Shown one piece after another: positions 1-64,000 of a stretch of DNA of 64,000 nt. Below the pieces are notes generated by a model that was not told where the DNA came from, searched no databases, and was given only the letters and a program-made list of their open reading frames with translations. Position 1 is the first letter of the stretch; each line of letters begins with the position of its first letter. The stretch comes from Yoonia sp. I 8.24 (lineage in GTDB: Bacteria > Pseudomonadota > Alphaproteobacteria > Rhodobacterales > Rhodobacteraceae). The stretch is from the NCBI RefSeq assembly GCF_022096995.1, contig NZ_JACXGQ010000004.1:124001-188000 (forward strand). Direction: 5' to 3'. The position numbers and the translations under genes are program-made.

Positions 1-103
1 TGGGCTTTCCCAACGGAGCCTTGTGCAATATTTTCAGCCGTCGCATGCCGCGCAGCTTGAAACCATCCCCGGTATCAAAGACATGATCGCCAAATTCAAA
101 TAG
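1..103 (+). CDS. 3' end of an unidentified protein (partial)
   Basis: An open frame enters from the left edge (first full codon at base 2) and ends at TAG 101-103. The visible 33 residues end in IPGIKDMIAKFK. This is too short to name a family. It runs in the same direction as the aldolase and IolG genes that follow 65 bases later, so it probably belongs to the same sugar catabolic cluster; that is inference from position only. Confidence 0.55.
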   Translation, partial: GLSQRSLVQYFQPSHAAQLETIPGIKDMIAKFK

Positions 104-168
104 GCGCATCGCTTTCATTCAATTGCGTTCGCCGAGGGACCTTCGGCGCTGATCAGGAATGCTCTCAT

Positions 169-996
169 ATGCCTCTCGTGACCCTTGCCGATGTTCTACA
201 ACCTGCCTTGAAAAACGGTTATGCTGTGGGGGGGCTTGTCACCCTCGGGTGGGAGGATATGCGCGCCTTCGTCGCGGCTGCTGAGGCTGAAAATTGCCCT
301 GTGATCTTGCAGGCGGGGCCGGGTTGCCGTGACCATACGCCGTTGCCAATCTTGGGCGAAATGTTCAGGCATTTGGCTGAAAACGCATCTGTACCTGTGG
401 TCGCACACCTTGATCATGGCTACACGTTTGACGATTGCCAGCAGGCACTTGACGCGGGTTTTACATCACTGATGTTTGACGGATCACGCAAACCATTGGA
501 TGAAAATATCGCCGAAACCAAACGCGTGGCAGACCTTGCGCGCAGCGCCGGGATTTCTTGCGAAGGCGAAATCGGCTTCGTCGGTTACGACAACGGTGAA
601 GCGTCCGCTGGAACTGAACCGGCTGAGGCGGCCCTATTTGCAAAAGAAACCGGCATCGACGCGATGGCGATTTCGGTCGGAAACGTACATCTGCAACAAG
701 ACAAACAGGGTGGTCTGGACGAGGCGCGGATCGCGGCGATCCAAGCATTGACCGATGTGCCTTTGGTGATCCACGGCGGATCTGGTGTGCCAGTTGCGCA
801 GCGCCGTTACTTGGCCAAGACCACAAACGTTTGTAAATTTAACATCGGGACCGAACTGCGCATGGCCTTTGGCGATGCGATGCGGTTCGCCATCAATGCT
901 GACCCCTCTCGGTTCGACCGGAATACAATTTTAAAAGAAACACACGACCCTGTCATGGCTGCGGCACAGCGGGTTTTGAAGGCAATAAAAGGCTGA
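169..996 (+). CDS. class II fructose-bisphosphate aldolase family protein
   Basis: Predicted zinc-dependent class II aldolase (275 aa) cleaving a ketose phosphate to dihydroxyacetone phosphate and an aldehyde in the cytoplasm. Seen: the metal-site motif HLDHG (residues 80-84), the family signature GFTSLMFDGS (97-106), CEGEIG near 131 and the phosphate-binding IHGGSGVP near 205. Length is normal for the short KbaY/GatY/IolJ branch. The inositol dehydrogenase-like gene starts 4 bases after its stop, so an IolJ-type role (cleavage of the phosphorylated deoxy-ketogluconate of inositol breakdown) is attractive. Tagatose- or fructose-bisphosphate cleavage is equally compatible with the motifs. AGGA at 154-157 is the likely ribosome site. 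Confidence 0.88.
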   Translation: MPLVTLADVLQPALKNGYAVGGLVTLGWEDMRAFVAAAEAENCPVILQAGPGCRDHTPLPILGEMFRHLAENASVPVVAHLDHGYTFDDCQQALDAGFTSLMFDGSRKPLDENIAETKRVADLARSAGISCEGEIGFVGYDNGEASAGTEPAEAALFAKETGIDAMAISVGNVHLQQDKQGGLDEARIAAIQALTDVPLVIHGGSGVPVAQRRYLAKTTNVCKFNIGTELRMAFGDAMRFAINADPSRFDRNTILKETHDPVMAAAQRVLKAIKG

Positions 997-1000
997 TTAT

Positions 1001-1993
1001 ATGTTAAATATCGGTATACTTGGCGCAGGCCGCATTGGTCAGGTTCACGGTGCAACGCTGCTTGGCATGACAACCGCGCGTACCTTTGCGGTGTCTGATT
1101 TCATCCCAGAAGCGGCGACCGCTTTGGCAAGCAAGCTTGGGGCGCAAGCCATCACCACGGATGAGATCATTGCGTCACCTGACATTGACGCGATCGTCAT
1201 CGGAACGCCCACCACCACACATTACGACATCATTCATCAGGCCGCGGCCGCTGGCAAAGCCATCTTTTGCGAAAAGCCTGTCGATCTATCCGTTAACCGT
1301 ATCCGCGAATGTCTGACCGCCGTCGAAAAGGCCGGTGTGCCATTTATGACCGCGTTTAATCGCCGCTTTGACCCTGGGTTTGCGCATCTGCAAAAACAGA
1401 TCGCGGATCAGGTGATAGGAAACGTCGAAATAGTGACAATTCTTTCGCGTGATCCGTCACCCCCACCCATTGGTTACGTGAAAACCTCTGGCGGGATATT
1501 CCGCGACATGATGATCCATGATCTTGATATGGCGCGGTTCTTGCTTGGCGAAGACCCAATTGAGATCAGCGCAGTTGGATCTTGTCTTGTTGATCCTGCG
1601 ATTGGTGAGGCTGGTGATTTTGATACGGCAGCAGTTACGTTGAAAACGGCGTCCGGCAAAATTTGTCAGATTTCAAATTCACGTCGCGCGACCTATGGAT
1701 ATGATCAACGCGTCGAAGTCCATGGAGCCGGCGGCATGCTGCGCGCCCACAACGTGCCTGAACATAACGTCGAACTGACGACTGCTGGGGGCTTTACCAC
1801 GGCCCCGACGCAACCTTTCTTCCTTGAGCGCTACGCCGCGGCTTACCGGGCTGAGATGGCGCACTTTGTAGCCTCGATCGCTGACGGCGTCACGATGACC
1901 CCAACGGGGCTTGATGGGCTCAAAGCGCAGATTTTGGCGGATGCGGCAGATGCAAGCGCGCGCGATGGTCAGCCACGGGTGCTGAACTACTAG
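1001..1993 (+). CDS. iolG: inositol 2-dehydrogenase-like Gfo/Idh/MocA oxidoreductase
   Basis: NAD(P)-dependent sugar/polyol dehydrogenase (330 aa), most like inositol 2-dehydrogenase, which oxidises myo-inositol to scyllo-inosose. Seen: the Rossmann glycine motif GAGRIG (residues 8-13), the EKP motif (91-93) that carries the catalytic lysine of the family, and a conserved RDMMIHDLDMARFL segment near 168. It follows the aldolase by 4 bases, so the two are co-transcribed. The neighbouring sugar ABC transporter fits import of inositol or a related polyol. The family is broad, so the exact substrate is inferred. Confidence 0.82.
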   Translation: MLNIGILGAGRIGQVHGATLLGMTTARTFAVSDFIPEAATALASKLGAQAITTDEIIASPDIDAIVIGTPTTTHYDIIHQAAAAGKAIFCEKPVDLSVNRIRECLTAVEKAGVPFMTAFNRRFDPGFAHLQKQIADQVIGNVEIVTILSRDPSPPPIGYVKTSGGIFRDMMIHDLDMARFLLGEDPIEISAVGSCLVDPAIGEAGDFDTAAVTLKTASGKICQISNSRRATYGYDQRVEVHGAGGMLRAHNVPEHNVELTTAGGFTTAPTQPFFLERYAAAYRAEMAHFVASIADGVTMTPTGLDGLKAQILADAADASARDGQPRVLNY

Positions 1994-2378
1994 GTGAACG
2001 GGTTTCATCCCGGTGCGCTCTGACAAAGCTTCCAACAAAGATGTCGCGAAAAGGAATAGATGCCTTTGCAAGGCAAAACCCGCTCTAGTGAAAGTCAAAA
2101 TACGCTGCCAGGCGGATCCTTGGCTTTATGGTGTGGGACGCTCACCCATTGCTATGACGAATCGGTTTTACTGCAACCATTTGGAATGTGAGTTCCTTAG
2201 CAACTGAGGCTCCGACTTCAATAAAATCAATATACATCGTTTCATCTGGTGGAAAAATGGACCGTGGTGTCAATATCAAATATGGAAAATTCATACCACG
2301 TGACGTGACCTTCAGCTGGGTAACTCGATATCACTTGAGAGCCGCTTTTTTTGATAGGTGCTAGATGGCAACGCAAAA
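1994..2378. other. intergenic stretch without a supported gene
   Basis: Between iolG and the candidate LacI operator I see no convincing coding frame. A 64-codon frame at 2013-2207 overlaps nothing, but has no recognisable motif and looks random. The stretch is AT-rich toward 2220-2400, as expected for a promoter region. Confidence 0.5.
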
Positions 2379-2392
2379 TGCAACCGGTTGCA
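2379..2392. promoter_or_regulatory. candidate LacI-family operator
   Basis: TGCAACCGGTTGCA is a perfect 14-bp palindrome with the central CG step typical of LacI-family operators. It lies about 350 bases upstream of the sugar-binding protein gene of an operon that ends with its own LacI regulator (5867-6868). Binding by that regulator is inferred. Confidence 0.6.
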
Positions 2393-2512
2393 AAATTGAT
2401 TTGCGACATTTAAGGTGAAGTTGGAGTTAGAGGGGAGCAGGCGAATCGATGCCGAGATATGTCACCAAATTGTTGACCGTTCCGACGACGTCAGCACTCC
2501 AGAGTTTGAGGT

Positions 2513-2559
2513 TTAAGGAACAGCAATTGCGTGGACTGCATCACGGTGCGGTTCCTTAA
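2513..2559. repeat. inverted repeat in the leader of the sugar ABC operon
   Basis: TTAAGGAAC (2513-2521) and GTTCCTTAA (2551-2559) form perfect 9-bp arms around 29 bases. The spacer contains a second palindrome, GCAATTGC (2523-2530). It lies just before a small leader ORF and may be an operator or an RNA hairpin. It has no T-run, so it is not a standard terminator. Confidence 0.45.
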
Positions 2560-2572
2560 GGGAGAGGGTGTC

Positions 2573-2692
2573 ATGCCTGCTACCGCTCACATGTTTGAAG
2601 ACCTTGCCGAAAGGTTGGCTTGGTCACTTACTTTCTCTTCGTCCTCCACGTCGCAAGACAAGAGGATGAAGCGGAACCACCGCCTCATTTGA
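2573..2692 (+). CDS. possible 39-aa leader peptide
   Basis: A short frame starts with ATG 2573, 5 bases after a good ribosome site (GGAGAGG, 2561-2567), and ends at TGA 2690-2692. The product is Ser/Arg/Lys-rich at its C-terminus and matches nothing I know. It sits 51 bases before the binding-protein gene and directly after the 2513-2559 inverted repeat. That placement would suit a leader peptide, but chance is a real alternative. Confidence 0.25.
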   Translation: MPATAHMFEDLAERLAWSLTFSSSSTSQDKRMKRNHRLI

Positions 2693-2743
2693 GGTCCCGG
2701 TATTGATAGTACGTGCGCCGGGCACGGTCCTTGGGAGGAAATC

Positions 2744-3685
2744 ATGAACAAAATACTATTGGCCGCTGGCCTTGCAACAACCCTGATGGGGTCAACAGCG
2801 TCAGCTCAGCAAATCGGTGTATCCGTTGCGCGTTTTGACGACAACGGATTGACTGTGATGCGCAACGGCATGACTGCGCACGAAGAGACACTTGATGGTG
2901 TTTCGCTTCAAATCGAAGACGCAACTGATGATGTTGCAAAGCAGCTTGACCAGATCAATAACTTCATTGCGTCCGGCGTCGATGCGATCATCGTGAACGC
3001 CGTTGACACAAATGCAACCGAAGCCATGTCCAACGCAGCTGCTGCTGCAGGTGTTCCACTGGTTTACGTGAACCGTCAGCCGGTTAACATGGACACATTG
3101 CCCGATGGTCAGGCGTTCGTTGCGTCCAACGAAATCGAATCCGGTACGTTGGCGGCATTCCAAATGTGCCAACAGCTTCGCGCTGAAGGCAAATCTGGTG
3201 GTGCAACAGCATATATGCTGATGGGCCAGCTGTCGAACCAAGCTGCCGTTCAGCGCTCAAAAGACTTCCATGATGTCATCGGCATGGACATGTGTAACTT
3301 CATCACGCTGATCGACGAGCAGACAGCGAACTGGTCACGTGACGAAGCCAACGATCTGATGACGAACTGGATTTCAAGCGGTGAGCCGTTCGACGCTGTG
3401 TTTGGCAACAATGATGAAATGGCGCTTGGTGCTATTCAGGCGATGAAAGCTGCAGGCATTTCCATGGACGACGTTGTTGTTGGTGGTGTTGATGCGACAT
3501 CAGACGCGTTGCTGTCTATGCAGGCTGGCGAAATGGACGTGACAGTCTTTCAAGACCTTGCAGGTCAGGGTGCTGGGTCCATCGATACGGCGATTGCGCT
3601 GATCAATGGCGAAGACGTCGACAGCAAAGTGTTCATCCCATTCAAACTGGTAACACCTGACAACATCGGCGAATTCCTGCAATAA
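2744..3685 (+). CDS. periplasmic sugar-binding protein of an ABC transporter
   Basis: Substrate-binding protein (313 aa) of the ribose/fructose/inositol type (periplasmic binding protein type 1). The N-terminus is a clear Sec signal peptide ending TASA-QQ near residue 22. The mature part has the family pattern with KQLDQINNFIASGVDAIIVN near residue 66 and FGNNDEMALGAIQAM near 222. GGGAGGAAATC just before ATG 2744 is a strong ribosome site. It is the first gene of the ABC set (binding protein, permease, ATPase). With iolG upstream, myo-inositol (IbpA-like) or fructose (FrcB-like) are the best substrate guesses, but the sequence does not decide. Confidence 0.87.
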   Translation: MNKILLAAGLATTLMGSTASAQQIGVSVARFDDNGLTVMRNGMTAHEETLDGVSLQIEDATDDVAKQLDQINNFIASGVDAIIVNAVDTNATEAMSNAAAAAGVPLVYVNRQPVNMDTLPDGQAFVASNEIESGTLAAFQMCQQLRAEGKSGGATAYMLMGQLSNQAAVQRSKDFHDVIGMDMCNFITLIDEQTANWSRDEANDLMTNWISSGEPFDAVFGNNDEMALGAIQAMKAAGISMDDVVVGGVDATSDALLSMQAGEMDVTVFQDLAGQGAGSIDTAIALINGEDVDSKVFIPFKLVTPDNIGEFLQ

Positions 3686-3710
3686 ACGCAAGAAACATGC
3701 TAAACAAGGT

Positions 3711-3743
3711 GCGAGGCGGCCAATCTGAGCCGCCCCGCGTTTT
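3711..3743 (+). terminator. attenuating terminator after the binding-protein gene
   Basis: GGCGGC (3715-3720) and GCCGCC (3729-3734) pair around 8 bases. Outer GCG/CGC pairs extend the stem, which is followed by TTTT (3740-3743). Such a hairpin between the binding-protein and permease genes usually lets the binding protein be made in excess. Confidence 0.65.
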
Positions 3744-3777
3744 CCAAAAAATCCAGTCATTTTAGGAGAGCTGACCA

Positions 3778-4851
3778 ATGTCAGATCAGAGCGACGGCAC
3801 CGGCGGTCTAACCTTCGATAAATCAAAAAAGAATTGGCCAAATGAGCTGAACGTCTTTGGCGCACTCATCCTGATTATTATCATCTTCGAAGTGCTTGGC
3901 GCTATTTACATGCAGCAAAGCCTGCTTTTTGATACGCGTGATCGTTTCGACAGTATCTTTAACGAAGCACGTTTGCGGATCATTATCATTCAAGTCGCCA
4001 TCATCGGCATCATCGCGATCGGGGTGACGCAGGTAATTATCACCGCCGGTATCGATCTTTCGTCGGGATCGGTTGTGGGTGCAACAGCCATGATCGCGAT
4101 GAGCTTTGCGCAAGTCGCCGAAGTCAACGGTGGCCCGAACCCCAAAGCGATCTTTGGCGAATGGGCGCTTGATCTGCCAGTCCTTGTGCCCTTGGTTGTC
4201 GGGTTAGCTGTTGGTCTGGTGGCCGGTGCCGTTAACGGTATTCTTGTGGCGTTCGCACGCATCCCACCGTTCATTGCGACGCTTGGCATGATGTTATTTG
4301 CGCGTGGCGTGGCACAGTGGTGGTCCTTGGGTAACCCGGTATCGTTTCCGACCGAAGGTTATGCGAAAATCGGTGCAGGTATGATGCCTGTGATCATCTT
4401 CTTGTCATTGGCGCTGCTTTTTCATCTGATCATGAACTATACAGTTTATGGCAAACACACCTATGCGATTGGGTCAAACGAGGCTGCCGCGCGTATGTCG
4501 GGGATCAACGTCCCGCGTCACCTGCTGCTGGTTTATATGATCGCAGGGATGCTTGCCGGGCTCGCTGCGGTGATCTTAACGTCAAAGAACTTGACCGCGC
4601 AGTCGGGTATGGGTTTGTCATATGAACTTGAGGCGATTGCGATGGCTGTCATCGGTGGTGTGTCACTTTTTGGTGGGCGCGGATCAATCATCGGCACCGT
4701 CATCGGGGCGCTTATCATTGGTGTGATTACATCCGGTTTCACCTTTCTGCGCCTTGGCGCATTCTACCAAGAAATGGTGCTTGGCTGTATCATCGTCGGT
4801 GCGGTTGCACTGGATCAATACCAACAAAAACGTGGCGCAGCGCGGGCTTAA
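3778..4851 (+). CDS. sugar ABC transporter permease
   Basis: Inner-membrane permease (357 aa) of the RbsC/AraH/FrcC family, with about nine or ten hydrophobic segments. Seen: a first membrane segment near residues 26-46, the conserved ITAGIDLSSGSVVG near 84-97, RIPPFIATLGMM near 161, and AIAMAVIGGVSLFGGRGS near 286, where the family's ABC-interaction loop lies. The ribosome site is AGGAGAG just upstream of ATG 3778. Only one permease gene is present, so it should form a homodimer. Confidence 0.9.
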   Translation: MSDQSDGTGGLTFDKSKKNWPNELNVFGALILIIIIFEVLGAIYMQQSLLFDTRDRFDSIFNEARLRIIIIQVAIIGIIAIGVTQVIITAGIDLSSGSVVGATAMIAMSFAQVAEVNGGPNPKAIFGEWALDLPVLVPLVVGLAVGLVAGAVNGILVAFARIPPFIATLGMMLFARGVAQWWSLGNPVSFPTEGYAKIGAGMMPVIIFLSLALLFHLIMNYTVYGKHTYAIGSNEAAARMSGINVPRHLLLVYMIAGMLAGLAAVILTSKNLTAQSGMGLSYELEAIAMAVIGGVSLFGGRGSIIGTVIGALIIGVITSGFTFLRLGAFYQEMVLGCIIVGAVALDQYQQKRGAARA

Positions 4852-4865
4852 GGGAGGGCATAGAC

Positions 4866-5639
4866 ATGTCAGATATCATTCTCGAAACCAAAGGCCTTAC
4901 CAAACATTACGGTGGTGTGCATGCTTTGGAAGACGCCGATTTTCAGCTGAAACGCGGTGAGCATATAGCTATTATGGGCGACAACGGCGCAGGGAAATCG
5001 ACCTTTGTGCGCCAAATCACTGGTGTGGAGCAGCGAACACGCGGCGACGTAATCTTTGATGGCGTACCCGTCAATTTTGCAGGCCCTCTTGATGCGCGCG
5101 AGGCAGGCATTGAAACGGTGTTTCAGACGTTGGCCTTGGCTGATGATTTGAACGTGCCAGACAATCTGTTCCTTGGCCGAGAGAAAACCAAATTCGATTG
5201 GCTGGGCCCATTCCGATTGCTCGACTACAAATCGATGCGTGAAGACACGATGGCAGGTCTTGTGAAAACGGGTGTAAAAATCCCGAATATCAAGAACACG
5301 ATTGCAAACATGTCTGGCGGACAACGCCAATGTGTCGCCATTGCGCGCACCGCAACCTTTGCATCTAAGCTGACGATCATGGACGAGCCGACAGCGGCCC
5401 TCGGTGTGCAGGAAACGGCGCAGGTCGAAAACATCGTACGTACGCTCAAAGACCAAGGTGAAAGCCTGATCCTTGTGTCGCATAATATGCGTCAGGTGTT
5501 TGATTTGGTTGACCGAATTATCGTGTTCCGCCGTGGACGTATCGTTGCAAACCTTAACGTCGAAGACACGGACGGCAACGATGTGGTATCGTATATTACC
5601 GGTGCGAAAACCGGTGCTGAATACGAAGGCGCGGCATGA
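4866..5639 (+). CDS. sugar ABC transporter ATP-binding protein (single domain)
   Basis: ABC ATPase (257 aa) energising the permease. Seen: Walker A GDNGAGKST (38-46), signature MSGGQ (149-153), Walker B LTIMDEP (169-175) and the switch histidine in LILVSHN (H206). RbsA- and XylG-type sugar ATPases are usually fused duplicates of about 500 aa. This one is a single domain, as in the FrcA branch, and so must work as a homodimer. The gene follows the permease by 14 bases and its stop overlaps the next start (ATGA). Confidence 0.9.
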   Translation: MSDIILETKGLTKHYGGVHALEDADFQLKRGEHIAIMGDNGAGKSTFVRQITGVEQRTRGDVIFDGVPVNFAGPLDAREAGIETVFQTLALADDLNVPDNLFLGREKTKFDWLGPFRLLDYKSMREDTMAGLVKTGVKIPNIKNTIANMSGGQRQCVAIARTATFASKLTIMDEPTAALGVQETAQVENIVRTLKDQGESLILVSHNMRQVFDLVDRIIVFRRGRIVANLNVEDTDGNDVVSYITGAKTGAEYEGAA

Positions 5640-5854
5640 AACTTCTCGACCTTGAACATCCGTTTTTTACCCCAGTTGGGGTCCGTGTTGCGGTTGTCGC
5701 GGTATGCGCCGTTTGGGGCTTGATAGAGCTTGTGAACGGCGCAGTTTTTTGGACGATATTCTTTTTAGGACTTGCTGTGATCTGTGGCTGGCGCTTTGCG
5801 ACTATTGACTATGTCGCAGTGAATAAGGCACAGAACCATGCGGAGAAGGAATAA
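5636..5854 (+). CDS. small two-helix membrane protein in the sugar ABC operon
   Basis: A 72-aa protein with two hydrophobic segments (about residues 14-34 and 36-54), a short N-terminus and a charged C-terminal tail. I do not recognise the family. Its start overlaps the ATPase stop by 4 bases and the LacI gene follows 12 bases later, so it is translated as part of the operon. A role as an accessory subunit of the transporter is inference from position. Confidence 0.72.
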   Translation: MKLLDLEHPFFTPVGVRVAVVAVCAVWGLIELVNGAVFWTIFFLGLAVICGWRFATIDYVAVNKAQNHAEKE

Positions 5855-5866
5855 GGGGACAAACGC

Positions 5867-6868
5867 ATGGCAGTAACGCTGAAAGACGTGGCCGAATTGG
5901 CCGGTGTCTCGCGTTCGGCCGTGTCACGCACCTATACCGAAGGCGCGTCAGTCTCGGCCAAAACACGCAAAAAGGTCCAAGAAGCGGCTGAAACCTTGGG
6001 CTATAGCCCCAATGCTTTGGCATCCTCGCTTACGACGGGCAGGACCAAAATGATTGGGCTGGTGTCCAACAACTTTCACAATCCGATTTTTCTAGAGGTG
6101 TTTGATCTCTTCACCAAGGGTTTGCAGGGCCGGGGTTTACGGCCTTTGCTCGTGAACCTAACGGATGAGACTGACCCCGAAAAATCCGTGCGTATGTTGC
6201 AACAATATTCCGTTGACGGGGTCATCGTGGCGTCATCCACATTACCCGAAAGTTTCGCCGAAGCATTTCGTATCGCAGGGGTTCCCGTTGTCCATTCGTT
6301 TGGGCGGCAAGTCGAAAAACCAACAGTCAATGTACTGGGGATCGACAACAAACAAGCGGGCCGGTTGGCCGCAGAAACGCTTATCGCGCGGGGATATACG
6401 CGGGTAGGTTTTTTAGGTGGCCCACAGGCCGCGACATCGACCCAAGATCGGATGACCGGCTTTCTTGATACCTTGCAGGTCCATTCAAACGTCGGTGTGA
6501 CCGCCTCATTTGCAAGCGCGTATTCGTTCGAGGCTGGTCGCGCTGAAATGCTACGCCTAATGGATGCGCCATTGGCCGAGGCGTACTTTTGTGGTGATGA
6601 TGTCTTGTCGATTGGCGTTTTGTCGGCACTGCAATCGCACGGGCTGTCCGTTCCGGACGACGTGGGCATTATCGGTTTGAATGACATGGAAATGGCCGCT
6701 TGGGACAACATCAACCTCACGACGATCCACAACCCAATCGCGGAGATTATCGCCTCCTCAGTGAACCTCGTGGCGGATATGGTGCAAGACAGCGCAATGA
6801 CACCGCAAGCACGCTTATTCGCGTGTCATGTGGTCGAACGCGGAACGCTACGCGCGCTGAAAAGTTAA
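5867..6868 (+). CDS. LacI-family transcriptional regulator
   Basis: A 333-aa regulator. The N-terminal helix-turn-helix (about residues 3-25, TLKDVAELAGVSRSAVSRTY) is followed by the hinge helix NALASSLTTGRT and a periplasmic-binding-like sensor domain beginning IGLVSNNF near 64. ATG 5867 follows AAGGGGACAAACGC. It closes the ABC operon, so it most likely represses that operon until the sugar is present. The palindrome at 2379-2392 is its candidate operator. Confidence 0.9.
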   Translation: MAVTLKDVAELAGVSRSAVSRTYTEGASVSAKTRKKVQEAAETLGYSPNALASSLTTGRTKMIGLVSNNFHNPIFLEVFDLFTKGLQGRGLRPLLVNLTDETDPEKSVRMLQQYSVDGVIVASSTLPESFAEAFRIAGVPVVHSFGRQVEKPTVNVLGIDNKQAGRLAAETLIARGYTRVGFLGGPQAATSTQDRMTGFLDTLQVHSNVGVTASFASAYSFEAGRAEMLRLMDAPLAEAYFCGDDVLSIGVLSALQSHGLSVPDDVGIIGLNDMEMAAWDNINLTTIHNPIAEIIASSVNLVADMVQDSAMTPQARLFACHVVERGTLRALKS

Positions 6869-6920
6869 AGACTGCCGGGGCTGACTGCCCTGCGCCCCCG
6901 AAACTTGCTGCGTTTTGATG

Positions 6921-6941
6921 AAAGATTTGTTCAATCTTTTT
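6921..6941 (+). terminator. weak hairpin after the LacI gene
   Basis: AAAGATT (6921-6927) and AATCTTT (6933-6939) pair around 5 bases, followed by two more T residues. This is an AT-rich stem about 50 bases after the LacI stop, a modest terminator candidate. Confidence 0.35.
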
Positions 6942-6948
6942 AAGGAGT

Positions 6949-6974
6949 TGTCTGACGTTAGCAATTGTCAGACA
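6949..6974. repeat. inverted repeat
   Basis: TGTCTGAC (6949-6956) and GTCAGACA (6967-6974) are perfect arms around 10 bases. It lies in the gap between the LacI gene and the integrase element. Function unknown; no T-run follows. Confidence 0.35.
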
Positions 6975-7534
6975 TATTTGATGTTTAGGTAACTGATGAT
7001 TGCGTCGCGCCTACCCTTGCCCATGGAGACCGCTCTCTTGAAAGGCTATCAAAGCCAACTACCGAATAAATGCCGTAAGCGCCGTGCAATCGGCTTGACA
7101 AAGTCGCATTGAAAATCGGTGTGATAATGTTCAATGCAGGCCAACGGGATAAAGAATTTAATTGGTTATCTCACGGAGCCATGGAGCGGGTTACGGTAGG
7201 GCTCAAGCAATGACATTGCCCTGCGCCCGCGACATGGTAACTAACGTGTCGATGCCACATCAATTGTCCCCTTGTCCAGCAATAGGGCGCGCGGTTTGCC
7301 AAGCCCGCACTACGCTCTCTGGCCATGCGACAGCGCGGCGACCGATGCGAACTGGCTTTGGGAATTCCCCTTTGGAAATCATAAGTAAATTGTGGAACGA
7401 CTGAGGCCCGTCATAGCTTCAACTTTGGGGCGGCGTAGGAAGCGGTCGTGCATGTCTTGGGTTTCCTTAGGCTATTTTGGAACTACCTAAGACGTAACTG
7501 AACTCGTTGCGCCAATCGTTTGGGAAATATTTGG
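6975..7534. other. intergenic region, no supported gene
   Basis: No frame here has a recognisable motif. An 80-codon frame at 7162-7404 lacks a ribosome site and looks random. This is probably the left flank of the small integrase element. No tRNA or tRNA fragment is visible. Confidence 0.5.
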
Positions 7535-7990
7535 TCAAGAAGCCATGATTTTTTCACAAGTTTCCGAATACCAGAAACCGTCAATCCCAAGTTCTTTTCG
7601 GCCTCGTGAAATGGACTGTTCGAGAGTTTCGAGTTGTCCTTCGCCAACAGGGAACAGCACCTCGAAATCGGGGAATTCCGACCTCAATCTCCATGCGAGA
7701 TGGATCAAGTCACGTGTCTTTACAGAACCTTTGCGTAAGGGTTCTTCAATCGCATTTGCGATGTTGTTTGCGAGCCACCAGACTTGAAATGCGCGTCGGC
7801 AATCGACATTGCCATACTGATGCTTTTGCGGAGCCCCGCGTTTGGCTGGCTTGTTCCGCTCCATATCTTCGATGAAGCGCACAAGCTCCTTTGTCGCCAG
7901 CCCTTTCAGTAAATTGTACTCATTCATTGATATGGTGATCTCGCCAGCTTCATGCCCAAAGGCCGCAAGCTCATGAGCTTTCTTACCCAT
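7535..7990 (-). CDS. hypothetical protein following the P4-type integrase
   Basis: A 151-aa charged, probably cytoplasmic protein with no membrane segment. It has a basic stretch near residues 46-57 (KPAKRGAPQKHQYG) and an otherwise helical look. I do not recognise the family. Its start overlaps the integrase stop by 8 bases, so the two are translationally coupled and it is element cargo. A role in element regulation or excision is possible but unsupported. Confidence 0.65.
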   Translation of the reverse strand: MGKKAHELAAFGHEAGEITISMNEYNLLKGLATKELVRFIEDMERNKPAKRGAPQKHQYGNVDCRRAFQVWWLANNIANAIEEPLRKGSVKTRDLIHLAWRLRSEFPDFEVLFPVGEGQLETLEQSISRGRKELGIDGFWYSETCEKIMAS

Positions 7991-9236
7991 TTAGATGTAC
8001 CACAGTGGCGGTTCCGTCTAACGTCAAAAACGCCGCCCATGCGTCCATCATCATGCGTCGCTTTTCAAACAGATCGGACCTAGCATAAGCCGCCTCTGCT
8101 TTATCTTTGATAGTGTGGGCCAATGCGGCCTCTGCGACTTCACGGGGGAAGTTGGTTTGTTCTTGCGTCCATGTTCGGAAAGATGTGCGGAACCCATGTA
8201 CGTCCACGTCGAATCCCAACTCTTTGACTAGCTTAGACATGGTAGCATCACTTAGCGCCTTACCGCGTTTTGTACCCTCAAAGACCAGATCAGTATCGCC
8301 TAACGCTTTAGCCTGTTCGAGCAATTTTAGGGCGCGGTCACAAAGGGGAATGCGGTGTTCTTTCTTGGCTTTCATGCGTGTTACGGGAATTACCCACTCT
8401 GCGTTGACCAGATCAAATTCGGACCAAACCGCATGGCGCACCTCACCAGATCGGGTCGCTGTCAACACAAGCAACTCAAATGCCAGTTTCGTGGCCATGC
8501 CAGCATTTGAGCTTTGAACGGATGAAATGCAGCTTGCGACCTCCTTATATGGCAAGGCCTTGCGCTGGGCTTTGGTGCGATCATGTTTGGGAAGGGCCTG
8601 ATTTATCGCCTCTGCAGGATTGTCTTGCCGCCAGCCTTGCGCCACGGCCCATTTGAGGACAGTACCAAGGCGCTGTTTGACCCGTCGCGCAGTCTCAGGC
8701 TTGGTTGTCCAGATAGGTGTCAGGACGGCCAACACATCGGCAGTAGTAACGTCAGCAACCTTTACCTTACCAATGCGTGGAAAGGCGTATGTTTCAAGCG
8801 TACTGACGAACTGCTTGGCGTGTTTTTCGTTTCGCCATGTCGGGCGATGCAATTCGTATACCCGCTGAGCGGCCTCTGCGAATGTCAGAACCGCCTGAGC
8901 GTCTTTCTTGGCCTGCATGGGGTCGCCACCGCTACGCGCCAGCTTTCGGTTCTCTAAGGCTGTCTGACGGGCCTCTGCCAATGGGACCAGCGCGGGGTTG
9001 CCCAGTCCCAATTCACAACGCTTACCGCGTATTGTGATGCGTTGCACCCACTGCTTCGAGCCGTTCGATAGCACACGCAGGAAAAGACCGTGACCGTCAA
9101 AATACTTGCCAGCATCTTTGACAGTTTTGACAAACTGGGCAGTTAACGCCTTTTCCGGTCTGCGTACCGATGCCTCTGCCAATTCATTATCCCCCAATTT
9201 ATCCCCCAGCGAATGGGGGATTGGGTGGGAACTCAT
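7983..9236 (-). CDS. P4-type tyrosine integrase (DUF4102 N-terminus)
   Basis: Site-specific recombinase (417 aa). The N-terminal part has the DUF4102 arm-binding look (YFDGHGLFLRVLSNGSKQWV near 43, then GLGNPALVPLAEAR). The C-terminal catalytic domain shows the first arginine in TATRSGEVRHAVW, the HGFR box near 352, a histidine in AALAHT and the terminal tyrosine in AAYARSDLFEKRR. P4-type enzymes usually insert at tRNA genes, but none is visible next to this one. The downstream 151-aa gene overlaps its end. It seems intact. Confidence 0.9.
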   Translation of the reverse strand: MSSHPIPHSLGDKLGDNELAEASVRRPEKALTAQFVKTVKDAGKYFDGHGLFLRVLSNGSKQWVQRITIRGKRCELGLGNPALVPLAEARQTALENRKLARSGGDPMQAKKDAQAVLTFAEAAQRVYELHRPTWRNEKHAKQFVSTLETYAFPRIGKVKVADVTTADVLAVLTPIWTTKPETARRVKQRLGTVLKWAVAQGWRQDNPAEAINQALPKHDRTKAQRKALPYKEVASCISSVQSSNAGMATKLAFELLVLTATRSGEVRHAVWSEFDLVNAEWVIPVTRMKAKKEHRIPLCDRALKLLEQAKALGDTDLVFEGTKRGKALSDATMSKLVKELGFDVDVHGFRTSFRTWTQEQTNFPREVAEAALAHTIKDKAEAAYARSDLFEKRRMMMDAWAAFLTLDGTATVVHLNG

Positions 9237-9284
9237 TGGAAATGAGAAAGGCCTTTACCGCCCTTTTTATAACCTTATTGGATT

Positions 9285-9330
9285 TTCCGGGATAGTACCG
9301 GAACACCTATCGGCGGACTTCGTCTCCGCC
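9285..9330. repeat. two short stem-loops upstream of the P4-type integrase
   Basis: TTCCGG/CCGGAA (9285-9290 and 9298-9303) and GGCGGA/TCCGCC (9312-9317 and 9325-9330) lie between the integrase start and the cdhR stop. They could end the cdhR transcript on the minus strand or mark an attachment region. Neither has a T-run. Confidence 0.35.
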
Positions 9331-9451
9331 ACTATGCACTTTCATTCATTCCTGTTGAGCATCACTCATCCCCTTACGGGGCTGTTTTGATGATTTATCT
9401 GCATTGACTGTTGCTTTTCATTTATCTTCGAATACCGCACCGCATTTCCAC

Positions 9452-10411
9452 CTACCTAATCACTGGCGCTTTTCGTAACGCGGTGGGTGTCATGTCATAT
9501 TGCTGACGAAAGGCGCGGCTCATGGCGCTGGTGTTTTCATAGCCGCAGCGCGCTGCGATTTCCGTGATCGAAAGCGTCGTGTTTTCAATCAGGCTGCGCA
9601 CCGCGATAAGCCGCCGATACCGGTACACTTGGCCCGGTGGTGCGCCAAGGTCTGCGATAAACCGCCGGTGTAGCGCTTTGGCTGAACAGCCTAATTGCTG
9701 GGCAATGGCCGTGACCGCGAGCGGATCTTCGATGTTTTCGTCCATCAAGACCAAGGCCCGCGCAACCAGTTTTGATTGGACTGGCACGATACCGACCTCC
9801 CCAAAGGGTTGGTGCGCCTGATGTAAAAACAAGGCGGCAACATCGAGGCGGATCGCCTCGCCGCATTGCGCCCCGATCAGGTTCAGCACCAAATCAAACG
9901 ACGCCATGGCGCCGCCGCAGGTAATCCGATCACCATCAATGACAAACCGTTCTTTGCGGGTATCCACCTGCATGAATGCTTCAGTGAAACTGTCAAAAAT
10001 ATCCGCGTGGATAGTCGCGGGCCTTTCGTCAAGCAACCCAGCCGCCGCGAGGAGCCAAGACCCGGTATCCATGCCGACAACGCATTTCGCTTTACCGCAC
10101 AAAACCCGCAGCCCCGACAATAGTTTGCTCTGGCTCAAGGCCTGATGACCGTAACTCGCAACGACCATCAAATAATCGCAATCCCAATCGGCGCCGGTTG
10201 CTGCTTGGGTTTCCACCAACATTTCGCTTGATGACCGCACCAACCCACCGGCCAAAGACAACAGCTGCCATTGGTATAGCTTTTGTCCCGACACCGTGTT
10301 TGCGGCGCGAAAGGGCTCTAACGTGTTGGCCAGGCAATGGTTCGAGAACCCATCAAAAAGCAAAACGACAATTTTGGTGGTACCAGATGATCTTTTTGTC
10401 CATTTTTGCAT
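9452..10411 (-). CDS. cdhR: GlxA/CdhR-type AraC regulator of carnitine catabolism
   Basis: Transcriptional activator (319 aa) with an N-terminal DJ-1/PfpI-like domain (TKIVVLLFDGFSNHCLANTL near residue 12) and a C-terminal AraC DNA-binding domain (two helix-turn-helix units, about residues 215-315, ending AMSRAFRQQYDMTPTALR). I chose ATG 10411 (MQKWTK) because the longer frame runs into the opposite-strand gene and loses family character. It is divergent from the carnitine operon with about 73 bases between starts, the arrangement known for the carnitine dehydrogenase regulator CdhR. Its identity as CdhR rests on this context plus the domain order. Confidence 0.85.
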   Translation of the reverse strand: MQKWTKRSSGTTKIVVLLFDGFSNHCLANTLEPFRAANTVSGQKLYQWQLLSLAGGLVRSSSEMLVETQAATGADWDCDYLMVVASYGHQALSQSKLLSGLRVLCGKAKCVVGMDTGSWLLAAAGLLDERPATIHADIFDSFTEAFMQVDTRKERFVIDGDRITCGGAMASFDLVLNLIGAQCGEAIRLDVAALFLHQAHQPFGEVGIVPVQSKLVARALVLMDENIEDPLAVTAIAQQLGCSAKALHRRFIADLGAPPGQVYRYRRLIAVRSLIENTTLSITEIAARCGYENTSAMSRAFRQQYDMTPTALRKAPVIR

Positions 10412-10484
10412 AGTCTTGTCTAACACAGCATATCGAAGCATTTCAATCCGTGTAGGATTTTGCGAAATCTCAAAGGAAATCAAT

Positions 10485-11393
10485 ATGCCATTGGAAATGA
10501 CCTCCGACGTTTTTATCACTTGTGCCGTGACTGGATCTGGCAGCAGCCAAGACCGTTCACCCCATGTGCCCCGCAGCCCAGAACAGATCGCAAACTCGGC
10601 GATTGCGGCCGCGAAAGCAGGCGCTGCGATTGTGCATTGCCATGTGCGCGATCCCGAAACAGGTGTGCCGTCACGCGATCCTAAGCTATACCGCGAAGTG
10701 ACTGACCGCATCCGTGACGCTGACGTCGATGTGGTTTTGAACCTGACCGCTGGCATGGGTGGCGATATGGTGTTTGGTCCGCCATCTGCACCGCTGCCGC
10801 TGGTGGAAGGCACCGATATGGTCAGCGCCGAAGAGCGCCTTGTGCATATCGAAGAATGCCGCCCCGAAATCTGTACGTTGGATTGCGGCACGATGAACTT
10901 TGCTGAAGCAGATTACGTCATGACCAACACGCCCGGCATGCTGACGGCGATGGGCGCACGTATGGAAGAATTGGGCGTAAAGCCCGAGGTCGAAGCCTTT
11001 GACACGGGCCACCTTTGGTATGCCAAACAATTGGTCAAAGATGGTGTGTTGTCTTCGCCAGCGCTGGTACAGCTGTGCATGGGTATTCCATGGGGCGCGC
11101 CGAACGATCTGAATACCTTTATGGCCATGGTCAACAATGTCCCCGATGATTGGAATTGGTCCGCCTTTTCGATTGGGCGCGATGAGATGGCTTATGTGGC
11201 CGCCGCAGTTTTGGCCGGGGGCAATGTGCGTGTCGGTCTCGAAGACAATCTTTGGCTTGCCAAAGGTGAATTGGCCACGAACGAAGCACTGGTCGCACGT
11301 GCGGTGACAATTATCGAAGGCATGGGCGCCAAAATAATGGGCCCCGCCGCCGTCCGCGAAAAACTGGGCCTCACAAAGCAGGCAGCACAATGA
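10485..11393 (+). CDS. BKACE-family beta-keto acid cleavage enzyme (3-dehydrocarnitine cleavage)
   Basis: A DUF849/BKACE enzyme (302 aa). This zinc-dependent family transfers acetyl-CoA onto a beta-keto acid. In carnitine pathways it splits 3-dehydrocarnitine with acetyl-CoA into betainyl-CoA and acetoacetate. Seen: the metal-binding HCHVRD (about residues 46-51), and GIPWGAPNDL near 203. ATG 10485 follows AAAGGAAAT (10472-10480); earlier starts extend across the divergent promoter. The stop overlaps the carnitine dehydrogenase start by 4 bases, which fixes the substrate assignment better than the motifs do. Confidence 0.88.
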   Translation: MPLEMTSDVFITCAVTGSGSSQDRSPHVPRSPEQIANSAIAAAKAGAAIVHCHVRDPETGVPSRDPKLYREVTDRIRDADVDVVLNLTAGMGGDMVFGPPSAPLPLVEGTDMVSAEERLVHIEECRPEICTLDCGTMNFAEADYVMTNTPGMLTAMGARMEELGVKPEVEAFDTGHLWYAKQLVKDGVLSSPALVQLCMGIPWGAPNDLNTFMAMVNNVPDDWNWSAFSIGRDEMAYVAAAVLAGGNVRVGLEDNLWLAKGELATNEALVARAVTIIEGMGAKIMGPAAVREKLGLTKQAAQ

Positions 11394-12808
11394 CAAAGAT
11401 AGCAGCAATCATTGGCGGTGGCGTCATTGGCGGTGGCTGGGCCGCACGGTTCGCTTTGTCTGGCTGGGATGTCACCATTTTTGACCCTGACCCACAAGCC
11501 GAACGCAAAATGAACGAAGTACTTGCCAATGCCCGGCGATCATTACCTGCCTTGTCCGAAGTGGCGCTCCCCCTTGAAGGGCAAATAACCTTTGCGCCAA
11601 CAATCGCTGAAGCCGTCAGCAATGCAGATTGGATTCAAGAAAGCGCACCAGAGCGGCTTGAGATGAAGCATAGCATCTTACACGATATTCAGACGCATTG
11701 CCGCGCGGATGCGCTGATCGGGTCGTCGACATCTGGCTTTAAGCCGTCAGAGTTACAACAAGGGGCGCAACGCCCGGCGCAAATTTTCGTCGCACACCCC
11801 TTTAACCCGGTGTATCTGTTGCCGCTGATCGAATTGGTCGGCGACGACGCGACAACAACCCGCGCGCATGACATGTTGACCGACATCGGCATGAAGCCGT
11901 TGAAGGTGCGCAAAGAAATCGACGCACATATTGCTGATCGTTTCCTAGAGGCCGTCTGGCGCGAAGCACTGTGGCTGATCAAAGACGGCATCGCAACCAC
12001 TGAAGAAATCGATGACGCGATCCGCTTTGGCTTTGGTCTGCGCTGGGGGCAAATGGGGTTATTTGAAACCTACCGCGTTGCAGGCGGCGAAGCGGGCATG
12101 GCCCATTTCATCGTGCAATTTGGTCCTTGCCTGCAATGGCCCTGGACCAAATTGATGGATGTGCCAGAGCTGACGGATGAGTTGGTGACAATGATCGCCG
12201 ATCAGTCCGATGCGCAATCCGGCGCACATTCCATCCGTGAATTGGAACGTATTCGCGACGACAATCTGGTGTCCATGATGCGGTCTCTTAAGGGGCGCGA
12301 TTGGGGGGCTGGCGCGTTGCTGAATGAACATGATGCACGGCTCAGCGCCCAAGCCGCACCTGATTTCACCAAGCCAATCATCAGCGTCGCACGCGCGATC
12401 CCAATTGATTGGACCGACTACAACGGCCATATGAACGAAAGCCGCTATGGGCAGGTTTGGTCAGACGCCGCCGATGCGTTGATGAATATGATTGGGGCGG
12501 ATGCTGATTACATCAAATCCGGGCTCAGCTATTTCACGGTCGATACCCACACGAAGTTTCTGGATGAATGTCATGCGGGCGATGCGATCACGGTTGTAAC
12601 GCATATTCTTGAAGGAACAGGCAAAAAGCTACGCCTGTTCCACGAAATGAAGAACGCAAGCGGCGATGTCGTTGCGACTTGCAATCAATTCTTGCTGCAC
12701 GTCAGTCTGGAAACCCGGAAATCTTGTGACCCTGCGCCACATGTTGCCGAGAAAATGGCCACAATCATCGCAGCCCAAGCCGCCCTGCCCAAGCCGGAGA
12801 ACACATAA
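11390..12808 (+). CDS. lcdH: L-carnitine dehydrogenase - thioesterase fusion
   Basis: A 472-aa two-domain protein. Residues 1 to about 315 form a 3-hydroxyacyl-CoA-dehydrogenase-like NAD enzyme (GGGVIGGGWAARF at 8-20; ASTSGFKPS-like SSTSGFKPSEL near 107; HPFNPVYLLPL near 134) that oxidises carnitine to 3-dehydrocarnitine. Residues from about 330 to the end are a hotdog thioesterase (IPIDWTDYNGHMNESRYGQV), expected to release glycine betaine from betainyl-CoA. The same fusion is known for rhizobial carnitine dehydrogenases. It is coupled to the BKACE gene (ATGA overlap) and to the acyl-CoA dehydrogenase (TAATG), so all steps are made together. Confidence 0.9.
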   Translation: MTKIAAIIGGGVIGGGWAARFALSGWDVTIFDPDPQAERKMNEVLANARRSLPALSEVALPLEGQITFAPTIAEAVSNADWIQESAPERLEMKHSILHDIQTHCRADALIGSSTSGFKPSELQQGAQRPAQIFVAHPFNPVYLLPLIELVGDDATTTRAHDMLTDIGMKPLKVRKEIDAHIADRFLEAVWREALWLIKDGIATTEEIDDAIRFGFGLRWGQMGLFETYRVAGGEAGMAHFIVQFGPCLQWPWTKLMDVPELTDELVTMIADQSDAQSGAHSIRELERIRDDNLVSMMRSLKGRDWGAGALLNEHDARLSAQAAPDFTKPIISVARAIPIDWTDYNGHMNESRYGQVWSDAADALMNMIGADADYIKSGLSYFTVDTHTKFLDECHAGDAITVVTHILEGTGKKLRLFHEMKNASGDVVATCNQFLLHVSLETRKSCDPAPHVAEKMATIIAAQAALPKPENT

Positions 12809-13968
12809 TGCATTTTGGTTTGACCGAAGAACAAGACATGATCGTATCGACGGTACGGTCCTTTGTCGAAAACGAAATCTACCCGCATGAAGCCGAAGTT
12901 GAACGGACAGGCGAAGTCCCACATGACGTCGCCGAAGCGATCAAACAAAAAACACTCGATCTTGGGTTCTATGCCTGCAATTTCCCCGAAAGCGTTGGCG
13001 GGGCCGGCCTGTCCCACCTTGAATTTGCGCTGGTTGAACGTGAATTAGGCCGTGGGTCGATGGCCTTGAACCATTTCTTTGGGCGTCCACAAAACATCTT
13101 GATGGCTTGCGAAGGCGACCAGGTCGAACGTTACCTGACCCCCGCCGTCCGTGGCGAAAAAATGGATGCACTGGCAATGACTGAACCTGACGCGGGATCA
13201 GACGTGCGCGGCATGAAGTGTTCCGCCAAACGCGACGGCGGCGATTGGGTTTTGAACGGAACCAAGCACTTCATTTCGGGCGCGGAACACGCCGATTTTG
13301 TGATTGTCTTTGTCGCCACCGGCGAAGACGCCACGCCACGCGGCCCCAAAAAACGGATCACAACATTTTTGGTCGATCGGGGCACGCCCGGCTTTACCAT
13401 CCGCGATGGCTATAAATCGGTGTCGCACCGCGGCTATAAGAACATGATCCTAGAGTTCGACAATTGCCGCCTGCCCGACGCGCAGGTCTTGGGCGAAGTC
13501 GACGGCGGTTTCGCAGTGATGAACGAATGGCTTTACGCCACGCGTATCACGGTGGCCACAATGTCCGTGGGCCGGGCACGCCGTTGTTTTGAGATGGCTT
13601 TGGACTACGCAGCAGAGCGCAAACAATTCGGCCAACAAATCGGAAAGTTCCAAGGGATCAGCTTCCAAATCGCAGATATGATAACGGAAATTGATGCGGC
13701 TGATCACCTAACGATGGCTGCCGCATGGCGCTTGGATCAAGGGCTTCCTGCAAACCGCGAAATCGCGAGCGCGAAGCTCTACGCCTCTGAAATGTTAGCA
13801 CGGGTCACCGATGCCACCTTGCAGATTTATGGCGGTATGGGGTTGATGGATGACTTCCCGATTGAACGGTTCTGGCGTGATGCGCGGGTTGAACGGATTT
13901 GGGACGGCACATCCGAAATTCAACGCCACATCATCAGTCGTGATCTTTTGCGTCCGCTTGGCGCGTAA
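12808..13968 (+). CDS. acyl-CoA dehydrogenase, probable gamma-butyrobetainyl-CoA dehydrogenase
   Basis: An FAD-dependent acyl-CoA dehydrogenase (386 aa, normal length). Seen: TEPDAGSDVRG near residue 127 (flavin/substrate loop), RKQFGQQIGKFQG near 271, and the C-terminal IWDGTSEIQRHIISRDLL. Between the carnitine dehydrogenase and the CoA ligase/CaiD genes it most likely forms crotonobetainyl-CoA from gamma-butyrobetainyl-CoA, the oxidative counterpart of CaiA. It starts inside the preceding stop (TAATG). Substrate is inferred from the operon. Confidence 0.87.
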   Translation: MHFGLTEEQDMIVSTVRSFVENEIYPHEAEVERTGEVPHDVAEAIKQKTLDLGFYACNFPESVGGAGLSHLEFALVERELGRGSMALNHFFGRPQNILMACEGDQVERYLTPAVRGEKMDALAMTEPDAGSDVRGMKCSAKRDGGDWVLNGTKHFISGAEHADFVIVFVATGEDATPRGPKKRITTFLVDRGTPGFTIRDGYKSVSHRGYKNMILEFDNCRLPDAQVLGEVDGGFAVMNEWLYATRITVATMSVGRARRCFEMALDYAAERKQFGQQIGKFQGISFQIADMITEIDAADHLTMAAAWRLDQGLPANREIASAKLYASEMLARVTDATLQIYGGMGLMDDFPIERFWRDARVERIWDGTSEIQRHIISRDLLRPLGA

Positions 13969-13977
13969 GGGGCGACC

Positions 13978-15996
13978 ATGACTGATCTTGAACGTCTGTT
14001 GCGCCCCAAAACCATTGCCGTCGTCGGCGGTGGGGCATGGTGCGAAGCTGTCATCGCACAAAACCAGAAAATCGGATTTTCCGGCGAGATTTGGCCAGTA
14101 CACCCGAAAAAAGATACGGTCGCTGGCCTACCCGCCTATCGCAGTTTGACAGATTTGCCAGCTGCACCTGACGCGACCTTTATCGGCGTCAACCGCAATG
14201 CCACGATCACATTGGTTGGCGAGTTGAACGAACTGGGTGCTGGTGGCGCAGTTTGCTTTGCCAGCGGGTTTAAAGAAACCGATGACGGACAGGTTTTGAA
14301 CGACCAACTGCTGGCGGCTGCTGGCGATATGCCTATCCTCGGGCCGAATTGTTACGGAGTTCTTAATGCCGTTGATCAGGTCGCCCTTTGGCCAGATCAA
14401 CATGGGCTGCGCCCGGTTGAAACAGGCGTCGCGATCCTCACCCAATCGTCAAATATCGCGATCAATTTGACCATGCAGCAACGTGGCCTGCCGATCACCT
14501 ATGCGATCACTGCAGGCAATCAAGCCCAGCAAGGGCTGGCGCACATCGCCCAGACGGTCATTCGTGACGACCGGGTAACGGCGCTTGGGCTCTATATCGA
14601 AAGCTTTGGCGATGTGACTGCCTTTGAAGAACTGGCGCGATTGTCGCAAAAGCTTAACAAGCCCATCGTCGCGCTGAAGGTGGGCCGATCCACGGAATCG
14701 CAGATCGCAACTGTTTCGCACACGGCATCGCTCGCAGGTAGTAGCGCCGGGTCTGACGCACTGCTCGCACGGCTTGGGATTGCAAGCGTGACATCCCCGG
14801 TGGCACTGCTTGAGACCTTAAAAATCCTGCATTGCCACGGGCCCCTGACTGGCAACCGGATTGCCTCGCTTAGCTGTTCGGGCGGCGAAGCAAGTGTGAT
14901 GGCAGATACTGCCGCAGATTTTGGGGTGGTCTTCCCCCCATTGCAACCGCATCAAGCCCACGAATTGGATAAGCATCTAAGCGCGCTTGTGCATCTAGCA
15001 AACCCATTGGATTATCATACGCAAATCTGGCGCGATAAGGCCGCGATGACGGCCGTTTATGCCGCCATGACGGGCGACGATATCGATTTGACGCTCATCG
15101 TGCTTGATTTCCCCCGGCTAGATCTTTGCGACGCCCAAGACTGGATGATCGCAATTGAAGCGGTCGAAGACGCCGCCCAGCAAACAGGTCGTCCGTTTGG
15201 GGTGATCGCTTCAATGGCTGAAAACTTGCCGGAATCAATTTCTCAACGGCTGCTTGCCGCTGGGATTGTGCCACTATGTGATTTTGGAACCGCCTGTGCG
15301 GCCATCCGTGCAGCTTCACAAGTTGGTACCACGTGCCACCCCCCGGTACTGATGGCACAGGTTTTTGATACGACTGCCACCCAAAGCGAAGGCACCGCGA
15401 AACGCGCCCTTGCGGCCTATGGCATGGATATCCCGCAAAGCGCCGCCGGTCTGTCGATCGATAGTTTGGCAACACAGGTCGAAAAAATCGGGTTTCCTGT
15501 TGTCCTAAAGGGTGAAGGTGTCGCACATAAAACCGAAGCGGGGGCCGTTGTTCTTGGTATCACAGACACGGATCAGCTTCTTGAGGCCGCGCAAGCGATG
15601 CCCACGACCAGCTTTTTAATCGAAGAAATGATCACAGGCACGGTTGCGGAGCTATTGGTTGGTGTTGTTGCTGATCCTGCGCATGGCTTCGTTTTGACCT
15701 TGGCGGCGGGGGGGACGCTGACCGAATTGCTTGATGACCGCCAATCGCTCCTGCTGCCGACGACACAAGATGACATCCGCGGCGCATTGGGCAAGTTGAA
15801 AATCAACGCACTGCTTACTGGCTTTCGCGGTGTTGCCCCGGCCGATATCGACGCCATCATCGCAACGGTTATGCATCTGCAAACCTATGTTATCGACCAC
15901 GCTGACCAGATCGCGGAAATTGAGATCAACCCATTGATATGCACAAATGACCGCGCAATCATTGCCGACGCACTTTTGGTGAAAGGAACATCATGA
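13978..15996 (+). CDS. NDP-forming acyl-CoA ligase, probable butyrobetaine/carnitine CoA ligase
   Basis: A 672-aa fused acetate-CoA ligase (ADP-forming) family enzyme. It has a CoA-binding domain (about residues 1-130), a succinyl-CoA-ligase-like part (about 140-440, with TQSSNIAINLTMQQ near 157 and SHTASLAGSSAG near 247) and a C-terminal ATP-grasp domain (about 455-672, GFPVVLKGEGVAHKTEAGAV near 504). In the E. coli cai system CoA is attached by an AMP-forming ligase (CaiC). Here the only ligase in the operon is of the NDP-forming type, so it probably activates gamma-butyrobetaine, crotonobetaine or carnitine. The stop overlaps caiD by 4 bases. Confidence 0.85.
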   Translation: MTDLERLLRPKTIAVVGGGAWCEAVIAQNQKIGFSGEIWPVHPKKDTVAGLPAYRSLTDLPAAPDATFIGVNRNATITLVGELNELGAGGAVCFASGFKETDDGQVLNDQLLAAAGDMPILGPNCYGVLNAVDQVALWPDQHGLRPVETGVAILTQSSNIAINLTMQQRGLPITYAITAGNQAQQGLAHIAQTVIRDDRVTALGLYIESFGDVTAFEELARLSQKLNKPIVALKVGRSTESQIATVSHTASLAGSSAGSDALLARLGIASVTSPVALLETLKILHCHGPLTGNRIASLSCSGGEASVMADTAADFGVVFPPLQPHQAHELDKHLSALVHLANPLDYHTQIWRDKAAMTAVYAAMTGDDIDLTLIVLDFPRLDLCDAQDWMIAIEAVEDAAQQTGRPFGVIASMAENLPESISQRLLAAGIVPLCDFGTACAAIRAASQVGTTCHPPVLMAQVFDTTATQSEGTAKRALAAYGMDIPQSAAGLSIDSLATQVEKIGFPVVLKGEGVAHKTEAGAVVLGITDTDQLLEAAQAMPTTSFLIEEMITGTVAELLVGVVADPAHGFVLTLAAGGTLTELLDDRQSLLLPTTQDDIRGALGKLKINALLTGFRGVAPADIDAIIATVMHLQTYVIDHADQIAEIEINPLICTNDRAIIADALLVKGTS

Positions 15997-16775
15997 CAAG
16001 CCCCGTAAAGACCCGCCGCGACGGCGCGATTTTAGAGGTGGTTTTGGATCGCCCCAAAGCCAACGCCATTGATCTGCAAACCAGCCGTATCCTGGGCGAG
16101 ACATTTGCCCAGTTTCGCGATGATCCTGAACTGCGGGTTGCGATTATCACGGGTGCTGGCGAAAAATTCTTTTGCCCCGGCTGGGATTTGAAAGCCGCCG
16201 CTGACGGTGACGAAGTCGATGGCGATTACGGGGTTGGCGGCTTTGGCGGTCTACAAGAATTGCGTGACATGAACAAACCCGTCATCGCCGCCGTGAATGG
16301 GATTTGCTGCGGTGGCGGGCTTGAATTGGCCCTGTCCGCAGACATTATATTGGCGGCTGAGCATGCAAGCTTTGCCTTGCCTGAAATCACGTCAGGGACA
16401 GTGGCAGACGCGGCTTCCGTGAAACTGCCCAAACGCATCCCCTATCACATCGCGATGGAAATGCTGTTTACGGGCCGGTGGCTAGACGCAGAAGAAGCCC
16501 ACCGTTGGGGATTTGTGAACCATATCCACCCAGCCGATGATTTGATGGCACAGGCATGGGAGATGGCCCGCACATTGGCATCAGGGCCGCCACTCGTTTA
16601 TGCGGCGATCAAGGAAATCGTGCGAGATGCGGAAGATAGCAAGTTCCAAGATGCGATGAACCGGATCAGCAAACGTCAGCTAAAAACAGTCGACGTGCTT
16701 TATGGGTCCGACGACAACGCCGAAGGCGCGCGCGCATTTGCCGAAAAGCGCGATCCTGTTTGGAAGGGGTGTTAG
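15993..16775 (+). CDS. caiD: carnitinyl-CoA dehydratase (crotonobetainyl-CoA hydratase)
   Basis: A crotonase-family enzyme (260 aa) that interconverts crotonobetainyl-CoA and L-carnitinyl-CoA. The sequence is strikingly like enterobacterial CaiD: VLDRPKANAID near 18, RVAIITGAGEKFF near 48, GWDLKAAADG, the oxyanion-hole segment ICCGGGLELALSADI near 105, and the C-terminal FAEKRDPVWKG. Length matches CaiD. It is last in the operon and coupled to the CoA ligase gene. Confidence 0.92.
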   Translation: MTSPVKTRRDGAILEVVLDRPKANAIDLQTSRILGETFAQFRDDPELRVAIITGAGEKFFCPGWDLKAAADGDEVDGDYGVGGFGGLQELRDMNKPVIAAVNGICCGGGLELALSADIILAAEHASFALPEITSGTVADAASVKLPKRIPYHIAMEMLFTGRWLDAEEAHRWGFVNHIHPADDLMAQAWEMARTLASGPPLVYAAIKEIVRDAEDSKFQDAMNRISKRQLKTVDVLYGSDDNAEGARAFAEKRDPVWKGC

Positions 16776-16810
16776 ACCGTCCCGTAACGCGCATGGGACA
16801 ATCAAGTGAA

Positions 16811-16837
16811 TGGCCCGCATTACGCACATGCGGGCCA
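16811..16837. terminator. bidirectional terminator between caiD and a convergent membrane-protein gene
   Basis: TGGCCCGCAT (16811-16820) and ATGCGGGCCA (16828-16837) form a perfect 10-bp stem with a 7-base loop, placed exactly between two converging genes. No clear T-run follows on either strand. Confidence 0.65.
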
Positions 16838-16845
16838 CAATAAGA

Positions 16846-17841
16846 TCAAGCGCTTGGCGTTTCAGAAACGTCTGATACTGGTTTGCTACGCCCGCCACCG
16901 GCCCAGTTGACAGCGCGTTCGCCCAACGTTTTGAATTTCTTGGAGGCGCCATCCAGTTTGGCTTCCCATTCTGGATTCGGCGTTTGGCCATCGGTGACCT
17001 TAAAGAATGCCTGCAAAAGACAGGCAATCGCAAAGGGTTCGATCACGGCGACCTTCACAGCCCAAGCAAACAAAAGCGCAAAGACCATGCCGCCCGCCGA
17101 CCACGCGCCCGGCATCGCGTAAACAATCGCCGCTGCCGGGGCCAGCATCACCAAAAACACAACCAGCGACAGCCCCCATGTGAACAGCGTCAGCCAAGCA
17201 GCATTGATCAACATTGGCTTGGCGTTTTGGCCGTAAAGCACCAGCGCCTCTTTGGCCGACGCATAGGGGTTTTCTGCGCGGGTGCGCAACCCATGGGCCA
17301 AGATCACCTCGTCCACCAAACCTACGGCGAGTTTCAAATAGGCGCGGACCAAGGCCATCACCTTATCAAGACCAGGAATAGGCACTATTGAAAGCAGGCC
17401 TTGAATCAACCCGGTGACGGCCCGCACCACACCTTTGATCAGCTGATCAATGCCAAACAGCACCGAGGCTTCACCAAACCGTTCTGTGATGATTGTTTTT
17501 GCGTAGGCGATTTGCCCCTGCCCGTTTGGCAGTTCGCGGCCGTCCAAGGCCTCAACCATCACCGCAATATGACCTGCTTTGACGATATAAAGCAGGTATT
17601 CGCGCATCAAATAAAGCACTGTCGCCGTCGCGCCAAATCCGATCGCACCGCCCCACATTGTCGTGCTCGCTTGAAAATCATCGTCACCGAACCCACCAAC
17701 GCCGTAACCAATCCCTGCACCGGTCCCCGTCGCCAGAATATAGGCAAGTGCGATGCCAAAATAGACAACGATCCGAAACAACAGGAACGGCGCCGTCTTG
17801 CGCATCAATCCCAGCGCAGTTCCCATACTAAAATCCCACAT
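16846..17841 (-). CDS. hypothetical polytopic membrane protein
   Basis: A 331-aa protein whose function I do not recognise. Hydrophobic segments lie near residues 16-40 (with a glycine-rich GTGAGIGYGVGG after it), 60-80, 215-245 and 250-280. A middle part (about 90-200) is amphipathic, and the C-terminal tail is hydrophilic and ends in SETPSA. I chose ATG 17841 (MWDFSM); the longer frame adds a region without family character. It is transcribed away from the ECF sigma factor gene. No partner genes suggest a role. Confidence 0.75.
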   Translation of the reverse strand: MWDFSMGTALGLMRKTAPFLLFRIVVYFGIALAYILATGTGAGIGYGVGGFGDDDFQASTTMWGGAIGFGATATVLYLMREYLLYIVKAGHIAVMVEALDGRELPNGQGQIAYAKTIITERFGEASVLFGIDQLIKGVVRAVTGLIQGLLSIVPIPGLDKVMALVRAYLKLAVGLVDEVILAHGLRTRAENPYASAKEALVLYGQNAKPMLINAAWLTLFTWGLSLVVFLVMLAPAAAIVYAMPGAWSAGGMVFALLFAWAVKVAVIEPFAIACLLQAFFKVTDGQTPNPEWEAKLDGASKKFKTLGERAVNWAGGGRSKPVSDVSETPSA

Positions 17842-18052
17842 GGTATATGTCCTTATTATAAAAATATCTTCAATAGGCTCAATTATACGTGCATTACCTT
17901 CAAAGCGGGCAAGTTTTTGACGCGTGCCGCAACATACGCGCAAAATCGCCGCCGAAAGCCATTGGCACAGGATCGCGGACGCGTCTCTCTTGGCAGGGAT
18001 CATAATTTTGCGTAGTCAAGAGGCAGTCGCGCGCAGCATAACGAGGTATATT

Positions 18053-18601
18053 TTGGACCAGCAGGCACAGCTCATGCACCGTATTGCGGACGGCGACCGG
18101 ACAGCATTGGCCGCGCTTTACCGCGCATTAGAAAAACCCGTCTACAGATTTATTCTATCAAAATTGAACGATCCGCACGAGTCATCCGACATACTTCATG
18201 ACGTGTTTATCGAAGTCTGGCGCTCTGCCAGCCGTTTTGAAGGGAGATCGAAAGTGCAGACGTGGATATTTGGCATTGCTTGCCGCAAGGTGATCGACCG
18301 ACACCGCAAGGCTGGCCGCACCAGCGTGACCGATACCCCACCCGAAGTCGTTGATGACAGCGATAGTGCGGAAACCTGCATTGTCGCCAGTCAAGACGCG
18401 GCCCAAGTCCGGCACTGCATGGATGGCCTGAGCGATGAACATCGCAGCGCCATCGCATTGGCATTTTGGGAAGACATGAGCTACCGCGAAATTGCAAAGG
18501 TCTGTGACACCGCCGAAGGTACGATCAAAACGCGGATATTCCACGCGAAAAAGCTGCTGATGCGCTGCCTGTCAGCCTTTGAAACGGGGGCCGCAACATG
18601 A
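18053..18601 (+). CDS. ECF-family RNA polymerase sigma factor
   Basis: A sigma-70 family sigma factor of ECF type (182 aa). Region 2 covers PVYRFILSKLNDPHESSDIL through TWIFGIACRKVIDRHR. Region 4 covers LSDEHRSAIALAFWEDMSYREIA with the helix-turn-helix ending GTIKTRIFHAKKLL. The likely start is TTG 18053, 6 bases after GAGG (18043-18046), giving MDQQAQLMHRIADGDR; ATG 18074 is the alternative. The anti-sigma gene overlaps its stop by 4 bases, so sigma and anti-sigma are made together. Confidence 0.88.
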   Translation: MDQQAQLMHRIADGDRTALAALYRALEKPVYRFILSKLNDPHESSDILHDVFIEVWRSASRFEGRSKVQTWIFGIACRKVIDRHRKAGRTSVTDTPPEVVDDSDSAETCIVASQDAAQVRHCMDGLSDEHRSAIALAFWEDMSYREIAKVCDTAEGTIKTRIFHAKKLLMRCLSAFETGAAT

Positions 18602-19164
18602 GCATGTCATCACAAGACGCCGCGCTATTGCTCCCATTCCTTGCCAACGGAACGTTAGAAGGCGCAGAGCTGGCGCAGGTCCAAGCTGCCGTTGGAAATG
18701 ATCCAGCCCTTGCCAATGAATTGGCCGCGCTCAAAAACATGCGTGCAACGATGCAAGCCGAGGATACCGGGTTTAGCCCCGGTGAATTGGGGCTTGCGCG
18801 ACTTATGCGCGACATCGATGCACCTGCGGCACAATCCGCAGCCCCCCGCGCGCGCATCTGGCAGGTCGCTGCTGCGATCCTTCTCGCAGTGGTGGTTGGG
18901 CAAACCGCATTGCTCATGCAACCCGGTGATACCGGGTCAGGGTTTGAGCTTGCAGGCGAAACCCCCGCGGCCTTCACGGTTACTGTCGCCCCTGACACGA
19001 CTGAATCCGCCTTGCGCGCGCTGTTACTTGATGCTGAGGTTGAAATTGTGTCTGGACCCTCCGCGCTTGGGCTTTACCGCTTGGCCTTACTGGAAGGGGC
19101 CGACATAAACACGGCCAAAGCACGGCTACAAGCTGCTACAACTATTATTGAGTCGCTCGAATAG
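18598..19164 (+). CDS. anti-sigma factor, single-pass membrane protein
   Basis: A 188-aa protein with an N-terminal cytoplasmic domain (about 1-80, DAALLLPFLANGTLEGAEL, typical of anti-ECF-sigma domains), one membrane segment (about 84-103) and an extracytoplasmic domain. The zinc-binding HxxxCxxC motif of many anti-sigmas is absent. The start overlaps the sigma gene (ATGA), so it should hold that sigma factor at the membrane. A secreted subtilisin-like protease follows 24 bases later. Confidence 0.82.
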   Translation: MSMSSQDAALLLPFLANGTLEGAELAQVQAAVGNDPALANELAALKNMRATMQAEDTGFSPGELGLARLMRDIDAPAAQSAAPRARIWQVAAAILLAVVVGQTALLMQPGDTGSGFELAGETPAAFTVTVAPDTTESALRALLLDAEVEIVSGPSALGLYRLALLEGADINTAKARLQAATTIIESLE

Positions 19165-19188
19165 GTACTCGAAACCAAGAGGTAAGTG

Positions 19189-20406
19189 ATGCCATCTAAA
19201 CCGTTTTTTCGTCTGTTACAGATTGTTGCCTTAGTTATTTTTGCGGCACTGCCAAGCCTTGCCGCGGCGCAAATCATTGCCCCCGCACCAGTACCTAACA
19301 CGAGCGAGCGGGATGATCGGCCGCGCCCGATATGGCCAGAACGTGATGTCGATGTTGCCTATCTATCGCGGGACCGCGCCGAATTTGTTGTGAGCGGTCC
19401 GATCAGCACTGCACCCATCGCCATTGCTGCGCTCGAAGATGCGGGTGCAAATCTTATTTCATCGCGCGATCTGGTCCCACTTGATCGACGCATGATGGTG
19501 TTTGATATTGGTCGTCAGCTTGACCGTGGGGTCGCGCAGCGCTTGCTAGACCGAACAGCGTCCGGTCATCGGGTCGATTTCAACAACCTATACCATTTCG
19601 CGCAGGGGGCACCGCGGCTTTACGCATCAAATCTTATCGGCGATAGCGGCGCGTGTCGCCAGCGCCAAAACCAAAAGATCGGGCTCATCGACGGCCCAGT
19701 TGATGTCACACACCCGGCCTTACAGCGAGCCTCCGTTACCACCCAATCCGCGCTATTTGGCGACCAACGCGCCTCTGGGGCGCGGCACGGCACAGCCGTC
19801 GCGGCCCTTATTGTCGGTGAAGATCCGAATGACGCCTTGTTAGGCTACGCCCCCGGCGCGCACCTGTTTGCAGTGAACGCATTTGCCCGCGAACATAGCG
19901 GTGTGGCTGCAGATGTTGACCGGATCGCAGCTTCGCTCAGCTGGATGCTGTCCAACGATGTGCATCTGATCAACATGTCCTTTGCCGGGCCGCCCAATAA
20001 GGTTCTTGAAGATATCCTTACACAGGCCGAACAGGCTGGCGCGATCATGATTGCTGCTGCGGGCAATGGTGGGCGTGACGCTGCCACGCTGCCAGCCGTA
20101 TCGCCATCTGTGATCGCCGTTACCGCCGTAGATGCGGCGATGCGGCGTTATCGCTCTGCCAATTGGGGCGATCATATCGCATTTGCGGCACCGGGTGTGG
20201 ACATCTATGTTGCGCGACCTAGTGGCGGTGGTTATGCGACGGGAACATCCTATGCCGCGCCGATCATCACCGCGCTTGCCGCGCGTGTTGGGGGAAACAA
20301 TGTCGGCGTGGTGCGTGAACGGCTACGCACCCAAGCCGTAGACCTTGGCGATCCCGGGCATGATCCGCAATACGGTTGGGGGCTTGTGCGCGATATCGGC
20401 TGCTAG
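19189..20406 (+). CDS. secreted subtilisin-like (S8) serine protease
   Basis: A 405-aa peptidase with a Sec signal peptide (about residues 1-27, ending LAAAQ), a prodomain-like region to about 155, and an S8 domain. The catalytic triad is visible: Asp168 in KIGLIDGPVD, His200 in ARHGTAVAAL and Ser354 in GTSYAAPI; the oxyanion asparagine is in AAAGNGG. ATG 19189 has AGAGG 6 bases upstream; a GTG at 19186 is the alternative. It closes a sigma / anti-sigma / protease operon. It could act in an envelope stress response or be a target of that sigma factor. Confidence 0.88.
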   Translation: MPSKPFFRLLQIVALVIFAALPSLAAAQIIAPAPVPNTSERDDRPRPIWPERDVDVAYLSRDRAEFVVSGPISTAPIAIAALEDAGANLISSRDLVPLDRRMMVFDIGRQLDRGVAQRLLDRTASGHRVDFNNLYHFAQGAPRLYASNLIGDSGACRQRQNQKIGLIDGPVDVTHPALQRASVTTQSALFGDQRASGARHGTAVAALIVGEDPNDALLGYAPGAHLFAVNAFAREHSGVAADVDRIAASLSWMLSNDVHLINMSFAGPPNKVLEDILTQAEQAGAIMIAAAGNGGRDAATLPAVSPSVIAVTAVDAAMRRYRSANWGDHIAFAAPGVDIYVARPSGGGYATGTSYAAPIITALAARVGGNNVGVVRERLRTQAVDLGDPGHDPQYGWGLVRDIGC

Positions 20407-20410
20407 GTGT

Positions 20411-21361
20411 TCACAAAAGCCCGGCGCTTTCGGGGACGGGTGAAATCAACGGCTGTCCGTTTTTCCACGCAATCAGGTTATCGATCGCCAAATCCCCCAT
20501 CGCGTGGCGCGTCTCAACCGTCGCGCTGCCAATATGTGGAGTCAAAATCACATTAGGGAGTGCGCGCAAGGCTTCGGGGATATGCGGCTCTGCTGCGAAC
20601 ACATCTAAAGCAGCGCTGCCCAACCGCCCCTCTTGCAAAGCAGAAATAAGCGCGACCTCATCCACAACAGATCCGCGCCCAACGTTGACCAAAACACCTT
20701 CCGGGCCCAGCGCATCCATCACAGCACGGTCGATCAAATGATGGGTCGCAGCACCGCCCGGTGCCACACAGATAAGCGCATCACAATCACGCGCCATCGC
20801 GACCAAATCATCGTAGTAGGGAAACGGCACGTCTTGCCGTGAGCGCCCATAATAGACAATCGTGGGATCAAACGGCGCAAGCTTCGCAGCAATCGCTTTG
20901 CCGATCCGCCCAAGCCCCAAAATCCCGATCTTCCGCTGGTCTGCGGAACGCGCCAAAGGCAGGTTGCCCGACTTTTCCCAATTGCCGCTACGCGCATTGG
21001 CCATTTCGGCCTCAAAGTTACGTTGCGCTGCGATGTAAAGCATGAGCGCCGTCGTCGCGACCTCTTGGTTTAGCACATTTGGCGTATGGCAGACTGGCAC
21101 ACCGCGCGCGTTCGCGGCATCTGTGTCGACCCCATCATAGCCCACCCCGTTGCTGCTAATGATCTCTGCGTTGGGCAAACGCGCAAAAATATCTGCGGGC
21201 ACACCAAGATGGCCACCCGTCAAGATAAACCGAACATCTGCGCCATGCTGTGCAAGCCAGGCATCCTGATCGACATCTGCAAGTACAGTTGCATCAAATG
21301 CAGCCTCAATACGGCTGCGCATGTGATCCGTAATTGCGCTTAGGATAAGGAGTTCTGACAT
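20411..21361 (-). CDS. D-isomer-specific 2-hydroxyacid dehydrogenase
   Basis: NAD(P)-dependent reductase (316 aa) of the glyoxylate/hydroxypyruvate reductase type. Seen: SNGVGYDGVDTDAA near residue 68, the Rossmann motif GLGRIGKAI near 146, NVGRGSVVDE (catalytic arginine region) near 230, and LTPHIGSAT with the catalytic histidine near 280. The substrate cannot be read from the sequence. It converges with the protease gene (4 bases apart). Confidence 0.88.
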   Translation of the reverse strand: MSELLILSAITDHMRSRIEAAFDATVLADVDQDAWLAQHGADVRFILTGGHLGVPADIFARLPNAEIISSNGVGYDGVDTDAANARGVPVCHTPNVLNQEVATTALMLYIAAQRNFEAEMANARSGNWEKSGNLPLARSADQRKIGILGLGRIGKAIAAKLAPFDPTIVYYGRSRQDVPFPYYDDLVAMARDCDALICVAPGGAATHHLIDRAVMDALGPEGVLVNVGRGSVVDEVALISALQEGRLGSAALDVFAAEPHIPEALRALPNVILTPHIGSATVETRHAMGDLAIDNLIAWKNGQPLISPVPESAGLL

Positions 21362-21532
21362 CGCGGGATTCCTTCAAAAACGATCCGACTGCATCGCGCA
21401 ACCAGAGAGTTGTGTCAAATACATAGGTTGAGAGCCGTTTGAGCATCTGCGTCTAAAATGTATACTAGTAACCCTGTTGCTTTACGCGAAGTGAGCCGTT
21501 ACGCCAATGGCAACGACAAATTGGAGGAAACC

Positions 21533-22423
21533 ATGACACAACCACATATTGGATTTATTGGGCTGGGCTTAATGGGCGGGGCGATGGTGTCGCGACTACA
21601 GGATCAAGGCTATGCTGTCACCGTTCTTGGCAACCGTGACCGGACAGAAATTGACAAAGCTATCGCGCGCGGCGCGACCGAGGCGACATCTGCGCGTGAC
21701 GTGGCAGCAAACTGTGACGTTGTGTTGCTGTGCATGGGCACATCAGAGCACGTCGAAGGCCGGATGCGCGGCGATCATGGCGTTATCGCGGGAATGAAAC
21801 CCGGTCAGATCGTGATCGATTTTGGCACTTCCCTGCCCGGCTCCACCCGCACTTTGGGCGAAGAAGTCGCCGCTGCAGGCGGCACCTATTTGGACGCTCC
21901 CATTGGGCGCACACCCGCCCAAGCATATGACGGCAAACTGAATCTGATGTGTTCAGGCGACAAAGCCGCTTTTGATCAGGTCTTGCCCGTGCTGAATGAT
22001 TTGGGCGAAAACGTTTTTCACCTTGGACAATTGGGCAACGGCCATGCGATCAAGCTGATCAACAACTTCTTTGGTCAAACGATTGGCGCTGCCTTGGGCG
22101 AAGCATTTACCATGGGCGACATCGTCGGTGTTGATCGCCGTCAGCTGTTTGACGTGATCTTTGCAGGTCCGCTCGGATCACCGTTTATGGACCTTTGGTC
22201 AGCCTACGCGCTTGATGGCGATCCAAACAAACTGGCGTTCTCAATCCGCAACGCGACCAAAGATGTGGGCTATTACGACCAAATGGCACGCGACGCAGGT
22301 GCGCCGTCAATCATGGCTGCAGGGGCGCTAGGGGCCTTGCGCGACGCGGTTGATCAAGGGCGCGGTGACGCAATGGTTCCCGAAATGCTCGACTACTTTG
22401 CTGATCGTTTGAAGCCGAGCTAA
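21533..22423 (+). CDS. 3-hydroxyisobutyrate dehydrogenase family oxidoreductase
   Basis: NAD(P)-dependent beta-hydroxyacid dehydrogenase (296 aa). Seen: IGFIGLGLMGGAMVSRL at the N-terminus, the substrate loop in TYLDAPIGRTPAQA near residue 122, and the catalytic lysine segment GNGHAIKLINNF near 170. ATG 21533 follows a strong GGAGGAAA (21523-21530), so the longer upstream frame is not used. The natural substrate (3-hydroxyisobutyrate, tartronate semialdehyde, or another) is not decided. Confidence 0.87.
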   Translation: MTQPHIGFIGLGLMGGAMVSRLQDQGYAVTVLGNRDRTEIDKAIARGATEATSARDVAANCDVVLLCMGTSEHVEGRMRGDHGVIAGMKPGQIVIDFGTSLPGSTRTLGEEVAAAGGTYLDAPIGRTPAQAYDGKLNLMCSGDKAAFDQVLPVLNDLGENVFHLGQLGNGHAIKLINNFFGQTIGAALGEAFTMGDIVGVDRRQLFDVIFAGPLGSPFMDLWSAYALDGDPNKLAFSIRNATKDVGYYDQMARDAGAPSIMAAGALGALRDAVDQGRGDAMVPEMLDYFADRLKPS

Positions 22424-22430
22424 ACAACAT

Positions 22431-22457
22431 CTGCGCCCCCGGCATCGGTGGGCGCAG
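22431..22457. terminator. bidirectional terminator
   Basis: CTGCGCCC (22431-22438) and GGGCGCAG (22450-22457) pair perfectly around 11 bases and fill the gap between two converging dehydrogenase genes. Confidence 0.65.
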
Positions 22458-23195
22458 CTACCCCCGCCCGATAAATGGCATGGTTGACGCCATCACAGTC
22501 ACGAATTGCACATTTGCTGATAGCGGTAATTTGGCCATATGTACCAACGTATCCCCAACATGCGCGACATCCATCACAGGTTCGGATTTGATCGAAAGAT
22601 CCGCCTGCGGCACCCCTTTTTCAAATTGCACCGTCATTTCAGAGGCGGCGTTTCCAATATCAATCTGACCGCACACGATGTTATAGGGACGCCCATCCAA
22701 CGACACCGACCGGGTCATCCCCGTTATCGCATGTTTTGACGCCGTATAGGGGGTTGATCCGGGGCGCGGCACAGCCGCCGAAATAGACCCGTTATTGATG
22801 ATTCGACCGCCTTGCGGATCTTGCTTGCGCATCAGATTAAAAGCACCGCGCGCAGCAAGAAAAGCACCGTATAGATTCACATTCATCACGGTCAAAAAAT
22901 CTTCGGGCGGAATATCCCCAATCGGCGCGGCCTTCACATTGTTGCCCGCGTTATTAAACAGCAAATCCAACCGCCCGTAGTCACGTTCAATCTGTGCAAA
23001 TAGCGCGTCAACAGCATCGGCATCCGTGACATCGCAGACTATCGCTGCACCGCTTTGCATCATCGCTACGGTTTCCTCTAAGGCGGCGATTTTGCGGCCT
23101 GTCACCACGACGGTGAACCCGTTTTGCGCGAGCGCCACCGCGCAGGCCCGCCCAATTCCGGACCCGCCGCCCGTTACCAATGCAATTTTTGTCAC
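22458..23195 (-). CDS. short-chain dehydrogenase/reductase
   Basis: A classical SDR (245 aa). Seen: cofactor motif TGGGSGIG (residues 8-15), NNAGNN near 86, the catalytic serine in NNGSISAA near 134, and YTASKHA (Tyr and Lys of the triad) near 153. The basic residue after the first beta strand (TGRK) hints at NADP. Its neighbours give no pathway, and the substrate is unknown. It is divergent from the glycine cleavage operon. Confidence 0.88.
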   Translation of the reverse strand: MTKIALVTGGGSGIGRACAVALAQNGFTVVVTGRKIAALEETVAMMQSGAAIVCDVTDADAVDALFAQIERDYGRLDLLFNNAGNNVKAAPIGDIPPEDFLTVMNVNLYGAFLAARGAFNLMRKQDPQGGRIINNGSISAAVPRPGSTPYTASKHAITGMTRSVSLDGRPYNIVCGQIDIGNAASEMTVQFEKGVPQADLSIKSEPVMDVAHVGDTLVHMAKLPLSANVQFVTVMASTMPFIGRG

Positions 23196-23325
23196 GCTTA
23201 TTCTCCCCTATTTTACATAAACATAGCACCAAAATATGCGCATGGGTGCATCTAATTGTAGGACCTACATCAAACATAAGTCTTGATTGGATCGCGCTGA
23301 CAGGGCATGTAACGGCCACAATATC

Positions 23326-23474
23326 GGGAGAACCAGTTCACTGGTGCCGAAGGAGCAACCGCCTCGGAAACTCTCAGGCCCACGGACCGATGTTGGCACG
23401 AAGACTCTGGAGAGTGGCACATCAACGTGCCCGCCGAAGGGATAGCAATCTCAGGCGCAAGGACAGAGGGGGCA
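23326..23474 (+). ncRNA. tandem glycine riboswitch
   Basis: Two glycine aptamers lie upstream of gcvT. The first has GGGAGA (23326-23331), GCCGAAGGAGCAA (23346-23358) and AACTCTCAGGC near 23369, followed by GGAC. The second opens with ACTCTGGAGAG (23404-23414), and has CCGCCGAAGGG near 23431, AATCTCAGG near 23448 and GGACAGAGGGGG (23461-23472). These are the conserved blocks of the gcvT motif. Glycine binding should raise expression of the glycine cleavage genes. A following hairpin (ACGCA 23479-23483 with TGCGT 23497-23501) may be the expression switch. Confidence 0.93.
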
Positions 23475-23559
23475 TCACACGCAGGGCTTTCGCCTTTGCG
23501 TCAAAGTGGTGTCGTTAGATATTTCCATGTCTGATCGGCCGAATGGAAAGAGGCCGTTG

Positions 23560-24681
23560 ATGTCCGAATTACTGCGCACTGCGCTTTATGACTTGCATGT
23601 AGAACTAGGGGCCAAAATGGTGCCCTTTGCGGGCTACGCTATGCCCGTGCAATACCCGATGGGCGTGATGCAAGAACACACGCAGACCCGCAGCAAAGCC
23701 GGGTTATTTGACGTCAGCCATATGGGCCAAGTGATCGTCAAAGGTGACAATTTTGAAACGGCGGCATTAGCGCTCGAATCCTTAATCCCTGTCAGCATTC
23801 TGGGGCTGGAAGTTGATCGCCAGCGCTACGGTTTTTTCACCAATGACGCAGGCGGGATCAAGGATGATCTCATGCTCGCAAACCGTGGCGACCATGTTTT
23901 TGTCGTCGTGAACGCCGCCTGCAAGGCTGCGGATATCGCGCATATGCAATCAAACCTGACTGGCGTCACTGTTACCGAAATCACGGACCGTTCGTTGCTG
24001 GCACTTCAGGGTCCGGCAGCAGAATCAGTTTTAGCAACGCTTGATCCCAAAGCCGCCGCCATGCGGTTCATGGATGTCGCGACCCTCACGCTTGCGGGCG
24101 TGGAGTGTTGGGTATCGCGATCTGGCTACACTGGCGAAGACGGCTATGAAATTTCAGTGCCATCAGCACAGGCCTGTGCGTTGGCCAAGCAGCTTTTATC
24201 GCATGATGACGTCGCCCCCATTGGGCTGGGCGCACGCGATAGTTTGCGACTTGAGGCCGGGCTTTGCCTGTATGGTCATGACATAAGCACGGATACCACA
24301 CCAACAGCGGCCGCATTAAACTGGGCAATCCAAAAGGTGCGCCGCACAGATGGGGACCGCGCAGGCGGATTTCCCGGTGCTGATATTATTCTGCGTGAAC
24401 TCGCTAATGGTGCTGACGCAAAACGCGTTGGCCTGCGCCCCGAGGGGCGCGCGCCGATGCGCGAAGGTGTCCTGCTTTTTGCGAATGCCGACGATGCGGA
24501 CCCCATTGGAAAAATCACTTCTGGCGGCTTTGGCCCGACCGTTGGGGGACCTGTCGCGATGGGATATCTCCCCACAACCTTGGCCACAAACGGGACCACC
24601 GTTTACGGCGAATTGCGCGGCAAACGCCTGCCGCTGACGGTCACACCGCTGCCGTTTACCCCTGCAAATTTTAAACGCTAA
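23560..24681 (+). CDS. gcvT: aminomethyltransferase (glycine cleavage T protein)
   Basis: T protein (373 aa) of the glycine cleavage system. It moves the methylene group from the lipoyl-bound aminomethyl of H protein to tetrahydrofolate and frees ammonia. Seen: MVPFAGYAMPVQY near residue 20, TRSKAGLFDVSHMGQ near 44, and SRSGYTGEDGYE near 187. ATG 23560 has AAAGAGG (23547-23553) upstream and gives the usual length; the longer frame overlaps the riboswitch region. First gene of gcvTHP. Confidence 0.94.
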   Translation: MSELLRTALYDLHVELGAKMVPFAGYAMPVQYPMGVMQEHTQTRSKAGLFDVSHMGQVIVKGDNFETAALALESLIPVSILGLEVDRQRYGFFTNDAGGIKDDLMLANRGDHVFVVVNAACKAADIAHMQSNLTGVTVTEITDRSLLALQGPAAESVLATLDPKAAAMRFMDVATLTLAGVECWVSRSGYTGEDGYEISVPSAQACALAKQLLSHDDVAPIGLGARDSLRLEAGLCLYGHDISTDTTPTAAALNWAIQKVRRTDGDRAGGFPGADIILRELANGADAKRVGLRPEGRAPMREGVLLFANADDADPIGKITSGGFGPTVGGPVAMGYLPTTLATNGTTVYGELRGKRLPLTVTPLPFTPANFKR

Positions 24682-24702
24682 CCACCCACCGGAGACATGA
24701 AC

Positions 24703-25062
24703 ATGAAATATACCGAAGAACACGAATGGCTACGCACCGAGGGCGACGTCGTTGTTGTCGGCATCACAGAACACGCAACCACGCAACTGGGCGATATCGT
24801 CTTTGTTGAACTGCCTGAAACGGGCACGACGGTCGAAAAAGACGACGAAGTTGTCGTGATCGAAAGCGTCAAGGCCGCGTCCGACATCATGGCCCCAATC
24901 GACGGTGAAATCGTCGCTGTAAACGATGCTTTGGGCGATAATCCCGGTCTCGTGAATGAAGATGCCACGGGCGAAGGCTGGTTTTTTAAAATCAAACCAT
25001 CCGATCCGTCACAGATGGACAGCTACATGGACGAAGCTGCCTATACTTCCCTGATCTCTTAA
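24703..25062 (+). CDS. gcvH: glycine cleavage system H protein
   Basis: Lipoyl carrier protein (119 aa) that shuttles the aminomethyl group between P, T and L proteins. Lys57 in IESVKAASD is the lipoylation site. ATG 24703 is preferred over ATG 24697 because GGAGA (24691-24695) lies 7 bases before it. It sits between gcvT (21 bases) and gcvP (15 bases). Confidence 0.95.
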
Positions 25063-25077
25063 AGCGCGGAACCTTTC

Positions 25078-27921
25078 ATGACCTTCACCCCTACCGACTA
25101 CTTGCCTTATGATTTCGCCAATCGTCGCCACATCGGCCCTTCTCCGGTCGAGATGGATGAGATGCTCGATGTCGTAGGGGCTAACGATCTTGATGCGTTG
25201 ATCGCGGACACGTTGCCTGCAAAAATTCTGCAAGAAAAGCCGCTTGATTTTGGCAGGCCATTGTCAGAACGCGAATTGCTGCACCACATGAAGATCACGG
25301 CGTCAAAGAATAAGGTTCTGACCTCACTGATCGGACAAGGGTACCACGGCACGGTCACACCACCCGCAATCCAACGTAATATCTTAGAAAATCCGGCTTG
25401 GTACACGGCCTATACGCCTTACCAGCCAGAGATTTCGCAAGGGCGGCTTGAGGCCTTGTTGAACTTTCAAACGATGGTGTCTGACCTGACAGGGCTTGAA
25501 ATCGCGAACGCGTCACTGCTCGACGAGGCCACCGCCTGCGCCGAAGCCATGACAATGGCCCAACGCATCGCCAAGACAAAGGTTAAGGGTTTTTTCATCG
25601 ACGAAAACTGTCATCCGCAAAACATCGCCGTGATGAAGACCCGCGCCGCGCCGCTGGGAATTGCGATCACGGTGGGCCACCCCGATGATCTGGATGCGGA
25701 CGCCGTTTTTGGTGCGATTTTTCAGTTTCCGGGCACCTATGGCCATCTGCGCGACTTCACAGCTGAGATGGAAAAGCTCCACGCAACCAAGGCGATTGGC
25801 GTTATCGCCGCTGACCCGCTGTCGCTAACCCTGCTCAAAGAACCGGGCGCAATGGGCGCTGATATCGCCGTGGGTAGCACGCAACGCTTTGGCGTCCCCG
25901 TCGGATACGGCGGCCCGCACGCCGCCTATATGGCGACCAAGAAAAACTACGCGCGTTCCATGCCGGGGCGCATTGTTGGGGTGTCCATCGACAGCCTTGG
26001 GAACCGTGCTTACCGCCTGTCGCTGCAAACCCGCGAACAACATATCCGCCGTGAAAAAGCGACCTCAAACGTCTGTACGGCGCAGGCGCTTTTGGCTGTG
26101 ATGGCCGGGTTCTATGGCGTATTCCACGGGCCCGTTGGACTGCGGGCGATAGCACAACGCATCCATCGCAAAACCGCGCGCTTGGCCGAAGGGCTACGCT
26201 ATGCAGGATTCGAAATTCACCCGGCGACGTTCTTTGATACGATCACCGTCAACGTCGGCCCGATGCAGGCCGCCGTGATGAAATCTGCCGTCGACGAAGG
26301 CATCAACCTACGCAAAGTGGGGACAACGCAGGTGGGTATCACCCTTGATGAGCGCACGCGTTCGCGTACCATCGAGGCCGTCTGGCGCGCCTTTGGGATA
26401 GACCGCACCGACAAAGATTACACACCGCATTACCACGTGCCCCAAAAGCTGATCCGCAAGTCAGATTTCATGACCCACCCCGTGTTCCATATGAACCGCT
26501 CTGAGACTGAAATGATGCGCTACATGCGCCGCCTTGCAGACAGGGATCTCGCGCTGGACCGCGCGATGATCCCGCTGGGATCTTGCACGATGAAGCTGAA
26601 TTCAGCCGCAGAAATGATGCCGGTGTCTTGGGACGAATTTTCACTACTGCACCCCTATATCCCGCGCGATCAGGCGGCTGGCTATATGGAGATGATCGAC
26701 GATCTGTCGACAAAACTGTGCGAGATCACAGGCTATGACGCGATTTCCATGCAGCCCAATTCTGGTGCGCAAGGCGAATATGCGGGGCTGCTGAGCATCG
26801 CAGGCTACCACCGCGCAAATGGCCAAGATCACCGCAATATTTGCCTGATCCCGATGTCTGCACATGGCACGAACCCAGCATCTGCGCAAATGGTCGGATG
26901 GAAAGTGATCCCGGTGAAATCCGCTGAAAACGGTGATATCGACCTCGAAGATTTCCGCGCAAAGGCGACAGAACACGCGGATAATCTGGCTGCCTGTATG
27001 ATCACTTATCCGTCAACCCACGGTGTGTTCGAGGAAACGGTGATCGATGTCTGCAGGATCGTGCATGACCACGGGGGGCAGGTTTACATCGACGGCGCTA
27101 ACATGAACGCAATGGTGGGCCTGTCACGGCCCGGTGATCTGGGAGGCGACGTCAGCCACCTGAACCTGCACAAAACCTTTTGCATTCCGCACGGCGGCGG
27201 CGGCCCGGGTATGGGGCCGATTGGCGTCAAAAGCCATCTCATCGCGCATCTGCCCGGCGATCCCACGAGCGGCGAAGGCGCTGTTTCTGCCGCCGCATTC
27301 GGGTCGCCATCCTTGCTGCCAATTTCTTGGGCCTATTGTTTGATGATGGGCGGTGACGGGTTAACCCAAGCAACGCGGGTGGCGATCTTGAACGCCAATT
27401 ACATCGCAAAGCGGCTCGAAGGGGCGTTTGACGTGCTTTACAAAGGTCCATCTGGACGGGTCGCACATGAATGCATCATCGACACGCGGCCCTATGCCGA
27501 AAGCGCGGGCGTGACCGTAGACGACATTGCCAAGCGCCTGATCGATTGCGGCTTCCACGCCCCAACCATGAGCTGGCCTGTCGCGGGCACCCTGATGATC
27601 GAGCCCACGGAATCCGAAAACAAAGCCGAGCTTGATCGATTCTGCGATGCGATGCTCGCCATTCGGGACGAAATTCGTGAGATCGAAGAGGGTAAGATAG
27701 ACGCTGATAACAGCCCGCTTAAGCATGCCCCCCACACAATGGAAGACCTCGTGAAGGATTGGGATCGGCCCTATAGCCGTGAAACTGGCTGCTTCCCGCC
27801 CGGCGCGTTCCGGGTTGATAAATACTGGCCGCCTGTGAACCGCGTCGATAACGCATGGGGCGACCGCAATTTGACGTGCAGCTGCCCGCCGATGGAAAGT
27901 TACGCCAACGCAGACACATAG
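25078..27921 (+). CDS. gcvP: glycine dehydrogenase (decarboxylating), P protein
   Basis: Full-length single-chain P protein (947 aa). It decarboxylates glycine with pyridoxal phosphate and loads the aminomethyl group on H protein. Seen: the N-terminal half with [14 protein letters not shown] near residue 17, and the C-terminal half with the PLP-lysine segment [20 protein letters not shown] near 697. Many bacteria split this into two subunits; here it is one gene, with no frame break. Last gene of the riboswitch-controlled operon; no lpd gene for the L protein is in the window. Confidence 0.95.
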
Positions 27922-27955
27922 CATGTACAAGAGAAGCATCAATCGGCACGAGCCG

Positions 27956-27975
27956 CGCGCGGATAAAACCGCGCG
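27956..27975 (+). terminator. hairpin after gcvP
   Basis: CGCGCGG (27956-27962) and CCGCGCG (27969-27975) pair around ATAAAA, with four more possible pairs outside a bulge (GGCA 27945-27948 with TGCC 27976-27979). It lies 35 bases after the gcvP stop. There is no T-run, so termination is a guess. Confidence 0.5.
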
Positions 27976-28079
27976 TGCCCTGCCTATCACGATGCGCATA
28001 TAGTTGTCTTTACATGTTGATTGTCGGGTACGTTTGATGGGAATAGAAACGCACAGAGCTTTGCATAAGGTGTACTCCA

Positions 28080-29225
28080 TTGGGTGTTCAAAAATCCGTC
28101 AGGAAACTTATCGTCCACGTTGGCCCACCAAAAACTGGCACCACGGCGCTTCAGCGCACGCTTTATGCCTCGCGGAACGCATTGATAGAAAGCGCGGTTC
28201 TATATCCCGAACCTCGCTGTGAGAATGCGTATAATCATGGCGATCTGTGCGCGACGTTTATTCCTTATCACGATGCGCCGCGCATGATGCGGAAGCGAAC
28301 GGAAGCTGAGTATGCGCAGTTGGGCGAGGATTTCAGCCAGAGCCTCCGGTCTCAGATCGATGAACTGCGGCCAGAGACGATCATTCTTTCATCCGAATGG
28401 TTCGCGCGGGCGTACAATGCCCCGGACGCCCAAAAGCTGTTTGAATTCTTGGAAAGCTTGGGCGCCGAGCAGATTGAAATTTTGCTCTATGCGCGTCGCC
28501 CGTCGGCGTTCTTTCTTTCGGCGTCGCAGCAACGGCTACGCGCGGCGGCACAATTCGCCCCGATATTTGAATGGAATGTGAACGGGCTGATCAAGGGTTT
28601 TGAGGAACGCTGCCCCTCTTACACCGTTACGGCCCGATCCTTTGACCGACAAAACCTCATTGGGGGCAGTATCGTTTCGGATTTCGCTGAGCGCTATATC
28701 CCACAGTGCAGAGATACCCTTGAAACACAGAGCACAACGCAAAAGGACAACCATAGCTTTTCGCCAGAGGCCATGGTTGTTTTGCAGGAATACCGGCGCC
28801 TCAAACTGCCCGACCAAGAGGATGTATTTACCAAGGGTACGCAGCGCTTGATCGGCAAGCTAGAACAGCTCGACTTTGCGGACAAAAACCCACGGCCAAA
28901 ATTGAAACCCGGCTGGAAAGACTATTTGGATTACGGCGACGCCCGACCGCTTGAACTCAGGGATCAGCATGGGATCATATTTTCGGATTTCGACTACGCA
29001 CGTTTAGAAAGAGGCGATTTTGCGCCCCGCCCCGAAAACGACGTTGATGTTGCTGATTATGTCGATGTCGATCACGAACGCCTCACCAAGATAGTCGACA
29101 ATTTGGCGCACAGATTTTGGTCGCCTTCACGTCGCAATGCCGCGTGGATCCAAAAGCTTGCATCAAAGATAAATAGTCAAGAACCGATGCGTCTGCCATT
29201 GTGGCGCAAAGTGAGCGGGTGGTGA
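28080..29225 (+). CDS. sulfotransferase-like P-loop protein
   Basis: A 381-aa protein with the N-terminal PAPS-binding-type loop VGPPKTGTTALQRTL (about residues 13-27), as in sulfotransferase families that decorate glycans. It has no signal peptide or membrane segment. The only available start is TTG 28080; AAGG at 28064-28067 is a weak, distant ribosome site. A glycosyltransferase gene follows at once, so a role in sulfating a surface polysaccharide is reasonable but inferred. I do not see the downstream 3'-phosphate-binding motif clearly. Confidence 0.68.
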   Translation: MGVQKSVRKLIVHVGPPKTGTTALQRTLYASRNALIESAVLYPEPRCENAYNHGDLCATFIPYHDAPRMMRKRTEAEYAQLGEDFSQSLRSQIDELRPETIILSSEWFARAYNAPDAQKLFEFLESLGAEQIEILLYARRPSAFFLSASQQRLRAAAQFAPIFEWNVNGLIKGFEERCPSYTVTARSFDRQNLIGGSIVSDFAERYIPQCRDTLETQSTTQKDNHSFSPEAMVVLQEYRRLKLPDQEDVFTKGTQRLIGKLEQLDFADKNPRPKLKPGWKDYLDYGDARPLELRDQHGIIFSDFDYARLERGDFAPRPENDVDVADYVDVDHERLTKIVDNLAHRFWSPSRRNAAWIQKLASKINSQEPMRLPLWRKVSGW

Positions 29226-29227
29226 AG

Positions 29228-30151
29228 ATGAACCCGGCCCCTCATCATACTTCTGAAACTCAGACGGAAATCCCGCGTATGGTCTGGGTCTTTTGGCTGC
29301 AAGGGTTTGACAAGGCTCCGCCTCTTGTCGATCTTTGTGTAAAGTCCTGGCAGCGCCAAAACCCTGGATGGACGGTAAACCTACTGTCAGAGAGCAACAT
29401 ACGCGAGTTTCTTGATCCCGCATTTTGTGATGAACTTTTGGCGACCGATTTACCTTTCAAGAAGAAGGCAAACATCATTCGCCTTGCTTTGGTGGCGCGG
29501 CATGGCGGCGTCTGGGTCGACGCGGATTGTATTTGCGTGCGGCCATTGGATGATTGGATTGACGATGCCGCGCGATCGGGTTTCTTCGCATTTAGATTCA
29601 TCGAGGAGGACCGCTGGTTTTCAGATCAAACCGTACCGTTTTGGCGCCGGATCACAGGCAAAACAAAAGACCGCGTGATGGCAAATTGGTTCCTAGCGGG
29701 CACACCAGGAAACCATATTGCGACGACGTTTGTGGACCTCCACTATAAGCTATTGAAAACCGCCTCAGCCAAGCGAAGGAGCGCGACAAAAACGATTGCA
29801 AAAGCGATTTTTCGGCGTATGCGGCGCAACGCCTACCTTGGCTCATTGGCGTCCAGTGTGCGTATTATTGGGATACTTGGCGACTATCCATATTTTATTT
29901 TCCACTATCATTTTGCAAAGCAACTACGCACCACCCCTGCGTTTCGTGATGCCTGGCAGGCGATACCAATACACGACGCCAGAACGGCGTTACAGTTTAG
30001 CCGGTCCCTTGGGTTACCTGTCGATGATCATTTCAAAGCCAGCATGCGCGGGACACAAACGCCCGTCTTTAAACTCCACTCCCGGCATGCCGCCCCCAAA
30101 CAACAAGGGGCGATTACCCAGTACGACTGGCTAAAAAGCACGTTCGACTGA
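29228..30151 (+). CDS. GT32-type glycosyltransferase / capsular polysaccharide synthesis protein
   Basis: A 307-aa sugar transferase. Seen: IPRMVWVFWLQGFDKAPPLV near the N-terminus, KKANIIRLALVARHGGVWVD and the metal-binding DxD in VDADCIC (about residue 98). These are features of the Gly_transf_sug/Caps_synth (GT32) group. ATG 29228 starts 2 bases after the sulfotransferase stop; an upstream in-frame ATG (29201) overlaps that gene and is less likely. Together the pair suggests synthesis of a sulfated surface glycan. Confidence 0.75.
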   Translation: MNPAPHHTSETQTEIPRMVWVFWLQGFDKAPPLVDLCVKSWQRQNPGWTVNLLSESNIREFLDPAFCDELLATDLPFKKKANIIRLALVARHGGVWVDADCICVRPLDDWIDDAARSGFFAFRFIEEDRWFSDQTVPFWRRITGKTKDRVMANWFLAGTPGNHIATTFVDLHYKLLKTASAKRRSATKTIAKAIFRRMRRNAYLGSLASSVRIIGILGDYPYFIFHYHFAKQLRTTPAFRDAWQAIPIHDARTALQFSRSLGLPVDDHFKASMRGTQTPVFKLHSRHAAPKQQGAITQYDWLKSTFD

Positions 30152-30395
30152 TACATGCGCCCGCGCGCAGTCTGAACCGCTCCTTGTTTACCGGAGGCTC
30201 TAACTCATGAGTAGGATGGAGCATAATGAACAAAACAACGAACAAATAATAAAACCAATTTCCCCATTACCGGGGCAAATAAGGGTCGTGGCTGTTTGAA
30301 CGAGACTTTGTTCGGACTGACCGAGCCTGTCTGACTCAGCGCCTATGGGACCAAATAGGTGGACCAGTCGCGCTTTGGTTCCGCCCCGAGTGCTC

Positions 30396-30530
30396 GTTTA
30401 CCAGTCGCACATTTCAAGACTTGAAAGCAGACAGCGCAGGGTTGATGTTATTGAACTACTCGACATTGCGGATGCACTTGACTTCGGCCCACATGCACTC
30501 GTTCAATCTATTACCTTAAGTGATGATTAG
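30396..30530 (+). pseudogene. remnant of an XRE-family HTH regulator
   Basis: The 45-codon stretch reads VYQSHISRLESRQRRVDVIE then LLDIADALDFGPHALVQSI. This is the recognition helix and C-terminal helices of an XRE (Cro/CI-like) DNA-binding domain. The first two helices are missing: the residues before it in this frame are unrelated, so the gene is truncated. Such regulators are common in mobile elements. Confidence 0.5.
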
Positions 30531-30701
30531 GGTAAGCAGCACGTAAGTTCCGTTTGGCAAAAAGCTATGGAGCAAGATCGGCCCTCGCCCAAGATGCTGC
30601 GGTTGCAGCCCGCATAGCGGACATTGACCGATGCCCAAAGGTCTTCCTTTCAGCAATCGCTCTCGAAGCATCCGTCATATTCTGGTTGTGGGTCCTGCCC
30701 C

Positions 30702-30741
30702 TACCGGAATCGAGCCGGTGTACACGGATTTGCAATCCGCT
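30702..30741 (-). repeat. tRNA-Cys fragment, candidate island attachment site
   Basis: 40 bases match 48473-48512 (inside the intact tRNA-Cys gene) at 39 positions; the only difference is G30714 versus A48485. The copied part covers the anticodon stem-loop (GCA), variable region and T arm. The acceptor strand is not conserved (TGCCCC before the match), so this is not a functional tRNA. Same orientation as the intact gene, as expected for an attachment-site pair. Confidence 0.8.
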
Positions 30742-31105
30742 AGAATTGTTTGTTCTCAAACCGTTTTGTGTGTGGCAGCCACTCGGAACGCAGCGGAAAC
30801 ATTTCAAGAATGTGTGGCAAGCAGAAACCTGATCGATCAAGTGAAAGCGTCTAAAAATTGCGGGCGTTGGCGCTCAATATCCCAGAGGATCATCGATGCA
30901 AACGACCTAAAGCGGACTATCAGGACATTAGTATGATGGTGCGGCCGCCTGCCTATATTCCGGATTTTCGTTGGTGTGCAAACTGCGACAGGCGACGGTT
31001 CCTGTCGTCACAATCTTGCCATCGACGTTGGGCCCGTGCCTCTCAGAGGTAAGGGTGTTGTTCGGTCCTATGAAGCGTCCATACTATCTTTGGGTCCTAT
31101 TGAGC

Positions 31106-32470
31106 CTAAACTAACAGGACTGGCTCTAATGCAGCAATGTAAGTCAACAAGTCCAGATCTTTCGTATTTGCCATCGAAAACAACGCTCCGATTGTCGTGT
31201 TGCTAGGAGTCACACCAATCGGCAAGCTCACCCCAGGCATCCCAAGGTAATTTCCCAACATTGTATTGCGCAGCGCCATAAGGTTCGTAGCAACGAATAA
31301 ATCATTGTCTGCTTCTAGTTTTGCGATTGACGGAGCGGTGATAGAGACCGTGGGAAAAAGCAAAATGTCGTCGCCAAGTTTTTCTACCACAGCGGCCTGC
31401 AACCTTGCACGTTCCCATTGTAGCTGAATGTAGTCTTGCGCTGTAAATTGGCTTGCAGAAAGCATACGTTCGCGGACGCGCTGATCCATTTTTGCAGCAT
31501 CCGCGCTGGCAAGGAGATCTTTGTGCAATGCAGCAGCTTCTGCAACGGTCAACGTCCCATGCTTGGAAAACAGGTCTGTAACTTCTGCAAAAATTGGAAA
31601 CTCCCGTTCGACGACTGAATACCCCGCCGCAATGAGCTGCTTAACCGCCCCTTCGAATGCGGCGGCAACTTCTGGATTTAACCCTTCCATCACCAGTGTC
31701 GTGGGGATAATCAGATTTGGCTTTGCATCAGATAGGATCGCCTGCGGTGCTGGCGTAGGATCGCCGCGCAGGATAGCGTCAAAGGTGATCAGGTCTTCGA
31801 TGGTGTGTGCGAACGTTCCGACAGAATCCAGACTTTCAGACAGTGGGAAGATGCCCGCCTTGTCATAGTGTTTTTGACTGGATTTGAACCCCACAATTCC
31901 ACAAAATGCTGCCGGTACACGGACCGAACCGGCGGTGTCCGTTCCAACCGCAAGTGGAACGATTGACGCCGCCACCGCAACGGCCGACCCTGCTGAAGAT
32001 CCCCCCGGTGCAAGCGGATCATCTTTGGAATTTGGGTTCACGGGTGTTCCAAAATGAGGGTTAAGGCCAAGGCCGGAATAGGCAAATTCAGACAGGTTAG
32101 TTTTGCCGATGCAGATCATGCCAGCCTTTGTGCAGTTGTCGAAAATCACGGCAGGCTCGACTGGCGGTGTGGCATTTTCATAGACAGCACTTGCAGCGGT
32201 TGTCGCAGTTCCTGGCACGTCGAACAAATCTTTCCACGCGACGGGGATACCGTCGAACACACTTAACAATTTACCTGCTTTACGCCGCGCATCACTCGCA
32301 CGGGCGGCCTTAAACGCAGCTTCTTTGGTCAGGGAAATGAAGATGCTATCATCGTTGTGGTCCTTGATCCTGGCAAAACAGGACTCAACGAGCGCTTCTG
32401 AGGTCAGTTCACCCCGTGCGAGTGATTTTGCCAGAGCTGTCGCACTCATTTGTGGTAGGTCTTTAGTCAC
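31106..32470 (-). CDS. amidase (amidase-signature family)
   Basis: A 454-aa amidohydrolase. The Ser-cisSer-Lys triad is visible: Lys80 in GIPVAWKDLF, cis-Ser158 in PGGSSAGSAVAVA, and nucleophile Ser182 in GTDTAGSVRVPAAF. It hydrolyses a carboxamide to acid and ammonia; the substrate cannot be read. It is 24 bases downstream of the TRAP large permease gene on the same strand, so it probably acts on the compound imported by that transporter. GatA is unlikely, because gatC/gatB are absent and the context is catabolic. Confidence 0.88.
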   Translation of the reverse strand: MTKDLPQMSATALAKSLARGELTSEALVESCFARIKDHNDDSIFISLTKEAAFKAARASDARRKAGKLLSVFDGIPVAWKDLFDVPGTATTAASAVYENATPPVEPAVIFDNCTKAGMICIGKTNLSEFAYSGLGLNPHFGTPVNPNSKDDPLAPGGSSAGSAVAVAASIVPLAVGTDTAGSVRVPAAFCGIVGFKSSQKHYDKAGIFPLSESLDSVGTFAHTIEDLITFDAILRGDPTPAPQAILSDAKPNLIIPTTLVMEGLNPEVAAAFEGAVKQLIAAGYSVVEREFPIFAEVTDLFSKHGTLTVAEAAALHKDLLASADAAKMDQRVRERMLSASQFTAQDYIQLQWERARLQAAVVEKLGDDILLFPTVSITAPSIAKLEADNDLFVATNLMALRNTMLGNYLGMPGVSLPIGVTPSNTTIGALFSMANTKDLDLLTYIAALEPVLLV

Positions 32471-32494
32471 GCGAAGCTCCGATTATTTTGGGCG

Positions 32495-33757
32495 TTAGAT
32501 AAAAATTGTGATGACTTTTGGGAATAAGATCAGTCCCAAAAGGACGACCAGATATGCGCCGATATAGGGTAGCGCACTTTTAGAGATGTCTTCTATGCGC
32601 GATCCCGACAGCCGCGCCGCGATAAACAGGTTGAGACCAACAGGAGGTGTGAAGTTCCCGACCGCAAGCGCGATGACCGTAAAGACGCCAAAATAGATTG
32701 GATCAATGCCGACGGCGGCGATCAACGTTCCCAGCGTAGGTACCAGTAAAACCAATGCTGCGACGTTGTCTAAAAAGGTCCCTGCGATTAGCAAAAGCGC
32801 AAGTATCATGAACATAATCAGCGTTGGGTTGCTGCTAATTTCGAGGATCGACATCGCGACCGCTTGCGGCAGTTGCTCTGCAGTAATGATATAGGAAAAC
32901 GCGTTTGCGGTGCCCATCAGATACATCACCACAGCCGAGCTGATCGCCGTGTTCACGAAGATTGGGCCAAGTGATTTGAGCGTAATTGACCGATAGATGA
33001 ACAGCCCAACTATAAGCCCGTACAAGCAAGCAATCGCAGCAGATTCCGTTGGCGTGAATATCCCACCATAAATCCCACCCAGAATGATCAGGGGCATGAT
33101 CAAGGCAAGCCCGCTTTCGCTCATAACTTTGCGCGCACCGACAGAGGGCACCCGTGGCTCGCCGGCCAGACCATTCTTTTTGGCCAATAAGTAATTCACG
33201 CACCCCAAGGCCAGTGCGATAAAGACGCCCGGCAAGATGCCCGCAATAAACAAATCACCGATCGAAACGTCCGCGATTGTGCCGTAGATGACCATTGTGA
33301 GGCTGGGGGGGATAATCAGCCCAAGCGCACCAGACGATGCCACGACTGCGCCTGCAAAAGATGGCGAATAGCCGCGTTCTTTCATCGATGGGATCAAAAT
33401 GGACCCAATCGCAGAGGTCGTCGCCGGGGCAGATCCCGAAATAGCACCAAAGAACGCAGATGCCCCCGTCGACATCTGCGCCAAACCACCCGGGTAACGC
33501 CCTAGTGCCAGTCCGGCGAGCTTGACCAACCGTTCCGAAATTTGTGCGGCTGCCATGATGTTGCCTGCCAACAAAAACAGGGGGATCGCAAGGAAAGGGA
33601 AGCTGTTCAAACCGTTAAACAGTTTTTGCGGAATAATCAGCAAAGGGATTGGGCTGGCGAAATGTATCGCCACAACGGATGCAATCCCAAGCGCAAAGGC
33701 GACCGGCACGCCCAAAAGCAAAAGACCAAACAGAGCGATAAACAGTATCTCGGTCAT
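32495..33757 (-). CDS. TRAP transporter large permease (DctM-like)
   Basis: A 420-aa integral membrane protein with about 11-12 hydrophobic segments, the sodium-coupled translocation subunit of a TRAP importer. Seen: the DctM-type segments SSGALGLIIPPSLTMVIYGT near residue 140 and FTPTESAAIACLYG near 233, and AVGNFTPPVGLNLF near 365. Its start overlaps the small permease stop by 4 bases. The operon order is binding protein, small permease, large permease, amidase. Confidence 0.93.
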   Translation of the reverse strand: MTEILFIALFGLLLLGVPVAFALGIASVVAIHFASPIPLLIIPQKLFNGLNSFPFLAIPLFLLAGNIMAAAQISERLVKLAGLALGRYPGGLAQMSTGASAFFGAISGSAPATTSAIGSILIPSMKERGYSPSFAGAVVASSGALGLIIPPSLTMVIYGTIADVSIGDLFIAGILPGVFIALALGCVNYLLAKKNGLAGEPRVPSVGARKVMSESGLALIMPLIILGGIYGGIFTPTESAAIACLYGLIVGLFIYRSITLKSLGPIFVNTAISSAVVMYLMGTANAFSYIITAEQLPQAVAMSILEISSNPTLIMFMILALLLIAGTFLDNVAALVLLVPTLGTLIAAVGIDPIYFGVFTVIALAVGNFTPPVGLNLFIAARLSGSRIEDISKSALPYIGAYLVVLLGLILFPKVITIFI

Positions 33758-34224
33758 GGCTTTTTCCAGTTTAAGAATTTTTGGACTTGTTGTTCACATA
33801 AAAAGACCAGCGCAATGACCGACCCAACTGGCATTGCCATGGTGATATAACCAACAGGTATCCGTGCAGCAGGCGAGGTTTGCCGCATCGCCCTAAGCGC
33901 CAGATCGTGGCCCTTGACGACAACAAGACACAGGAAGGCGACAAGAAGTAAAAAGATAACAACATCCACAATAGTCTCTGCCCGCTTGGGGAGCCGCGTT
34001 TTGATGATGTCCATTGCGATGTGATTGTTGCTGCGAAAGGCAACTGCAGCCCCCAGAAAGACCGACCAAATCATCGCGTAGATCGAGAGTTCACTGGCTG
34101 CAGCGAAGGAAAAGTTAAAGAGAAACCGTCCACCGACTTGTGCAGTCACAAGCACAAAAACGGCAAATAAACAAAATCCGGCCAGGTATTTAGTGATTAT
34201 TTCTAGCCAGTTAAAGAACTTCAT
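33754..34224 (-). CDS. TRAP transporter small permease (DctQ-like)
   Basis: A 156-aa protein with four hydrophobic segments (about residues 14-34, 46-66, 85-105 and 127-147), the usual size and pattern of the TRAP small subunit. The segment ELSIYAMIWSVFLGAAVAFRSNNHI is typical. It is coupled to the large permease gene and follows the binding protein gene by 49 bases, with a hairpin in that gap. Confidence 0.9.
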   Translation of the reverse strand: MKFFNWLEIITKYLAGFCLFAVFVLVTAQVGGRFLFNFSFAAASELSIYAMIWSVFLGAAVAFRSNNHIAMDIIKTRLPKRAETIVDVVIFLLLVAFLCLVVVKGHDLALRAMRQTSPAARIPVGYITMAMPVGSVIALVFLCEQQVQKFLNWKKP

Positions 34225-34239
34225 ACTTTCCCTTTCGGT

Positions 34240-34267
34240 TGGTCCGCACAGTCTCCAGCGCGGACCA
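34240..34267 (-). terminator. hairpin between TRAP binding-protein and permease genes
   Basis: TGGTCCGC (34240-34247) and GCGGACCA (34260-34267) form an 8-bp stem with a 12-base loop directly after the binding-protein stop. No T-run. It probably stabilises or attenuates the message so that binding protein is in excess. Confidence 0.5.
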
Positions 34268-34273
34268 TCTCAA

Positions 34274-35251
34274 TCAATCTGCAAGCGTTGCTTGAATTTC
34301 TTCGATGATATCGGCGTCCAAGGTTTCTTTGAACATGTCAATCACAGGCGCTGTTGCTTCTTGGAACGGCGTGACATCAACGTCGTTGATTTGATTGCCC
34401 AACTCGGCCAGTTCTGCCCATTGCGCATCTTCAAGGTCATTCACCATATTCAAGTGAATGCCCGCCATTTCAGTCGCCGTATCAAGCAAAACTTGACGAT
34501 GCTCTTCAGAAAGGGATTCGAGCAGCGCTTCGTTCATGATCAGTGGCGACCCGAGGTAGATGTGCGCAGTCCGTGTTGTGTAGGCCTGAACTTCGTAGAA
34601 CTTTTGTGTCAAAATGTGTGCGGGCGGGTTCTCTTGCGCGTCAGCAGTCCCCAACTGCAAAGCCGAGTACAGCTCGCCAAAGGAAATCACGACTGGGTTG
34701 GCACCCATGGCTTTAAACGTTTCAACGAAGACTTCGCCTTCTGGAACGCGAATTTTAACGCCTTCAAGATCAGCAGGTGTGGTGATTGGTTGTTCATTGT
34801 TGGTAATGTTGCGCAGACCGCCCATCCACCAGCCGATAACAACAGCTCCCGTGCCATCCATCTTGGCTTCAAGTTGATCGCCAACCGGTCCTTCAAGAAC
34901 CTCATGAACATCATCCAACGATGAGAACAAGAATGGCAGGTTCAAGATACCCATGTCCGGCACCCAGTTGGACAAAACCGTATCAGAAACGAGAAAGATG
35001 TCTTGCGTTCCCAGCATTGTGCCTTCGACGGCTTCTAATTGCTTACCAAGCTGATCGGCAGGGTAAACTTGAATGTCGATTTCGCCGTTTGTCCGCTCCC
35101 TGACGGCGTCGGCAAACAACTCAGAAATCGTTTGGTAGTGGTGTGTCGGGGCCCCCGTATGGCCAAGTCGCAATGTGATCGTATCTGCATGTGCAGCACT
35201 TACCAGAAGCGACGAAATGGCAATGGCCGAAGCGGCGGAAAATAGTTTCAT
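34274..35251 (-). CDS. TRAP transporter periplasmic binding protein (DctP-like)
   Basis: Extracytoplasmic solute receptor (325 aa) with a signal peptide (about residues 1-22, ending AHA-D). It has the DctP family features: LRLGHTGAPTHHYQTISELF near 27, EGVKIRVPEGEVFVETFKAM near 163 with the arginine that usually binds a carboxylate, and GADAQENP-like GTADAQENPPAHI near 205. The ligand is therefore probably an organic acid or acid amide. It is divergent from the LysR gene. Confidence 0.92.
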   Translation of the reverse strand: MKLFSAASAIAISSLLVSAAHADTITLRLGHTGAPTHHYQTISELFADAVRERTNGEIDIQVYPADQLGKQLEAVEGTMLGTQDIFLVSDTVLSNWVPDMGILNLPFLFSSLDDVHEVLEGPVGDQLEAKMDGTGAVVIGWWMGGLRNITNNEQPITTPADLEGVKIRVPEGEVFVETFKAMGANPVVISFGELYSALQLGTADAQENPPAHILTQKFYEVQAYTTRTAHIYLGSPLIMNEALLESLSEEHRQVLLDTATEMAGIHLNMVNDLEDAQWAELAELGNQINDVDVTPFQEATAPVIDMFKETLDADIIEEIQATLAD

Positions 35252-35451
35252 GTGATGTTCCTCTTGTTGGATAGCGTCTATTCGAAGACCAGTTTGTGGC
35301 TCTATTATTTTTCTCGATCGTGACCGCCCCTTCGCTTGCAGAAGGGAAAGTAAACAAAGTGTCTGGCGCTTGTAGAACCATTACCTTGCTTTCAACATCA
35401 ACTATGGCATTGCATTTTTTGCCGCAGGTAGCATTAACTTGCGAAGTGCGC

Positions 35452-35503
35452 GTTGCCAAATCGGCAACAGATCATTTCGCAATATGCGCAATTATTGTGC
35501 GAA
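35452..35503. promoter_or_regulatory. candidate LysR-type operator region
   Basis: Two inverted repeats lie in the gap between the divergent TRAP operon and the lysR gene. GTTGCC-AAATC-GGCAAC (35452-35468) has T-N11-A-like geometry. TTCGCA (35476-35481) pairs with TGCGAA (35498-35503). LysR regulators usually bind such sites beside their own gene; binding here is inferred. Confidence 0.4.
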
Positions 35504-35520
35504 GAAGACCGGGGTATGCA

Positions 35521-36471
35521 ATGAATTTAAACGGGCTGAAATATTTTCTCGAGGTTGCGAAGTGTAAATCAATACGCAGGGCTGCCGAACGACAACATAT
35601 CGCTGCCTCGGCAATAAGCAGGCAAATATCAGCGCTGGAACACGAACTGGATTGCGTGCTGCTGGATCGTCGTTCTGACGGCGTAACTTTAACCGAAGCA
35701 GGCGTGCGTCTTTGGAAACACGGATTAAAGATTGAAGCGCAATTGCGGTTGGTTCAGTCCGATATCGACGATTTAAAAGCACTGCACCGCGGTGCGATCC
35801 GCATCACTACCGTCGAAGGTATTACCGAAAATTTCCTGCCCGAGGTTTTGACCGAATTTAATCAACTATATCCTGACGTGATCTTTGAAACCACCGTCGC
35901 AAGCAGAGACGAGACCGTCGATGCGCTTGATCGATACGACGCAGATATTGGCTTTGTCTACGACTTTTCAAACCACCATGCGATCGAGACTTTCGCAGAT
36001 TATCGGCAGGCCCTTATTCCATTTGTACCAACAGATCACGTACTCAGCGATGGCCAGGAAATTGGACTGGCTGAATTGCTAGAGTACGATCATGTTTTGC
36101 CCGATGATAGTTTTGGCATTAGTCAATTGATCAAGAGAGTCGCAAAAAAGGAAAAAGCCAAGGTCGCGCCGCGCACTGTTAGCAACAGCCTTCAATTTTT
36201 GCGCAGTTACGCAATACGCAACAACGCGGTATTTTTTGTTCCTGTGCAAGCCGTTTATAGCGAAGTCACAGGAAACGCGCTTGCGCCAGTTAATCTGCAA
36301 TGCCCTGCCTTCGCGCACCGCCGTCTTTCAATTGCGCGTAGGCGACAACGCTCGCTTTCTCCCGCAACGACGCTATTTGCGAAATTTGCGGAAGAACATT
36401 TTATGGATTGGGAAGCGCGAGATGCCTCTGCTCTTACCGCTGCACGCCAAAAATGGTGGGCGCCAGCGTAA
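35521..36471 (+). CDS. LysR-family transcriptional regulator
   Basis: A 316-aa regulator with an N-terminal winged helix-turn-helix (MNLNGLKYFLEVAKCKSIRR, then AAERQHIAASAISRQISALE, residues 1-60) and an effector domain from about residue 90. I start at ATG 35521; the longer upstream frame runs through the intergenic region. Divergent from the TRAP/amidase operon, it most likely controls that operon in response to the imported compound. Its stop lies 2 bases from the convergent RidA gene. Confidence 0.9.
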   Translation: MNLNGLKYFLEVAKCKSIRRAAERQHIAASAISRQISALEHELDCVLLDRRSDGVTLTEAGVRLWKHGLKIEAQLRLVQSDIDDLKALHRGAIRITTVEGITENFLPEVLTEFNQLYPDVIFETTVASRDETVDALDRYDADIGFVYDFSNHHAIETFADYRQALIPFVPTDHVLSDGQEIGLAELLEYDHVLPDDSFGISQLIKRVAKKEKAKVAPRTVSNSLQFLRSYAIRNNAVFFVPVQAVYSEVTGNALAPVNLQCPAFAHRRLSIARRRQRSLSPATTLFAKFAEEHFMDWEARDASALTAARQKWWAPA

Positions 36472-36473
36472 TC

Positions 36474-36971
36474 CTATTCAGACTTCAGAAGAACAGTCAT
36501 TTCTGCTTCAATTGGGGCATCCAAACCTAATTCATTTTGGAACAATGCGGCGCGCGCATGTTTGCCACGCTCTTCTCCCAAAAGCGCAACATAAAGATCA
36601 GATGCGCCATTTAGAACCAAATGCGCCTCGGTAAACCCTGGTGCAGAATTGACGTAGCCAACCATTTTGACGATGCGTTCAATCCGGTCCAAATCGCCGA
36701 TGGCTTTTTTCATCAATGCAAGATGGTTTAGTGCCATCAATTTCGCAGATTCATACCCTTGCGCGATGGTCAGCTCACCACCCAATTTGCCCTTGATCGG
36801 CATGATATCGTTATCGTTATCATCACGGATCGTTCCCAACGTGCCTGAAACATACAACATATTCCCAACCTGTGAAGCCGGCAGGTAGTTCCCAATCGGG
36901 CGCGGTGGTGGTGGCAACTTCAAGCCAAGTTCTTCGAGTTTGCGTTCTAAGACACCAACGGTTTCAGACAT
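36474..36971 (-). CDS. RidA/YjgF-family protein
   Basis: A 165-aa member of the Rid family (reactive enamine/imine deaminases; some branches have other hydrolase roles). Seen: LKLPPPPRPIGNYLPASQVG near residue 18, NMLYVSGTLG near 37 and MVGYVNSAPGF near 108. The start with AAGGAA upstream is ATG 36971. It is longer than archetypal RidA (about 130 aa) and belongs to the longer subgroup often found in catabolic clusters. Beside the amidase/TRAP/LysR genes it may process an unstable nitrogenous intermediate. Confidence 0.85.
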   Translation of the reverse strand: MSETVGVLERKLEELGLKLPPPPRPIGNYLPASQVGNMLYVSGTLGTIRDDNDNDIMPIKGKLGGELTIAQGYESAKLMALNHLALMKKAIGDLDRIERIVKMVGYVNSAPGFTEAHLVLNGASDLYVALLGEERGKHARAALFQNELGLDAPIEAEMTVLLKSE

Positions 36972-37218
36972 GAGTATTCCTTTTTTCAACGATGTTTCAT
37001 TTGAAACTATGGTGACACTTGAAATACAGGTAGAGCCCATCTGGCAGGGATGCATTGCCAAAACAGCAACATCAAAAAAGAGGTGCGATACCGGAAACGT
37101 TGTGAAAAGAGTTGAAACTGAACATCCTCCAGCGAGCGGCCTCTTCTAAGTTCAATTGACACCTGCTTTCGCGACTACAGCGAATGTCTCACTCCTCCCA
37201 TAAAGCTGAACAGCCCCA
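36972..37218. other. intergenic region
   Basis: No supported gene between ridA and the phage spanin remnant. The only frames here lack motifs. Confidence 0.4.
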
Positions 37219-37449
37219 TCACCCCTCCCCCTCACATTCCCGATCCCAGCTGATGTTTGTCTTAAAATCCCGCCGCAGGTTCCAGGGCGCATTGGCGGCG
37301 CGCCAGTTGAGCTCTTCTTGCGTGAAGCGTCGCGGCTCTTCGATGTCGCAGAAGCCTGCCGCACCGTCTGGCACCAGGATCGGTTTAGGGGCGCAGCCAG
37401 TGATCAGGGACAGCGATGAGATCAGCATCAGGTATTTGGTCAACGGCAT
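37219..37449 (-). CDS. Rz1-like outer-membrane spanin lipoprotein (phage remnant)
   Basis: From ATG 37449 a 76-aa protein starts with a lipoprotein signal (MPLTKYLMLISSLSLITGCA, lipobox ITGC, Cys at 19). It is followed by a short Pro-rich part and the segment CDIEEPRRFTQEELNWRAAN. This resembles Rz1-like lysis lipoproteins of alphaproteobacterial phages. An Rz-like frame runs through the same DNA in another reading frame (37385-37579), the classical overlapping spanin arrangement. The longer frame up to 37578 joins this to the end of a broken nuclease gene. Recognition of the family is from memory of similar prophage genes, so moderate. Confidence 0.55.
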   Translation of the reverse strand: MPLTKYLMLISSLSLITGCAPKPILVPDGAAGFCDIEEPRRFTQEELNWRAANAPWNLRRDFKTNISWDRECEGEG

Positions 37450-37579
37450 GGTCAGACCCTTTGTCATCCAGGAGTGTTTGTAGCCGCCCGCCACATACGG
37501 AAAGCTGGAGGTGCAGATTGTCCAGGGCGCGTTGCAAGGCATCCCGATCGTTGCGCAGAGCGCCTGCATATTCATCATT
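37385..37579 (-). pseudogene. Rz-like inner spanin fragment, overlapping Rz1 in another frame
   Basis: Reading the minus strand one base off the Rz1 frame gives EYAGALRNDRDALQRALDNL, then HLQLSVCGGRLQTLLDDKG, ending at TAA (37385-37387). This is the coiled, charged C-terminal look of an Rz inner spanin. A TGA at 37580-37582 and the absence of a start codon show that the front half is gone. The fragment is what remains of a phage lysis cassette. Confidence 0.5.
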
Positions 37580-37650
37580 TCAAAGAAAAAGCCTCTTGTG
37601 GCAGTGTTCGTAAACTTGATGTCAATCCGCCTCCTTCCTTGATGAATCTC

Positions 37651-37694
37651 AGCCTCTTTCAGCGGGCAACTAAGCCTCTTTCAGCGGGCAACTA
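37651..37694. repeat. perfect 22-bp tandem duplication
   Basis: Bases 37651-37672 are repeated exactly at 37673-37694 (each begins AGCCTCTTTC and ends GGGCAACTA). Because 22 is not a multiple of 3, the duplication shifts the reading frame of the minus-strand gene crossing it and creates its stop codon (TAG, 37670-37672). Confidence 0.95.
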
Positions 37695-38746
37695 AGCCCC
37701 GGATAGAATAAAAATGAGCAAATTCCCAAAGTCAGATTGTGATATCTAGTCGCTGCCTCATGCCCAAGCGGCATCGCCGTCAAAAGTTCGATCAGCGTTC
37801 TTGCAAACACTCGTTCATCAAAGTTGCTTTGAGCGACAACTCTCGCAAAATCTTCATTTGAAAGCGGACCTTCTGCGCCCTTCAAGTTCTTATAAAATTC
37901 TAAGACCTCTGGGTGATCAAGAACGAATTGCGCCAGATCATTTTTGATGAAGGGGTGGATGTCCTTCACAGATTCTTTGGTTACATATGTTGTGCCGTCC
38001 TTATAGGATTTGACAAGTGCACCGCCTGCTTGATGATACTCGGCTTTCAGGAATTCAAGCATATGGTGGGTGTAGAATTCTTGACTGTTGAGGGCCAAAT
38101 GGTGCCTCACCGATAGTTTGGGAACCAGCAAAATTGGCGTCCCATCGTATGTGGGTAAGTTCAAGGTTACAGACTGCCAGTCACGCGTTTGCGCGTTCCA
38201 TATCGGGCCTAGGCTGTTCGTCGGGTGTGTTTCAATTTCATAGAGTTCGCATTGCTGGACAGTATAGTCGGCCAGTTGTTGGCGAAGTACGTTAGTAGTT
38301 AGGTCCGAAATCGTATCAGGTCCGATATATTTGATGAAAAGCTCGGCCTCCGCGACATCTGCCAACACGCCTGTTTCGAAGGCACGGCTGTTAACAATCG
38401 AGTTTGTGAGGCTTCTAGCTTTCTGTTCTCCAATCGCACGTCCCCGTGGCCTTCCTTGTGATACACCAAATCTAGTCTCATTTGGCTCATGCAAATTGCT
38501 GAGTAAATGAGTGGCACGCGCATCATTACCTTCCCGTAGAGCATTGAGAACTTCAGTGAAGAATGATCTGATTTGTCCGATGCAGAGGTCGGACCAGTCA
38601 TCAGATTTGAGCTGTATGGCATAGGGGTCGAGGTAAAGCGGAACGTCGCGAGTTAACTCTACGTCTACGAAATCTAGTTGCGACTGTGAATTGGCTAACG
38701 AATAAACTTGGGAAAAGCGGGGCAAATCAAATCCTTCAGGGGGCAA
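37670..38746 (-). pseudogene. truncated PD-(D/E)XK-like nuclease/defence protein, broken by a 22-bp duplication
   Basis: A 358-aa frame ends FYPGLSCPLKEA at the first copy of the 22-bp repeat. With one copy removed, translation continues ...PLKEAEIHQGRRRIDIKF, then TNTATRGFFFEMMNMQ. That is the start of a PD-(D/E)XK-type catalytic domain of a large uncharacterised family I associate with restriction/defence islands. After MMNMQ the DNA changes to phage spanin sequence, so the expected ExK part (such as ECKNY) is missing. The N-terminal region (VYSLANSQSQLDFVDVELTR) is intact. So two lesions are visible: a frameshifting duplication and loss of the 3' end. Not expected to be an active nuclease. 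Confidence 0.65.
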
Positions 38747-39357
38747 TTTCTAACAACCATAGGTGAAGTGTCCGGTCATATCCAATCTTTCGACGACATT
38801 TGCGGAGCCAAGAGTATTTCATCAGCTTACGTAGGGTCGTTTGCGGGAGGGGACGAAATGACACTCCAAGCAACTTGTCAATCTGTCCTAATTGAATCTA
38901 CTTAGGTTCTTGCCGTCCAAGTCGTTGATTTGTTTGGGCCGGAAACCGCCCCAATCAGACAACTGTTTTATTGGGACAGGACGTGGTGAGCAGACGTTCG
39001 TTGCCCGCCATGCGAACTCACAGATCGCGGACTTTCCCGACATTGACGTTTTTGCGTGTTGCTGACGCAGCATTTACCTTCAGATGCGGCGTATTTTGCC
39101 GTAAAGAAGCATGTGCGGCCATAGCGGGCATCGAAAGCCAGTCCGATGGCTCGAATTCAATCGGCCCTTTCGCCGAGAGCGGGATCGACAATCAAGGCGC
39201 GGGGCTGAGCATTCACTAAGGTCTTCGAGGCAAATATCAGCAAGGATAGCGATCCGAATATCAGCAAGGATAGCGATCCGACATATGCCGCAGGTGGGAA
39301 GGCCCGAACGCGCATGAAACGTCCGTTGAAACGCGAGGGGGCCTGTCCCGCCTTTGC
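38747..39357. other. non-coding or decayed region with a 24-bp tandem duplication
   Basis: No intact gene. A frame at 38971-39219 (MGQDVVSRRSLPAMRTHRSR...) resembles sequences often translated from non-coding Roseobacter DNA rather than a real protein. Near 39215-39370 another frame (KVFEANISKDSDP...) contains the in-frame 24-bp duplication but has a stop just upstream and no start. Confidence 0.5.
39233..39280. repeat. perfect 24-bp tandem duplication
   Basis: Bases 39233-39256 are repeated exactly at 39257-39280 (each begins AATATCAGC and ends GCGATCCG). It lies about 1.6 kb from the 22-bp tandem duplication in the same island. Confidence 0.95.
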
Positions 39358-40698
39358 TTACCGCATATTGAAAAGCTCCTGATGGTAGCGCCGGGAAGGA
39401 AGGCCGTTCTTTGCGAGATCATCGCGCAGGCTTGTTCCGAAAGCCGCAGGGCCGCAGAACCAGACCGAGGCCGTGTTCCAATCCGGCACCATCTCGCGCA
39501 GACGGTCGCCGGTCAGCATTCCGTCACGGTCATCGACCATCAGATGCAGCCGGACCCCTGCCGCCTTGGCATCCGCCGTCAGAAGCGCGCGCGCCTCGTC
39601 GGAAGTCTTGGGCGTGGAGTGGATCAGGTCGATGGTGCCGGTATTGCCCATAAGAGCAAGCTGCTTCATCCGCGCGATAAACGGGGTGATCCCGATGCCG
39701 CCGCCGATCCAGATCTGACGGCTCTCGGTGTCATGGAAGGTGAAGCGGCCATAAGGGCCTTCCACCATCGCCGCACCACCGATGGAGAGCGTGTCGGCCA
39801 TCAGGTTGGTGTAATCGCCAAGGGCCTTTGTGCTGAAACTGATCTTGCGTGTTTGGGGATCCCAAGCCGAGGCCATCGTAAAGGGGTGTTTGCCTTCACG
39901 CTTGTCGAAGGTGACAAAGGCGAACTGACCTGCGTCATGCCCTTTCCAGCCGTCTTCCAAAGTAATGTCGATCTCCGTAACGCGCATGTCGGGGAAGCTG
40001 TGGATCCTGTCGATCAGGCCGTGAACCCGTTTCGAGCGACCGATCTGACGGGTGAGTGCCAGAACGGCAGAGATCACGCCGCCCAGCATCAGCGCGCCAG
40101 AGATCACGCCCAGCGGCTGTGTCCAACTGTCAAAATTCATTAACACGATGGAATGGCCCACCAGCGCCAGATAGGCGATTGCGATCAGCGTGTGGGTGGA
40201 GACAAAGAGCTTATAGGGAAAGCGCTTGATCAGGGCGAGAGCGATCAGCACGACGGTCGCATAAAAAGCCCATTCGCCTACGGCTTCGGCCGTTCCACGC
40301 ATGCTGTTCAGGAATTCCTGAATGGCGGGCAGCTCGGGCATGCCTGCGGGTGGACCACCACGCTCGGGCCGGTCCATCAGCCCCCATTGCACCGCCCATT
40401 TCGGCCCCTTTGCAGCGACCCAGTGCAGGGGTGCAGCGACCAGTGCGAAGATGCCCAGCCATTTGTGCAGGCGGTAAGATTTGTCCAACCCATTAAGCCA
40501 TGGCTCCAACCACTTGGCGCGCGCCGCGAGGATCATTGCGACGCTCATGGCGCCAATAGCCATAACGCCGGAGTATTGCAGAAAGAGGTTCCGGGCCGAT
40601 TGAAAACCCGTTATCTCGGGAAAGGGCAGGTTTGCGGCGACCCACAGCGCGGTCAGCACGCCAAGTATGCTCCAAAGAGCGATTCTTATATTTTTCAT
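39358..40698 (-). CDS. ferric-reductase-like transmembrane flavohaem oxidoreductase
   Basis: A 446-aa NOX/FRE-type protein. The N-terminal half has about six membrane segments with candidate haem histidines in HKWLGIFALVAAPLHWV (about residues 78-94) and STHTLIAIAYLALVGHS (about 172-188). The C-terminal half is an FAD/NAD(P) reductase with HPFTMASAW (flavin) near 278, GPYGRFTF near 322 and the NAD motif GGGIGITPFIA near 342. It passes electrons from cytoplasmic NAD(P)H across the membrane to ferric iron, oxygen or another acceptor. It lies downstream of the lipocalin/FAD-oxidoreductase genes on the same strand but after a strong terminator, so it is probably a separate transcript of the same module. 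Confidence 0.87.
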   Translation of the reverse strand: MKNIRIALWSILGVLTALWVAANLPFPEITGFQSARNLFLQYSGVMAIGAMSVAMILAARAKWLEPWLNGLDKSYRLHKWLGIFALVAAPLHWVAAKGPKWAVQWGLMDRPERGGPPAGMPELPAIQEFLNSMRGTAEAVGEWAFYATVVLIALALIKRFPYKLFVSTHTLIAIAYLALVGHSIVLMNFDSWTQPLGVISGALMLGGVISAVLALTRQIGRSKRVHGLIDRIHSFPDMRVTEIDITLEDGWKGHDAGQFAFVTFDKREGKHPFTMASAWDPQTRKISFSTKALGDYTNLMADTLSIGGAAMVEGPYGRFTFHDTESRQIWIGGGIGITPFIARMKQLALMGNTGTIDLIHSTPKTSDEARALLTADAKAAGVRLHLMVDDRDGMLTGDRLREMVPDWNTASVWFCGPAAFGTSLRDDLAKNGLPSRRYHQELFNMR

Positions 40699-40739
40699 GG
40701 AGCTATTCCTGAAATGGGTTGAATTGAGTTACAGGCTTG

Positions 40740-40775
40740 CATGTAGAAAACGCGGCCGGTCATAGCTTCTACATG
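40740..40775. promoter_or_regulatory. candidate operator upstream of the ferric-reductase-like gene
   Basis: CATGTAGAA (40740-40748) and TTCTACATG (40767-40775) are perfect 9-bp inverted arms around 18 bases, about 40 bases upstream of the gene's start. Likely a dimeric regulator site; which regulator is unknown. Confidence 0.5.
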
Positions 40776-40993
40776 GCAGGAACGAAATTCCGTCGGCTGC
40801 CCCTGCTTTTTTTGATTTCGGTGCGCCCGGTCAACGTGACAACACCGACAGCGTTGTCCGCTTCGAATTTGATCCAGATTTGTTTGGACCGGCATTGTCG
40901 CAGAAATCGGGGCGTGATCGCACTCCCCCTTCCCCCGGACAGGCTTATCCTACGGGCGCTGTGACAGGTACTGGTCCGAGAGAGAGGCAAGAT

Positions 40994-41016
40994 GCCGGGG
41001 CATTGCTCGCCCCGGC
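40994..41016 (-). terminator. terminator after the cytoplasmic lipocalin-like gene
   Basis: GCCGGGGC (40994-41001) and GCCCCGGC (41009-41016) form a perfect 8-bp GC stem with a 7-base loop, starting 11 bases after the lipocalin-like stop. No T-run. Confidence 0.6.
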
Positions 41017-41026
41017 GGCGGCTCTT

Positions 41027-42037
41027 TCAGCCCTCGTACCCATTATACTTGTCATCTTCGCGAATGGTGAAGACGATCTCGTGTAGCGCTTGTGTCTTGA
41101 ACTCCTGCGTTTCGCCCGCTTTGGTGATCCGAATGGTCTCATTCCCAAGGTACCGGTAGGCAGGTTCCCCGTTGGGGGCGCATTCTTTCAAGGGCCGCTC
41201 GACCATAACAAGGTGGTCCTGGTCGATCTGGAACTCGATCTCGAAGTCGCCCTGCGAGGCCTTCATTTTGAGGGTCTTTCCATAAGGCAGTCCCAATTCG
41301 CTTTCGCTCGCAGGGACCATGTCTTCGACCGAACCGGTCATCGTCAGACCTTCACGGTTGAAAACCGGATCGATAACAGCGCCATCCTTGGAAAAGACGA
41401 GGCAGCTAAACTGTGGCGGGCCGTCGCGCAGGATCATGACCGAGTAATCGACGGAGTACTCAGGTGTGTGCAGCTTGCCCCAATACCAGTTGCGTTTTCC
41501 TGCGGACACAGGAACTTCGCCCCAGTTGTGATCGCGGTAACCGCTGCCTTTGACGGGTGTTTCAACGCCATCTTTGGTCAACATCCCTTCGACCCGCCCC
41601 TGCGGAACAGCAATGGTCCACCCCATGGCGGCCATCGCCATTTCTTGCGGGTTTTTACCGACCACCCAGGACGGGAAATCCTTGTAAAGTTTCAGGTGGA
41701 TCCCGTGACCATTGCACAGCGCCTTCATCTCGAAGTGGTCGCCTTGGTCGATGCAAAAATCATCACCCATGTGGACGTCGCATTTGTCGTAGGACAGGCT
41801 GACTTGATCCTCGGAATGGCGGACCAGCTCGCTGATTTCACGACCATCAGGCGCAAAGATATTCAGGCGCACGCTCGGCTGGCGCGGCGACAGACGGGTG
41901 TCATTGGTGGACCACATCACAACCACATGCTCGCCGCTGTCCAGCTCGGCATCGAAATACCACCATTCGAAATCCGTCTCCCGATTTTTCATTGGGAATG
42001 GCAAATGCATCGCGTCGTGTTTCAAAAAGTCAGTCAT
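41027..42037 (-). CDS. AttH/CrtC-type lipocalin-like protein, cytoplasmic
   Basis: A 336-aa protein with the hallmark motifs of the AttH / carotenoid-hydratase (CrtC) lipocalin-like family: EWWYFD (residues 24-29) and the central GYRDHNWG near 180. It has no signal peptide. I chose ATG 42037 because GGAGA lies 5 bases before it; an upstream ATG (42067) is the alternative. Members bind or hydrate hydrophobic molecules such as carotenoids; here no carotenoid genes are present. It is the paralog of the Tat-exported protein at 42228-43397, and the two are separated by a 10-bp-stem hairpin. Confidence 0.8.
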   Translation of the reverse strand: MTDFLKHDAMHLPFPMKNRETDFEWWYFDAELDSGEHVVVMWSTNDTRLSPRQPSVRLNIFAPDGREISELVRHSEDQVSLSYDKCDVHMGDDFCIDQGDHFEMKALCNGHGIHLKLYKDFPSWVVGKNPQEMAMAAMGWTIAVPQGRVEGMLTKDGVETPVKGSGYRDHNWGEVPVSAGKRNWYWGKLHTPEYSVDYSVMILRDGPPQFSCLVFSKDGAVIDPVFNREGLTMTGSVEDMVPASESELGLPYGKTLKMKASQGDFEIEFQIDQDHLVMVERPLKECAPNGEPAYRYLGNETIRITKAGETQEFKTQALHEIVFTIREDDKYNGYEG

Positions 42038-42184
42038 ATCAGTCTCCATATTTTGTGAGCCATTCAAGCGGGCTGGATCAGCCCTATCGGCCCAAAAAGC
42101 TTGTTGTATTTAGAAAGGAACAAATCCTCTCCGTCATGTTTGCCTGTCGTGTGGTTTTTACCCAGAGACTGGCTGTTAATGTGC

Positions 42185-42217
42185 GTCCCGTTTGTAACGA
42201 TCTTGCGCAAACGGGAC
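42185..42217 (-). terminator. intercistronic hairpin between the two lipocalin-like genes
   Basis: GTCCCGTTTG (42185-42194) and CAAACGGGAC (42208-42217) pair perfectly around 13 bases, just after the Tat-exported protein's stop. Probably an attenuator or a message-stabilising hairpin. Confidence 0.55.
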
Positions 42218-42227
42218 AAAGGGTGAC

Positions 42228-43397
42228 CTACAAGAGCCAGTTCGCTTCTGCTTTGGGGATCGCTTCCGAAAAGGACATTTCGTGAATGATGCTGCCGGTC
42301 GCGATCTCGACACCGCCCTCGAGCGGCACTGTCATTTTGATGTCGCCGCCAAGACGGATGTAACCCGGCTGAGCAGTTTCATCGGTCGGCTCTTGGTCGG
42401 AATTGAGCGCATCACTAAGCAGGTGATTGCCCGAAATCTCGATGCGTATCGTGTCGCCGTTGAAGGGCGTTTCAATCAGGAAGCCATCAGGCCAACCGTT
42501 TCCGGATTGCGGCGCGACATGAATTTCACCAACAAAGCTGTCCTCGAACTCACCCGTGCTCAGGAGAATTTTTTCGCCTTTCGCCAGCATGAACTTGCAC
42601 ACGACCTTGTCGCCATAGTCTGCGTTGTGCTGAATATACGAGAAGTTCAGCGTGAATTCCCCACATTCGGCGCGGCCCCAGTGCCAAGCTTTGAGAACGC
42701 CCTCGATGCCGGCATTGCCCCAGTTGTGGTCGTGATAGCCCTTGCCGTCTTCGATCGCGATCGTTTCGCCCGCGACTTGAATGGTGCCATTCACAACGGC
42801 GCGCGGCGCGGGCACGACATGGGCGTTAAACACCGTCAGAGCCTCATCGAAATACATTGCACCCGATCCTGCACGCCAGGATTCAACGGTCGCAACAAGC
42901 TCAAGGTCCACGACCAGATCTTCGTGCTCGGCATGCAGCTGCCAATTCGGGTAGCGGCCTTTGCACCAGTTGTTGCCCAGCTTAACGTCGCAGTGTTCTT
43001 TCGACGCAATGAATTCCACACCGGGGAACGGCACCTGAAAATCGCGGTTGGTGCCATCGGGGAGTTCGACGTTGAGCATCATCACCGGCGGCAGATCGGG
43101 GTTGTCCAAATTGATCAAGGGGCGGTCCATCAGGATCACCGCGGCTTTGAGGCCCGCATCGGTGAAGAGGTCAAAATACCACCACTCATAGTGGCGCGGA
43201 TTTCCGTCATTGTGATAGGCGTCATCGCGGTCGGTCACCACCTCTTGCGCCGCCTGATCGTAGAGGCCCGGTGCCTCGTAATTGCCGATCACGAATTTCG
43301 GCGTTTGGGCCATGGCCATGGAGCGCAAACCGGGCACGAGCAAGAAACCGGCTCCGAAAGCGGTTGAAGTCAAAAGGGATCTACGTGAGATTTCCAT
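42228..43397 (-). CDS. Tat-exported AttH/CrtC-type lipocalin-like protein
   Basis: A 389-aa protein with a twin-arginine signal (SRRSLL at residues 4-9, then a hydrophobic stretch ending MAMAQ near 31). The mature part carries EWWYFD (71-76) and GYHDHNWG near 220, shared with the cytoplasmic paralog. Tat export implies folding, or cofactor or ligand loading, before export to the periplasm. It lies 40 bases downstream of the FAD oxidoreductase gene, so the order oxidoreductase, exported lipocalin, cytoplasmic lipocalin forms one operon. Ligand unknown. Confidence 0.82.
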   Translation of the reverse strand: MEISRRSLLTSTAFGAGFLLVPGLRSMAMAQTPKFVIGNYEAPGLYDQAAQEVVTDRDDAYHNDGNPRHYEWWYFDLFTDAGLKAAVILMDRPLINLDNPDLPPVMMLNVELPDGTNRDFQVPFPGVEFIASKEHCDVKLGNNWCKGRYPNWQLHAEHEDLVVDLELVATVESWRAGSGAMYFDEALTVFNAHVVPAPRAVVNGTIQVAGETIAIEDGKGYHDHNWGNAGIEGVLKAWHWGRAECGEFTLNFSYIQHNADYGDKVVCKFMLAKGEKILLSTGEFEDSFVGEIHVAPQSGNGWPDGFLIETPFNGDTIRIEISGNHLLSDALNSDQEPTDETAQPGYIRLGGDIKMTVPLEGGVEIATGSIIHEMSFSEAIPKAEANWLL

Positions 43398-43437
43398 GGT
43401 CTTTCCTTTTGGATGTATTGGTTAAGTCGTGCGCTGA

Positions 43438-44526
43438 TCAGCCTTCTGACTGGTTCAGCAGCTTTGCGTATCTTTTGAGGAACAGGTCTTTGCCCTTCAT
43501 CTTGCTGGTCAGGAAATTTCCAGCGGTGAAGAAGCCAAGAAACGAGTTCCCCAGCTTTGGCCCCAGCGGCACCAGGAAGGGCGCCTTTGGGCCCCATGGG
43601 GTGTAAGGCTTTAGGTCTTCGACGTTTTTGCCCTCGACCAACGCCGTCAGCGTCTTGGTGAGCCAAGCCACTTGACGGCCTGCGCCAACGACGGTCATTG
43701 CATCGCCCGTCTCGGCGGCGTCGCCTGCGGCTAATACATTGCCAAACTGTGATGGGCGCAGCCATGCGTCCGTCTTCACGCGGTCTGCGCGGCCAACCTC
43801 TGCCCCCGGCAAGGATTGCAGCAATGTCGATGTCGCCTTGCTGCCAATGACAGGGAAGACCAAATCGGCCTCGATTTGCGCGCCGTTGGAAAGGGACAGG
43901 GTGCCAGCATAGGGTTCTGTAAGGCTCTGCAGGTTTTCCGCGCGCGCGCCAAAATTCAGCGACACGCCTGATGCTTTGAGCTTCGCCGTCAACTTACGGC
44001 CCAGCTTGGGCGGGTGATGCGGGAAGAGCGTGGCCTCGCTGGAAATCAGGTGCACAGTTTTGTCAGGGAAAGCGTGGGCGATTTCGCCGGCAAGCTCGGA
44101 TCCGACAGCGCCAGCACCGACAATGGCAACGGTCTGCGCCGCGACGAGCTGTGCGTGGACCTGCCCATTGGTCGCGCGAAGCGCTTCGATGTCACCGCCG
44201 TTTGCCTTGAATGGCACCGCGTTGCTCGATCCGGTTGCCACAACGATGTAGTCGGCGGCAATCGTTTCTCCTGATGCAAGTGCTACCTCGGTGTCAGAGA
44301 TGGACTGCGCAACGCCCTGCACGACACGGCCGTGCGTCAACACTCCATCATACGGGATTAGCGCACGGTCCAGGATCGCAGGATCAACCACGGCCCGCAC
44401 CATCGCAGGCGCATGAACAAAGTGGCTGTTTTGCTCGATCAGCGTAACCTCAGCTGTATTGTCCAGAGATTTGGCAAGTTCCGCGCCGACGTAGCCGCCT
44501 CCAATGATCGCTATTTTCTGTGACAT
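43438..44526 (-). CDS. FAD-dependent NAD(P)H oxidoreductase (FSP1/NDH-2-like)
   Basis: A 362-aa flavoprotein of the pyridine nucleotide-disulfide fold. Seen: FAD-binding IAIIGGGYVGAELAKSL at the N-terminus, IVVATGSSNAVPF near 105, the NAD(P) motif VAIVGAGAVGSELAGEI near 137, and NVLAAGDAAETGDA near 268. There is no CxxxxC redox disulfide, which favours a quinone- or other-acceptor reductase like FSP1/AIF or NDH-2. I start at ATG 44526. It is the first gene of the lipocalin operon and is divergent from a MerR regulator 106 bases away. Confidence 0.83.
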   Translation of the reverse strand: MSQKIAIIGGGYVGAELAKSLDNTAEVTLIEQNSHFVHAPAMVRAVVDPAILDRALIPYDGVLTHGRVVQGVAQSISDTEVALASGETIAADYIVVATGSSNAVPFKANGGDIEALRATNGQVHAQLVAAQTVAIVGAGAVGSELAGEIAHAFPDKTVHLISSEATLFPHHPPKLGRKLTAKLKASGVSLNFGARAENLQSLTEPYAGTLSLSNGAQIEADLVFPVIGSKATSTLLQSLPGAEVGRADRVKTDAWLRPSQFGNVLAAGDAAETGDAMTVVGAGRQVAWLTKTLTALVEGKNVEDLKPYTPWGPKAPFLVPLGPKLGNSFLGFFTAGNFLTSKMKGKDLFLKRYAKLLNQSEG

Positions 44527-44558
44527 GAGTTTGCCCCGTTCGCTGTCTGTGGTTGCAT

Positions 44559-44620
44559 TTCGATTCGAAGGCATACATAAGGGTACTCGAAATAAAAAAC
44601 AATAGACCATGGTCCATGGT
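44559..44620. promoter_or_regulatory. divergent promoter with two candidate MerR-type palindromes
   Basis: TTCGATTCGAA (44559-44569) and ACCATGGTCCATGGT (44606-44620; 7-bp arms, one central base) lie between the oxidoreductase operon and the divergent merR-like gene. MerR proteins bind dyads inside the promoters of their divergent targets. I cannot say which of the two is the site. Confidence 0.4.
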
Positions 44621-44632
44621 TTGGAGGTTATG

Positions 44633-44995
44633 ATGAAAATAGGTGAACTTTCCGAGAGATCCGGCCTGAGCCGCGACACCATTCGGCTTTATGAAAAGAA
44701 CGGGTTGATCGCGTCTTCCGCCAGCAAAAGCGCAACAAACAACTACCGCGAGTACGGCGAAGATGTTTTGTTGCAGCTGCAATTTGTTGGCAGCGCGCGC
44801 GACGTGGGCATATCGATCGCCGATCTGCGCGAACTCATGAAAGCCTTTTTTGACAGTGGCGATCCGTCCGAGGCCGAGAAGGTCATGGTTGCCAAGGTTG
44901 CTGAGCTCAAAGTTCGAATTGCGCAGATTGAGAACGTCATCTCGTTTCTGGATGCTGCAATCGGAAAGGTCCGATCTGGCCTGGATGGGCTTTGA
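44633..44995 (+). CDS. MerR-family transcriptional regulator
   Basis: A 120-aa regulator. The N-terminal MerR helix-turn-helix (MKIGELSERSGLSRDTIRLY, residues 1-20) and wing (NYREYGEDVLLQLQFV) are followed by the long dimerisation helix (ELKVRIAQIENVISFLDAAI). It lacks the C-terminal cysteine-rich metal site of MerR/CueR/ZntR, so an organic or redox signal is more likely. ATG 44633 has GGAGG 5 bases upstream. Divergent from the oxidoreductase/lipocalin operon and followed by the DUF1566 gene, it probably controls both. Confidence 0.88.
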   Translation: MKIGELSERSGLSRDTIRLYEKNGLIASSASKSATNNYREYGEDVLLQLQFVGSARDVGISIADLRELMKAFFDSGDPSEAEKVMVAKVAELKVRIAQIENVISFLDAAIGKVRSGLDGL

Positions 44996-45062
44996 ACGAA
45001 AGGCGGGGTGCACCCGTGTTTCAACCCGTAACAAACTGCCTACAACACGTGAGACAAGCAAG

Positions 45063-46310
45063 ATGATGAAGAAACCACTGAGTGCCAATCGCCGCATGCC
45101 ATTTCTTTCTGTGCTAGCGGTCCTGATTGGCGCGGCCCCGGTTTTCGCCGAGGCACCATTCCCTGTACCAGACACAATGCAAACCACCTGCTTTGACGCC
45201 GCTCACGAGATGGCCTGTCCGAGTGCCAGGTCTGCCTTTTCCGGTCAGGATGCTCAATTTACCTCCAACCCGGTCAGCTATACCGATAACGGCGACGGCA
45301 CGGTGACCGACAATGTGACCGGTTTGATGTGGCAGCAAAGCGTCGACCTGAATGGCGACGGTGTGATCAACGCGGCCGACAAGCTGACCTATGAAGAGGC
45401 CGCAGCGGGGGCCGCTTCGTTCAATCTTGGCGGATACACCGACTGGCGGCTTCCGACGATCAAGGAGGCCTATTCGCTAATCCTGTTCAGTGGTCAGGAC
45501 AGCACCGGCTATAACGGCACCACCAGCGATGGGATCGAACCGTTTATTGACGACGACATCTTTCACTACGGGTATGGCGACGTCGATGCGGGCGAGCGTT
45601 TGCTCGAAGCACAGATGGCCACGTCAACCCTATACGGGACAACCACGCGGGGCGAGCAGACCATGTTCGGCGTCAACTTTGTTGACGGGCGTATCAAAGG
45701 ATATGGGCTGGAGACCTCGTTCTCGGGCGGCCCGAAAGTGTTCTACGTCATGTATGTGCGCGGAGATACCGGCTATGGCGTGAATGATTTTACAGATAAC
45801 CAGGACGGGACAATCACGGATCAGGCTTCTGGCCTGATATGGGCCCAGCAGGACAGCGGACAGGGCATGTCATGGGAAGATGCGCTGAGCTATGCGCGAG
45901 ATGCCGAAATTGCCGGATACACCGATTGGCGCATGCCAAATGCCAAGGAATTGCAGAACCTGCTGGATTATTCCCGTGCGCCGGCCACAACACAATCTGC
46001 CGCCATCGATCCGCTGTTTGCGAGCAGCCAGATTACCAACGAGGCTGGCGAGGCGGACTATCCCTATTACTGGACCGGCACGACCCATGCCTCGTGGAAC
46101 GACCGTCGGGCCGGGATGAGCGCCGTCTATATCTCGTTTGGAACGGCCCCGGGCTATGTCCGCAACGCTTGGATCGACATTCACGGCGCAGGTGCGCAAC
46201 GCAGCGATCCAAAGATTGGGGACCCTGACGACTATCCAGAAGGGTTCGGGCCCCAGGGCGATGCGATCCGCATTTTGAACTACGTCCGGCTTGTACGCGA
46301 CGCAGGTTGA
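45063..46310 (+). CDS. secreted DUF1566 (Lcl-domain) protein
   Basis: A 415-aa exported protein with a signal peptide (about residues 1-28, ending PVFAEA). Two repeats carry the Lcl/DUF1566 signature: DNGDGTVTDNVTGLMWQQ with YTDWRLPTIKEAYSL, and DNQDGTITDQASGLIWAQQ with YTDWRMPNAKELQNLL. Such domains occur in surface and adhesion-type proteins. The first repeat also holds LNGDGVINAADK, a dockerin/EF-hand-like calcium loop. ATG 45063 is used because the longer frame overlaps merR. It lies 67 bases downstream of merR on the same strand; its link to the module is inferred. Confidence 0.8.
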   Translation: MMKKPLSANRRMPFLSVLAVLIGAAPVFAEAPFPVPDTMQTTCFDAAHEMACPSARSAFSGQDAQFTSNPVSYTDNGDGTVTDNVTGLMWQQSVDLNGDGVINAADKLTYEEAAAGAASFNLGGYTDWRLPTIKEAYSLILFSGQDSTGYNGTTSDGIEPFIDDDIFHYGYGDVDAGERLLEAQMATSTLYGTTTRGEQTMFGVNFVDGRIKGYGLETSFSGGPKVFYVMYVRGDTGYGVNDFTDNQDGTITDQASGLIWAQQDSGQGMSWEDALSYARDAEIAGYTDWRMPNAKELQNLLDYSRAPATTQSAAIDPLFASSQITNEAGEADYPYYWTGTTHASWNDRRAGMSAVYISFGTAPGYVRNAWIDIHGAGAQRSDPKIGDPDDYPEGFGPQGDAIRILNYVRLVRDAG

Positions 46311-46317
46311 TTTCGGC

Positions 46318-46346
46318 AGGCGCGCGACCTTCTCTTTCGCGCGCCT
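46318..46346 (+). terminator. terminator after the DUF1566 gene
   Basis: AGGCGCGCGA (46318-46327) and TCGCGCGCCT (46337-46346) make a perfect 10-bp stem with a 9-base loop, starting 8 bases after the stop. Confidence 0.65.
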
Positions 46347-46735
46347 CATTCGCTATCACCCCGACGATGAATCCCAATGTCGACAGGAATCCAAATCCAG
46401 CACTGAAAACACGCCTCGCCTCATTGACCATTTTCCAGCTTGTTTTTGAAGGGCAGCAGCCAATCGCAGATGGCGGGATAGTCATCAATTTTCACGCGGT
46501 TCGCCCACACAGGGACATCAATATTGTTAAATACCCGTCACCCTAGCTAAGCGCCACCAAGCACCCCCAGCGCCTATTTGCGCGCCTACATGGAATCTTC
46601 CCGTCAAGGCACGCCCCATTTTTCTAAGAAAATTCCAGACCATCCGTAACCATAACGCTGCCCAAGCTTTAGCCTGGGCGGCCCATCGGGTTGGAATGCC
46701 GGAGGCATCCAGCGAATTTAGGAAAACCACAGGGG

Positions 46736-46778
46736 CCCCGCTCAAGCGGGGATGCGTAGCATCGAGGGGATACCCTCG
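46736..46778. repeat. three consecutive small stem-loops
   Basis: CCCCGC-TCAA-GCGGGG (46736-46751), ATGC-GTA-GCAT (46752-46762) and CGAGGG-GATA-CCCTCG (46763-46778) follow one another with no gap between them. More short hairpins flank them (for example ATGCC-GGA-GGCAT near 46696). This may be a structured RNA or a recombination-related site; unidentified. Confidence 0.55.
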
Positions 46779-46895
46779 CTCCATCGTTGACAACAAATCA
46801 TCGCAGCTAGCATGGGCTCACCCCCCTTAGCCCCGCTCGTGCTGCCACTGATTGACATGAATGACCCGTCGAAATATTTGATTTCGGCGGCATAC

Positions 46896-46921
46896 GTATA
46901 CACACCCTTGTTCCTGTATAC
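46896..46921. repeat. inverted repeat upstream of the island integrase
   Basis: GTATACA (46896-46902) and TGTATAC (46915-46921) are perfect 7-bp arms around 12 bases. It overlaps the first copy of the 37-bp direct repeat. Confidence 0.5.
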
Positions 46922-47089
46922 ATTTAGTGACAGGCCCAAAACTGAAACATTTACCGCGCAAACTGATCAATTTACCTGTCAAGATACTTTTTCCGCCGTC
47001 AATTTATTTGTGGGCGTTCCGGCCTTGTGAGGAGAACAAAGCACGTTCATTTGAATACATGTACTGACAGCCTTAAAATTGAAACATTT
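46916..47089. repeat. imperfect 37-bp direct repeat (candidate integrase arm sites)
   Basis: 46916-46952 and 47053-47089 align without gaps at 30 of 37 positions, sharing ATACAT, TGACAG and TGAAACATTT. They lie 140-310 bases upstream of the coupled small ORF and integrase, where accessory arm-type binding sites of integrase or excisionase would be expected. Confidence 0.5.
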
Positions 47090-47230
47090 CGAAATACCAG
47101 CTTTCGTTTGTCAGGGAATCCACCTCTGGAGTACCATTGATCCAAGTTAGATTGCATGGGCGCTAGTGCACATTCAGCCGAATGGATGCGCAAGCGAACT
47201 TGGACAAAGGACCCCGTAAGGTAAACCCAG

Positions 47231-47404
47231 ATGGCACAGACGACGATTGAAGCAAAAGCACTACGTTTATTGACCGCATTTGAGCGTGCGGGAAAATCAG
47301 TTGGGCGTGTCACTATCGACGGGAAGAGAATCGAATTGGTGTTGGTTGATGCCCCTACGGCAGATGAATTTGAGAGGTTAAATATGCGCCATGACAAAAC
47401 GTGA
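47231..47404 (+). CDS. 57-aa protein coupled to the island integrase
   Basis: A short ORF (MAQTTIEAKALRLLTAFERA...) begins at ATG 47231 with AAGG a few bases upstream. It ends at TGA 47402-47404, overlapping the integrase start by 14 bases. It reads like a real protein (helical N-terminus, then GRVTIDGKRIELVLVD), and small ORFs of this kind often precede integrases in alphaproteobacterial islands. I do not recognise a domain; an accessory or excisionase role is inferred from position. Confidence 0.6.
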   Translation: MAQTTIEAKALRLLTAFERAGKSVGRVTIDGKRIELVLVDAPTADEFERLNMRHDKT

Positions 47405-48401
47405 ACTCCCCAAGCACGTATACCGCCAACGCAACGGGTTGTACTTTCAACGCCGGGGGTGGAAATCCCAAAAATTCTTAGCCGAATTCGGCACGCCAGA
47501 TTTCTGGACCGAATACGCAGCTATTCTTTCCGGCGACCTACCCACCTCAAAAGTCACCGCGCGTTCATTTAAGGCGCTTGTAAAAAGCTACCACCGATCC
47601 AGCAGATACACCCAGCTCAAGCCGCGCACTGCGTTGGATTATGACAAATATCTGCGGTTTTTCGAAGAGGTCATGGGCGATGCCAATCCGACCAACATGA
47701 AGCGCAAAGACGTTATTCGTCTTCGCGATTCAAATGCCGACAAGCCTTACTTCGCCAACTATTCTCTACGGGTGCTCCGCGTCCTACTGGAGCACTGTGT
47801 AGATTTAGGATGGTGCGAAACCAATCCGGCGCGCGGCGTATCTGAAATCAAGACTGTCAAGAAAGCACGCGCACCTTGGCCCCAAGAGCTTCTAGATCAG
47901 TATCGCGCTACCTGCCCTCTTGGGACGCGCGAGCGACTGGCTATGGAGCTCTGCGTCGGCACGGGGCAGCGCATTGGCGATGTCATTGAAATGCGCTGGT
48001 CAGATATTCAAGACGGCGGGTTCGCTGTGCGCCAGAACAAAACTGGCAAACAGCTCTGGATACCGATCCTCCCCGAACTGCAAGCCGCACTGGATGCGGC
48101 AAGTCGGCATTCGATCTTTATCCTCACCAATGAACGCGGAACCAATCGTTGGTCCTATCGCGGCGTTGCGCAAGCGGTGAAGAACGTCCGGCAACAGATA
48201 AATGCGCTCGGTTTTGATATTCACAGCTGGCGATACAATGCAGCGTGCGAATTAGTCGAAGCAGGATGCGGAGACGATCTTGTCGCAGCCGTAACAGGCC
48301 AAAGCGCTGCCATGGTTCAACACTACACAAAGCAAGTTCGCCAACGCGTCAGAGCGATTCAGGCGCAGCAAATGCGAACAGAACAAAAACAGAATGTTTA
48401 G
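47391..48401 (+). CDS. tyrosine-type site-specific integrase
   Basis: Phage-type integrase (336 aa). An N-terminal arm/core-binding part (SAM-like, about residues 60-145, TARSFKALVKSYHRSS) is followed by the catalytic domain: first arginine in GTGQRIGDVIEMRW near 190, the HxxR box in HSWRYNAACE near 283, and the nucleophile tyrosine in QHYTKQVRQR near 318. The usual LGHS histidine position reads TGQS here, a substitution worth noting. It points at the tRNA-Cys gene 62 bases beyond its stop, the classical layout of an element integrated at a tRNA 3' end. Confidence 0.9.
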   Translation: MTKRELPKHVYRQRNGLYFQRRGWKSQKFLAEFGTPDFWTEYAAILSGDLPTSKVTARSFKALVKSYHRSSRYTQLKPRTALDYDKYLRFFEEVMGDANPTNMKRKDVIRLRDSNADKPYFANYSLRVLRVLLEHCVDLGWCETNPARGVSEIKTVKKARAPWPQELLDQYRATCPLGTRERLAMELCVGTGQRIGDVIEMRWSDIQDGGFAVRQNKTGKQLWIPILPELQAALDAASRHSIFILTNERGTNRWSYRGVAQAVKNVRQQINALGFDIHSWRYNAACELVEAGCGDDLVAAVTGQSAAMVQHYTKQVRQRVRAIQAQQMRTEQKQNV

Positions 48402-48462
48402 ACGTTTGTTTAGACTTCAATACGCCGAAAATCTTAAATCGGGCTAAGTCATTGAAATTAAA

Positions 48463-48536
48463 TGGAGGCGAGTACCGGAATCGAACCGGTGTACACGGAT
48501 TTGCAATCCGCTGCATAACCACTCTACCAACTCGCC
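48463..48536 (-). tRNA. tRNA-Cys (anticodon GCA)
   Basis: A complete 74-base tRNA on the minus strand. Acceptor GGCGAGT (48536-48530) pairs with ACTCGCC; the anticodon arm GCGGA-TTGCAAA-TCCGT carries GCA; the T arm is ACCGG-TTCGATT-CCGGT; CCA is encoded (48465-48463). It is the integration site of the neighbouring island; a 40-bp partial copy lies at 30702-30741. Confidence 0.96.
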
Positions 48537-48707
48537 TACCTGAGGCGGTTCACTAAGGATCGCGGGTGGCGGCGTCAAGCGGATAACGGGGTTTGTGTTG
48601 AAATCCTGTATTTTTCTGGTGAGGCCGCTCTCGCTACCTTGGCCGTTTCCTTTCAGCCTTTGCACCGATAGTCTGCAAGTCAGGCTTAGATTGATTTGGA
48701 ATGATAC

Positions 48708-49823
48708 ATGTCGCGCTCGCTATTATTTGTTACAGGAACCCGCGCTGATTTTGGCAAGCTCGAACCGCTAGCGATTGCCGCGCGTGACGCTGGTTTCGCA
48801 GTATCGTTTTTTGTGACGGGCATGCACATGCTCGACCGCTACGGGCTGACCAAGGTTGAGGTGCACCGCACCCCCGGCGTGCAGGTGCATGAATTTTTGA
48901 ACCAACGCGCGGGCGACCCCCAAGATATGATCCTTGCCAAAACCGTCATCGGCTTTTCGGATTTCGTCAAAGAACACGCGCCTGATCTGGTTGTGATCCA
49001 TGGTGACAGGGTTGAGGCCTTGGCCTGCGCCTTGGTTTGCGCCACCAACTACGTGCGCTGCGCCCATATCGAAGGCGGCGAAGTGTCTGGCACCATTGAT
49101 GAAATCTACCGTCACTGCAATAGCAAGCTTGCGAGCAGCCATTTTGTTTCCTCAGATGATGCGGCCCGTCGCGTGATGTCACTCGGCGAAGCTGCGGCGG
49201 ATATTCACGCCATCGGATCGCCAGAGTTGGATTTTCATGCAGCTCCCTCTGGCGTCACAATCGCCGAGGTCAAATCGCGCTATGGCCTGCCCTTTGATGA
49301 TTTCGGAATCTGTGTGTTCCACCCGGTCACGTCCGAGGCCGCCACCATGGGTGCGCAGGCGGATGCGCTGTTTGGCGCGCTGGACGCATCTGGAAAGAAT
49401 TTCGTTGTGATCGCCCCCAACAACGACCCCGGCTCTGCCGCGATTTTTGCTGCGATTGATCGGCTTCCTGCGGACCGGTTTCGAGTTCTACCTTCTATGC
49501 GCTTTGCACATTTTTCGGAGCTGATGAAAAACGCCAGTGCGATGGTTGGCAATTCGTCAGCCGGGGTGCGCGAGGCGCCATTTATCGGTATCCCCTCGCT
49601 TGATATCGGCACCCGTCAGACCAATCGCGCAAAATCGCCGTCGGTGTTTTTTGCCGATGCCGCCGAGACCGATAAGATCGCTGATTTTCTGACAACCGCC
49701 TGGGGTACATCCTACCAGCGCCATGATGCATTTGGGGGTGGCAGTGCCGCTGATCGCTTTGCAGCGGTGCTAAACGATGACGCCTTTTGGACCAGCGACC
49801 TGCAAAAGACATTCCATGAGTAA
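48708..49823 (+). CDS. neuC: UDP-N-acetylglucosamine 2-epimerase (hydrolysing), NeuC-like
   Basis: A 371-aa member of the UDP-GlcNAc 2-epimerase family, hydrolysing branch, which makes ManNAc-type precursors for sialic or legionaminic acids. Seen: LLFVTGTRADFGKLEPLA at the N-terminus (TGTRADFGK), HGDRVEALACAL near 98, HIEGGEVSGTIDE near 122, and the C-terminal GNSSAGVREAPFIGIPSLDI. Two Kdo-transferase-like genes follow directly (overlapping starts), so it serves lipopolysaccharide or another acidic surface glycan. Whether the product is truly ManNAc is inferred. Confidence 0.85.
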   Translation: MSRSLLFVTGTRADFGKLEPLAIAARDAGFAVSFFVTGMHMLDRYGLTKVEVHRTPGVQVHEFLNQRAGDPQDMILAKTVIGFSDFVKEHAPDLVVIHGDRVEALACALVCATNYVRCAHIEGGEVSGTIDEIYRHCNSKLASSHFVSSDDAARRVMSLGEAAADIHAIGSPELDFHAAPSGVTIAEVKSRYGLPFDDFGICVFHPVTSEAATMGAQADALFGALDASGKNFVVIAPNNDPGSAAIFAAIDRLPADRFRVLPSMRFAHFSELMKNASAMVGNSSAGVREAPFIGIPSLDIGTRQTNRAKSPSVFFADAAETDKIADFLTTAWGTSYQRHDAFGGGSAADRFAAVLNDDAFWTSDLQKTFHE

Positions 49824-51069
49824 GATGCGGCGCGGCGGGCTATTGCGGGCATATCTTGCGGCCAGCTATTTGCTTGCTCCGCTGAGCACGCGCGTTTTAC
49901 GCAAACGTCTGGCACGCGGCAAAGAACACGCCAGCCGCTGGGTTGAAAAGCAGGCACGTGGCTTGGCGCCCCGCCCCGATGGGACCTTGATTTGGTTGCA
50001 CGCTGTCGGCTTGGGCGAGGTCCTATCCTTGCGCGGCTTGATTGCGCAGATGGCCGCACAGGAACCAGAGGCGCATTTTTTGGTCACCTCTAGCACCCGT
50101 GCATCAGCAGAAGTGTTTGCCCGCAATCTGCCCCCGCGTACGATCCATCAGTTTTTGCCGCTCGACGCGCCCCGATACCGCCGAACGTTTTTGGATCATT
50201 TTCGACCCGATCTGTGCATCTGGGCGGAACAGGATATTTGGCCAGGCTTTGTCAGCGACATGCAAAGGCGGGACATTCCACAAGCAATAATTGCGGCCCG
50301 GATGGGCGCGGCATCTTATCAATCGCACCGCAAAGCGAGGGGACTTTACAGGGATTTGTATCGCGTCATGGGGCTGATCACGGCGCAAGACGACATCACC
50401 GCCGCACATTTGCGCCGCCTTGGCGCTAAGGTCCGCGTGACCGGGTCGCTGAAACCCAGCGCCCCTGCCCTGATCTGCGATGCAGGCGCGCTTGAAACAT
50501 TGCGCGCAACACTTGCCGGACGGTTGATTTGGGCCGTCGCCCCGTCTCACCCCACCGATGAAGCCATGGCGATGGCAGCACATGAAATCGTGCGCAAATC
50601 GCACCCAAATGCGCTGCTGATTGTCGCGCCACGTTTTCCAGACCGGCGCGATGCTTTCCCTGCGCATATCCCACGGAAATCATTGAAACAATCGCCCCGC
50701 CAAAATGATGCAATCTGGCTTTGCGACACTTTTGGTGATCTCGGCCTTATCTACCGTCTAACCGCTTCAGTCATGATCGGCGGCACACATGACGCAACCC
50801 AGGGCCACAGCCCGTGGGAAGCGCTGATACTGCATACCGCAGTTTGCCATGGATCGCAGGTCGCCAATTTCGCACCGGATTACGCGCAACTGGCTGAGGC
50901 AAGAGCCGCGACACAGGTTGCAAATGCCGCGCAGCTGGCTGATTTTGTTCTGAGCGACGAATTGACTGCGCAAACACAGCGTGCCGATACCTGCGTGCAA
51001 GCCGCAAATCTGCAGACCGCGCAACTGGCCATTGATTTGCTGAACCTGCAAGGGGCGTCTCATGTCTGA
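49816..51069 (+). CDS. GT30 3-deoxy-D-manno-octulosonate transferase-like protein
   Basis: A 417-aa KdtA/WaaA-family glycosyltransferase that would add Kdo or a related keto-sugar acid from its CMP form to a lipid A-type acceptor at the inner membrane. Seen: the N-terminal membrane-proximal helix, the acceptor-side motif WLHAVGLGEVLSLRGLI near 68 and LCIWAEQDIWPGF near 135, and the donor-side GGTHDATQGHSPWEAL near 335. It starts inside neuC (8-base overlap) and overlaps the next paralog by 8 bases. The two tandem paralogs may transfer different sugars; this copy is the more divergent one. Confidence 0.8.
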   Translation: MSKMRRGGLLRAYLAASYLLAPLSTRVLRKRLARGKEHASRWVEKQARGLAPRPDGTLIWLHAVGLGEVLSLRGLIAQMAAQEPEAHFLVTSSTRASAEVFARNLPPRTIHQFLPLDAPRYRRTFLDHFRPDLCIWAEQDIWPGFVSDMQRRDIPQAIIAARMGAASYQSHRKARGLYRDLYRVMGLITAQDDITAAHLRRLGAKVRVTGSLKPSAPALICDAGALETLRATLAGRLIWAVAPSHPTDEAMAMAAHEIVRKSHPNALLIVAPRFPDRRDAFPAHIPRKSLKQSPRQNDAIWLCDTFGDLGLIYRLTASVMIGGTHDATQGHSPWEALILHTAVCHGSQVANFAPDYAQLAEARAATQVANAAQLADFVLSDELTAQTQRADTCVQAANLQTAQLAIDLLNLQGASHV

Positions 51070-52345
51070 ATTCCCGTCACCCAAACTGCGCATTGCGCTC
51101 ATCCTATACGAAATACTTTGGTGGTTGGTACTGCCGTTCGCATTGCTGTACCTGCGCAGGCGCGGCGCCAAAGACCCCGACTATGCGCGCCATATCAGTG
51201 AACGGTTCGGTCGCTATCAACAGGGCGCCAAACATCCGGTCTGGGTGCATGCCGTATCATTGGGCGAAATGCGATCAGCGACCCCGTTGATCCGGGCGTT
51301 GCTTGCGCGTGGCGAAGTGGTTTTGACGACCCATTTCACCCCCGCCGGGCGGCGCGAAGCCTTGCGCGAATTTGGCCCTGAGATCGCATCGGGTCAAGTC
51401 CAAACCGTCTGGGTCCCGTTCGAGCTTGGCTTTACTTACCGCCGTTTCATCCGCCATTTTGCCCCCAAGTATGGGCTCGTGATGGAGATCGAATTATGGC
51501 CGCGTATGATCATGGCCTGCCGCAATCTGGGCGTGCCGCTCTTCATGTGCAATGCGCAATATCCGCAAAAAAGCTTTGATAAAGACACCAAAGGGCTTGG
51601 GCTGCGCGCCGCGCTGTTGGCGGGGTTCGCGGGTGGATTTGTGAAGTCTGACGATCAGCGATCCCGCTTTGCTGCAGCGGGCATGACCAACATTCACATC
51701 ACCGGTGAATTGCGGTTTGATCAACCTATCCCGCAAGCGCACCTTAACGCGGGGAATGCCGCGCGTGCCGCGCTTACCAAAGGGCGGCCCAGCTTTACGC
51801 TGACATCGGTGGTTGAAGGCGAAGATGCGATTTACATCGACATGATCCAGCAGACCCCCGGTGTGTTTTTCACATATGTCCCGCGCGCGCCCGAACGGTT
51901 TGATGAAGTCGCGCAGATGTTGGATGATGCGGGAATTCGCTTTGCGCGCCGATCCGATATATTGGATGCCGATCTGAACCTGAAAGCCGGCACCTCTGAA
52001 ATTGACGTGCTTTTGGGCGATAGCATGGGCGAGATGTATTTTTATCTTTCTCTCGCAGATCGCGCCATCGTCGGCGGTGGTTTTGTGACCAAAGGCGCGC
52101 ATAATATTATTGAGCCGCTCGCGCTGAAAAAGCCTGTCATCGTCGGCCCGCATATCTGGACCATCGCCTATCCCGCGCAAGAGGCGATTGCCGCAGGGGT
52201 CTGCGATAACGTTCAGACAGCCGACGATTTGCACAAAGCCGTGCAGCACCCTGTTCCCGTCAGCGACGCGCAAATAACCCGGTTCTATGAAGATCATGCG
52301 GGCGGTGTCGACCGCACGATTGCCGCAATCGGGCGCGCGCTTTAG
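51062..52345 (+). CDS. waaA: 3-deoxy-D-manno-octulosonate transferase (WaaA/KdtA family)
   Basis: A 427-aa GT30 enzyme. Seen: an N-terminal hydrophobic segment (about residues 12-30), VWVHAVSLGEMRSATPLIRA near 60, VMEIELWPRMI near 140, and the donor-binding GGGFVTKGAHNIIEPLALKK near 338, which matches the family better than the upstream copy does. It adds Kdo to the lipid A precursor. It overlaps the upstream paralog (ATG 51062 inside its end) and converges with modC (4-base overlap). Confidence 0.85.
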   Translation: MSEFPSPKLRIALILYEILWWLVLPFALLYLRRRGAKDPDYARHISERFGRYQQGAKHPVWVHAVSLGEMRSATPLIRALLARGEVVLTTHFTPAGRREALREFGPEIASGQVQTVWVPFELGFTYRRFIRHFAPKYGLVMEIELWPRMIMACRNLGVPLFMCNAQYPQKSFDKDTKGLGLRAALLAGFAGGFVKSDDQRSRFAAAGMTNIHITGELRFDQPIPQAHLNAGNAARAALTKGRPSFTLTSVVEGEDAIYIDMIQQTPGVFFTYVPRAPERFDEVAQMLDDAGIRFARRSDILDADLNLKAGTSEIDVLLGDSMGEMYFYLSLADRAIVGGGFVTKGAHNIIEPLALKKPVIVGPHIWTIAYPAQEAIAAGVCDNVQTADDLHKAVQHPVPVSDAQITRFYEDHAGGVDRTIAAIGRAL

Positions 52346-53403
52346 CTGCCAATGTCTTTGGGGCCTACTGCCGTGGCCTTAATGATCGCGAAAATCTGCA
52401 TCCCCACCGCCAGTTCCATGCGTCCTGCACTGCGTCTGGTGACCCGTGCCAACAGTTGATCATCGCCCGCACGCAACCCTACGGCCGTCCCCGGCCCCCG
52501 ACCGGACACAATATCGGTGATGGTCACAGGCAAGACATTTAACGCACTGATCCCCTTGGGTGCTTCACGCGATAAGATCACGTCTTGGGCTGGTATGCGC
52601 AGGCGCAGCGCCTGCCCCAATGCACCCAAATGGCCCGGCATCAGCAACCGCCCTCCAGAAAATTTCAATTCAGTTAAATCATCATCAAGCAGCCGCCCCG
52701 CCACGCGTGTCTCAATCACCGCCCCCGCCGCGCGGGTCCCCAAAAGTGGCACCAAATCAGGGCGCGAAAGCACCTGCCCGACCGGCCCTGCGACAGCCAC
52801 GCGCCCTGCATCCAGCACGACAACCGTCGTGGCCAAGCGCGCGACCTCTGACACGTCGTGACTGACGTAGATGATCGGCACGCGTGTTTCATCACGCAAC
52901 CGGGCAATATAGGGTAAAATTTCTGCTTTGCGCGCTGCATCAAGTGCCGCAAGCGGTTCATCCATAAGTAAGATTTGCGGATCACACATCAACGCCCGCC
53001 CAAGTGCGACCCGCTGGCGCTCCCCACCGGACAGCCCTGCCGGACGCCGATCCAACAACGCACCAAGCCCCAGCATATCAATGATCCGCGCCGCATCGTG
53101 ATCGCCGCCATAGGACAAATTGCGTTGCACAGACATGTGCGGAAACAAGCGCGCGTCTTGGAACACGTATCCGACGCGCCGCTTGGCCACCGGGATGTTG
53201 ATCCGCGCAGCATGATCAAAAAGCACCTGACCATGCACTGCAATGCGCCCCGCGTCTGGGCGCGTCAGCCCTGCAATCGCATTAACCAATGTCGTCTTAC
53301 CTGACCCCGATTTGCCAAATACCGCGGTCACGCCATCAGGGGCTTCGAACATCACATCGAGATCGAAATCCTCCATCCGCTTTTGCACCGCAATCTCTAG
53401 CAT
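52342..53403 (-). CDS. modC: molybdate ABC transporter ATP-binding protein
   Basis: A 353-aa ModC. The ATPase domain (1 to about 230) has Walker A GKSGSGKTT near 30, signature LSGGERQR near 128 and Walker B ILLMDEPLAALD near 147. The C-terminal TOBE/Mop-type domain (about 285-353, ILSREAPKGISALNVLPVTI) is the molybdate-sensing part typical of ModC. ATG 53403 overlaps the modB stop by one base (TGATG), so the subunits are coupled. The family can also carry tungstate. Confidence 0.92.
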   Translation of the reverse strand: MLEIAVQKRMEDFDLDVMFEAPDGVTAVFGKSGSGKTTLVNAIAGLTRPDAGRIAVHGQVLFDHAARINIPVAKRRVGYVFQDARLFPHMSVQRNLSYGGDHDAARIIDMLGLGALLDRRPAGLSGGERQRVALGRALMCDPQILLMDEPLAALDAARKAEILPYIARLRDETRVPIIYVSHDVSEVARLATTVVVLDAGRVAVAGPVGQVLSRPDLVPLLGTRAAGAVIETRVAGRLLDDDLTELKFSGGRLLMPGHLGALGQALRLRIPAQDVILSREAPKGISALNVLPVTITDIVSGRGPGTAVGLRAGDDQLLARVTRRSAGRMELAVGMQIFAIIKATAVGPKDIGS

Positions 53404-54095
53404 CAGCGCCCTACCTTCCGGGCCATCCGCTGTGCCAGCCATTCTGACAGCAGCAAAGCCCCCATCGCGAGAATGATCGACACAGTCACCAAGCTTACCA
53501 CCGCAGGACCACTATTTGGCACCTGCAATAGACCGTAGATCGCCGATGGGATGGTTTGCGTTTGACCGGGGATCGCCGCGACAAACGTGATGGTCGCACC
53601 GAATTCGCCCAGCGCTTTGGCAAAACCAAGCACCACGCCAGCAAGAATACTGGGAAGCGCAAGCGGCAGCGTTACCGTGCCAAAGACCCGCCAGCGCGAC
53701 GCGCCCAAGGTCGCCGCGGCGTCTTCTAATCCCGGATCAATGGCTTCAAGCCCCAGTCGGATCGCCCGTACCATCAGCGGAAACGCCATAATCGCCGCGG
53801 CCAGCGCCGCCCCGGTCCACCGAAATGCAAGGCTGAGGCCCAAAACCTGTTCCAGCGCCCGACCAACAGGCCCTTGGGAACCGAAGACCACAAGCAAGAG
53901 ATACCCGGTCACAACAGGGGGCATGACCAATGGCAGATGCACCGCAACGTTCAACAATTGCCTCCCGAAAAACTGTTTGCGCGCCAATAGATAGGCCACA
54001 CTAATCGCGAACGGCAGCGCGCAGATGACAGCGACCAAAGCGACCCGCAACGACAGAAATATCGCCGCCCATTCATTGGGTCCCAAAGCGCCCAT
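53403..54095 (-). CDS. modB: molybdate ABC transporter permease
   Basis: A 230-aa permease with about five membrane segments and the EAA-type cytoplasmic loop EDAAATLGASRWRVFGTVTL near residue 124, which docks on ModC. The conserved FAKALGEFGATITFV near 159 is typical of ModB/CysT. It starts one base after, or within, the modA stop and ends in the modC start, so modABC is a single tight transcript. Confidence 0.92.
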   Translation of the reverse strand: MGALGPNEWAAIFLSLRVALVAVICALPFAISVAYLLARKQFFGRQLLNVAVHLPLVMPPVVTGYLLLVVFGSQGPVGRALEQVLGLSLAFRWTGAALAAAIMAFPLMVRAIRLGLEAIDPGLEDAAATLGASRWRVFGTVTLPLALPSILAGVVLGFAKALGEFGATITFVAAIPGQTQTIPSAIYGLLQVPNSGPAVVSLVTVSIILAMGALLLSEWLAQRMARKVGR

Positions 54096-54823
54096 TAGTG
54101 GGGCACCGGGGGCAGAAAACCGGCCTCTGAAAAGACCATTTGCCCTTGCGCTGCGGCAATCATGTTCAAGAATGCGGCACCACTGTCACCGCCTTGCGCC
54201 GTCAGCGCGCCCGTATATCGAATGGGTGCATGGCTATTGGTGGGAAATGTGGCGATGATTTGGACCGCATCTGACACCCGCGCATCTGTAGCATAGACGA
54301 TGCCGATAGGGGCCTGCCCCCGCGCGACCAAGGCCAGTGCAGCGCGCACGTTATCCACCTCTGCCAAGTGGTCCGCAAACGTGTCCCATAACCCCAGATG
54401 GATCAGCGCCTCTTTGGCATAGATACCTGCGGGCACCGCACTGGTAAGGCCTGTTGCGATGCGCCCTTGTCCCAATACATCCGCGATTGCAGATCCGGTC
54501 AGTGCAATATCATCGCCCCCTGACGGACTGATCATCACCAAAGAATTACTTGCAAAATCAGCCACCGTTTGGGGTTGCACAAAACCGCCGTCGCGCAAGT
54601 AATTCATCCAATCTATATGCGCGAGCAAAATCACATCAGCGGGTGCACCTTGGGTCACCTGCCGTGCGAGCGTGCCGCTGGCCGCATAGGACACGGTGAC
54701 ATCGGGAAACTCAGCCGCGATACGGTCCACCGGTTCTTTGAGACTAGCGGATGCAAAAACCACGACCTGCGCTGACGCAGTCGTCGAAAGCAAAAACCAT
54801 ACCAGAAATACCCGTATCATCAT
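54095..54823 (-). CDS. modA: molybdate-binding periplasmic protein
   Basis: A 242-aa binding protein with a signal peptide (about residues 1-19, ending ASA-Q). The mature part has VVFASASLKEPVDRIAAEFP, VSYAASGTLARQVTQGAPAD (oxyanion-binding serines) and GIVYATDARVSD near 190, as in ModA. I place the start at ATG 54823, right before the hydrophobic stretch; the longer frame to 54859 adds an uncharacteristic N-terminus. No clear ribosome site. First gene of modABC. Confidence 0.9.
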   Translation of the reverse strand: MMIRVFLVWFLLSTTASAQVVVFASASLKEPVDRIAAEFPDVTVSYAASGTLARQVTQGAPADVILLAHIDWMNYLRDGGFVQPQTVADFASNSLVMISPSGGDDIALTGSAIADVLGQGRIATGLTSAVPAGIYAKEALIHLGLWDTFADHLAEVDNVRAALALVARGQAPIGIVYATDARVSDAVQIIATFPTNSHAPIRYTGALTAQGGDSGAAFLNMIAAAQGQMVFSEAGFLPPVPH

Positions 54824-54862
54824 ACGCCCAGTTATCAACGCGTTCGCAAGGCGGCGCAAGCG

Positions 54863-56020
54863 TCAGACCCAATGACGCGCGCGTTGTGTCAGGCTTTGGA
54901 CCCCACTGCGCGCGTCTTCGCTGATCGGCCCATCGCGCGGGGCGTCACGCAAGGTCGTTATCCAATGAGGCTCTGGGAGGCGCGCCTTTTGCGGGGTCTC
55001 CCACCTAAGCGCGCGCAAAACATCCTGACCGGCCTTGGGCAAGTCGTCAGGGATTTCTGCGCCTTGCAACGTCGCCCAAACGCCTGTCCACAAGCGACCC
55101 ACCGACCACGGATTATACCCGCCCCCGCCCAGCACCAAATAACGCGGTGCAAGATCCCGCAGTGCCGCAACAATTGCCCAATGCGCATTATTTGACAGAC
55201 ACAGCCGTGATTGCGGGTCTTCGGTGACGGCGTCGGCACCACATTGCAACACAACTGCGTCAGGGCGAAAATCCGCAACCACCGGCAAGATCAGCGCATC
55301 CCGGATCAGCGCCATATCACCATCATGCAACCCTGCTGACACAGGTAGGTTATAGACTTGCCCGACACCGCAATCCGTCAGCGCCCCGGTGCGTGGCCAT
55401 CGGTTCGCCTCGTGCACGGAAATCAACAATGTGTCGGGATCATCGGCGAAGGCATGTTCAACCCCGTCCGCATGATGCGCATCAATATCGACATAGGCGA
55501 TGCGCTGCGCACCTGCGCGCCGCAAAGATTGGATCGCCAGCACCGGATCATTGAGATAGCAAAACCCACTCGCGCGGTCGGGCATTCCGTGATGGGTGCC
55601 GCCTGCCGGGGAATAGATGACGCCACCCCTTGCCAAAAGCTCTCCCGCCAGCAGCGACGCACCCGCACTGGTCGCGGGGCGGCGGTACATCTCTGCGAAA
55701 ATTGGGTTAGACGGGGTGCCAAGCCCATGCATTTTTCGCACCCCCTCCGACGCTGCTTGGGCGGTTTCAGCAGCCTGTAGCGCGGCAATATAGCGAGGCG
55801 TGTGAAATCCGATCAACGCCGCAGGTTTGGCGCGTGGGCTGGTGATATACTGCGCGCTTGGCAACCAGCCGAGCGCACGTGACAAATCCATAACGGTTGA
55901 AACACGCGGTACTCGCAGCGGATGCGACGGCCCATAGCTTGAATGCCGATATATCTCGGATCCAATAAAGCGCGGGAAAGCGCTTGCCTGTGCATCTGCA
56001 GCATGGGTATCGTCGGCCAT
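54863..56020 (-). CDS. histone-deacetylase-family (AcuC-like) hydrolase
   Basis: A 385-aa zinc hydrolase of the arginase/deacetylase fold. Seen: HPLRVPR near residue 33, the HDAC active-site GGTHHGMPD near 140, the zinc ligands in YVDIDAHHADGVE near 174, and LGGGGYN near 298. Bacterial members deacetylate acetylated lysine, polyamines or acetoin-pathway proteins. I start at ATG 56020; the longer frame to 56071 overlaps the divergent Nudix gene start. The starts are 35 bases apart, so the promoters overlap. Substrate unknown. Confidence 0.88.
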   Translation of the reverse strand: MADDTHAADAQASAFPRFIGSEIYRHSSYGPSHPLRVPRVSTVMDLSRALGWLPSAQYITSPRAKPAALIGFHTPRYIAALQAAETAQAASEGVRKMHGLGTPSNPIFAEMYRRPATSAGASLLAGELLARGGVIYSPAGGTHHGMPDRASGFCYLNDPVLAIQSLRRAGAQRIAYVDIDAHHADGVEHAFADDPDTLLISVHEANRWPRTGALTDCGVGQVYNLPVSAGLHDGDMALIRDALILPVVADFRPDAVVLQCGADAVTEDPQSRLCLSNNAHWAIVAALRDLAPRYLVLGGGGYNPWSVGRLWTGVWATLQGAEIPDDLPKAGQDVLRALRWETPQKARLPEPHWITTLRDAPRDGPISEDARSGVQSLTQRARHWV

Positions 56021-56055
56021 ACACAAGGGGTTACCCCCATTTTTAGACCGGAACC

Positions 56056-56529
56056 ATGACAAAAATCGCATTTCAGCAACTGCCTATCCGTCTGCACGCA
56101 GGGAACAAAACCGATGTTCGGGTCCAATTCGCAGCGCTCTGCTGGCGCATGCGCAAAGGCAAGGTAGAAATTTGCATTGTGACAACCCGCACGACGGGCC
56201 GTTGGATTTTGCCCAGAGGTTGGCCCATGCACAAACATACCCCGGCCCAATCCGCGGCCACCGAAGCCTATGAAGAAGCCGGAATCAGGGGCGATGCGAT
56301 TGATCGCTGTCTTGGCGCCTATAGCTATGTCAAACCGCTCAAATCTGGCGACGCCCCGATCATCGTCATGGTCTACCCCGTGCGCGTGCGCAAAAAACTG
56401 CGCAAATGGCCAGAGCAAGGCCAACGCAAACGCAAATGGCTGAGCCCGAAGAAAGCAGCGAAAAAACTGCAAGAACCGGAGCTCAAGCAAATCGTCGCGA
56501 CCTTCAAGCCAAAGGCGCTCCTGCACTAA
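56056..56529 (+). CDS. Nudix hydrolase
   Basis: A 157-aa protein with a Nudix box: GWPMHKHTPAQSAATEAYEE then AGI (about residues 55-77), preceded by the WILPRGWP strand typical of diphosphoinositol-polyphosphate/diadenosine-type members. The usual RE of REUxEE reads TEAYEE. The C-terminal third is very lysine/arginine-rich. It hydrolyses a nucleoside-diphosphate-linked compound; which one is unknown. It is divergent from the deacetylase gene and 41 bases upstream of the DUF1178 gene. Confidence 0.87.
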   Translation: MTKIAFQQLPIRLHAGNKTDVRVQFAALCWRMRKGKVEICIVTTRTTGRWILPRGWPMHKHTPAQSAATEAYEEAGIRGDAIDRCLGAYSYVKPLKSGDAPIIVMVYPVRVRKKLRKWPEQGQRKRKWLSPKKAAKKLQEPELKQIVATFKPKALLH

Positions 56530-56570
56530 CCGCTACTTGCAAGCGGCTGGAATTCGCCTATTTACAGCGC

Positions 56571-56975
56571 ATGATCCGTTTTCATCTCAAATGTGACCAA
56601 GGCCATGCTTTTGAAAGCTGGTTTCAGTCCGGCGAAGCCTTTGACAAGCTAAGCCGCACGGGGCTGATCACCTGCGAAACATGTGGATCAACTGCGGTGA
56701 GCAAATCAATCATGGCCCCTGCCGTCAGCACGTCAGCCGAGATCACAGCCCCCAAAGCCGCCGAAAACCCGATCGAAAAACTGCGCGACGAGGTCGAAAG
56801 CAAATCTGATTATGTGGGTGACAAATTCGTCAAAGAAGCCCGCGACATGCATGATGGCATCACACCAGAGCGTCCAATTTACGGTGAGGCAAAACTGGAT
56901 GAGGCCAAGAAACTGGTCGATGATGGCATTCCAGTAATGCCTTTGCCGTTTATTCCGCGCAAAAAGGCCAATTAA
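56571..56975 (+). CDS. DUF1178 family protein
   Basis: A 134-aa conserved alphaproteobacterial protein. The N-terminal zinc-ribbon-like part has CDQGH (8-12) and CETC (35-38); a helical charged middle and the C-terminal IPVMPLPFIPRKK follow, as in DUF1178 proteins. ATG 56571 gives the family length; a longer frame overlaps the Nudix gene. Function unknown. Confidence 0.88.
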   Translation: MIRFHLKCDQGHAFESWFQSGEAFDKLSRTGLITCETCGSTAVSKSIMAPAVSTSAEITAPKAAENPIEKLRDEVESKSDYVGDKFVKEARDMHDGITPERPIYGEAKLDEAKKLVDDGIPVMPLPFIPRKKAN

Positions 56976-57076
56976 CGCGGGCCAATCATGTCGGTTGCGC
57001 ATTGCCCTTGGGCGCGCGCGCCTTTAAGACACCTGCGGAATTGCTACAGGGGTGTGACACCCTAAGGGATACGACC

Positions 57077-58315
57077 ATGCCAACGTTAGTTATGAAATTT
57101 GGCGGCACATCAGTTGCCAATCTGGACCGGATCGCGCGCGCGGCTAAACGCGTCGCCGTGGAAGTCGCCAACGGTTACGACGTCATCGTCATCGTTTCGG
57201 CGATGTCAGGCAAGACCAATGAATTGGTCGGCTGGGTGAATGAAACGTCACCGCTTTATGACGCGCGCGAATATGATGCGATCGTTTCGTCCGGTGAAAA
57301 CGTCACCGCCGGGTTGATGGCTTTGCGCTTGCAAGAAATGGAAATCCCTGCGCGCAGTTGGCAAGGCTGGCAGGTTCCTGTCAAAACCACCTCTGCACAT
57401 TCGAATGCGCGTATCGAAGAAATTCCCACCGACAATATCAACGCCAAGTTTGGCGAAGGTATGAAAGTGGCCGTCGTGGCAGGTTTCCAAGGGGTCAGCC
57501 CCGAAGGCCGGATTGCCACATTGGGGCGCGGCGGGTCGGATACAACGGCTGTTGCTTTTGCTGCCGCATTTGGCGCGGAACGCTGTGACATTTATACCGA
57601 TGTTGATGGGGTCTATACCACCGACCCGCGCATCACTGATAAGGCCCGCAAGCTCGACAAAATTTCGTTTGAAGAAATGCTGGAATTAGCATCGCTTGGC
57701 GCAAAGGTTTTGCAAACCCGCTCTGTAGAATTGGCGATGCGCTACAAGGTGCGCCTGCGCGTGCTATCATCTTTTGAAGAACCATCAGACGCGGCTGGAA
57801 CGCTTGTCTGCGATGAGGAAGAAATCATGGAATCCAATGTTGTGGCCGGTGTGGCCTATTCGCGCGATGAAGCAAAAATGACCCTAATCTCTGTCGCGGA
57901 CCGCCCCGGCATTGCCGCAGCGATCTTTGGACCATTGTCCGAGGCCGGTGTGAATGTCGATATGATCGTGCAAAACATCTCTGAGGAAGGGCGTACTGAT
58001 ATGACTTTCTCTTGCCCGGTAGATCAGGTCGCGCGCGCTGAAAAGGCGATGCAGGACGCCAAAGATAACGGTGACATCAACTACCACGATCTGGTCGCGG
58101 ACGAAGGTGTCGCAAAAGTCTCTGTGGTTGGAATCGGGATGCGGAGCCATACGGGTGTTGCAGCTAAAATGTTTGCCGTGTTATCCGCCGAAGGTGTAAA
58201 TATTAAGGTCATTACAACCTCAGAGATAAAAATTTCCGTGCTGGTTGACCGAAAATACATGGAACTTGCCGTGCAAGCCTTGCATGATGCATTCGAATTG
58301 GAAAAGGCAGGCTGA
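57077..58315 (+). CDS. lysC: aspartate kinase
   Basis: A 412-aa aspartokinase that phosphorylates aspartate, the first step to lysine, threonine and methionine. Seen: VMKFGGTSVANLDRI at the N-terminus, RGGSDTTAVAFAAAF near 153, TDVDGVYTTDPR near 174, and two C-terminal ACT domains (about 265-410, including MIVQNISEEGRTDM) for feedback control by amino acids. ATG 57077 gives the normal length; the 25 extra residues of the longer frame have no family character. Confidence 0.95.
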   Translation: MPTLVMKFGGTSVANLDRIARAAKRVAVEVANGYDVIVIVSAMSGKTNELVGWVNETSPLYDAREYDAIVSSGENVTAGLMALRLQEMEIPARSWQGWQVPVKTTSAHSNARIEEIPTDNINAKFGEGMKVAVVAGFQGVSPEGRIATLGRGGSDTTAVAFAAAFGAERCDIYTDVDGVYTTDPRITDKARKLDKISFEEMLELASLGAKVLQTRSVELAMRYKVRLRVLSSFEEPSDAAGTLVCDEEEIMESNVVAGVAYSRDEAKMTLISVADRPGIAAAIFGPLSEAGVNVDMIVQNISEEGRTDMTFSCPVDQVARAEKAMQDAKDNGDINYHDLVADEGVAKVSVVGIGMRSHTGVAAKMFAVLSAEGVNIKVITTSEIKISVLVDRKYMELAVQALHDAFELEKAG

Positions 58316-58349
58316 TCAATTTTGATCGGTCCGTCATTTTGGGGGACCA

Positions 58350-60593
58350 ATGCCAGAACGGATTGAAACTGAAAGCCGCAAGCTGCTTGGCCGCCTGCGC
58401 GAAGCCTTAGCGGAAGATAGCGAAGGCCAAGAGCGGCTTGATGAGGTCGTAGACCTGATCGCCACCTCAATGATGACCGAGGTGTGTTCAATCTATCTGT
58501 TCCGTGATGCCGAGACCTTAGAACTTTGCGCGACCAAAGGTTTGCAACCCGAAGCCGTCCACCAAACCCGGATGCGCTTGGGCGAAGGTCTGGTCGGGCG
58601 AACCGCCAAAAGCCGTGACGTGATCAATACCGCGGATGCCCCCGCCGCCAAAGGGTTCCGCTATATGCCGGAAACCGGCGAAGAACGGTATTCGTCATTT
58701 TGTGGTGTGCCCATCCAACGCCTTGGTGACGCGATGGGCGTGCTTGTTGTGCAGTCAAAAGCCGCGCGCGAATTCACCGCAGACGAAGTTTACGCCCTAG
58801 AAATTGTCGCCATGGTACTGGCCGAAATGACCGAGCTTGGCGCATTTGTCGGCGAGGGTGCAGCCCTGTCTGCCCGGCACCAGCAGCATGTGTTGCTGCG
58901 AGGCTCTGTTGCCCAAGAAGGCGCGAGCGAGGGGCTCGTATTCCTGCACGAACCACGCGTGGTGGTGACTAACCCAATCTCAGACGACCCGGACGTCGAA
59001 CTTGCGCGTCTGCGCGATGGCGTCGAAAACCTGCGTATTTCAGTCGATACCATGCTGTCTGGCGCCCGCTCCAATGACGCCGATCAGGTTGAGGTTCTTG
59101 AGGCTTACCGCATGTTCGCGAATTCCACGAGCTGGATGCGCCGGATGGAAGCAGATGTGACCAACGGCCTCTCGGCGGAAGCCGCCGTTGAAAAAGAACA
59201 ATCGCTTGCCCGGACCCGCATGAATCAAGCGGGCGATCCGTATTTGCGTGAACGATTGCACGATCTAGACGATCTTTCGAATCGTTTACTTCGGATCCTT
59301 ACCGGCCAAGGTGCCGCCGCACGTGCCGATATGCCCGAAAACCCGATCCTTGTGGCCCGTAATATTGGGCCCGGCGAATTGCTGGAATACGGCAAGGTTC
59401 TTAAGGGGATCGTGCTAGAAGAAGGCTCTGTCGGGAGCCACGCCGCGATTGTCGCGCGCGCATGGGCGATTCCGCTGGTGATCAACGCCAAAGGCGTCAC
59501 GACTGAGGCCCTGAACGGCGACCCGATCCTTGTAGACGGCGACCAAGGGATCGCGCATTTGCGCCCTGATGAAACCGTGCACAGCGCATTTCGCGATAAG
59601 CTTGCGATGCAAACCCGTGCGCAAGAACGCTACGCCTCTATCCGCGACCTGCCCGCGACCACAAAGTGCGGTACCACGATATCGCTGCAAATGAATGCCG
59701 GTTTGATCGCGGATCTGCCATCTCTCGAAGGATCAGGCGCCGAAGGCGTGGGGCTGTTCCGGACTGAATTGCAGTTTTTGGTGCGTAATAAAATGCCGCG
59801 TCGTGCCGAATTATCTGCGCTCTATTCACGCGTTGTGAAATCGGCAAATGGCAAACGTGTCGCGTTTCGCACGCTTGATATCGGGTCAGACAAAGTCCTG
59901 CCCTATATGAAGCCCAACGATGAACCCAACCCTGCGATGGGTTGGCGTGCGATCCGGGTTGGATTGGATAAACCCGGCGTGCTGCGAATGCAGTTGCAGG
60001 CGCTGATACGTGCTGCGGATGGCGGGCCATTATCCGTCATGTTCCCTTTTATCGCCCAGCATGACGAATTCCGCACCGCCAAATCCGAGATGGACAAAGC
60101 GATGGCGCGCGAAAAGAAGCTTGGGCATAAATTGCCATCGGGCCTTGAAGTCGGCGCAATGCTTGAAACCCCATCGCTTGCCTATGCGCCCGATGCGTTT
60201 TTCCAAGAGGTCGATTTCATCTCTATTGGTGGCAACGACCTAAAACAGTTTTTCTTTGCGGCTGACCGCGAAAATGAACGCGTGCGCAAACGGTATGATA
60301 CGCTCAACGTGAGCTTTCTAGCATTCTTGCGCCAAGTTATTGACCGCTGCGACGCATCAGGCACGCCCGTGTCGTTTTGTGGCGAAGATGCTGGTCGCCC
60401 CGTCGAAGCTTTGTGTTTTGCAGCACTTGGCTTGCGCAGCTTGTCGATGCGCCCGGCCTCAGTTGGGCCCGTCAAACATTTGTTGCGCCGTGTCGATCTC
60501 AACGAAGTGCGCGCAATTATGGACGAATCCATTGCACGCGGTGATCAATCCGTACGCCGGGCCGTGGCCGATTGGTTGGTCTATCAGGTCTGA
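58350..60593 (+). CDS. ptsP: PTS-Ntr enzyme I (phosphoenolpyruvate-protein phosphotransferase)
   Basis: A 747-aa EI-Ntr. An N-terminal GAF sensor domain (about residues 20-165) precedes the enzyme I part. The phosphorylated histidine is in GSVGSHAAIVARAWAIPLV near 370, and the PEP-binding barrel has GAEGVGLFRTELQFL near 462 and VDFISIGGNDLKQFFF near 622. It starts the nitrogen PTS phosphorelay (NPr, EIIA-Ntr), which in proteobacteria regulates metabolism and potassium transport. It follows lysC by 34 bases, a pairing common in alphaproteobacteria. Its 3' end overlaps the convergent EcsC-family gene by 10 bases. Confidence 0.93.
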   Translation: MPERIETESRKLLGRLREALAEDSEGQERLDEVVDLIATSMMTEVCSIYLFRDAETLELCATKGLQPEAVHQTRMRLGEGLVGRTAKSRDVINTADAPAAKGFRYMPETGEERYSSFCGVPIQRLGDAMGVLVVQSKAAREFTADEVYALEIVAMVLAEMTELGAFVGEGAALSARHQQHVLLRGSVAQEGASEGLVFLHEPRVVVTNPISDDPDVELARLRDGVENLRISVDTMLSGARSNDADQVEVLEAYRMFANSTSWMRRMEADVTNGLSAEAAVEKEQSLARTRMNQAGDPYLRERLHDLDDLSNRLLRILTGQGAAARADMPENPILVARNIGPGELLEYGKVLKGIVLEEGSVGSHAAIVARAWAIPLVINAKGVTTEALNGDPILVDGDQGIAHLRPDETVHSAFRDKLAMQTRAQERYASIRDLPATTKCGTTISLQMNAGLIADLPSLEGSGAEGVGLFRTELQFLVRNKMPRRAELSALYSRVVKSANGKRVAFRTLDIGSDKVLPYMKPNDEPNPAMGWRAIRVGLDKPGVLRMQLQALIRAADGGPLSVMFPFIAQHDEFRTAKSEMDKAMAREKKLGHKLPSGLEVGAMLETPSLAYAPDAFFQEVDFISIGGNDLKQFFFAADRENERVRKRYDTLNVSFLAFLRQVIDRCDASGTPVSFCGEDAGRPVEALCFAALGLRSLSMRPASVGPVKHLLRRVDLNEVRAIMDESIARGDQSVRRAVADWLVYQV

Positions 60594-61375
60594 TCTGCAA
60601 GCGCTGCGTGAAACGCCTCTGTCACCTCTGCCTCACCGTGATCACGCGCAAGTTTACGCAGCCCAAAATGCACATGGGCAAGCGCCACGTAATAGTCAAC
60701 GAACGCGTAATTTGTTCCTGCCCCGGCTGCGGCCCCTAAAATTGGCACGGTTTGCGTGGCCAGCTTCTGCGTCATCACGGCCGCAAATTTTGGCGCGACC
60801 TTGCTGATAAGCCCATGCACTGCAGCCCCTGACAGCCCCAAACGCGCACCGATAAATGCGGTATCAACCCCGTCGTCTTCGCTGCCCGGACCACCAGCCC
60901 CAAAGACCGCCAGACATGCCATGCGGGTTTCAACCGATTGCGGGTTTTCGCCATAGTCTTCGGCGACATGTAAAACGGCGCGAAAGATAACGGTCGTCGC
61001 AACCGGTAATTCGGCCAATGCCGTCGGCAGCCCCCCAACCCCGCCCAGCGCCCCAGAAACCGTGCCCAACGCCTTGTGGGCGCGATCAGATCCGATGGAT
61101 TTTCCTAGCCCACCGCGCGACTTCGCGGCCAGATCAAAACTCCGCTCAAGCGCTTTGCGCGCGATATCGTCGATCTGTCCACGGATAGATTCGGGTAATA
61201 ATTTCAAGCCGTCGTCGACCTGCCCACCGACAAAGGTGATTGCGGTCATTAAGACGCCGCGCGCCCGTTTTTGCTTGCGTGCCAAGGCCAGCACTTCGGC
61301 GCTGGCCGCCGCATCCAAGGGAAGCAACGTTTCGGCGGGCAAAGGCGCAAGCAACGGGTCATCAGATGTGGTCAT
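60584..61375 (-). CDS. EcsC family protein
   Basis: A 263-aa protein. The central glycine/alanine-rich stretch (GALGGVGGLPTALAELPVAT, then TVIFRAVLHVAEDYG, about residues 107-142) and the small hydrophobic segment near 215-230 are typical of the EcsC family. Function is not established for most members; some are associated with transporters. No partner gene is evident here. Confidence 0.8.
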   Translation of the reverse strand: MTTSDDPLLAPLPAETLLPLDAAASAEVLALARKQKRARGVLMTAITFVGGQVDDGLKLLPESIRGQIDDIARKALERSFDLAAKSRGGLGKSIGSDRAHKALGTVSGALGGVGGLPTALAELPVATTVIFRAVLHVAEDYGENPQSVETRMACLAVFGAGGPGSEDDGVDTAFIGARLGLSGAAVHGLISKVAPKFAAVMTQKLATQTVPILGAAAGAGTNYAFVDYYVALAHVHFGLRKLARDHGEAEVTEAFHAALADQT

Positions 61376-61400
61376 AGGCCTAAGATGGGGGTTCGGGGGG

Positions 61401-61895
61401 CTATTTACAATCCGAGGCCTTGGTCACAGCGCCTGCAATACCATTCCAATCCCCCAGCCCAAGCACACGATCGGGGTTCGTGGGCGGCGGCATTTCAACG
61501 CCCGTCAGCTTTTCAAATCCAAAGCGCCCGTAGTAAGGCGCATCGCCGACGAGCATCATGCGCTCCCAGCCATGTTGCTTAGCCAGTGCAAGGCACTCAC
61601 GCATCAGTAGCGCAGCAACGCCTTCACCTTGACGGGTTGGGTGTACCGCAATCGGCCCCAAAAGCACTGCCATTTGCCCGCCAACACAAACAGGCCAGTT
61701 GCGCACGGCCCCAGCTAAAATCCCATCAACATCGCGCGCCGTGATACAAAGTTCCGCAATGGGCGACACCCCGTCGCGCAAACGATAAGACGACAAGGCA
61801 GATCGCCCCGGCGCAAAGCACAGATCGTAAAGTGCTTCGACCTCCCACCAGTCGTGGGCCGTTTCCTCGGCCATTGTTAGTGCGGCTTGTTGCAT
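61401..61895 (-). CDS. GNAT-family N-acetyltransferase
   Basis: A 164-aa acetyltransferase. The acetyl-CoA-binding segment VHPTRQGEGVAALLMRECLA lies near residue 85, preceded by the LLGPIAV strand; MLVGDAPYYGRFGFEKL near 115 is typical of the YhbS-like subgroup. I use ATG 61895; the longer frame overlaps the divergent flavin reductase gene. Substrate unknown. Confidence 0.85.
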   Translation of the reverse strand: MQQAALTMAEETAHDWWEVEALYDLCFAPGRSALSSYRLRDGVSPIAELCITARDVDGILAGAVRNWPVCVGGQMAVLLGPIAVHPTRQGEGVAALLMRECLALAKQHGWERMMLVGDAPYYGRFGFEKLTGVEMPPPTNPDRVLGLGDWNGIAGAVTKASDCK

Positions 61896-61964
61896 CGTTC
61901 TTTCGTCTGGCCAAGTTGGTCCGCGCAAGTTACCCCTAAGCAAACCTAAGGAAAAGGTAACACG

Positions 61965-62567
61965 ATGTTTTATGCGCCAGAAAATGGGCACGGCCTGCCA
62001 CATAACCCGTTTAACGCCGTGGTATCCCCGCGCCCGATCGGTTGGATATCAACGCGTGGTGCTGATGGGCATGATAACCTCGCGCCATATTCATTTTTCA
62101 ACGCTGTCGCATATGAACCGCCACAAGTGATGTTCTCATCCACCAGCAGCAAGCCAGACCGCGATGGTACCAAGGATTCAGTCACGCATATCCGCGAAAC
62201 GGGTGTTTTTGCAGTGAATATCGTTGATTACGCATCCAAAGACGTGATGAACCAGACCTCTGGACCATGGGACAAAGAGACCGATGAGTTTGAACTCGCG
62301 CAGATCGCCAAGGCAGAATGCAAAACCATTGCCTGCGCCCGAGTCGCGACAGCACCTGCGACATTGGAATGCAAGCTAACCCAAATCGTGCAGCTGCCCG
62401 GCGCCGCCAATTTCGCAGTATTTGGTGAGGTCACCGGCGTGCATCTGCGTGACGATTGTCTTGTTGACGGCAAATTTGACGTGACGCAGTTTGGGATGCT
62501 CGCGCGGATGGGCTATCAGGACTACGCGGTGGTGCACGATGTCTTTACGATCAAACGCCCCGGCTAA
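61965..62567 (+). CDS. flavin reductase family protein
   Basis: A 200-aa FMN-binding split-barrel protein of the flavin reductase-like family. Seen: SPRPIGWISTRGADGHDNLA and PYSFFNAVAYEPPQVMFSST (residues 21-64), the flavin-binding segment, then TGVFAVNIV near 79. Members either reduce flavin with NAD(P)H for a partner monooxygenase or act alone. No partner is nearby. It is 69 bases from the divergent GNAT gene. Confidence 0.87.
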   Translation: MFYAPENGHGLPHNPFNAVVSPRPIGWISTRGADGHDNLAPYSFFNAVAYEPPQVMFSSTSSKPDRDGTKDSVTHIRETGVFAVNIVDYASKDVMNQTSGPWDKETDEFELAQIAKAECKTIACARVATAPATLECKLTQIVQLPGAANFAVFGEVTGVHLRDDCLVDGKFDVTQFGMLARMGYQDYAVVHDVFTIKRPG

Positions 62568-62812
62568 ACCCCAATTAGAAAATATCTGCCGATCCCGTAG
62601 ATATAAAGTGCCGTGAACAGCATGTTGATGTATTTTAACTGCGGCTCCCGGCGCAACCATGCGCAATACATCCAGATTAGGCAAAACGGCAGGCTGAACA
62701 GCATCGCCCCCAGATGATAGCCCTGCACAACGCAAACCGTACTGGCAACGCCCAGCACAAATGCGACCCACTTCAATTGCTGCTCATAAGCGGCAAATGT
62801 CATCAATGTCAT
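62564..62812 (-). CDS. small membrane protein, function unknown
   Basis: An 82-aa protein with three hydrophobic segments (about residues 14-31, 33-52 and 60-78) and conserved-looking aromatic residues (FCLIWMYCAWLRREPQLKYI). The length and pattern recall small conserved Rhodobacterales membrane proteins, but I cannot name a family. The stop overlaps the convergent flavin reductase end by 4 bases. Confidence 0.65.
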   Translation of the reverse strand: MTLMTFAAYEQQLKWVAFVLGVASTVCVVQGYHLGAMLFSLPFCLIWMYCAWLRREPQLKYINMLFTALYIYGIGRYFLIGV

Positions 62813-62908
62813 TTAGATTGTTTTCTCGGTGATGTCCGCCGTGGACCCGGCGTGTGACATCGCATGTCTATCGCAAAAGCGCTGCGCGCGCAAACGATAG
62901 GATGCAGG

Positions 62909-62937
62909 GACCGGGCCCGACAAATTCGGGCCCGGTC
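62909..62937 (-). terminator. strong hairpin after the SulP gene
   Basis: GACCGGGCCCGA (62909-62920) and TCGGGCCCGGTC (62926-62937) form a perfect 12-bp GC-rich stem with a 5-base loop. It lies 6 bases past the SulP stop on its coding strand. No T-run follows. Confidence 0.65.
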
Positions 62938-62943
62938 ATCATG

Positions 62944-64000
62944 TTAGTGACCGCCAAGAATGCCGGTTTTGACGCTGTAGTTCACAGCCAATGCATAATC
63001 AGGATCATCGTCGCTATCCACGATCAGGTGACCCGCTTTAGACAAAAGCTGATGGCAATCATGGCTGATATGACGCAGTTGGATACGTTTGCCTGCGGCT
63101 TCGTATTTACCCGCAATGGCTTCGATGGCTTGCAGCGCCGATTGATCGACCACACGGCTGTCCGCAAAATCGATGATGACCAGCGATGGGTCATTTTCAA
63201 TGGTGAACAGCTCGGTGAACCCGTCGGATGAGCCAAAGAACAGCGGCCCTTGAACTTGGTACACTTTGGCACCTTCAGGGGTTTCATGGGTCTTGGCATG
63301 AATGCGGCTGGCGTTGTTCCAAGCATAAGCCAAAGCTGACACAATCACACCAACAACCACCGCCGTGGCAAGATCAGTGGCCACTGTCACAACAGTCACT
63401 AGGATGGTCACAAAGGCATCCGTACGCGGCACCTTGCGCAGGATCGTGAGCGAGTTCCAAGCAAAGGTCCCAATCACCACCATGAACATCACACCGACCA
63501 AGGCCGCCAGCGGGATTTGTTCGATCAAACCGCTCGCGAACAAGATAAACGCCAGCAAAAACAGCGCCGCCGCGATACCTGCAACGCGGGTCCGTCCGCC
63601 AGATTTCACGTTAATCATGGATTGCCCGATCATTGCACAACCACCCATGCCGCCAAAGAAACCTGTCACGGTATTGGCCGCGCCTTGTGCGATGCATTCT
63701 TGGCTTGCGCCGCCGCGGTTGCCGGTCATTTCACCCACAAGGTTCAACGTCAGCAGGCTTTCAATCAACCCAATCGCGGCAAGGATCACCGCATATGGTA
63801 AAATGATTTCAATCGTTTCCCAATTCAGCGGCACCATCGGGATATGGAATGGGGGCAAGCCACCTTCGATGCTCGCCAAATCGCCAACAACTGGCACATC
63901 CAGCCCAAAGCCAATCACGATCGCCGCAACGATCCCGATCCCGGCCAAAGGTGCAGGGATCGCGTTGGTCAGGCGCGGTATAAAATAGATGATCGCCATC
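62944..64000 (-). CDS. SulP-family anion transporter with STAS domain (partial)
   Basis: The C-terminal 350 or so residues of a SulP/SLC26 transporter. The gene runs off the right edge, so its start is not seen. The visible membrane part includes GNRGGASQECIAQGAANTVT then GFFGGMGGCAMIGQSMINVK, a typical SulP signature. A cytoplasmic STAS domain follows (about the last 100 residues, VQGPLFFGSSDGF and IIDFADSRVVDQSALQAIEA). The family carries sulfate, bicarbonate or C4-dicarboxylates; this branch (short STAS, GNRGG motif) cannot be assigned to a substrate from sequence alone. Confidence 0.9.
   Translation of the reverse strand, partial: MAIIYFIPRLTNAIPAPLAGIGIVAAIVIGFGLDVPVVGDLASIEGGLPPFHIPMVPLNWETIEIILPYAVILAAIGLIESLLTLNLVGEMTGNRGGASQECIAQGAANTVTGFFGGMGGCAMIGQSMINVKSGGRTRVAGIAAALFLLAFILFASGLIEQIPLAALVGVMFMVVIGTFAWNSLTILRKVPRTDAFVTILVTVVTVATDLATAVVVGVIVSALAYAWNNASRIHAKTHETPEGAKVYQVQGPLFFGSSDGFTELFTIENDPSLVIIDFADSRVVDQSALQAIEAIAGKYEAAGKRIQLRHISHDCHQLLSKAGHLIVDSDDDPDYALAVNYSVKTGILGGH

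Follow-up and report, generated by a model that had tools for sequence, protein, structure and literature searches.

A recurring unit of an FSP1-family reductase and CrtC-superfamily proteins on a putative genomic island of Yoonia sp. I 8.24

The window, the whole stretch of 64,000 nucleotides of Yoonia sp. I 8.24 that was analysed, holds an operon in which the gene for an FSP1/AIFM2-family flavoprotein is followed by genes for two CrtC-superfamily lipocalin-like proteins, TatLip and cytLip (Table 1). A preliminary description had taken these three genes and the divergent MerR-family gene for part of a larger system, and same-family genomes bear out the four as a recurring unit. The unit is smaller than first proposed, its core being MerR, the FAD reductase, TatLip and cytLip, and it is probably more catalytic. 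With a probability of about 0.38, we read it as a mobile mix-and-match operon in which an FSP1-family NAD(P)H:quinone reductase is joined by one or two CrtC-superfamily enzymes and a local regulator, and which would act on prenylated compounds. Its likely role, we infer, is the modification or detoxification of prenylated quinone- or phenol-type compounds. Other combinations of these genes occur in some relatives, a pattern that points to a so far undescribed way of resisting or exploiting such greasy molecules. A partner gene that recurs and whose kind of chemistry is known allows a testable hypothesis to be framed for an otherwise anonymous flavoprotein, and loci with reshuffled parts serve as natural tests of which parts depend on one another. 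Among the matches listed in a literature search that covered few subscription papers, no title links FSP1-like enzymes with CrtC- or AttH-like proteins.

Table 1 Features of the locus and its island, in window coordinates.
Feature	Position	Strand	Remark
Left copy of tRNA-Cys direct repeat, probable att site	30702-30741	.	
Ferric-reductase-like protein, PF01794	39358-40698	-	judged a neighbour, outside the module
Hairpin 3' of cytLip	40994-41016	-	without a U-run
cytLip, CrtC-superfamily lipocalin-like protein, 336 aa	41027-42037	-	without a signal
Relic of MerR-type FAD gene 3' end, reads KHDGEDLFLSKYNKLFG	42080-42141	-	between the lipocalin genes
Recombined segment, FAD 3' end and TatLip, LysR-type-cassette-like	42200-43600	-	borders approximate
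TatLip, CrtC-superfamily double-barrel lipocalin-like protein	42228-43397	-	twin-arginine signal, by eye
FSP1/AIFM2-family FAD oxidoreductase, 362 aa	43438-44526	-	without cysteine
Operator-like sequence AATAGACCATGGTCCATGGTTT	44601-44622	.	in the MerR-FAD gap
MerR-family regulator	44633-44995	+	divergent from the operon
Lcl_C (DUF1566) protein, PF07603	45063-46310	+	judged a neighbour, outside the module
Tyrosine integrase of the island	47391-48401	+	
Right copy of the repeat	48473-48512	.	inside tRNA-Cys 48463-48536(-)

Reductase, regulator and island

By sequence comparison, the FAD protein is confirmed as a member of the FSP1/AIFM2 family. It matches FSP1 structures collinearly over its full length (residues 4-360; E 7.8e-29 and 6e-23), and the next flavoprotein family reaches an E of 1.8e-09 only. 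In the alignment, residues E144, K344 and F349 are the equivalents of FSP1 E156, K355 and F360, the last two of which we take to be functional residues of FSP1. E156 is named as functional in passages of PMC10516921. Among the records consulted, bacterial relatives of FSP1 bear names such as NADH dehydrogenase FAD-containing subunit or N-acyl homoserine lactone synthase. PADLOC gave no match for the lipocalins and only weak, short matches for the FAD protein, and a defence-system reading of the module was rejected.

The window MerR has no cysteine, and Cys76 is kept in all seven relatives compared; the MerR of G157 is one that has it. The window protein therefore lacks the conserved sensor cysteine(s) of the metal- and thiol-sensing MerR branches, and its scores do not reach the cut-off of any NCBIfam model listed. 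The operator-like sequence in the divergent gap is recognisable in 8/8 aligned MerR-FAD loci and forms the only such site in its own genome when up to three mismatches are allowed, which argues against a wider MerR regulon. The regulator is presumed to answer to an inducer of the operon. A consensus scan found no sigma-70 promoter in the divergent gap, the one site listed being inside cytLip; a candidate pair, TTGTTT-17-TATGTA, was seen, by eye, upstream of the FAD gene. The terminator once placed before the ferric reductase gene was not confirmed: the hairpin there is strong, but its missing U-run and its absence from a terminator scan argue against a canonical terminator after cytLip.

The sequence supports the earlier claim of an island, which has an integrase and, at its two ends, copies of a tRNA-Cys repeat. 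The tRNA-Cys gene, the adjacent tyrosine integrase and, at the far end, the direct repeat (40 nt, copies 98% alike) are all present. In the relatives fetched, the tRNA-Cys adjoins the right-flank gene in 6/7 (18 have that gene), and one of these relatives has a partial repeat of its own about 15.6 kb off. Collinearity breaks down on the left side, where the relatives show no synteny for the flanking gene gcvP. The cargo also includes an amidase and a TRAP transporter.

Distribution and reshuffling of the cassettes

Among 295 genomes of the same family, 22 encode the reductase and eight a member of the lipocalin family. All eight fall within the 22, and the genes stand side by side in seven of them (p = 3e-9 for co-occurrence, own genome left out). 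A lack of co-occurrence had been named beforehand as the refuting outcome; the check favours the core, and not the ferric reductase. The dN/dS values against matching relatives, 0.05-0.10, indicate purifying selection. The reductase mostly stands without a lipocalin, which accompanies it at only six of 22 other FAD loci, once in broken form. TatLip has decayed in Sulfitobacter pontiacus plasmids, in G082 and in UBA6544 with the reductase retained, and is therefore dispensable. The reductase gene is not always intact either: one S. pontiacus plasmid, H16, encodes a shortened form, and G204 and G553 each have an in-frame stop in it.

None of 18 same-genus genomes has TatLip. Rhodobacterales were covered by samples of genomes. 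Across 385 genomes of the class, own included, the reductase (E <= 1e-90) occurs in four and cytLip (E <= 1e-12) in one, which argues against class-wide spread. A plasmid search with cytLip returned six records only, at 24-26% identity. The wider lipocalin family was surveyed at 80 contig loci; the reductase is present at three of the four near Alphaproteobacterial ones, the fourth (L006) beginning inside the lipocalin. The remaining 76 loci, of which many are short, gave two matches to the FAD query, both weak (25-29% identity) and about 6-9 kb off. The survey rules out that the wider lipocalin family brings the reductase along.

The arrangements seen in relatives are MerR-FAD-cytLip, LysR-(pirin)-FAD-TatLip, LysR-pirin-FAD-cytLip-TatLip and MerR-FAD-cytLip-TatLip. 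Fluviibacterium aquatile SM1902 is a strain with a cassette of the TatLip form. The regulator is of MerR type in the window, of LysR type in lipocalin-bearing relatives and of HxlR type at some loci without a lipocalin. Pirin, DoxX and HxlR genes adjoin other reductase loci, and a Polyketide_cyc2 protein is encoded 3' of cytLip in G157. In the window, a segment like the LysR-type cassette is set within a MerR-type cassette. The locus is itself a recombinant: a TatLip segment is set into the FAD 3' end, with the older FAD end left as a relic between the lipocalin genes.

The CrtC-like proteins and their possible chemistry

The lipocalins, which are 24% identical, had been described as one Tat-exported and one cytoplasmic protein. 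TatLip does carry a twin-arginine motif, SRRSLL, by eye, which predicts export, and cytLip has no signal. Structure and profile comparison places both in the CrtC/AttH/Diels-Alderase fold, and both are predicted to adopt the two-barrel lipocalin-like structure. Passages of PMC12402844 give W110, D268, W283 and W285 as the catalytic residues of CrtC; the counterparts are W72/W73, D223, W238 and W240 in TatLip and W25/W26, D169, W184 and W186 in cytLip. They were assigned by profile alignment with ten CrtCs of the same bacterial family, in which the D+15/D+17 Trp spacing is identical; the W110 counterpart is one Trp of the WW pair, and the numbering is that of Rubrivivax CrtC, which is outside the ten.

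The profile match to CrtC proper has a modest probability of 57.6% for TatLip and one of 89.8% for cytLip. The Pfam CrtC match of cytLip is weak (6.4e-05; 24.1 bits vs a cut-off of 22.5), and the Pfam search of TatLip found neither CrtC nor any other family. The carotenoid 1,2-hydratase equivalog NF045922 has a cut-off of 400 bits, against which cytLip scores 19.6 and TatLip has no match; PF09410 (AttH/DUF2006) matches neither protein at E 0.001. In the cytLip motif GYHDHNWG, Arg replaces the first His in the window protein and also in some of the related proteins. In agreement with the reported absence of carotenoid genes, no CrtC exceeds the family cut-off in the own genome, which argues against a role in carotenoid biosynthesis.

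Because the CrtC catalytic residues and the fold of CrtC, kievitone hydratase and the Diels-Alderases are kept, we read both lipocalins as putative carbocation enzymes. The hydrophobic ligand of the earlier proposal is retained, with catalysis likelier than mere binding. The wider superfamily, non-hydratases (Diels-Alderases) included, shares these residues, so that they do not decide which reaction is catalysed; the CrtC-like proteins are candidate cofactor-free terpene hydratases.

The mechanism that we propose would begin with the entry into the cell of a hydrophobic compound of the prenylated quinone or phenol type. TatLip, acting in the periplasm, and cytLip, acting in the cytoplasm, would protonate an isoprenoid C=C via the invariant Asp (D223 and D169, respectively), the invariant Trps would stabilise the cation, and the prenyl tail would be hydrated or rearranged. 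At the membrane, the FSP1-like enzyme may use NAD(P)H to reduce the quinone head of the same class of molecule, and the product would be less membrane-active and less redox-cycling. A more specific version, which we consider doubtful, is a two-compartment system against prenylated quinones or phenols, such as meroterpenoids from algae or sponges, with periplasmic and cytoplasmic CrtC-type hydratases for the tail and the FSP1-type reductase for the head. It would have spread as an operon, its regulator and hydratases swapped by recombination; if it is true, FSP1 chemistry would gain a dedicated tail-modifying partner.

Less probably, the unit would be a membrane-lipid antioxidant, the FSP1-like enzyme keeping ubiquinol reduced against lipid peroxidation in the manner of animal FSP1 and the lipocalins serving as non-catalytic carriers of lipids or quinones. 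Quinone reduction and suppression of ferroptosis by FSP1, described in passages of PMC10516921, fit this family membership, as do the pirin, DoxX and HxlR neighbours; yeast Svf1, in passages of PMC10583516, has two lipocalin-like barrels and is a potential carrier of ceramide, and its family is linked to AttH/CrtC and oxidative stress in passages of PMC2954199. However, a pure carrier would not need the CrtC catalytic residues, which are kept under strong selection, and the export signal sets one lipocalin apart from the cytoplasmic reductase.

That the unit supplies a step in breaking down or making one particular terpenoid or meroterpenoid, and so serves use or production and not defence, is unlikely, as no pathway gene occurs at more than 3/26 loci compared. 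The best-recurring ORF family there (L119, L129 and L132) resembles, by eye, a zinc alcohol dehydrogenase/NADPH:quinone oxidoreductase. Such a step would agree with the action of a fold relative, 25-phosphosteroid lyase, in anaerobic sterol catabolism (passages of PMC11061730), with the tandem lipocalins of a Bacillota relative (L008) among ORFs resembling acyl-CoA enzymes by eye, with the amidase and TRAP transporter of the island, and with the Polyketide_cyc2 protein of G157.

Chance hitch-hiking of mobile genes, free of functional coupling, is very improbable. The window locus lies on an island, the S. pontiacus loci lie on plasmids, the loci recombine and the lipocalin is lost at several of them, but two lipocalin subfamilies, 24% identical, accompany one and the same reductase, with regulators that differ, in more than one gene order and under purifying selection. 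Least probable is the originally proposed joint action of MerR, reductase, two binding proteins, ferric reductase and DUF1566 protein: all share one island, but neither of the last two has a match in the stretches around 22 other FAD loci, so that both look like neighbours of the module, the ferric reductase is found, unlinked, in only 2/21 other FAD genomes and as a second copy elsewhere in the own genome, and the operator-like site is unique to the MerR-FAD gap.

Comparison with known systems

Carotenoid 1,2-hydratase CrtC (PF07143) shares its superfamily, its fold and the four catalytic-residue counterparts with both lipocalins; these differ from CrtC proper in falling far under the equivalog cut-off and, for TatLip, in the Tat signal. 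The fungal kievitone hydratase (7a0q/7a0t) is 13-14% identical over the structural alignment; here, by contrast, the partners are a reductase and a signal-less twin. AttH NE1406 (2ich), the decalin Diels-Alderases CghA, Fsa2 and Phm7, and 25-phosphosteroid lyase share the fold at 9-16% identity, and their reactions are other or uncharacterised; the lipocalins match the fungal Diels-Alderases by fold only. We know of no FSP1-like partner for AttH, the fungal Diels-Alderases or 25-phosphosteroid lyase.

HypR is a MerR-type regulator with a flavin reductase, MerA, which is a Cys-based disulfide reductase. Here, likewise, a MerR-family gene is linked to a FAD reductase; unlike in HypR/MerA, the FAD protein has no cysteine, and Cys76, found in the related regulators compared, is missing from the window MerR.

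Animal FSP1 (AIFM2), an NAD(P)H:quinone reductase, is matched over the full length, and the FAD protein has equivalents of E156, K355 and F360; the position of human His174 is Ser in the alignment. Unlike animal FSP1, the FAD protein is bacterial and free of cysteine, its activity is predicted, and its gene belongs to an operon that also has a regulator and genes for CrtC-like proteins and that could reveal a role of FSP1-type enzymes outside animals.

The reductase and lipocalin unit

Co-occurrence was measured in samples of genomes from the family and the order. The FSP1/AIFM2-family FAD oxidoreductase (FAD protein; E ≤ 1e-90) is found in at least 22 of 295 family genomes, at most six candidates per genome having been scored initially. 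The CrtC-superfamily lipocalin family (search profile A2, E ≤ 1e-10) is found in eight, all of which also carry the FAD protein (hypergeometric p of 3e-9, own genome left out). The two genes are adjacent in seven of these eight genomes, and in G164 the lipocalin lies on a different contig. Among a further 390 genomes of the order, cytLip, the lipocalin without a signal (profile A3, E ≤ 1e-30), is present in four, own genome counted, and the FAD gene adjoins it in all four. We are highly confident that the module genes, encoding MerR, the FAD protein, cytLip and its twin-arginine paralog TatLip (24% identity to cytLip in the window), form a unit, and much surer of this than of the unit's role. 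The preliminary description had added a ferric-reductase-like and an Lcl_C (DUF1566) protein, and neither was found in the stretches around 22 other FAD loci. Two of the 21 other FAD genomes contain the ferric reductase, in neither case linked to FAD, and in the own genome a second copy lies on the same contig, about 211 kb away.

Features of the module and the surrounding island in the window
Feature	Coordinates	Strand	Remark
tRNA-Cys fragment	30702-30741 and 48473-48512		40 nt, two copies bracketing the region
Amidase, DctP/DctQ/DctM TRAP transporter, LysR regulator, Rid/YjgF-family protein	31106-36971		other island cargo
Ferric-reductase-like protein	39358-40698	-	328 bp past cytLip
cytLip	41027-42037	-	TatLip paralog without signal
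Relic of older, displaced FAD 3' end	42080-42141		one frame reads KHDGEDLFLSKYNKLFG
TatLip	42228-43397	-	lipocalin-like; twin-arginine signal seen by eye
FAD oxidoreductase	43438-44526	-	first gene leftwards of MerR
MerR regulator	44633-44995	+	divergent from the minus-strand genes
Lcl_C/DUF1566 protein	45063-46310	+	next after MerR

The 22 FAD loci besides that of the window were fetched and searched with the module proteins, and 20 were inspected gene by gene. The regulator adjoining FAD is of the MerR type in seven, LysR in eight, with a pirin gene in three of these (L121, L123, L126), and HxlR in three. Another or none was seen in four (L129, L132, L137, L138); in L132 a LysR-like gene, recognised by eye, lies upstream of a row of DoxX, FMN reductase and FAD genes. 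A lipocalin follows FAD in 6 of the 22 loci, a count in which missing neighbours are weak evidence for L119, L123, L135 and L136, whose fetched stretches end near the FAD gene; the L123 contig stops 116 bp past it, beyond which a lipocalin may lie. Three of the six are cytLip after MerR-FAD (L117, L118, L125), and three are TatLip after LysR-FAD (L119, L120 and, broken, L121). In the order sample, both lipocalins occur in G966 (LysR-pirin-FAD-cytLip-TatLip) and in G835 (MerR-FAD-cytLip-TatLip), the latter in the order opposite to the window's. The same kinds of arrangement recur in named organisms, as LysR-pirin-FAD-TatLip in Fluviibacterium aquatile (L005) and LysR-FAD-TatLip in Tropicimonas (L004).

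The lipocalin partner is lost repeatedly while the FSP1-like gene stays. TatLip is truncated or internally deleted beside a full-length FSP1-like gene in L003 (10001-10687), L007 (1659-2345) and L121 (7050-7628). On four Sulfitobacter pontiacus plasmids it is reduced to its last 229 residues, after LysR-pirin-FAD in the two inspected; on a fifth (H16) the FAD match is shortened and there is no TatLip match. The cytLip of G835 is flagged with one in-frame TAG, that of G782 comprises the first 147 residues only, and the reductase is interrupted by a stop in G204 and G553.

Other neighbours were also observed. Downstream of cytLip, G157 encodes a Polyketide_cyc2 protein and then an ion channel (both by Pfam), and comparable genes stand in matching order in G278, where the first has no Pfam hit at E 1e-5 (G157/G278 stretches: L117 5741-6548, L118 9314-10127). 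An ORF family resembling, by eye, zinc alcohol dehydrogenase/NADPH:quinone oxidoreductase lies less than 6 kb from FAD in 3 of 26 loci (L119, L129, L132). A Bacillota MAG (L008, 8972-11035) has two superfamily lipocalins in tandem, near ORFs resembling, by eye, acyl-CoA dehydrogenases, a CoA-transferase and a 3-hydroxyacyl-CoA dehydrogenase.

Island borders and cargo

In the window, a tyrosine integrase adjoins the intact tRNA-Cys. TatLip is absent from 18 of 18 same-genus genomes searched. The right-flank gene was found in 18 same-genus relatives; in six of the seven fetched for comparison of this site, tRNA-Cys adjoins that gene. In one of these six, G005 (L141), tRNA-Cys (3115-3188) and a partial copy (18739-18810) enclose about 15.6 kb, as at the integration hot spot of the window's island. 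Since the left flank lacks collinearity with the relatives, the repeat is the sole marker of the island's left border. The cargo at 31106-36971 resembles a cluster for uptake and catabolism. A minus-strand ORF (37670-38746, 358 aa) without a Pfam match matches the PADLOC candidate defence family PDC-M36A (2.8e-31, residues 9-233), and a 22-nt tandem duplication (37648-37691) lies at its 3' end.

Recombination, selection and regulation

In a BLAST comparison with the MerR-type L117, the window shows a 78% match running from 44971 down to about 43477 and, beyond an unmatched stretch, one of 84% from 42132 to 41026. Identity to three LysR-type loci, scored per 100 bases, lies at 57-78% early in the FAD gene and at 70-92% between about 43626 and 42225. 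A MerR-FAD-cytLip cassette has therefore taken up a segment comprising TatLip and the FAD 3' end. The relic reading KHDGEDLFLSKYNKLFG has its counterpart in the L117 and L118 FAD proteins, which end in KLKGEDLFLSKYNKLLGRK(G). G273 is a second recombinant: it combines an FAD protein of the LysR clade (support 100/100) with MerR-type MerR and cytLip. TatLip P0005 and cytLip P0242 (protein-list entries, both JGI, longest contig 2,440 bases) are only suggestive of more. The module genes are under purifying selection, with dN/dS of 0.05-0.10 against matching relatives; for FAD the value is 0.22 when compared with L119, whose cassette belongs to the other type.

The most conserved stretch of the MerR-FAD gap, ACAATrGACCATnGTCCATGGTTT, is recognisable in all eight aligned loci, whose gaps are otherwise divergent. 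With up to three mismatches allowed to the 22-base version in the window, a single site (44601-44622) is present in the own genome, an indication that the switch is local. Cys76, kept in all seven relatives of the window MerR, is Gly in the latter, which has no cysteine at all and thus cannot sense metals or oxidants through thiols. We infer that ligand sensing is the simplest idea left; without Cys76, the signal may have changed or the regulator may be signal-blind.

Proposed role

Near other FAD loci are pirin, a DoxX protein with FMN reductase (L132), and HxlR regulators, gene types of quinone and electrophile responses. Together with the chemistry of the related enzymes, these neighbours favour modification or detoxification of prenylated quinone- or phenol-type compounds, with one putative hydratase in the periplasm and one in the cytoplasm, a reading that we rank first at a probability of about 0.38. 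Behind it comes a carrier-based antioxidant unit, which we regard as unlikely, and then a metabolic step, less probable still. For the prenylated-compound reading, isoprenoid side chains are the targets of CrtC (PMC12402844), 25-phosphosteroid lyase (PMC11061730) and kievitone hydratase, and quinone heads are the target of FSP1 (PMC10516921). The common denominator of CrtC-type side-chain chemistry and FSP1 quinone-head chemistry would be a prenylated quinone or phenol.
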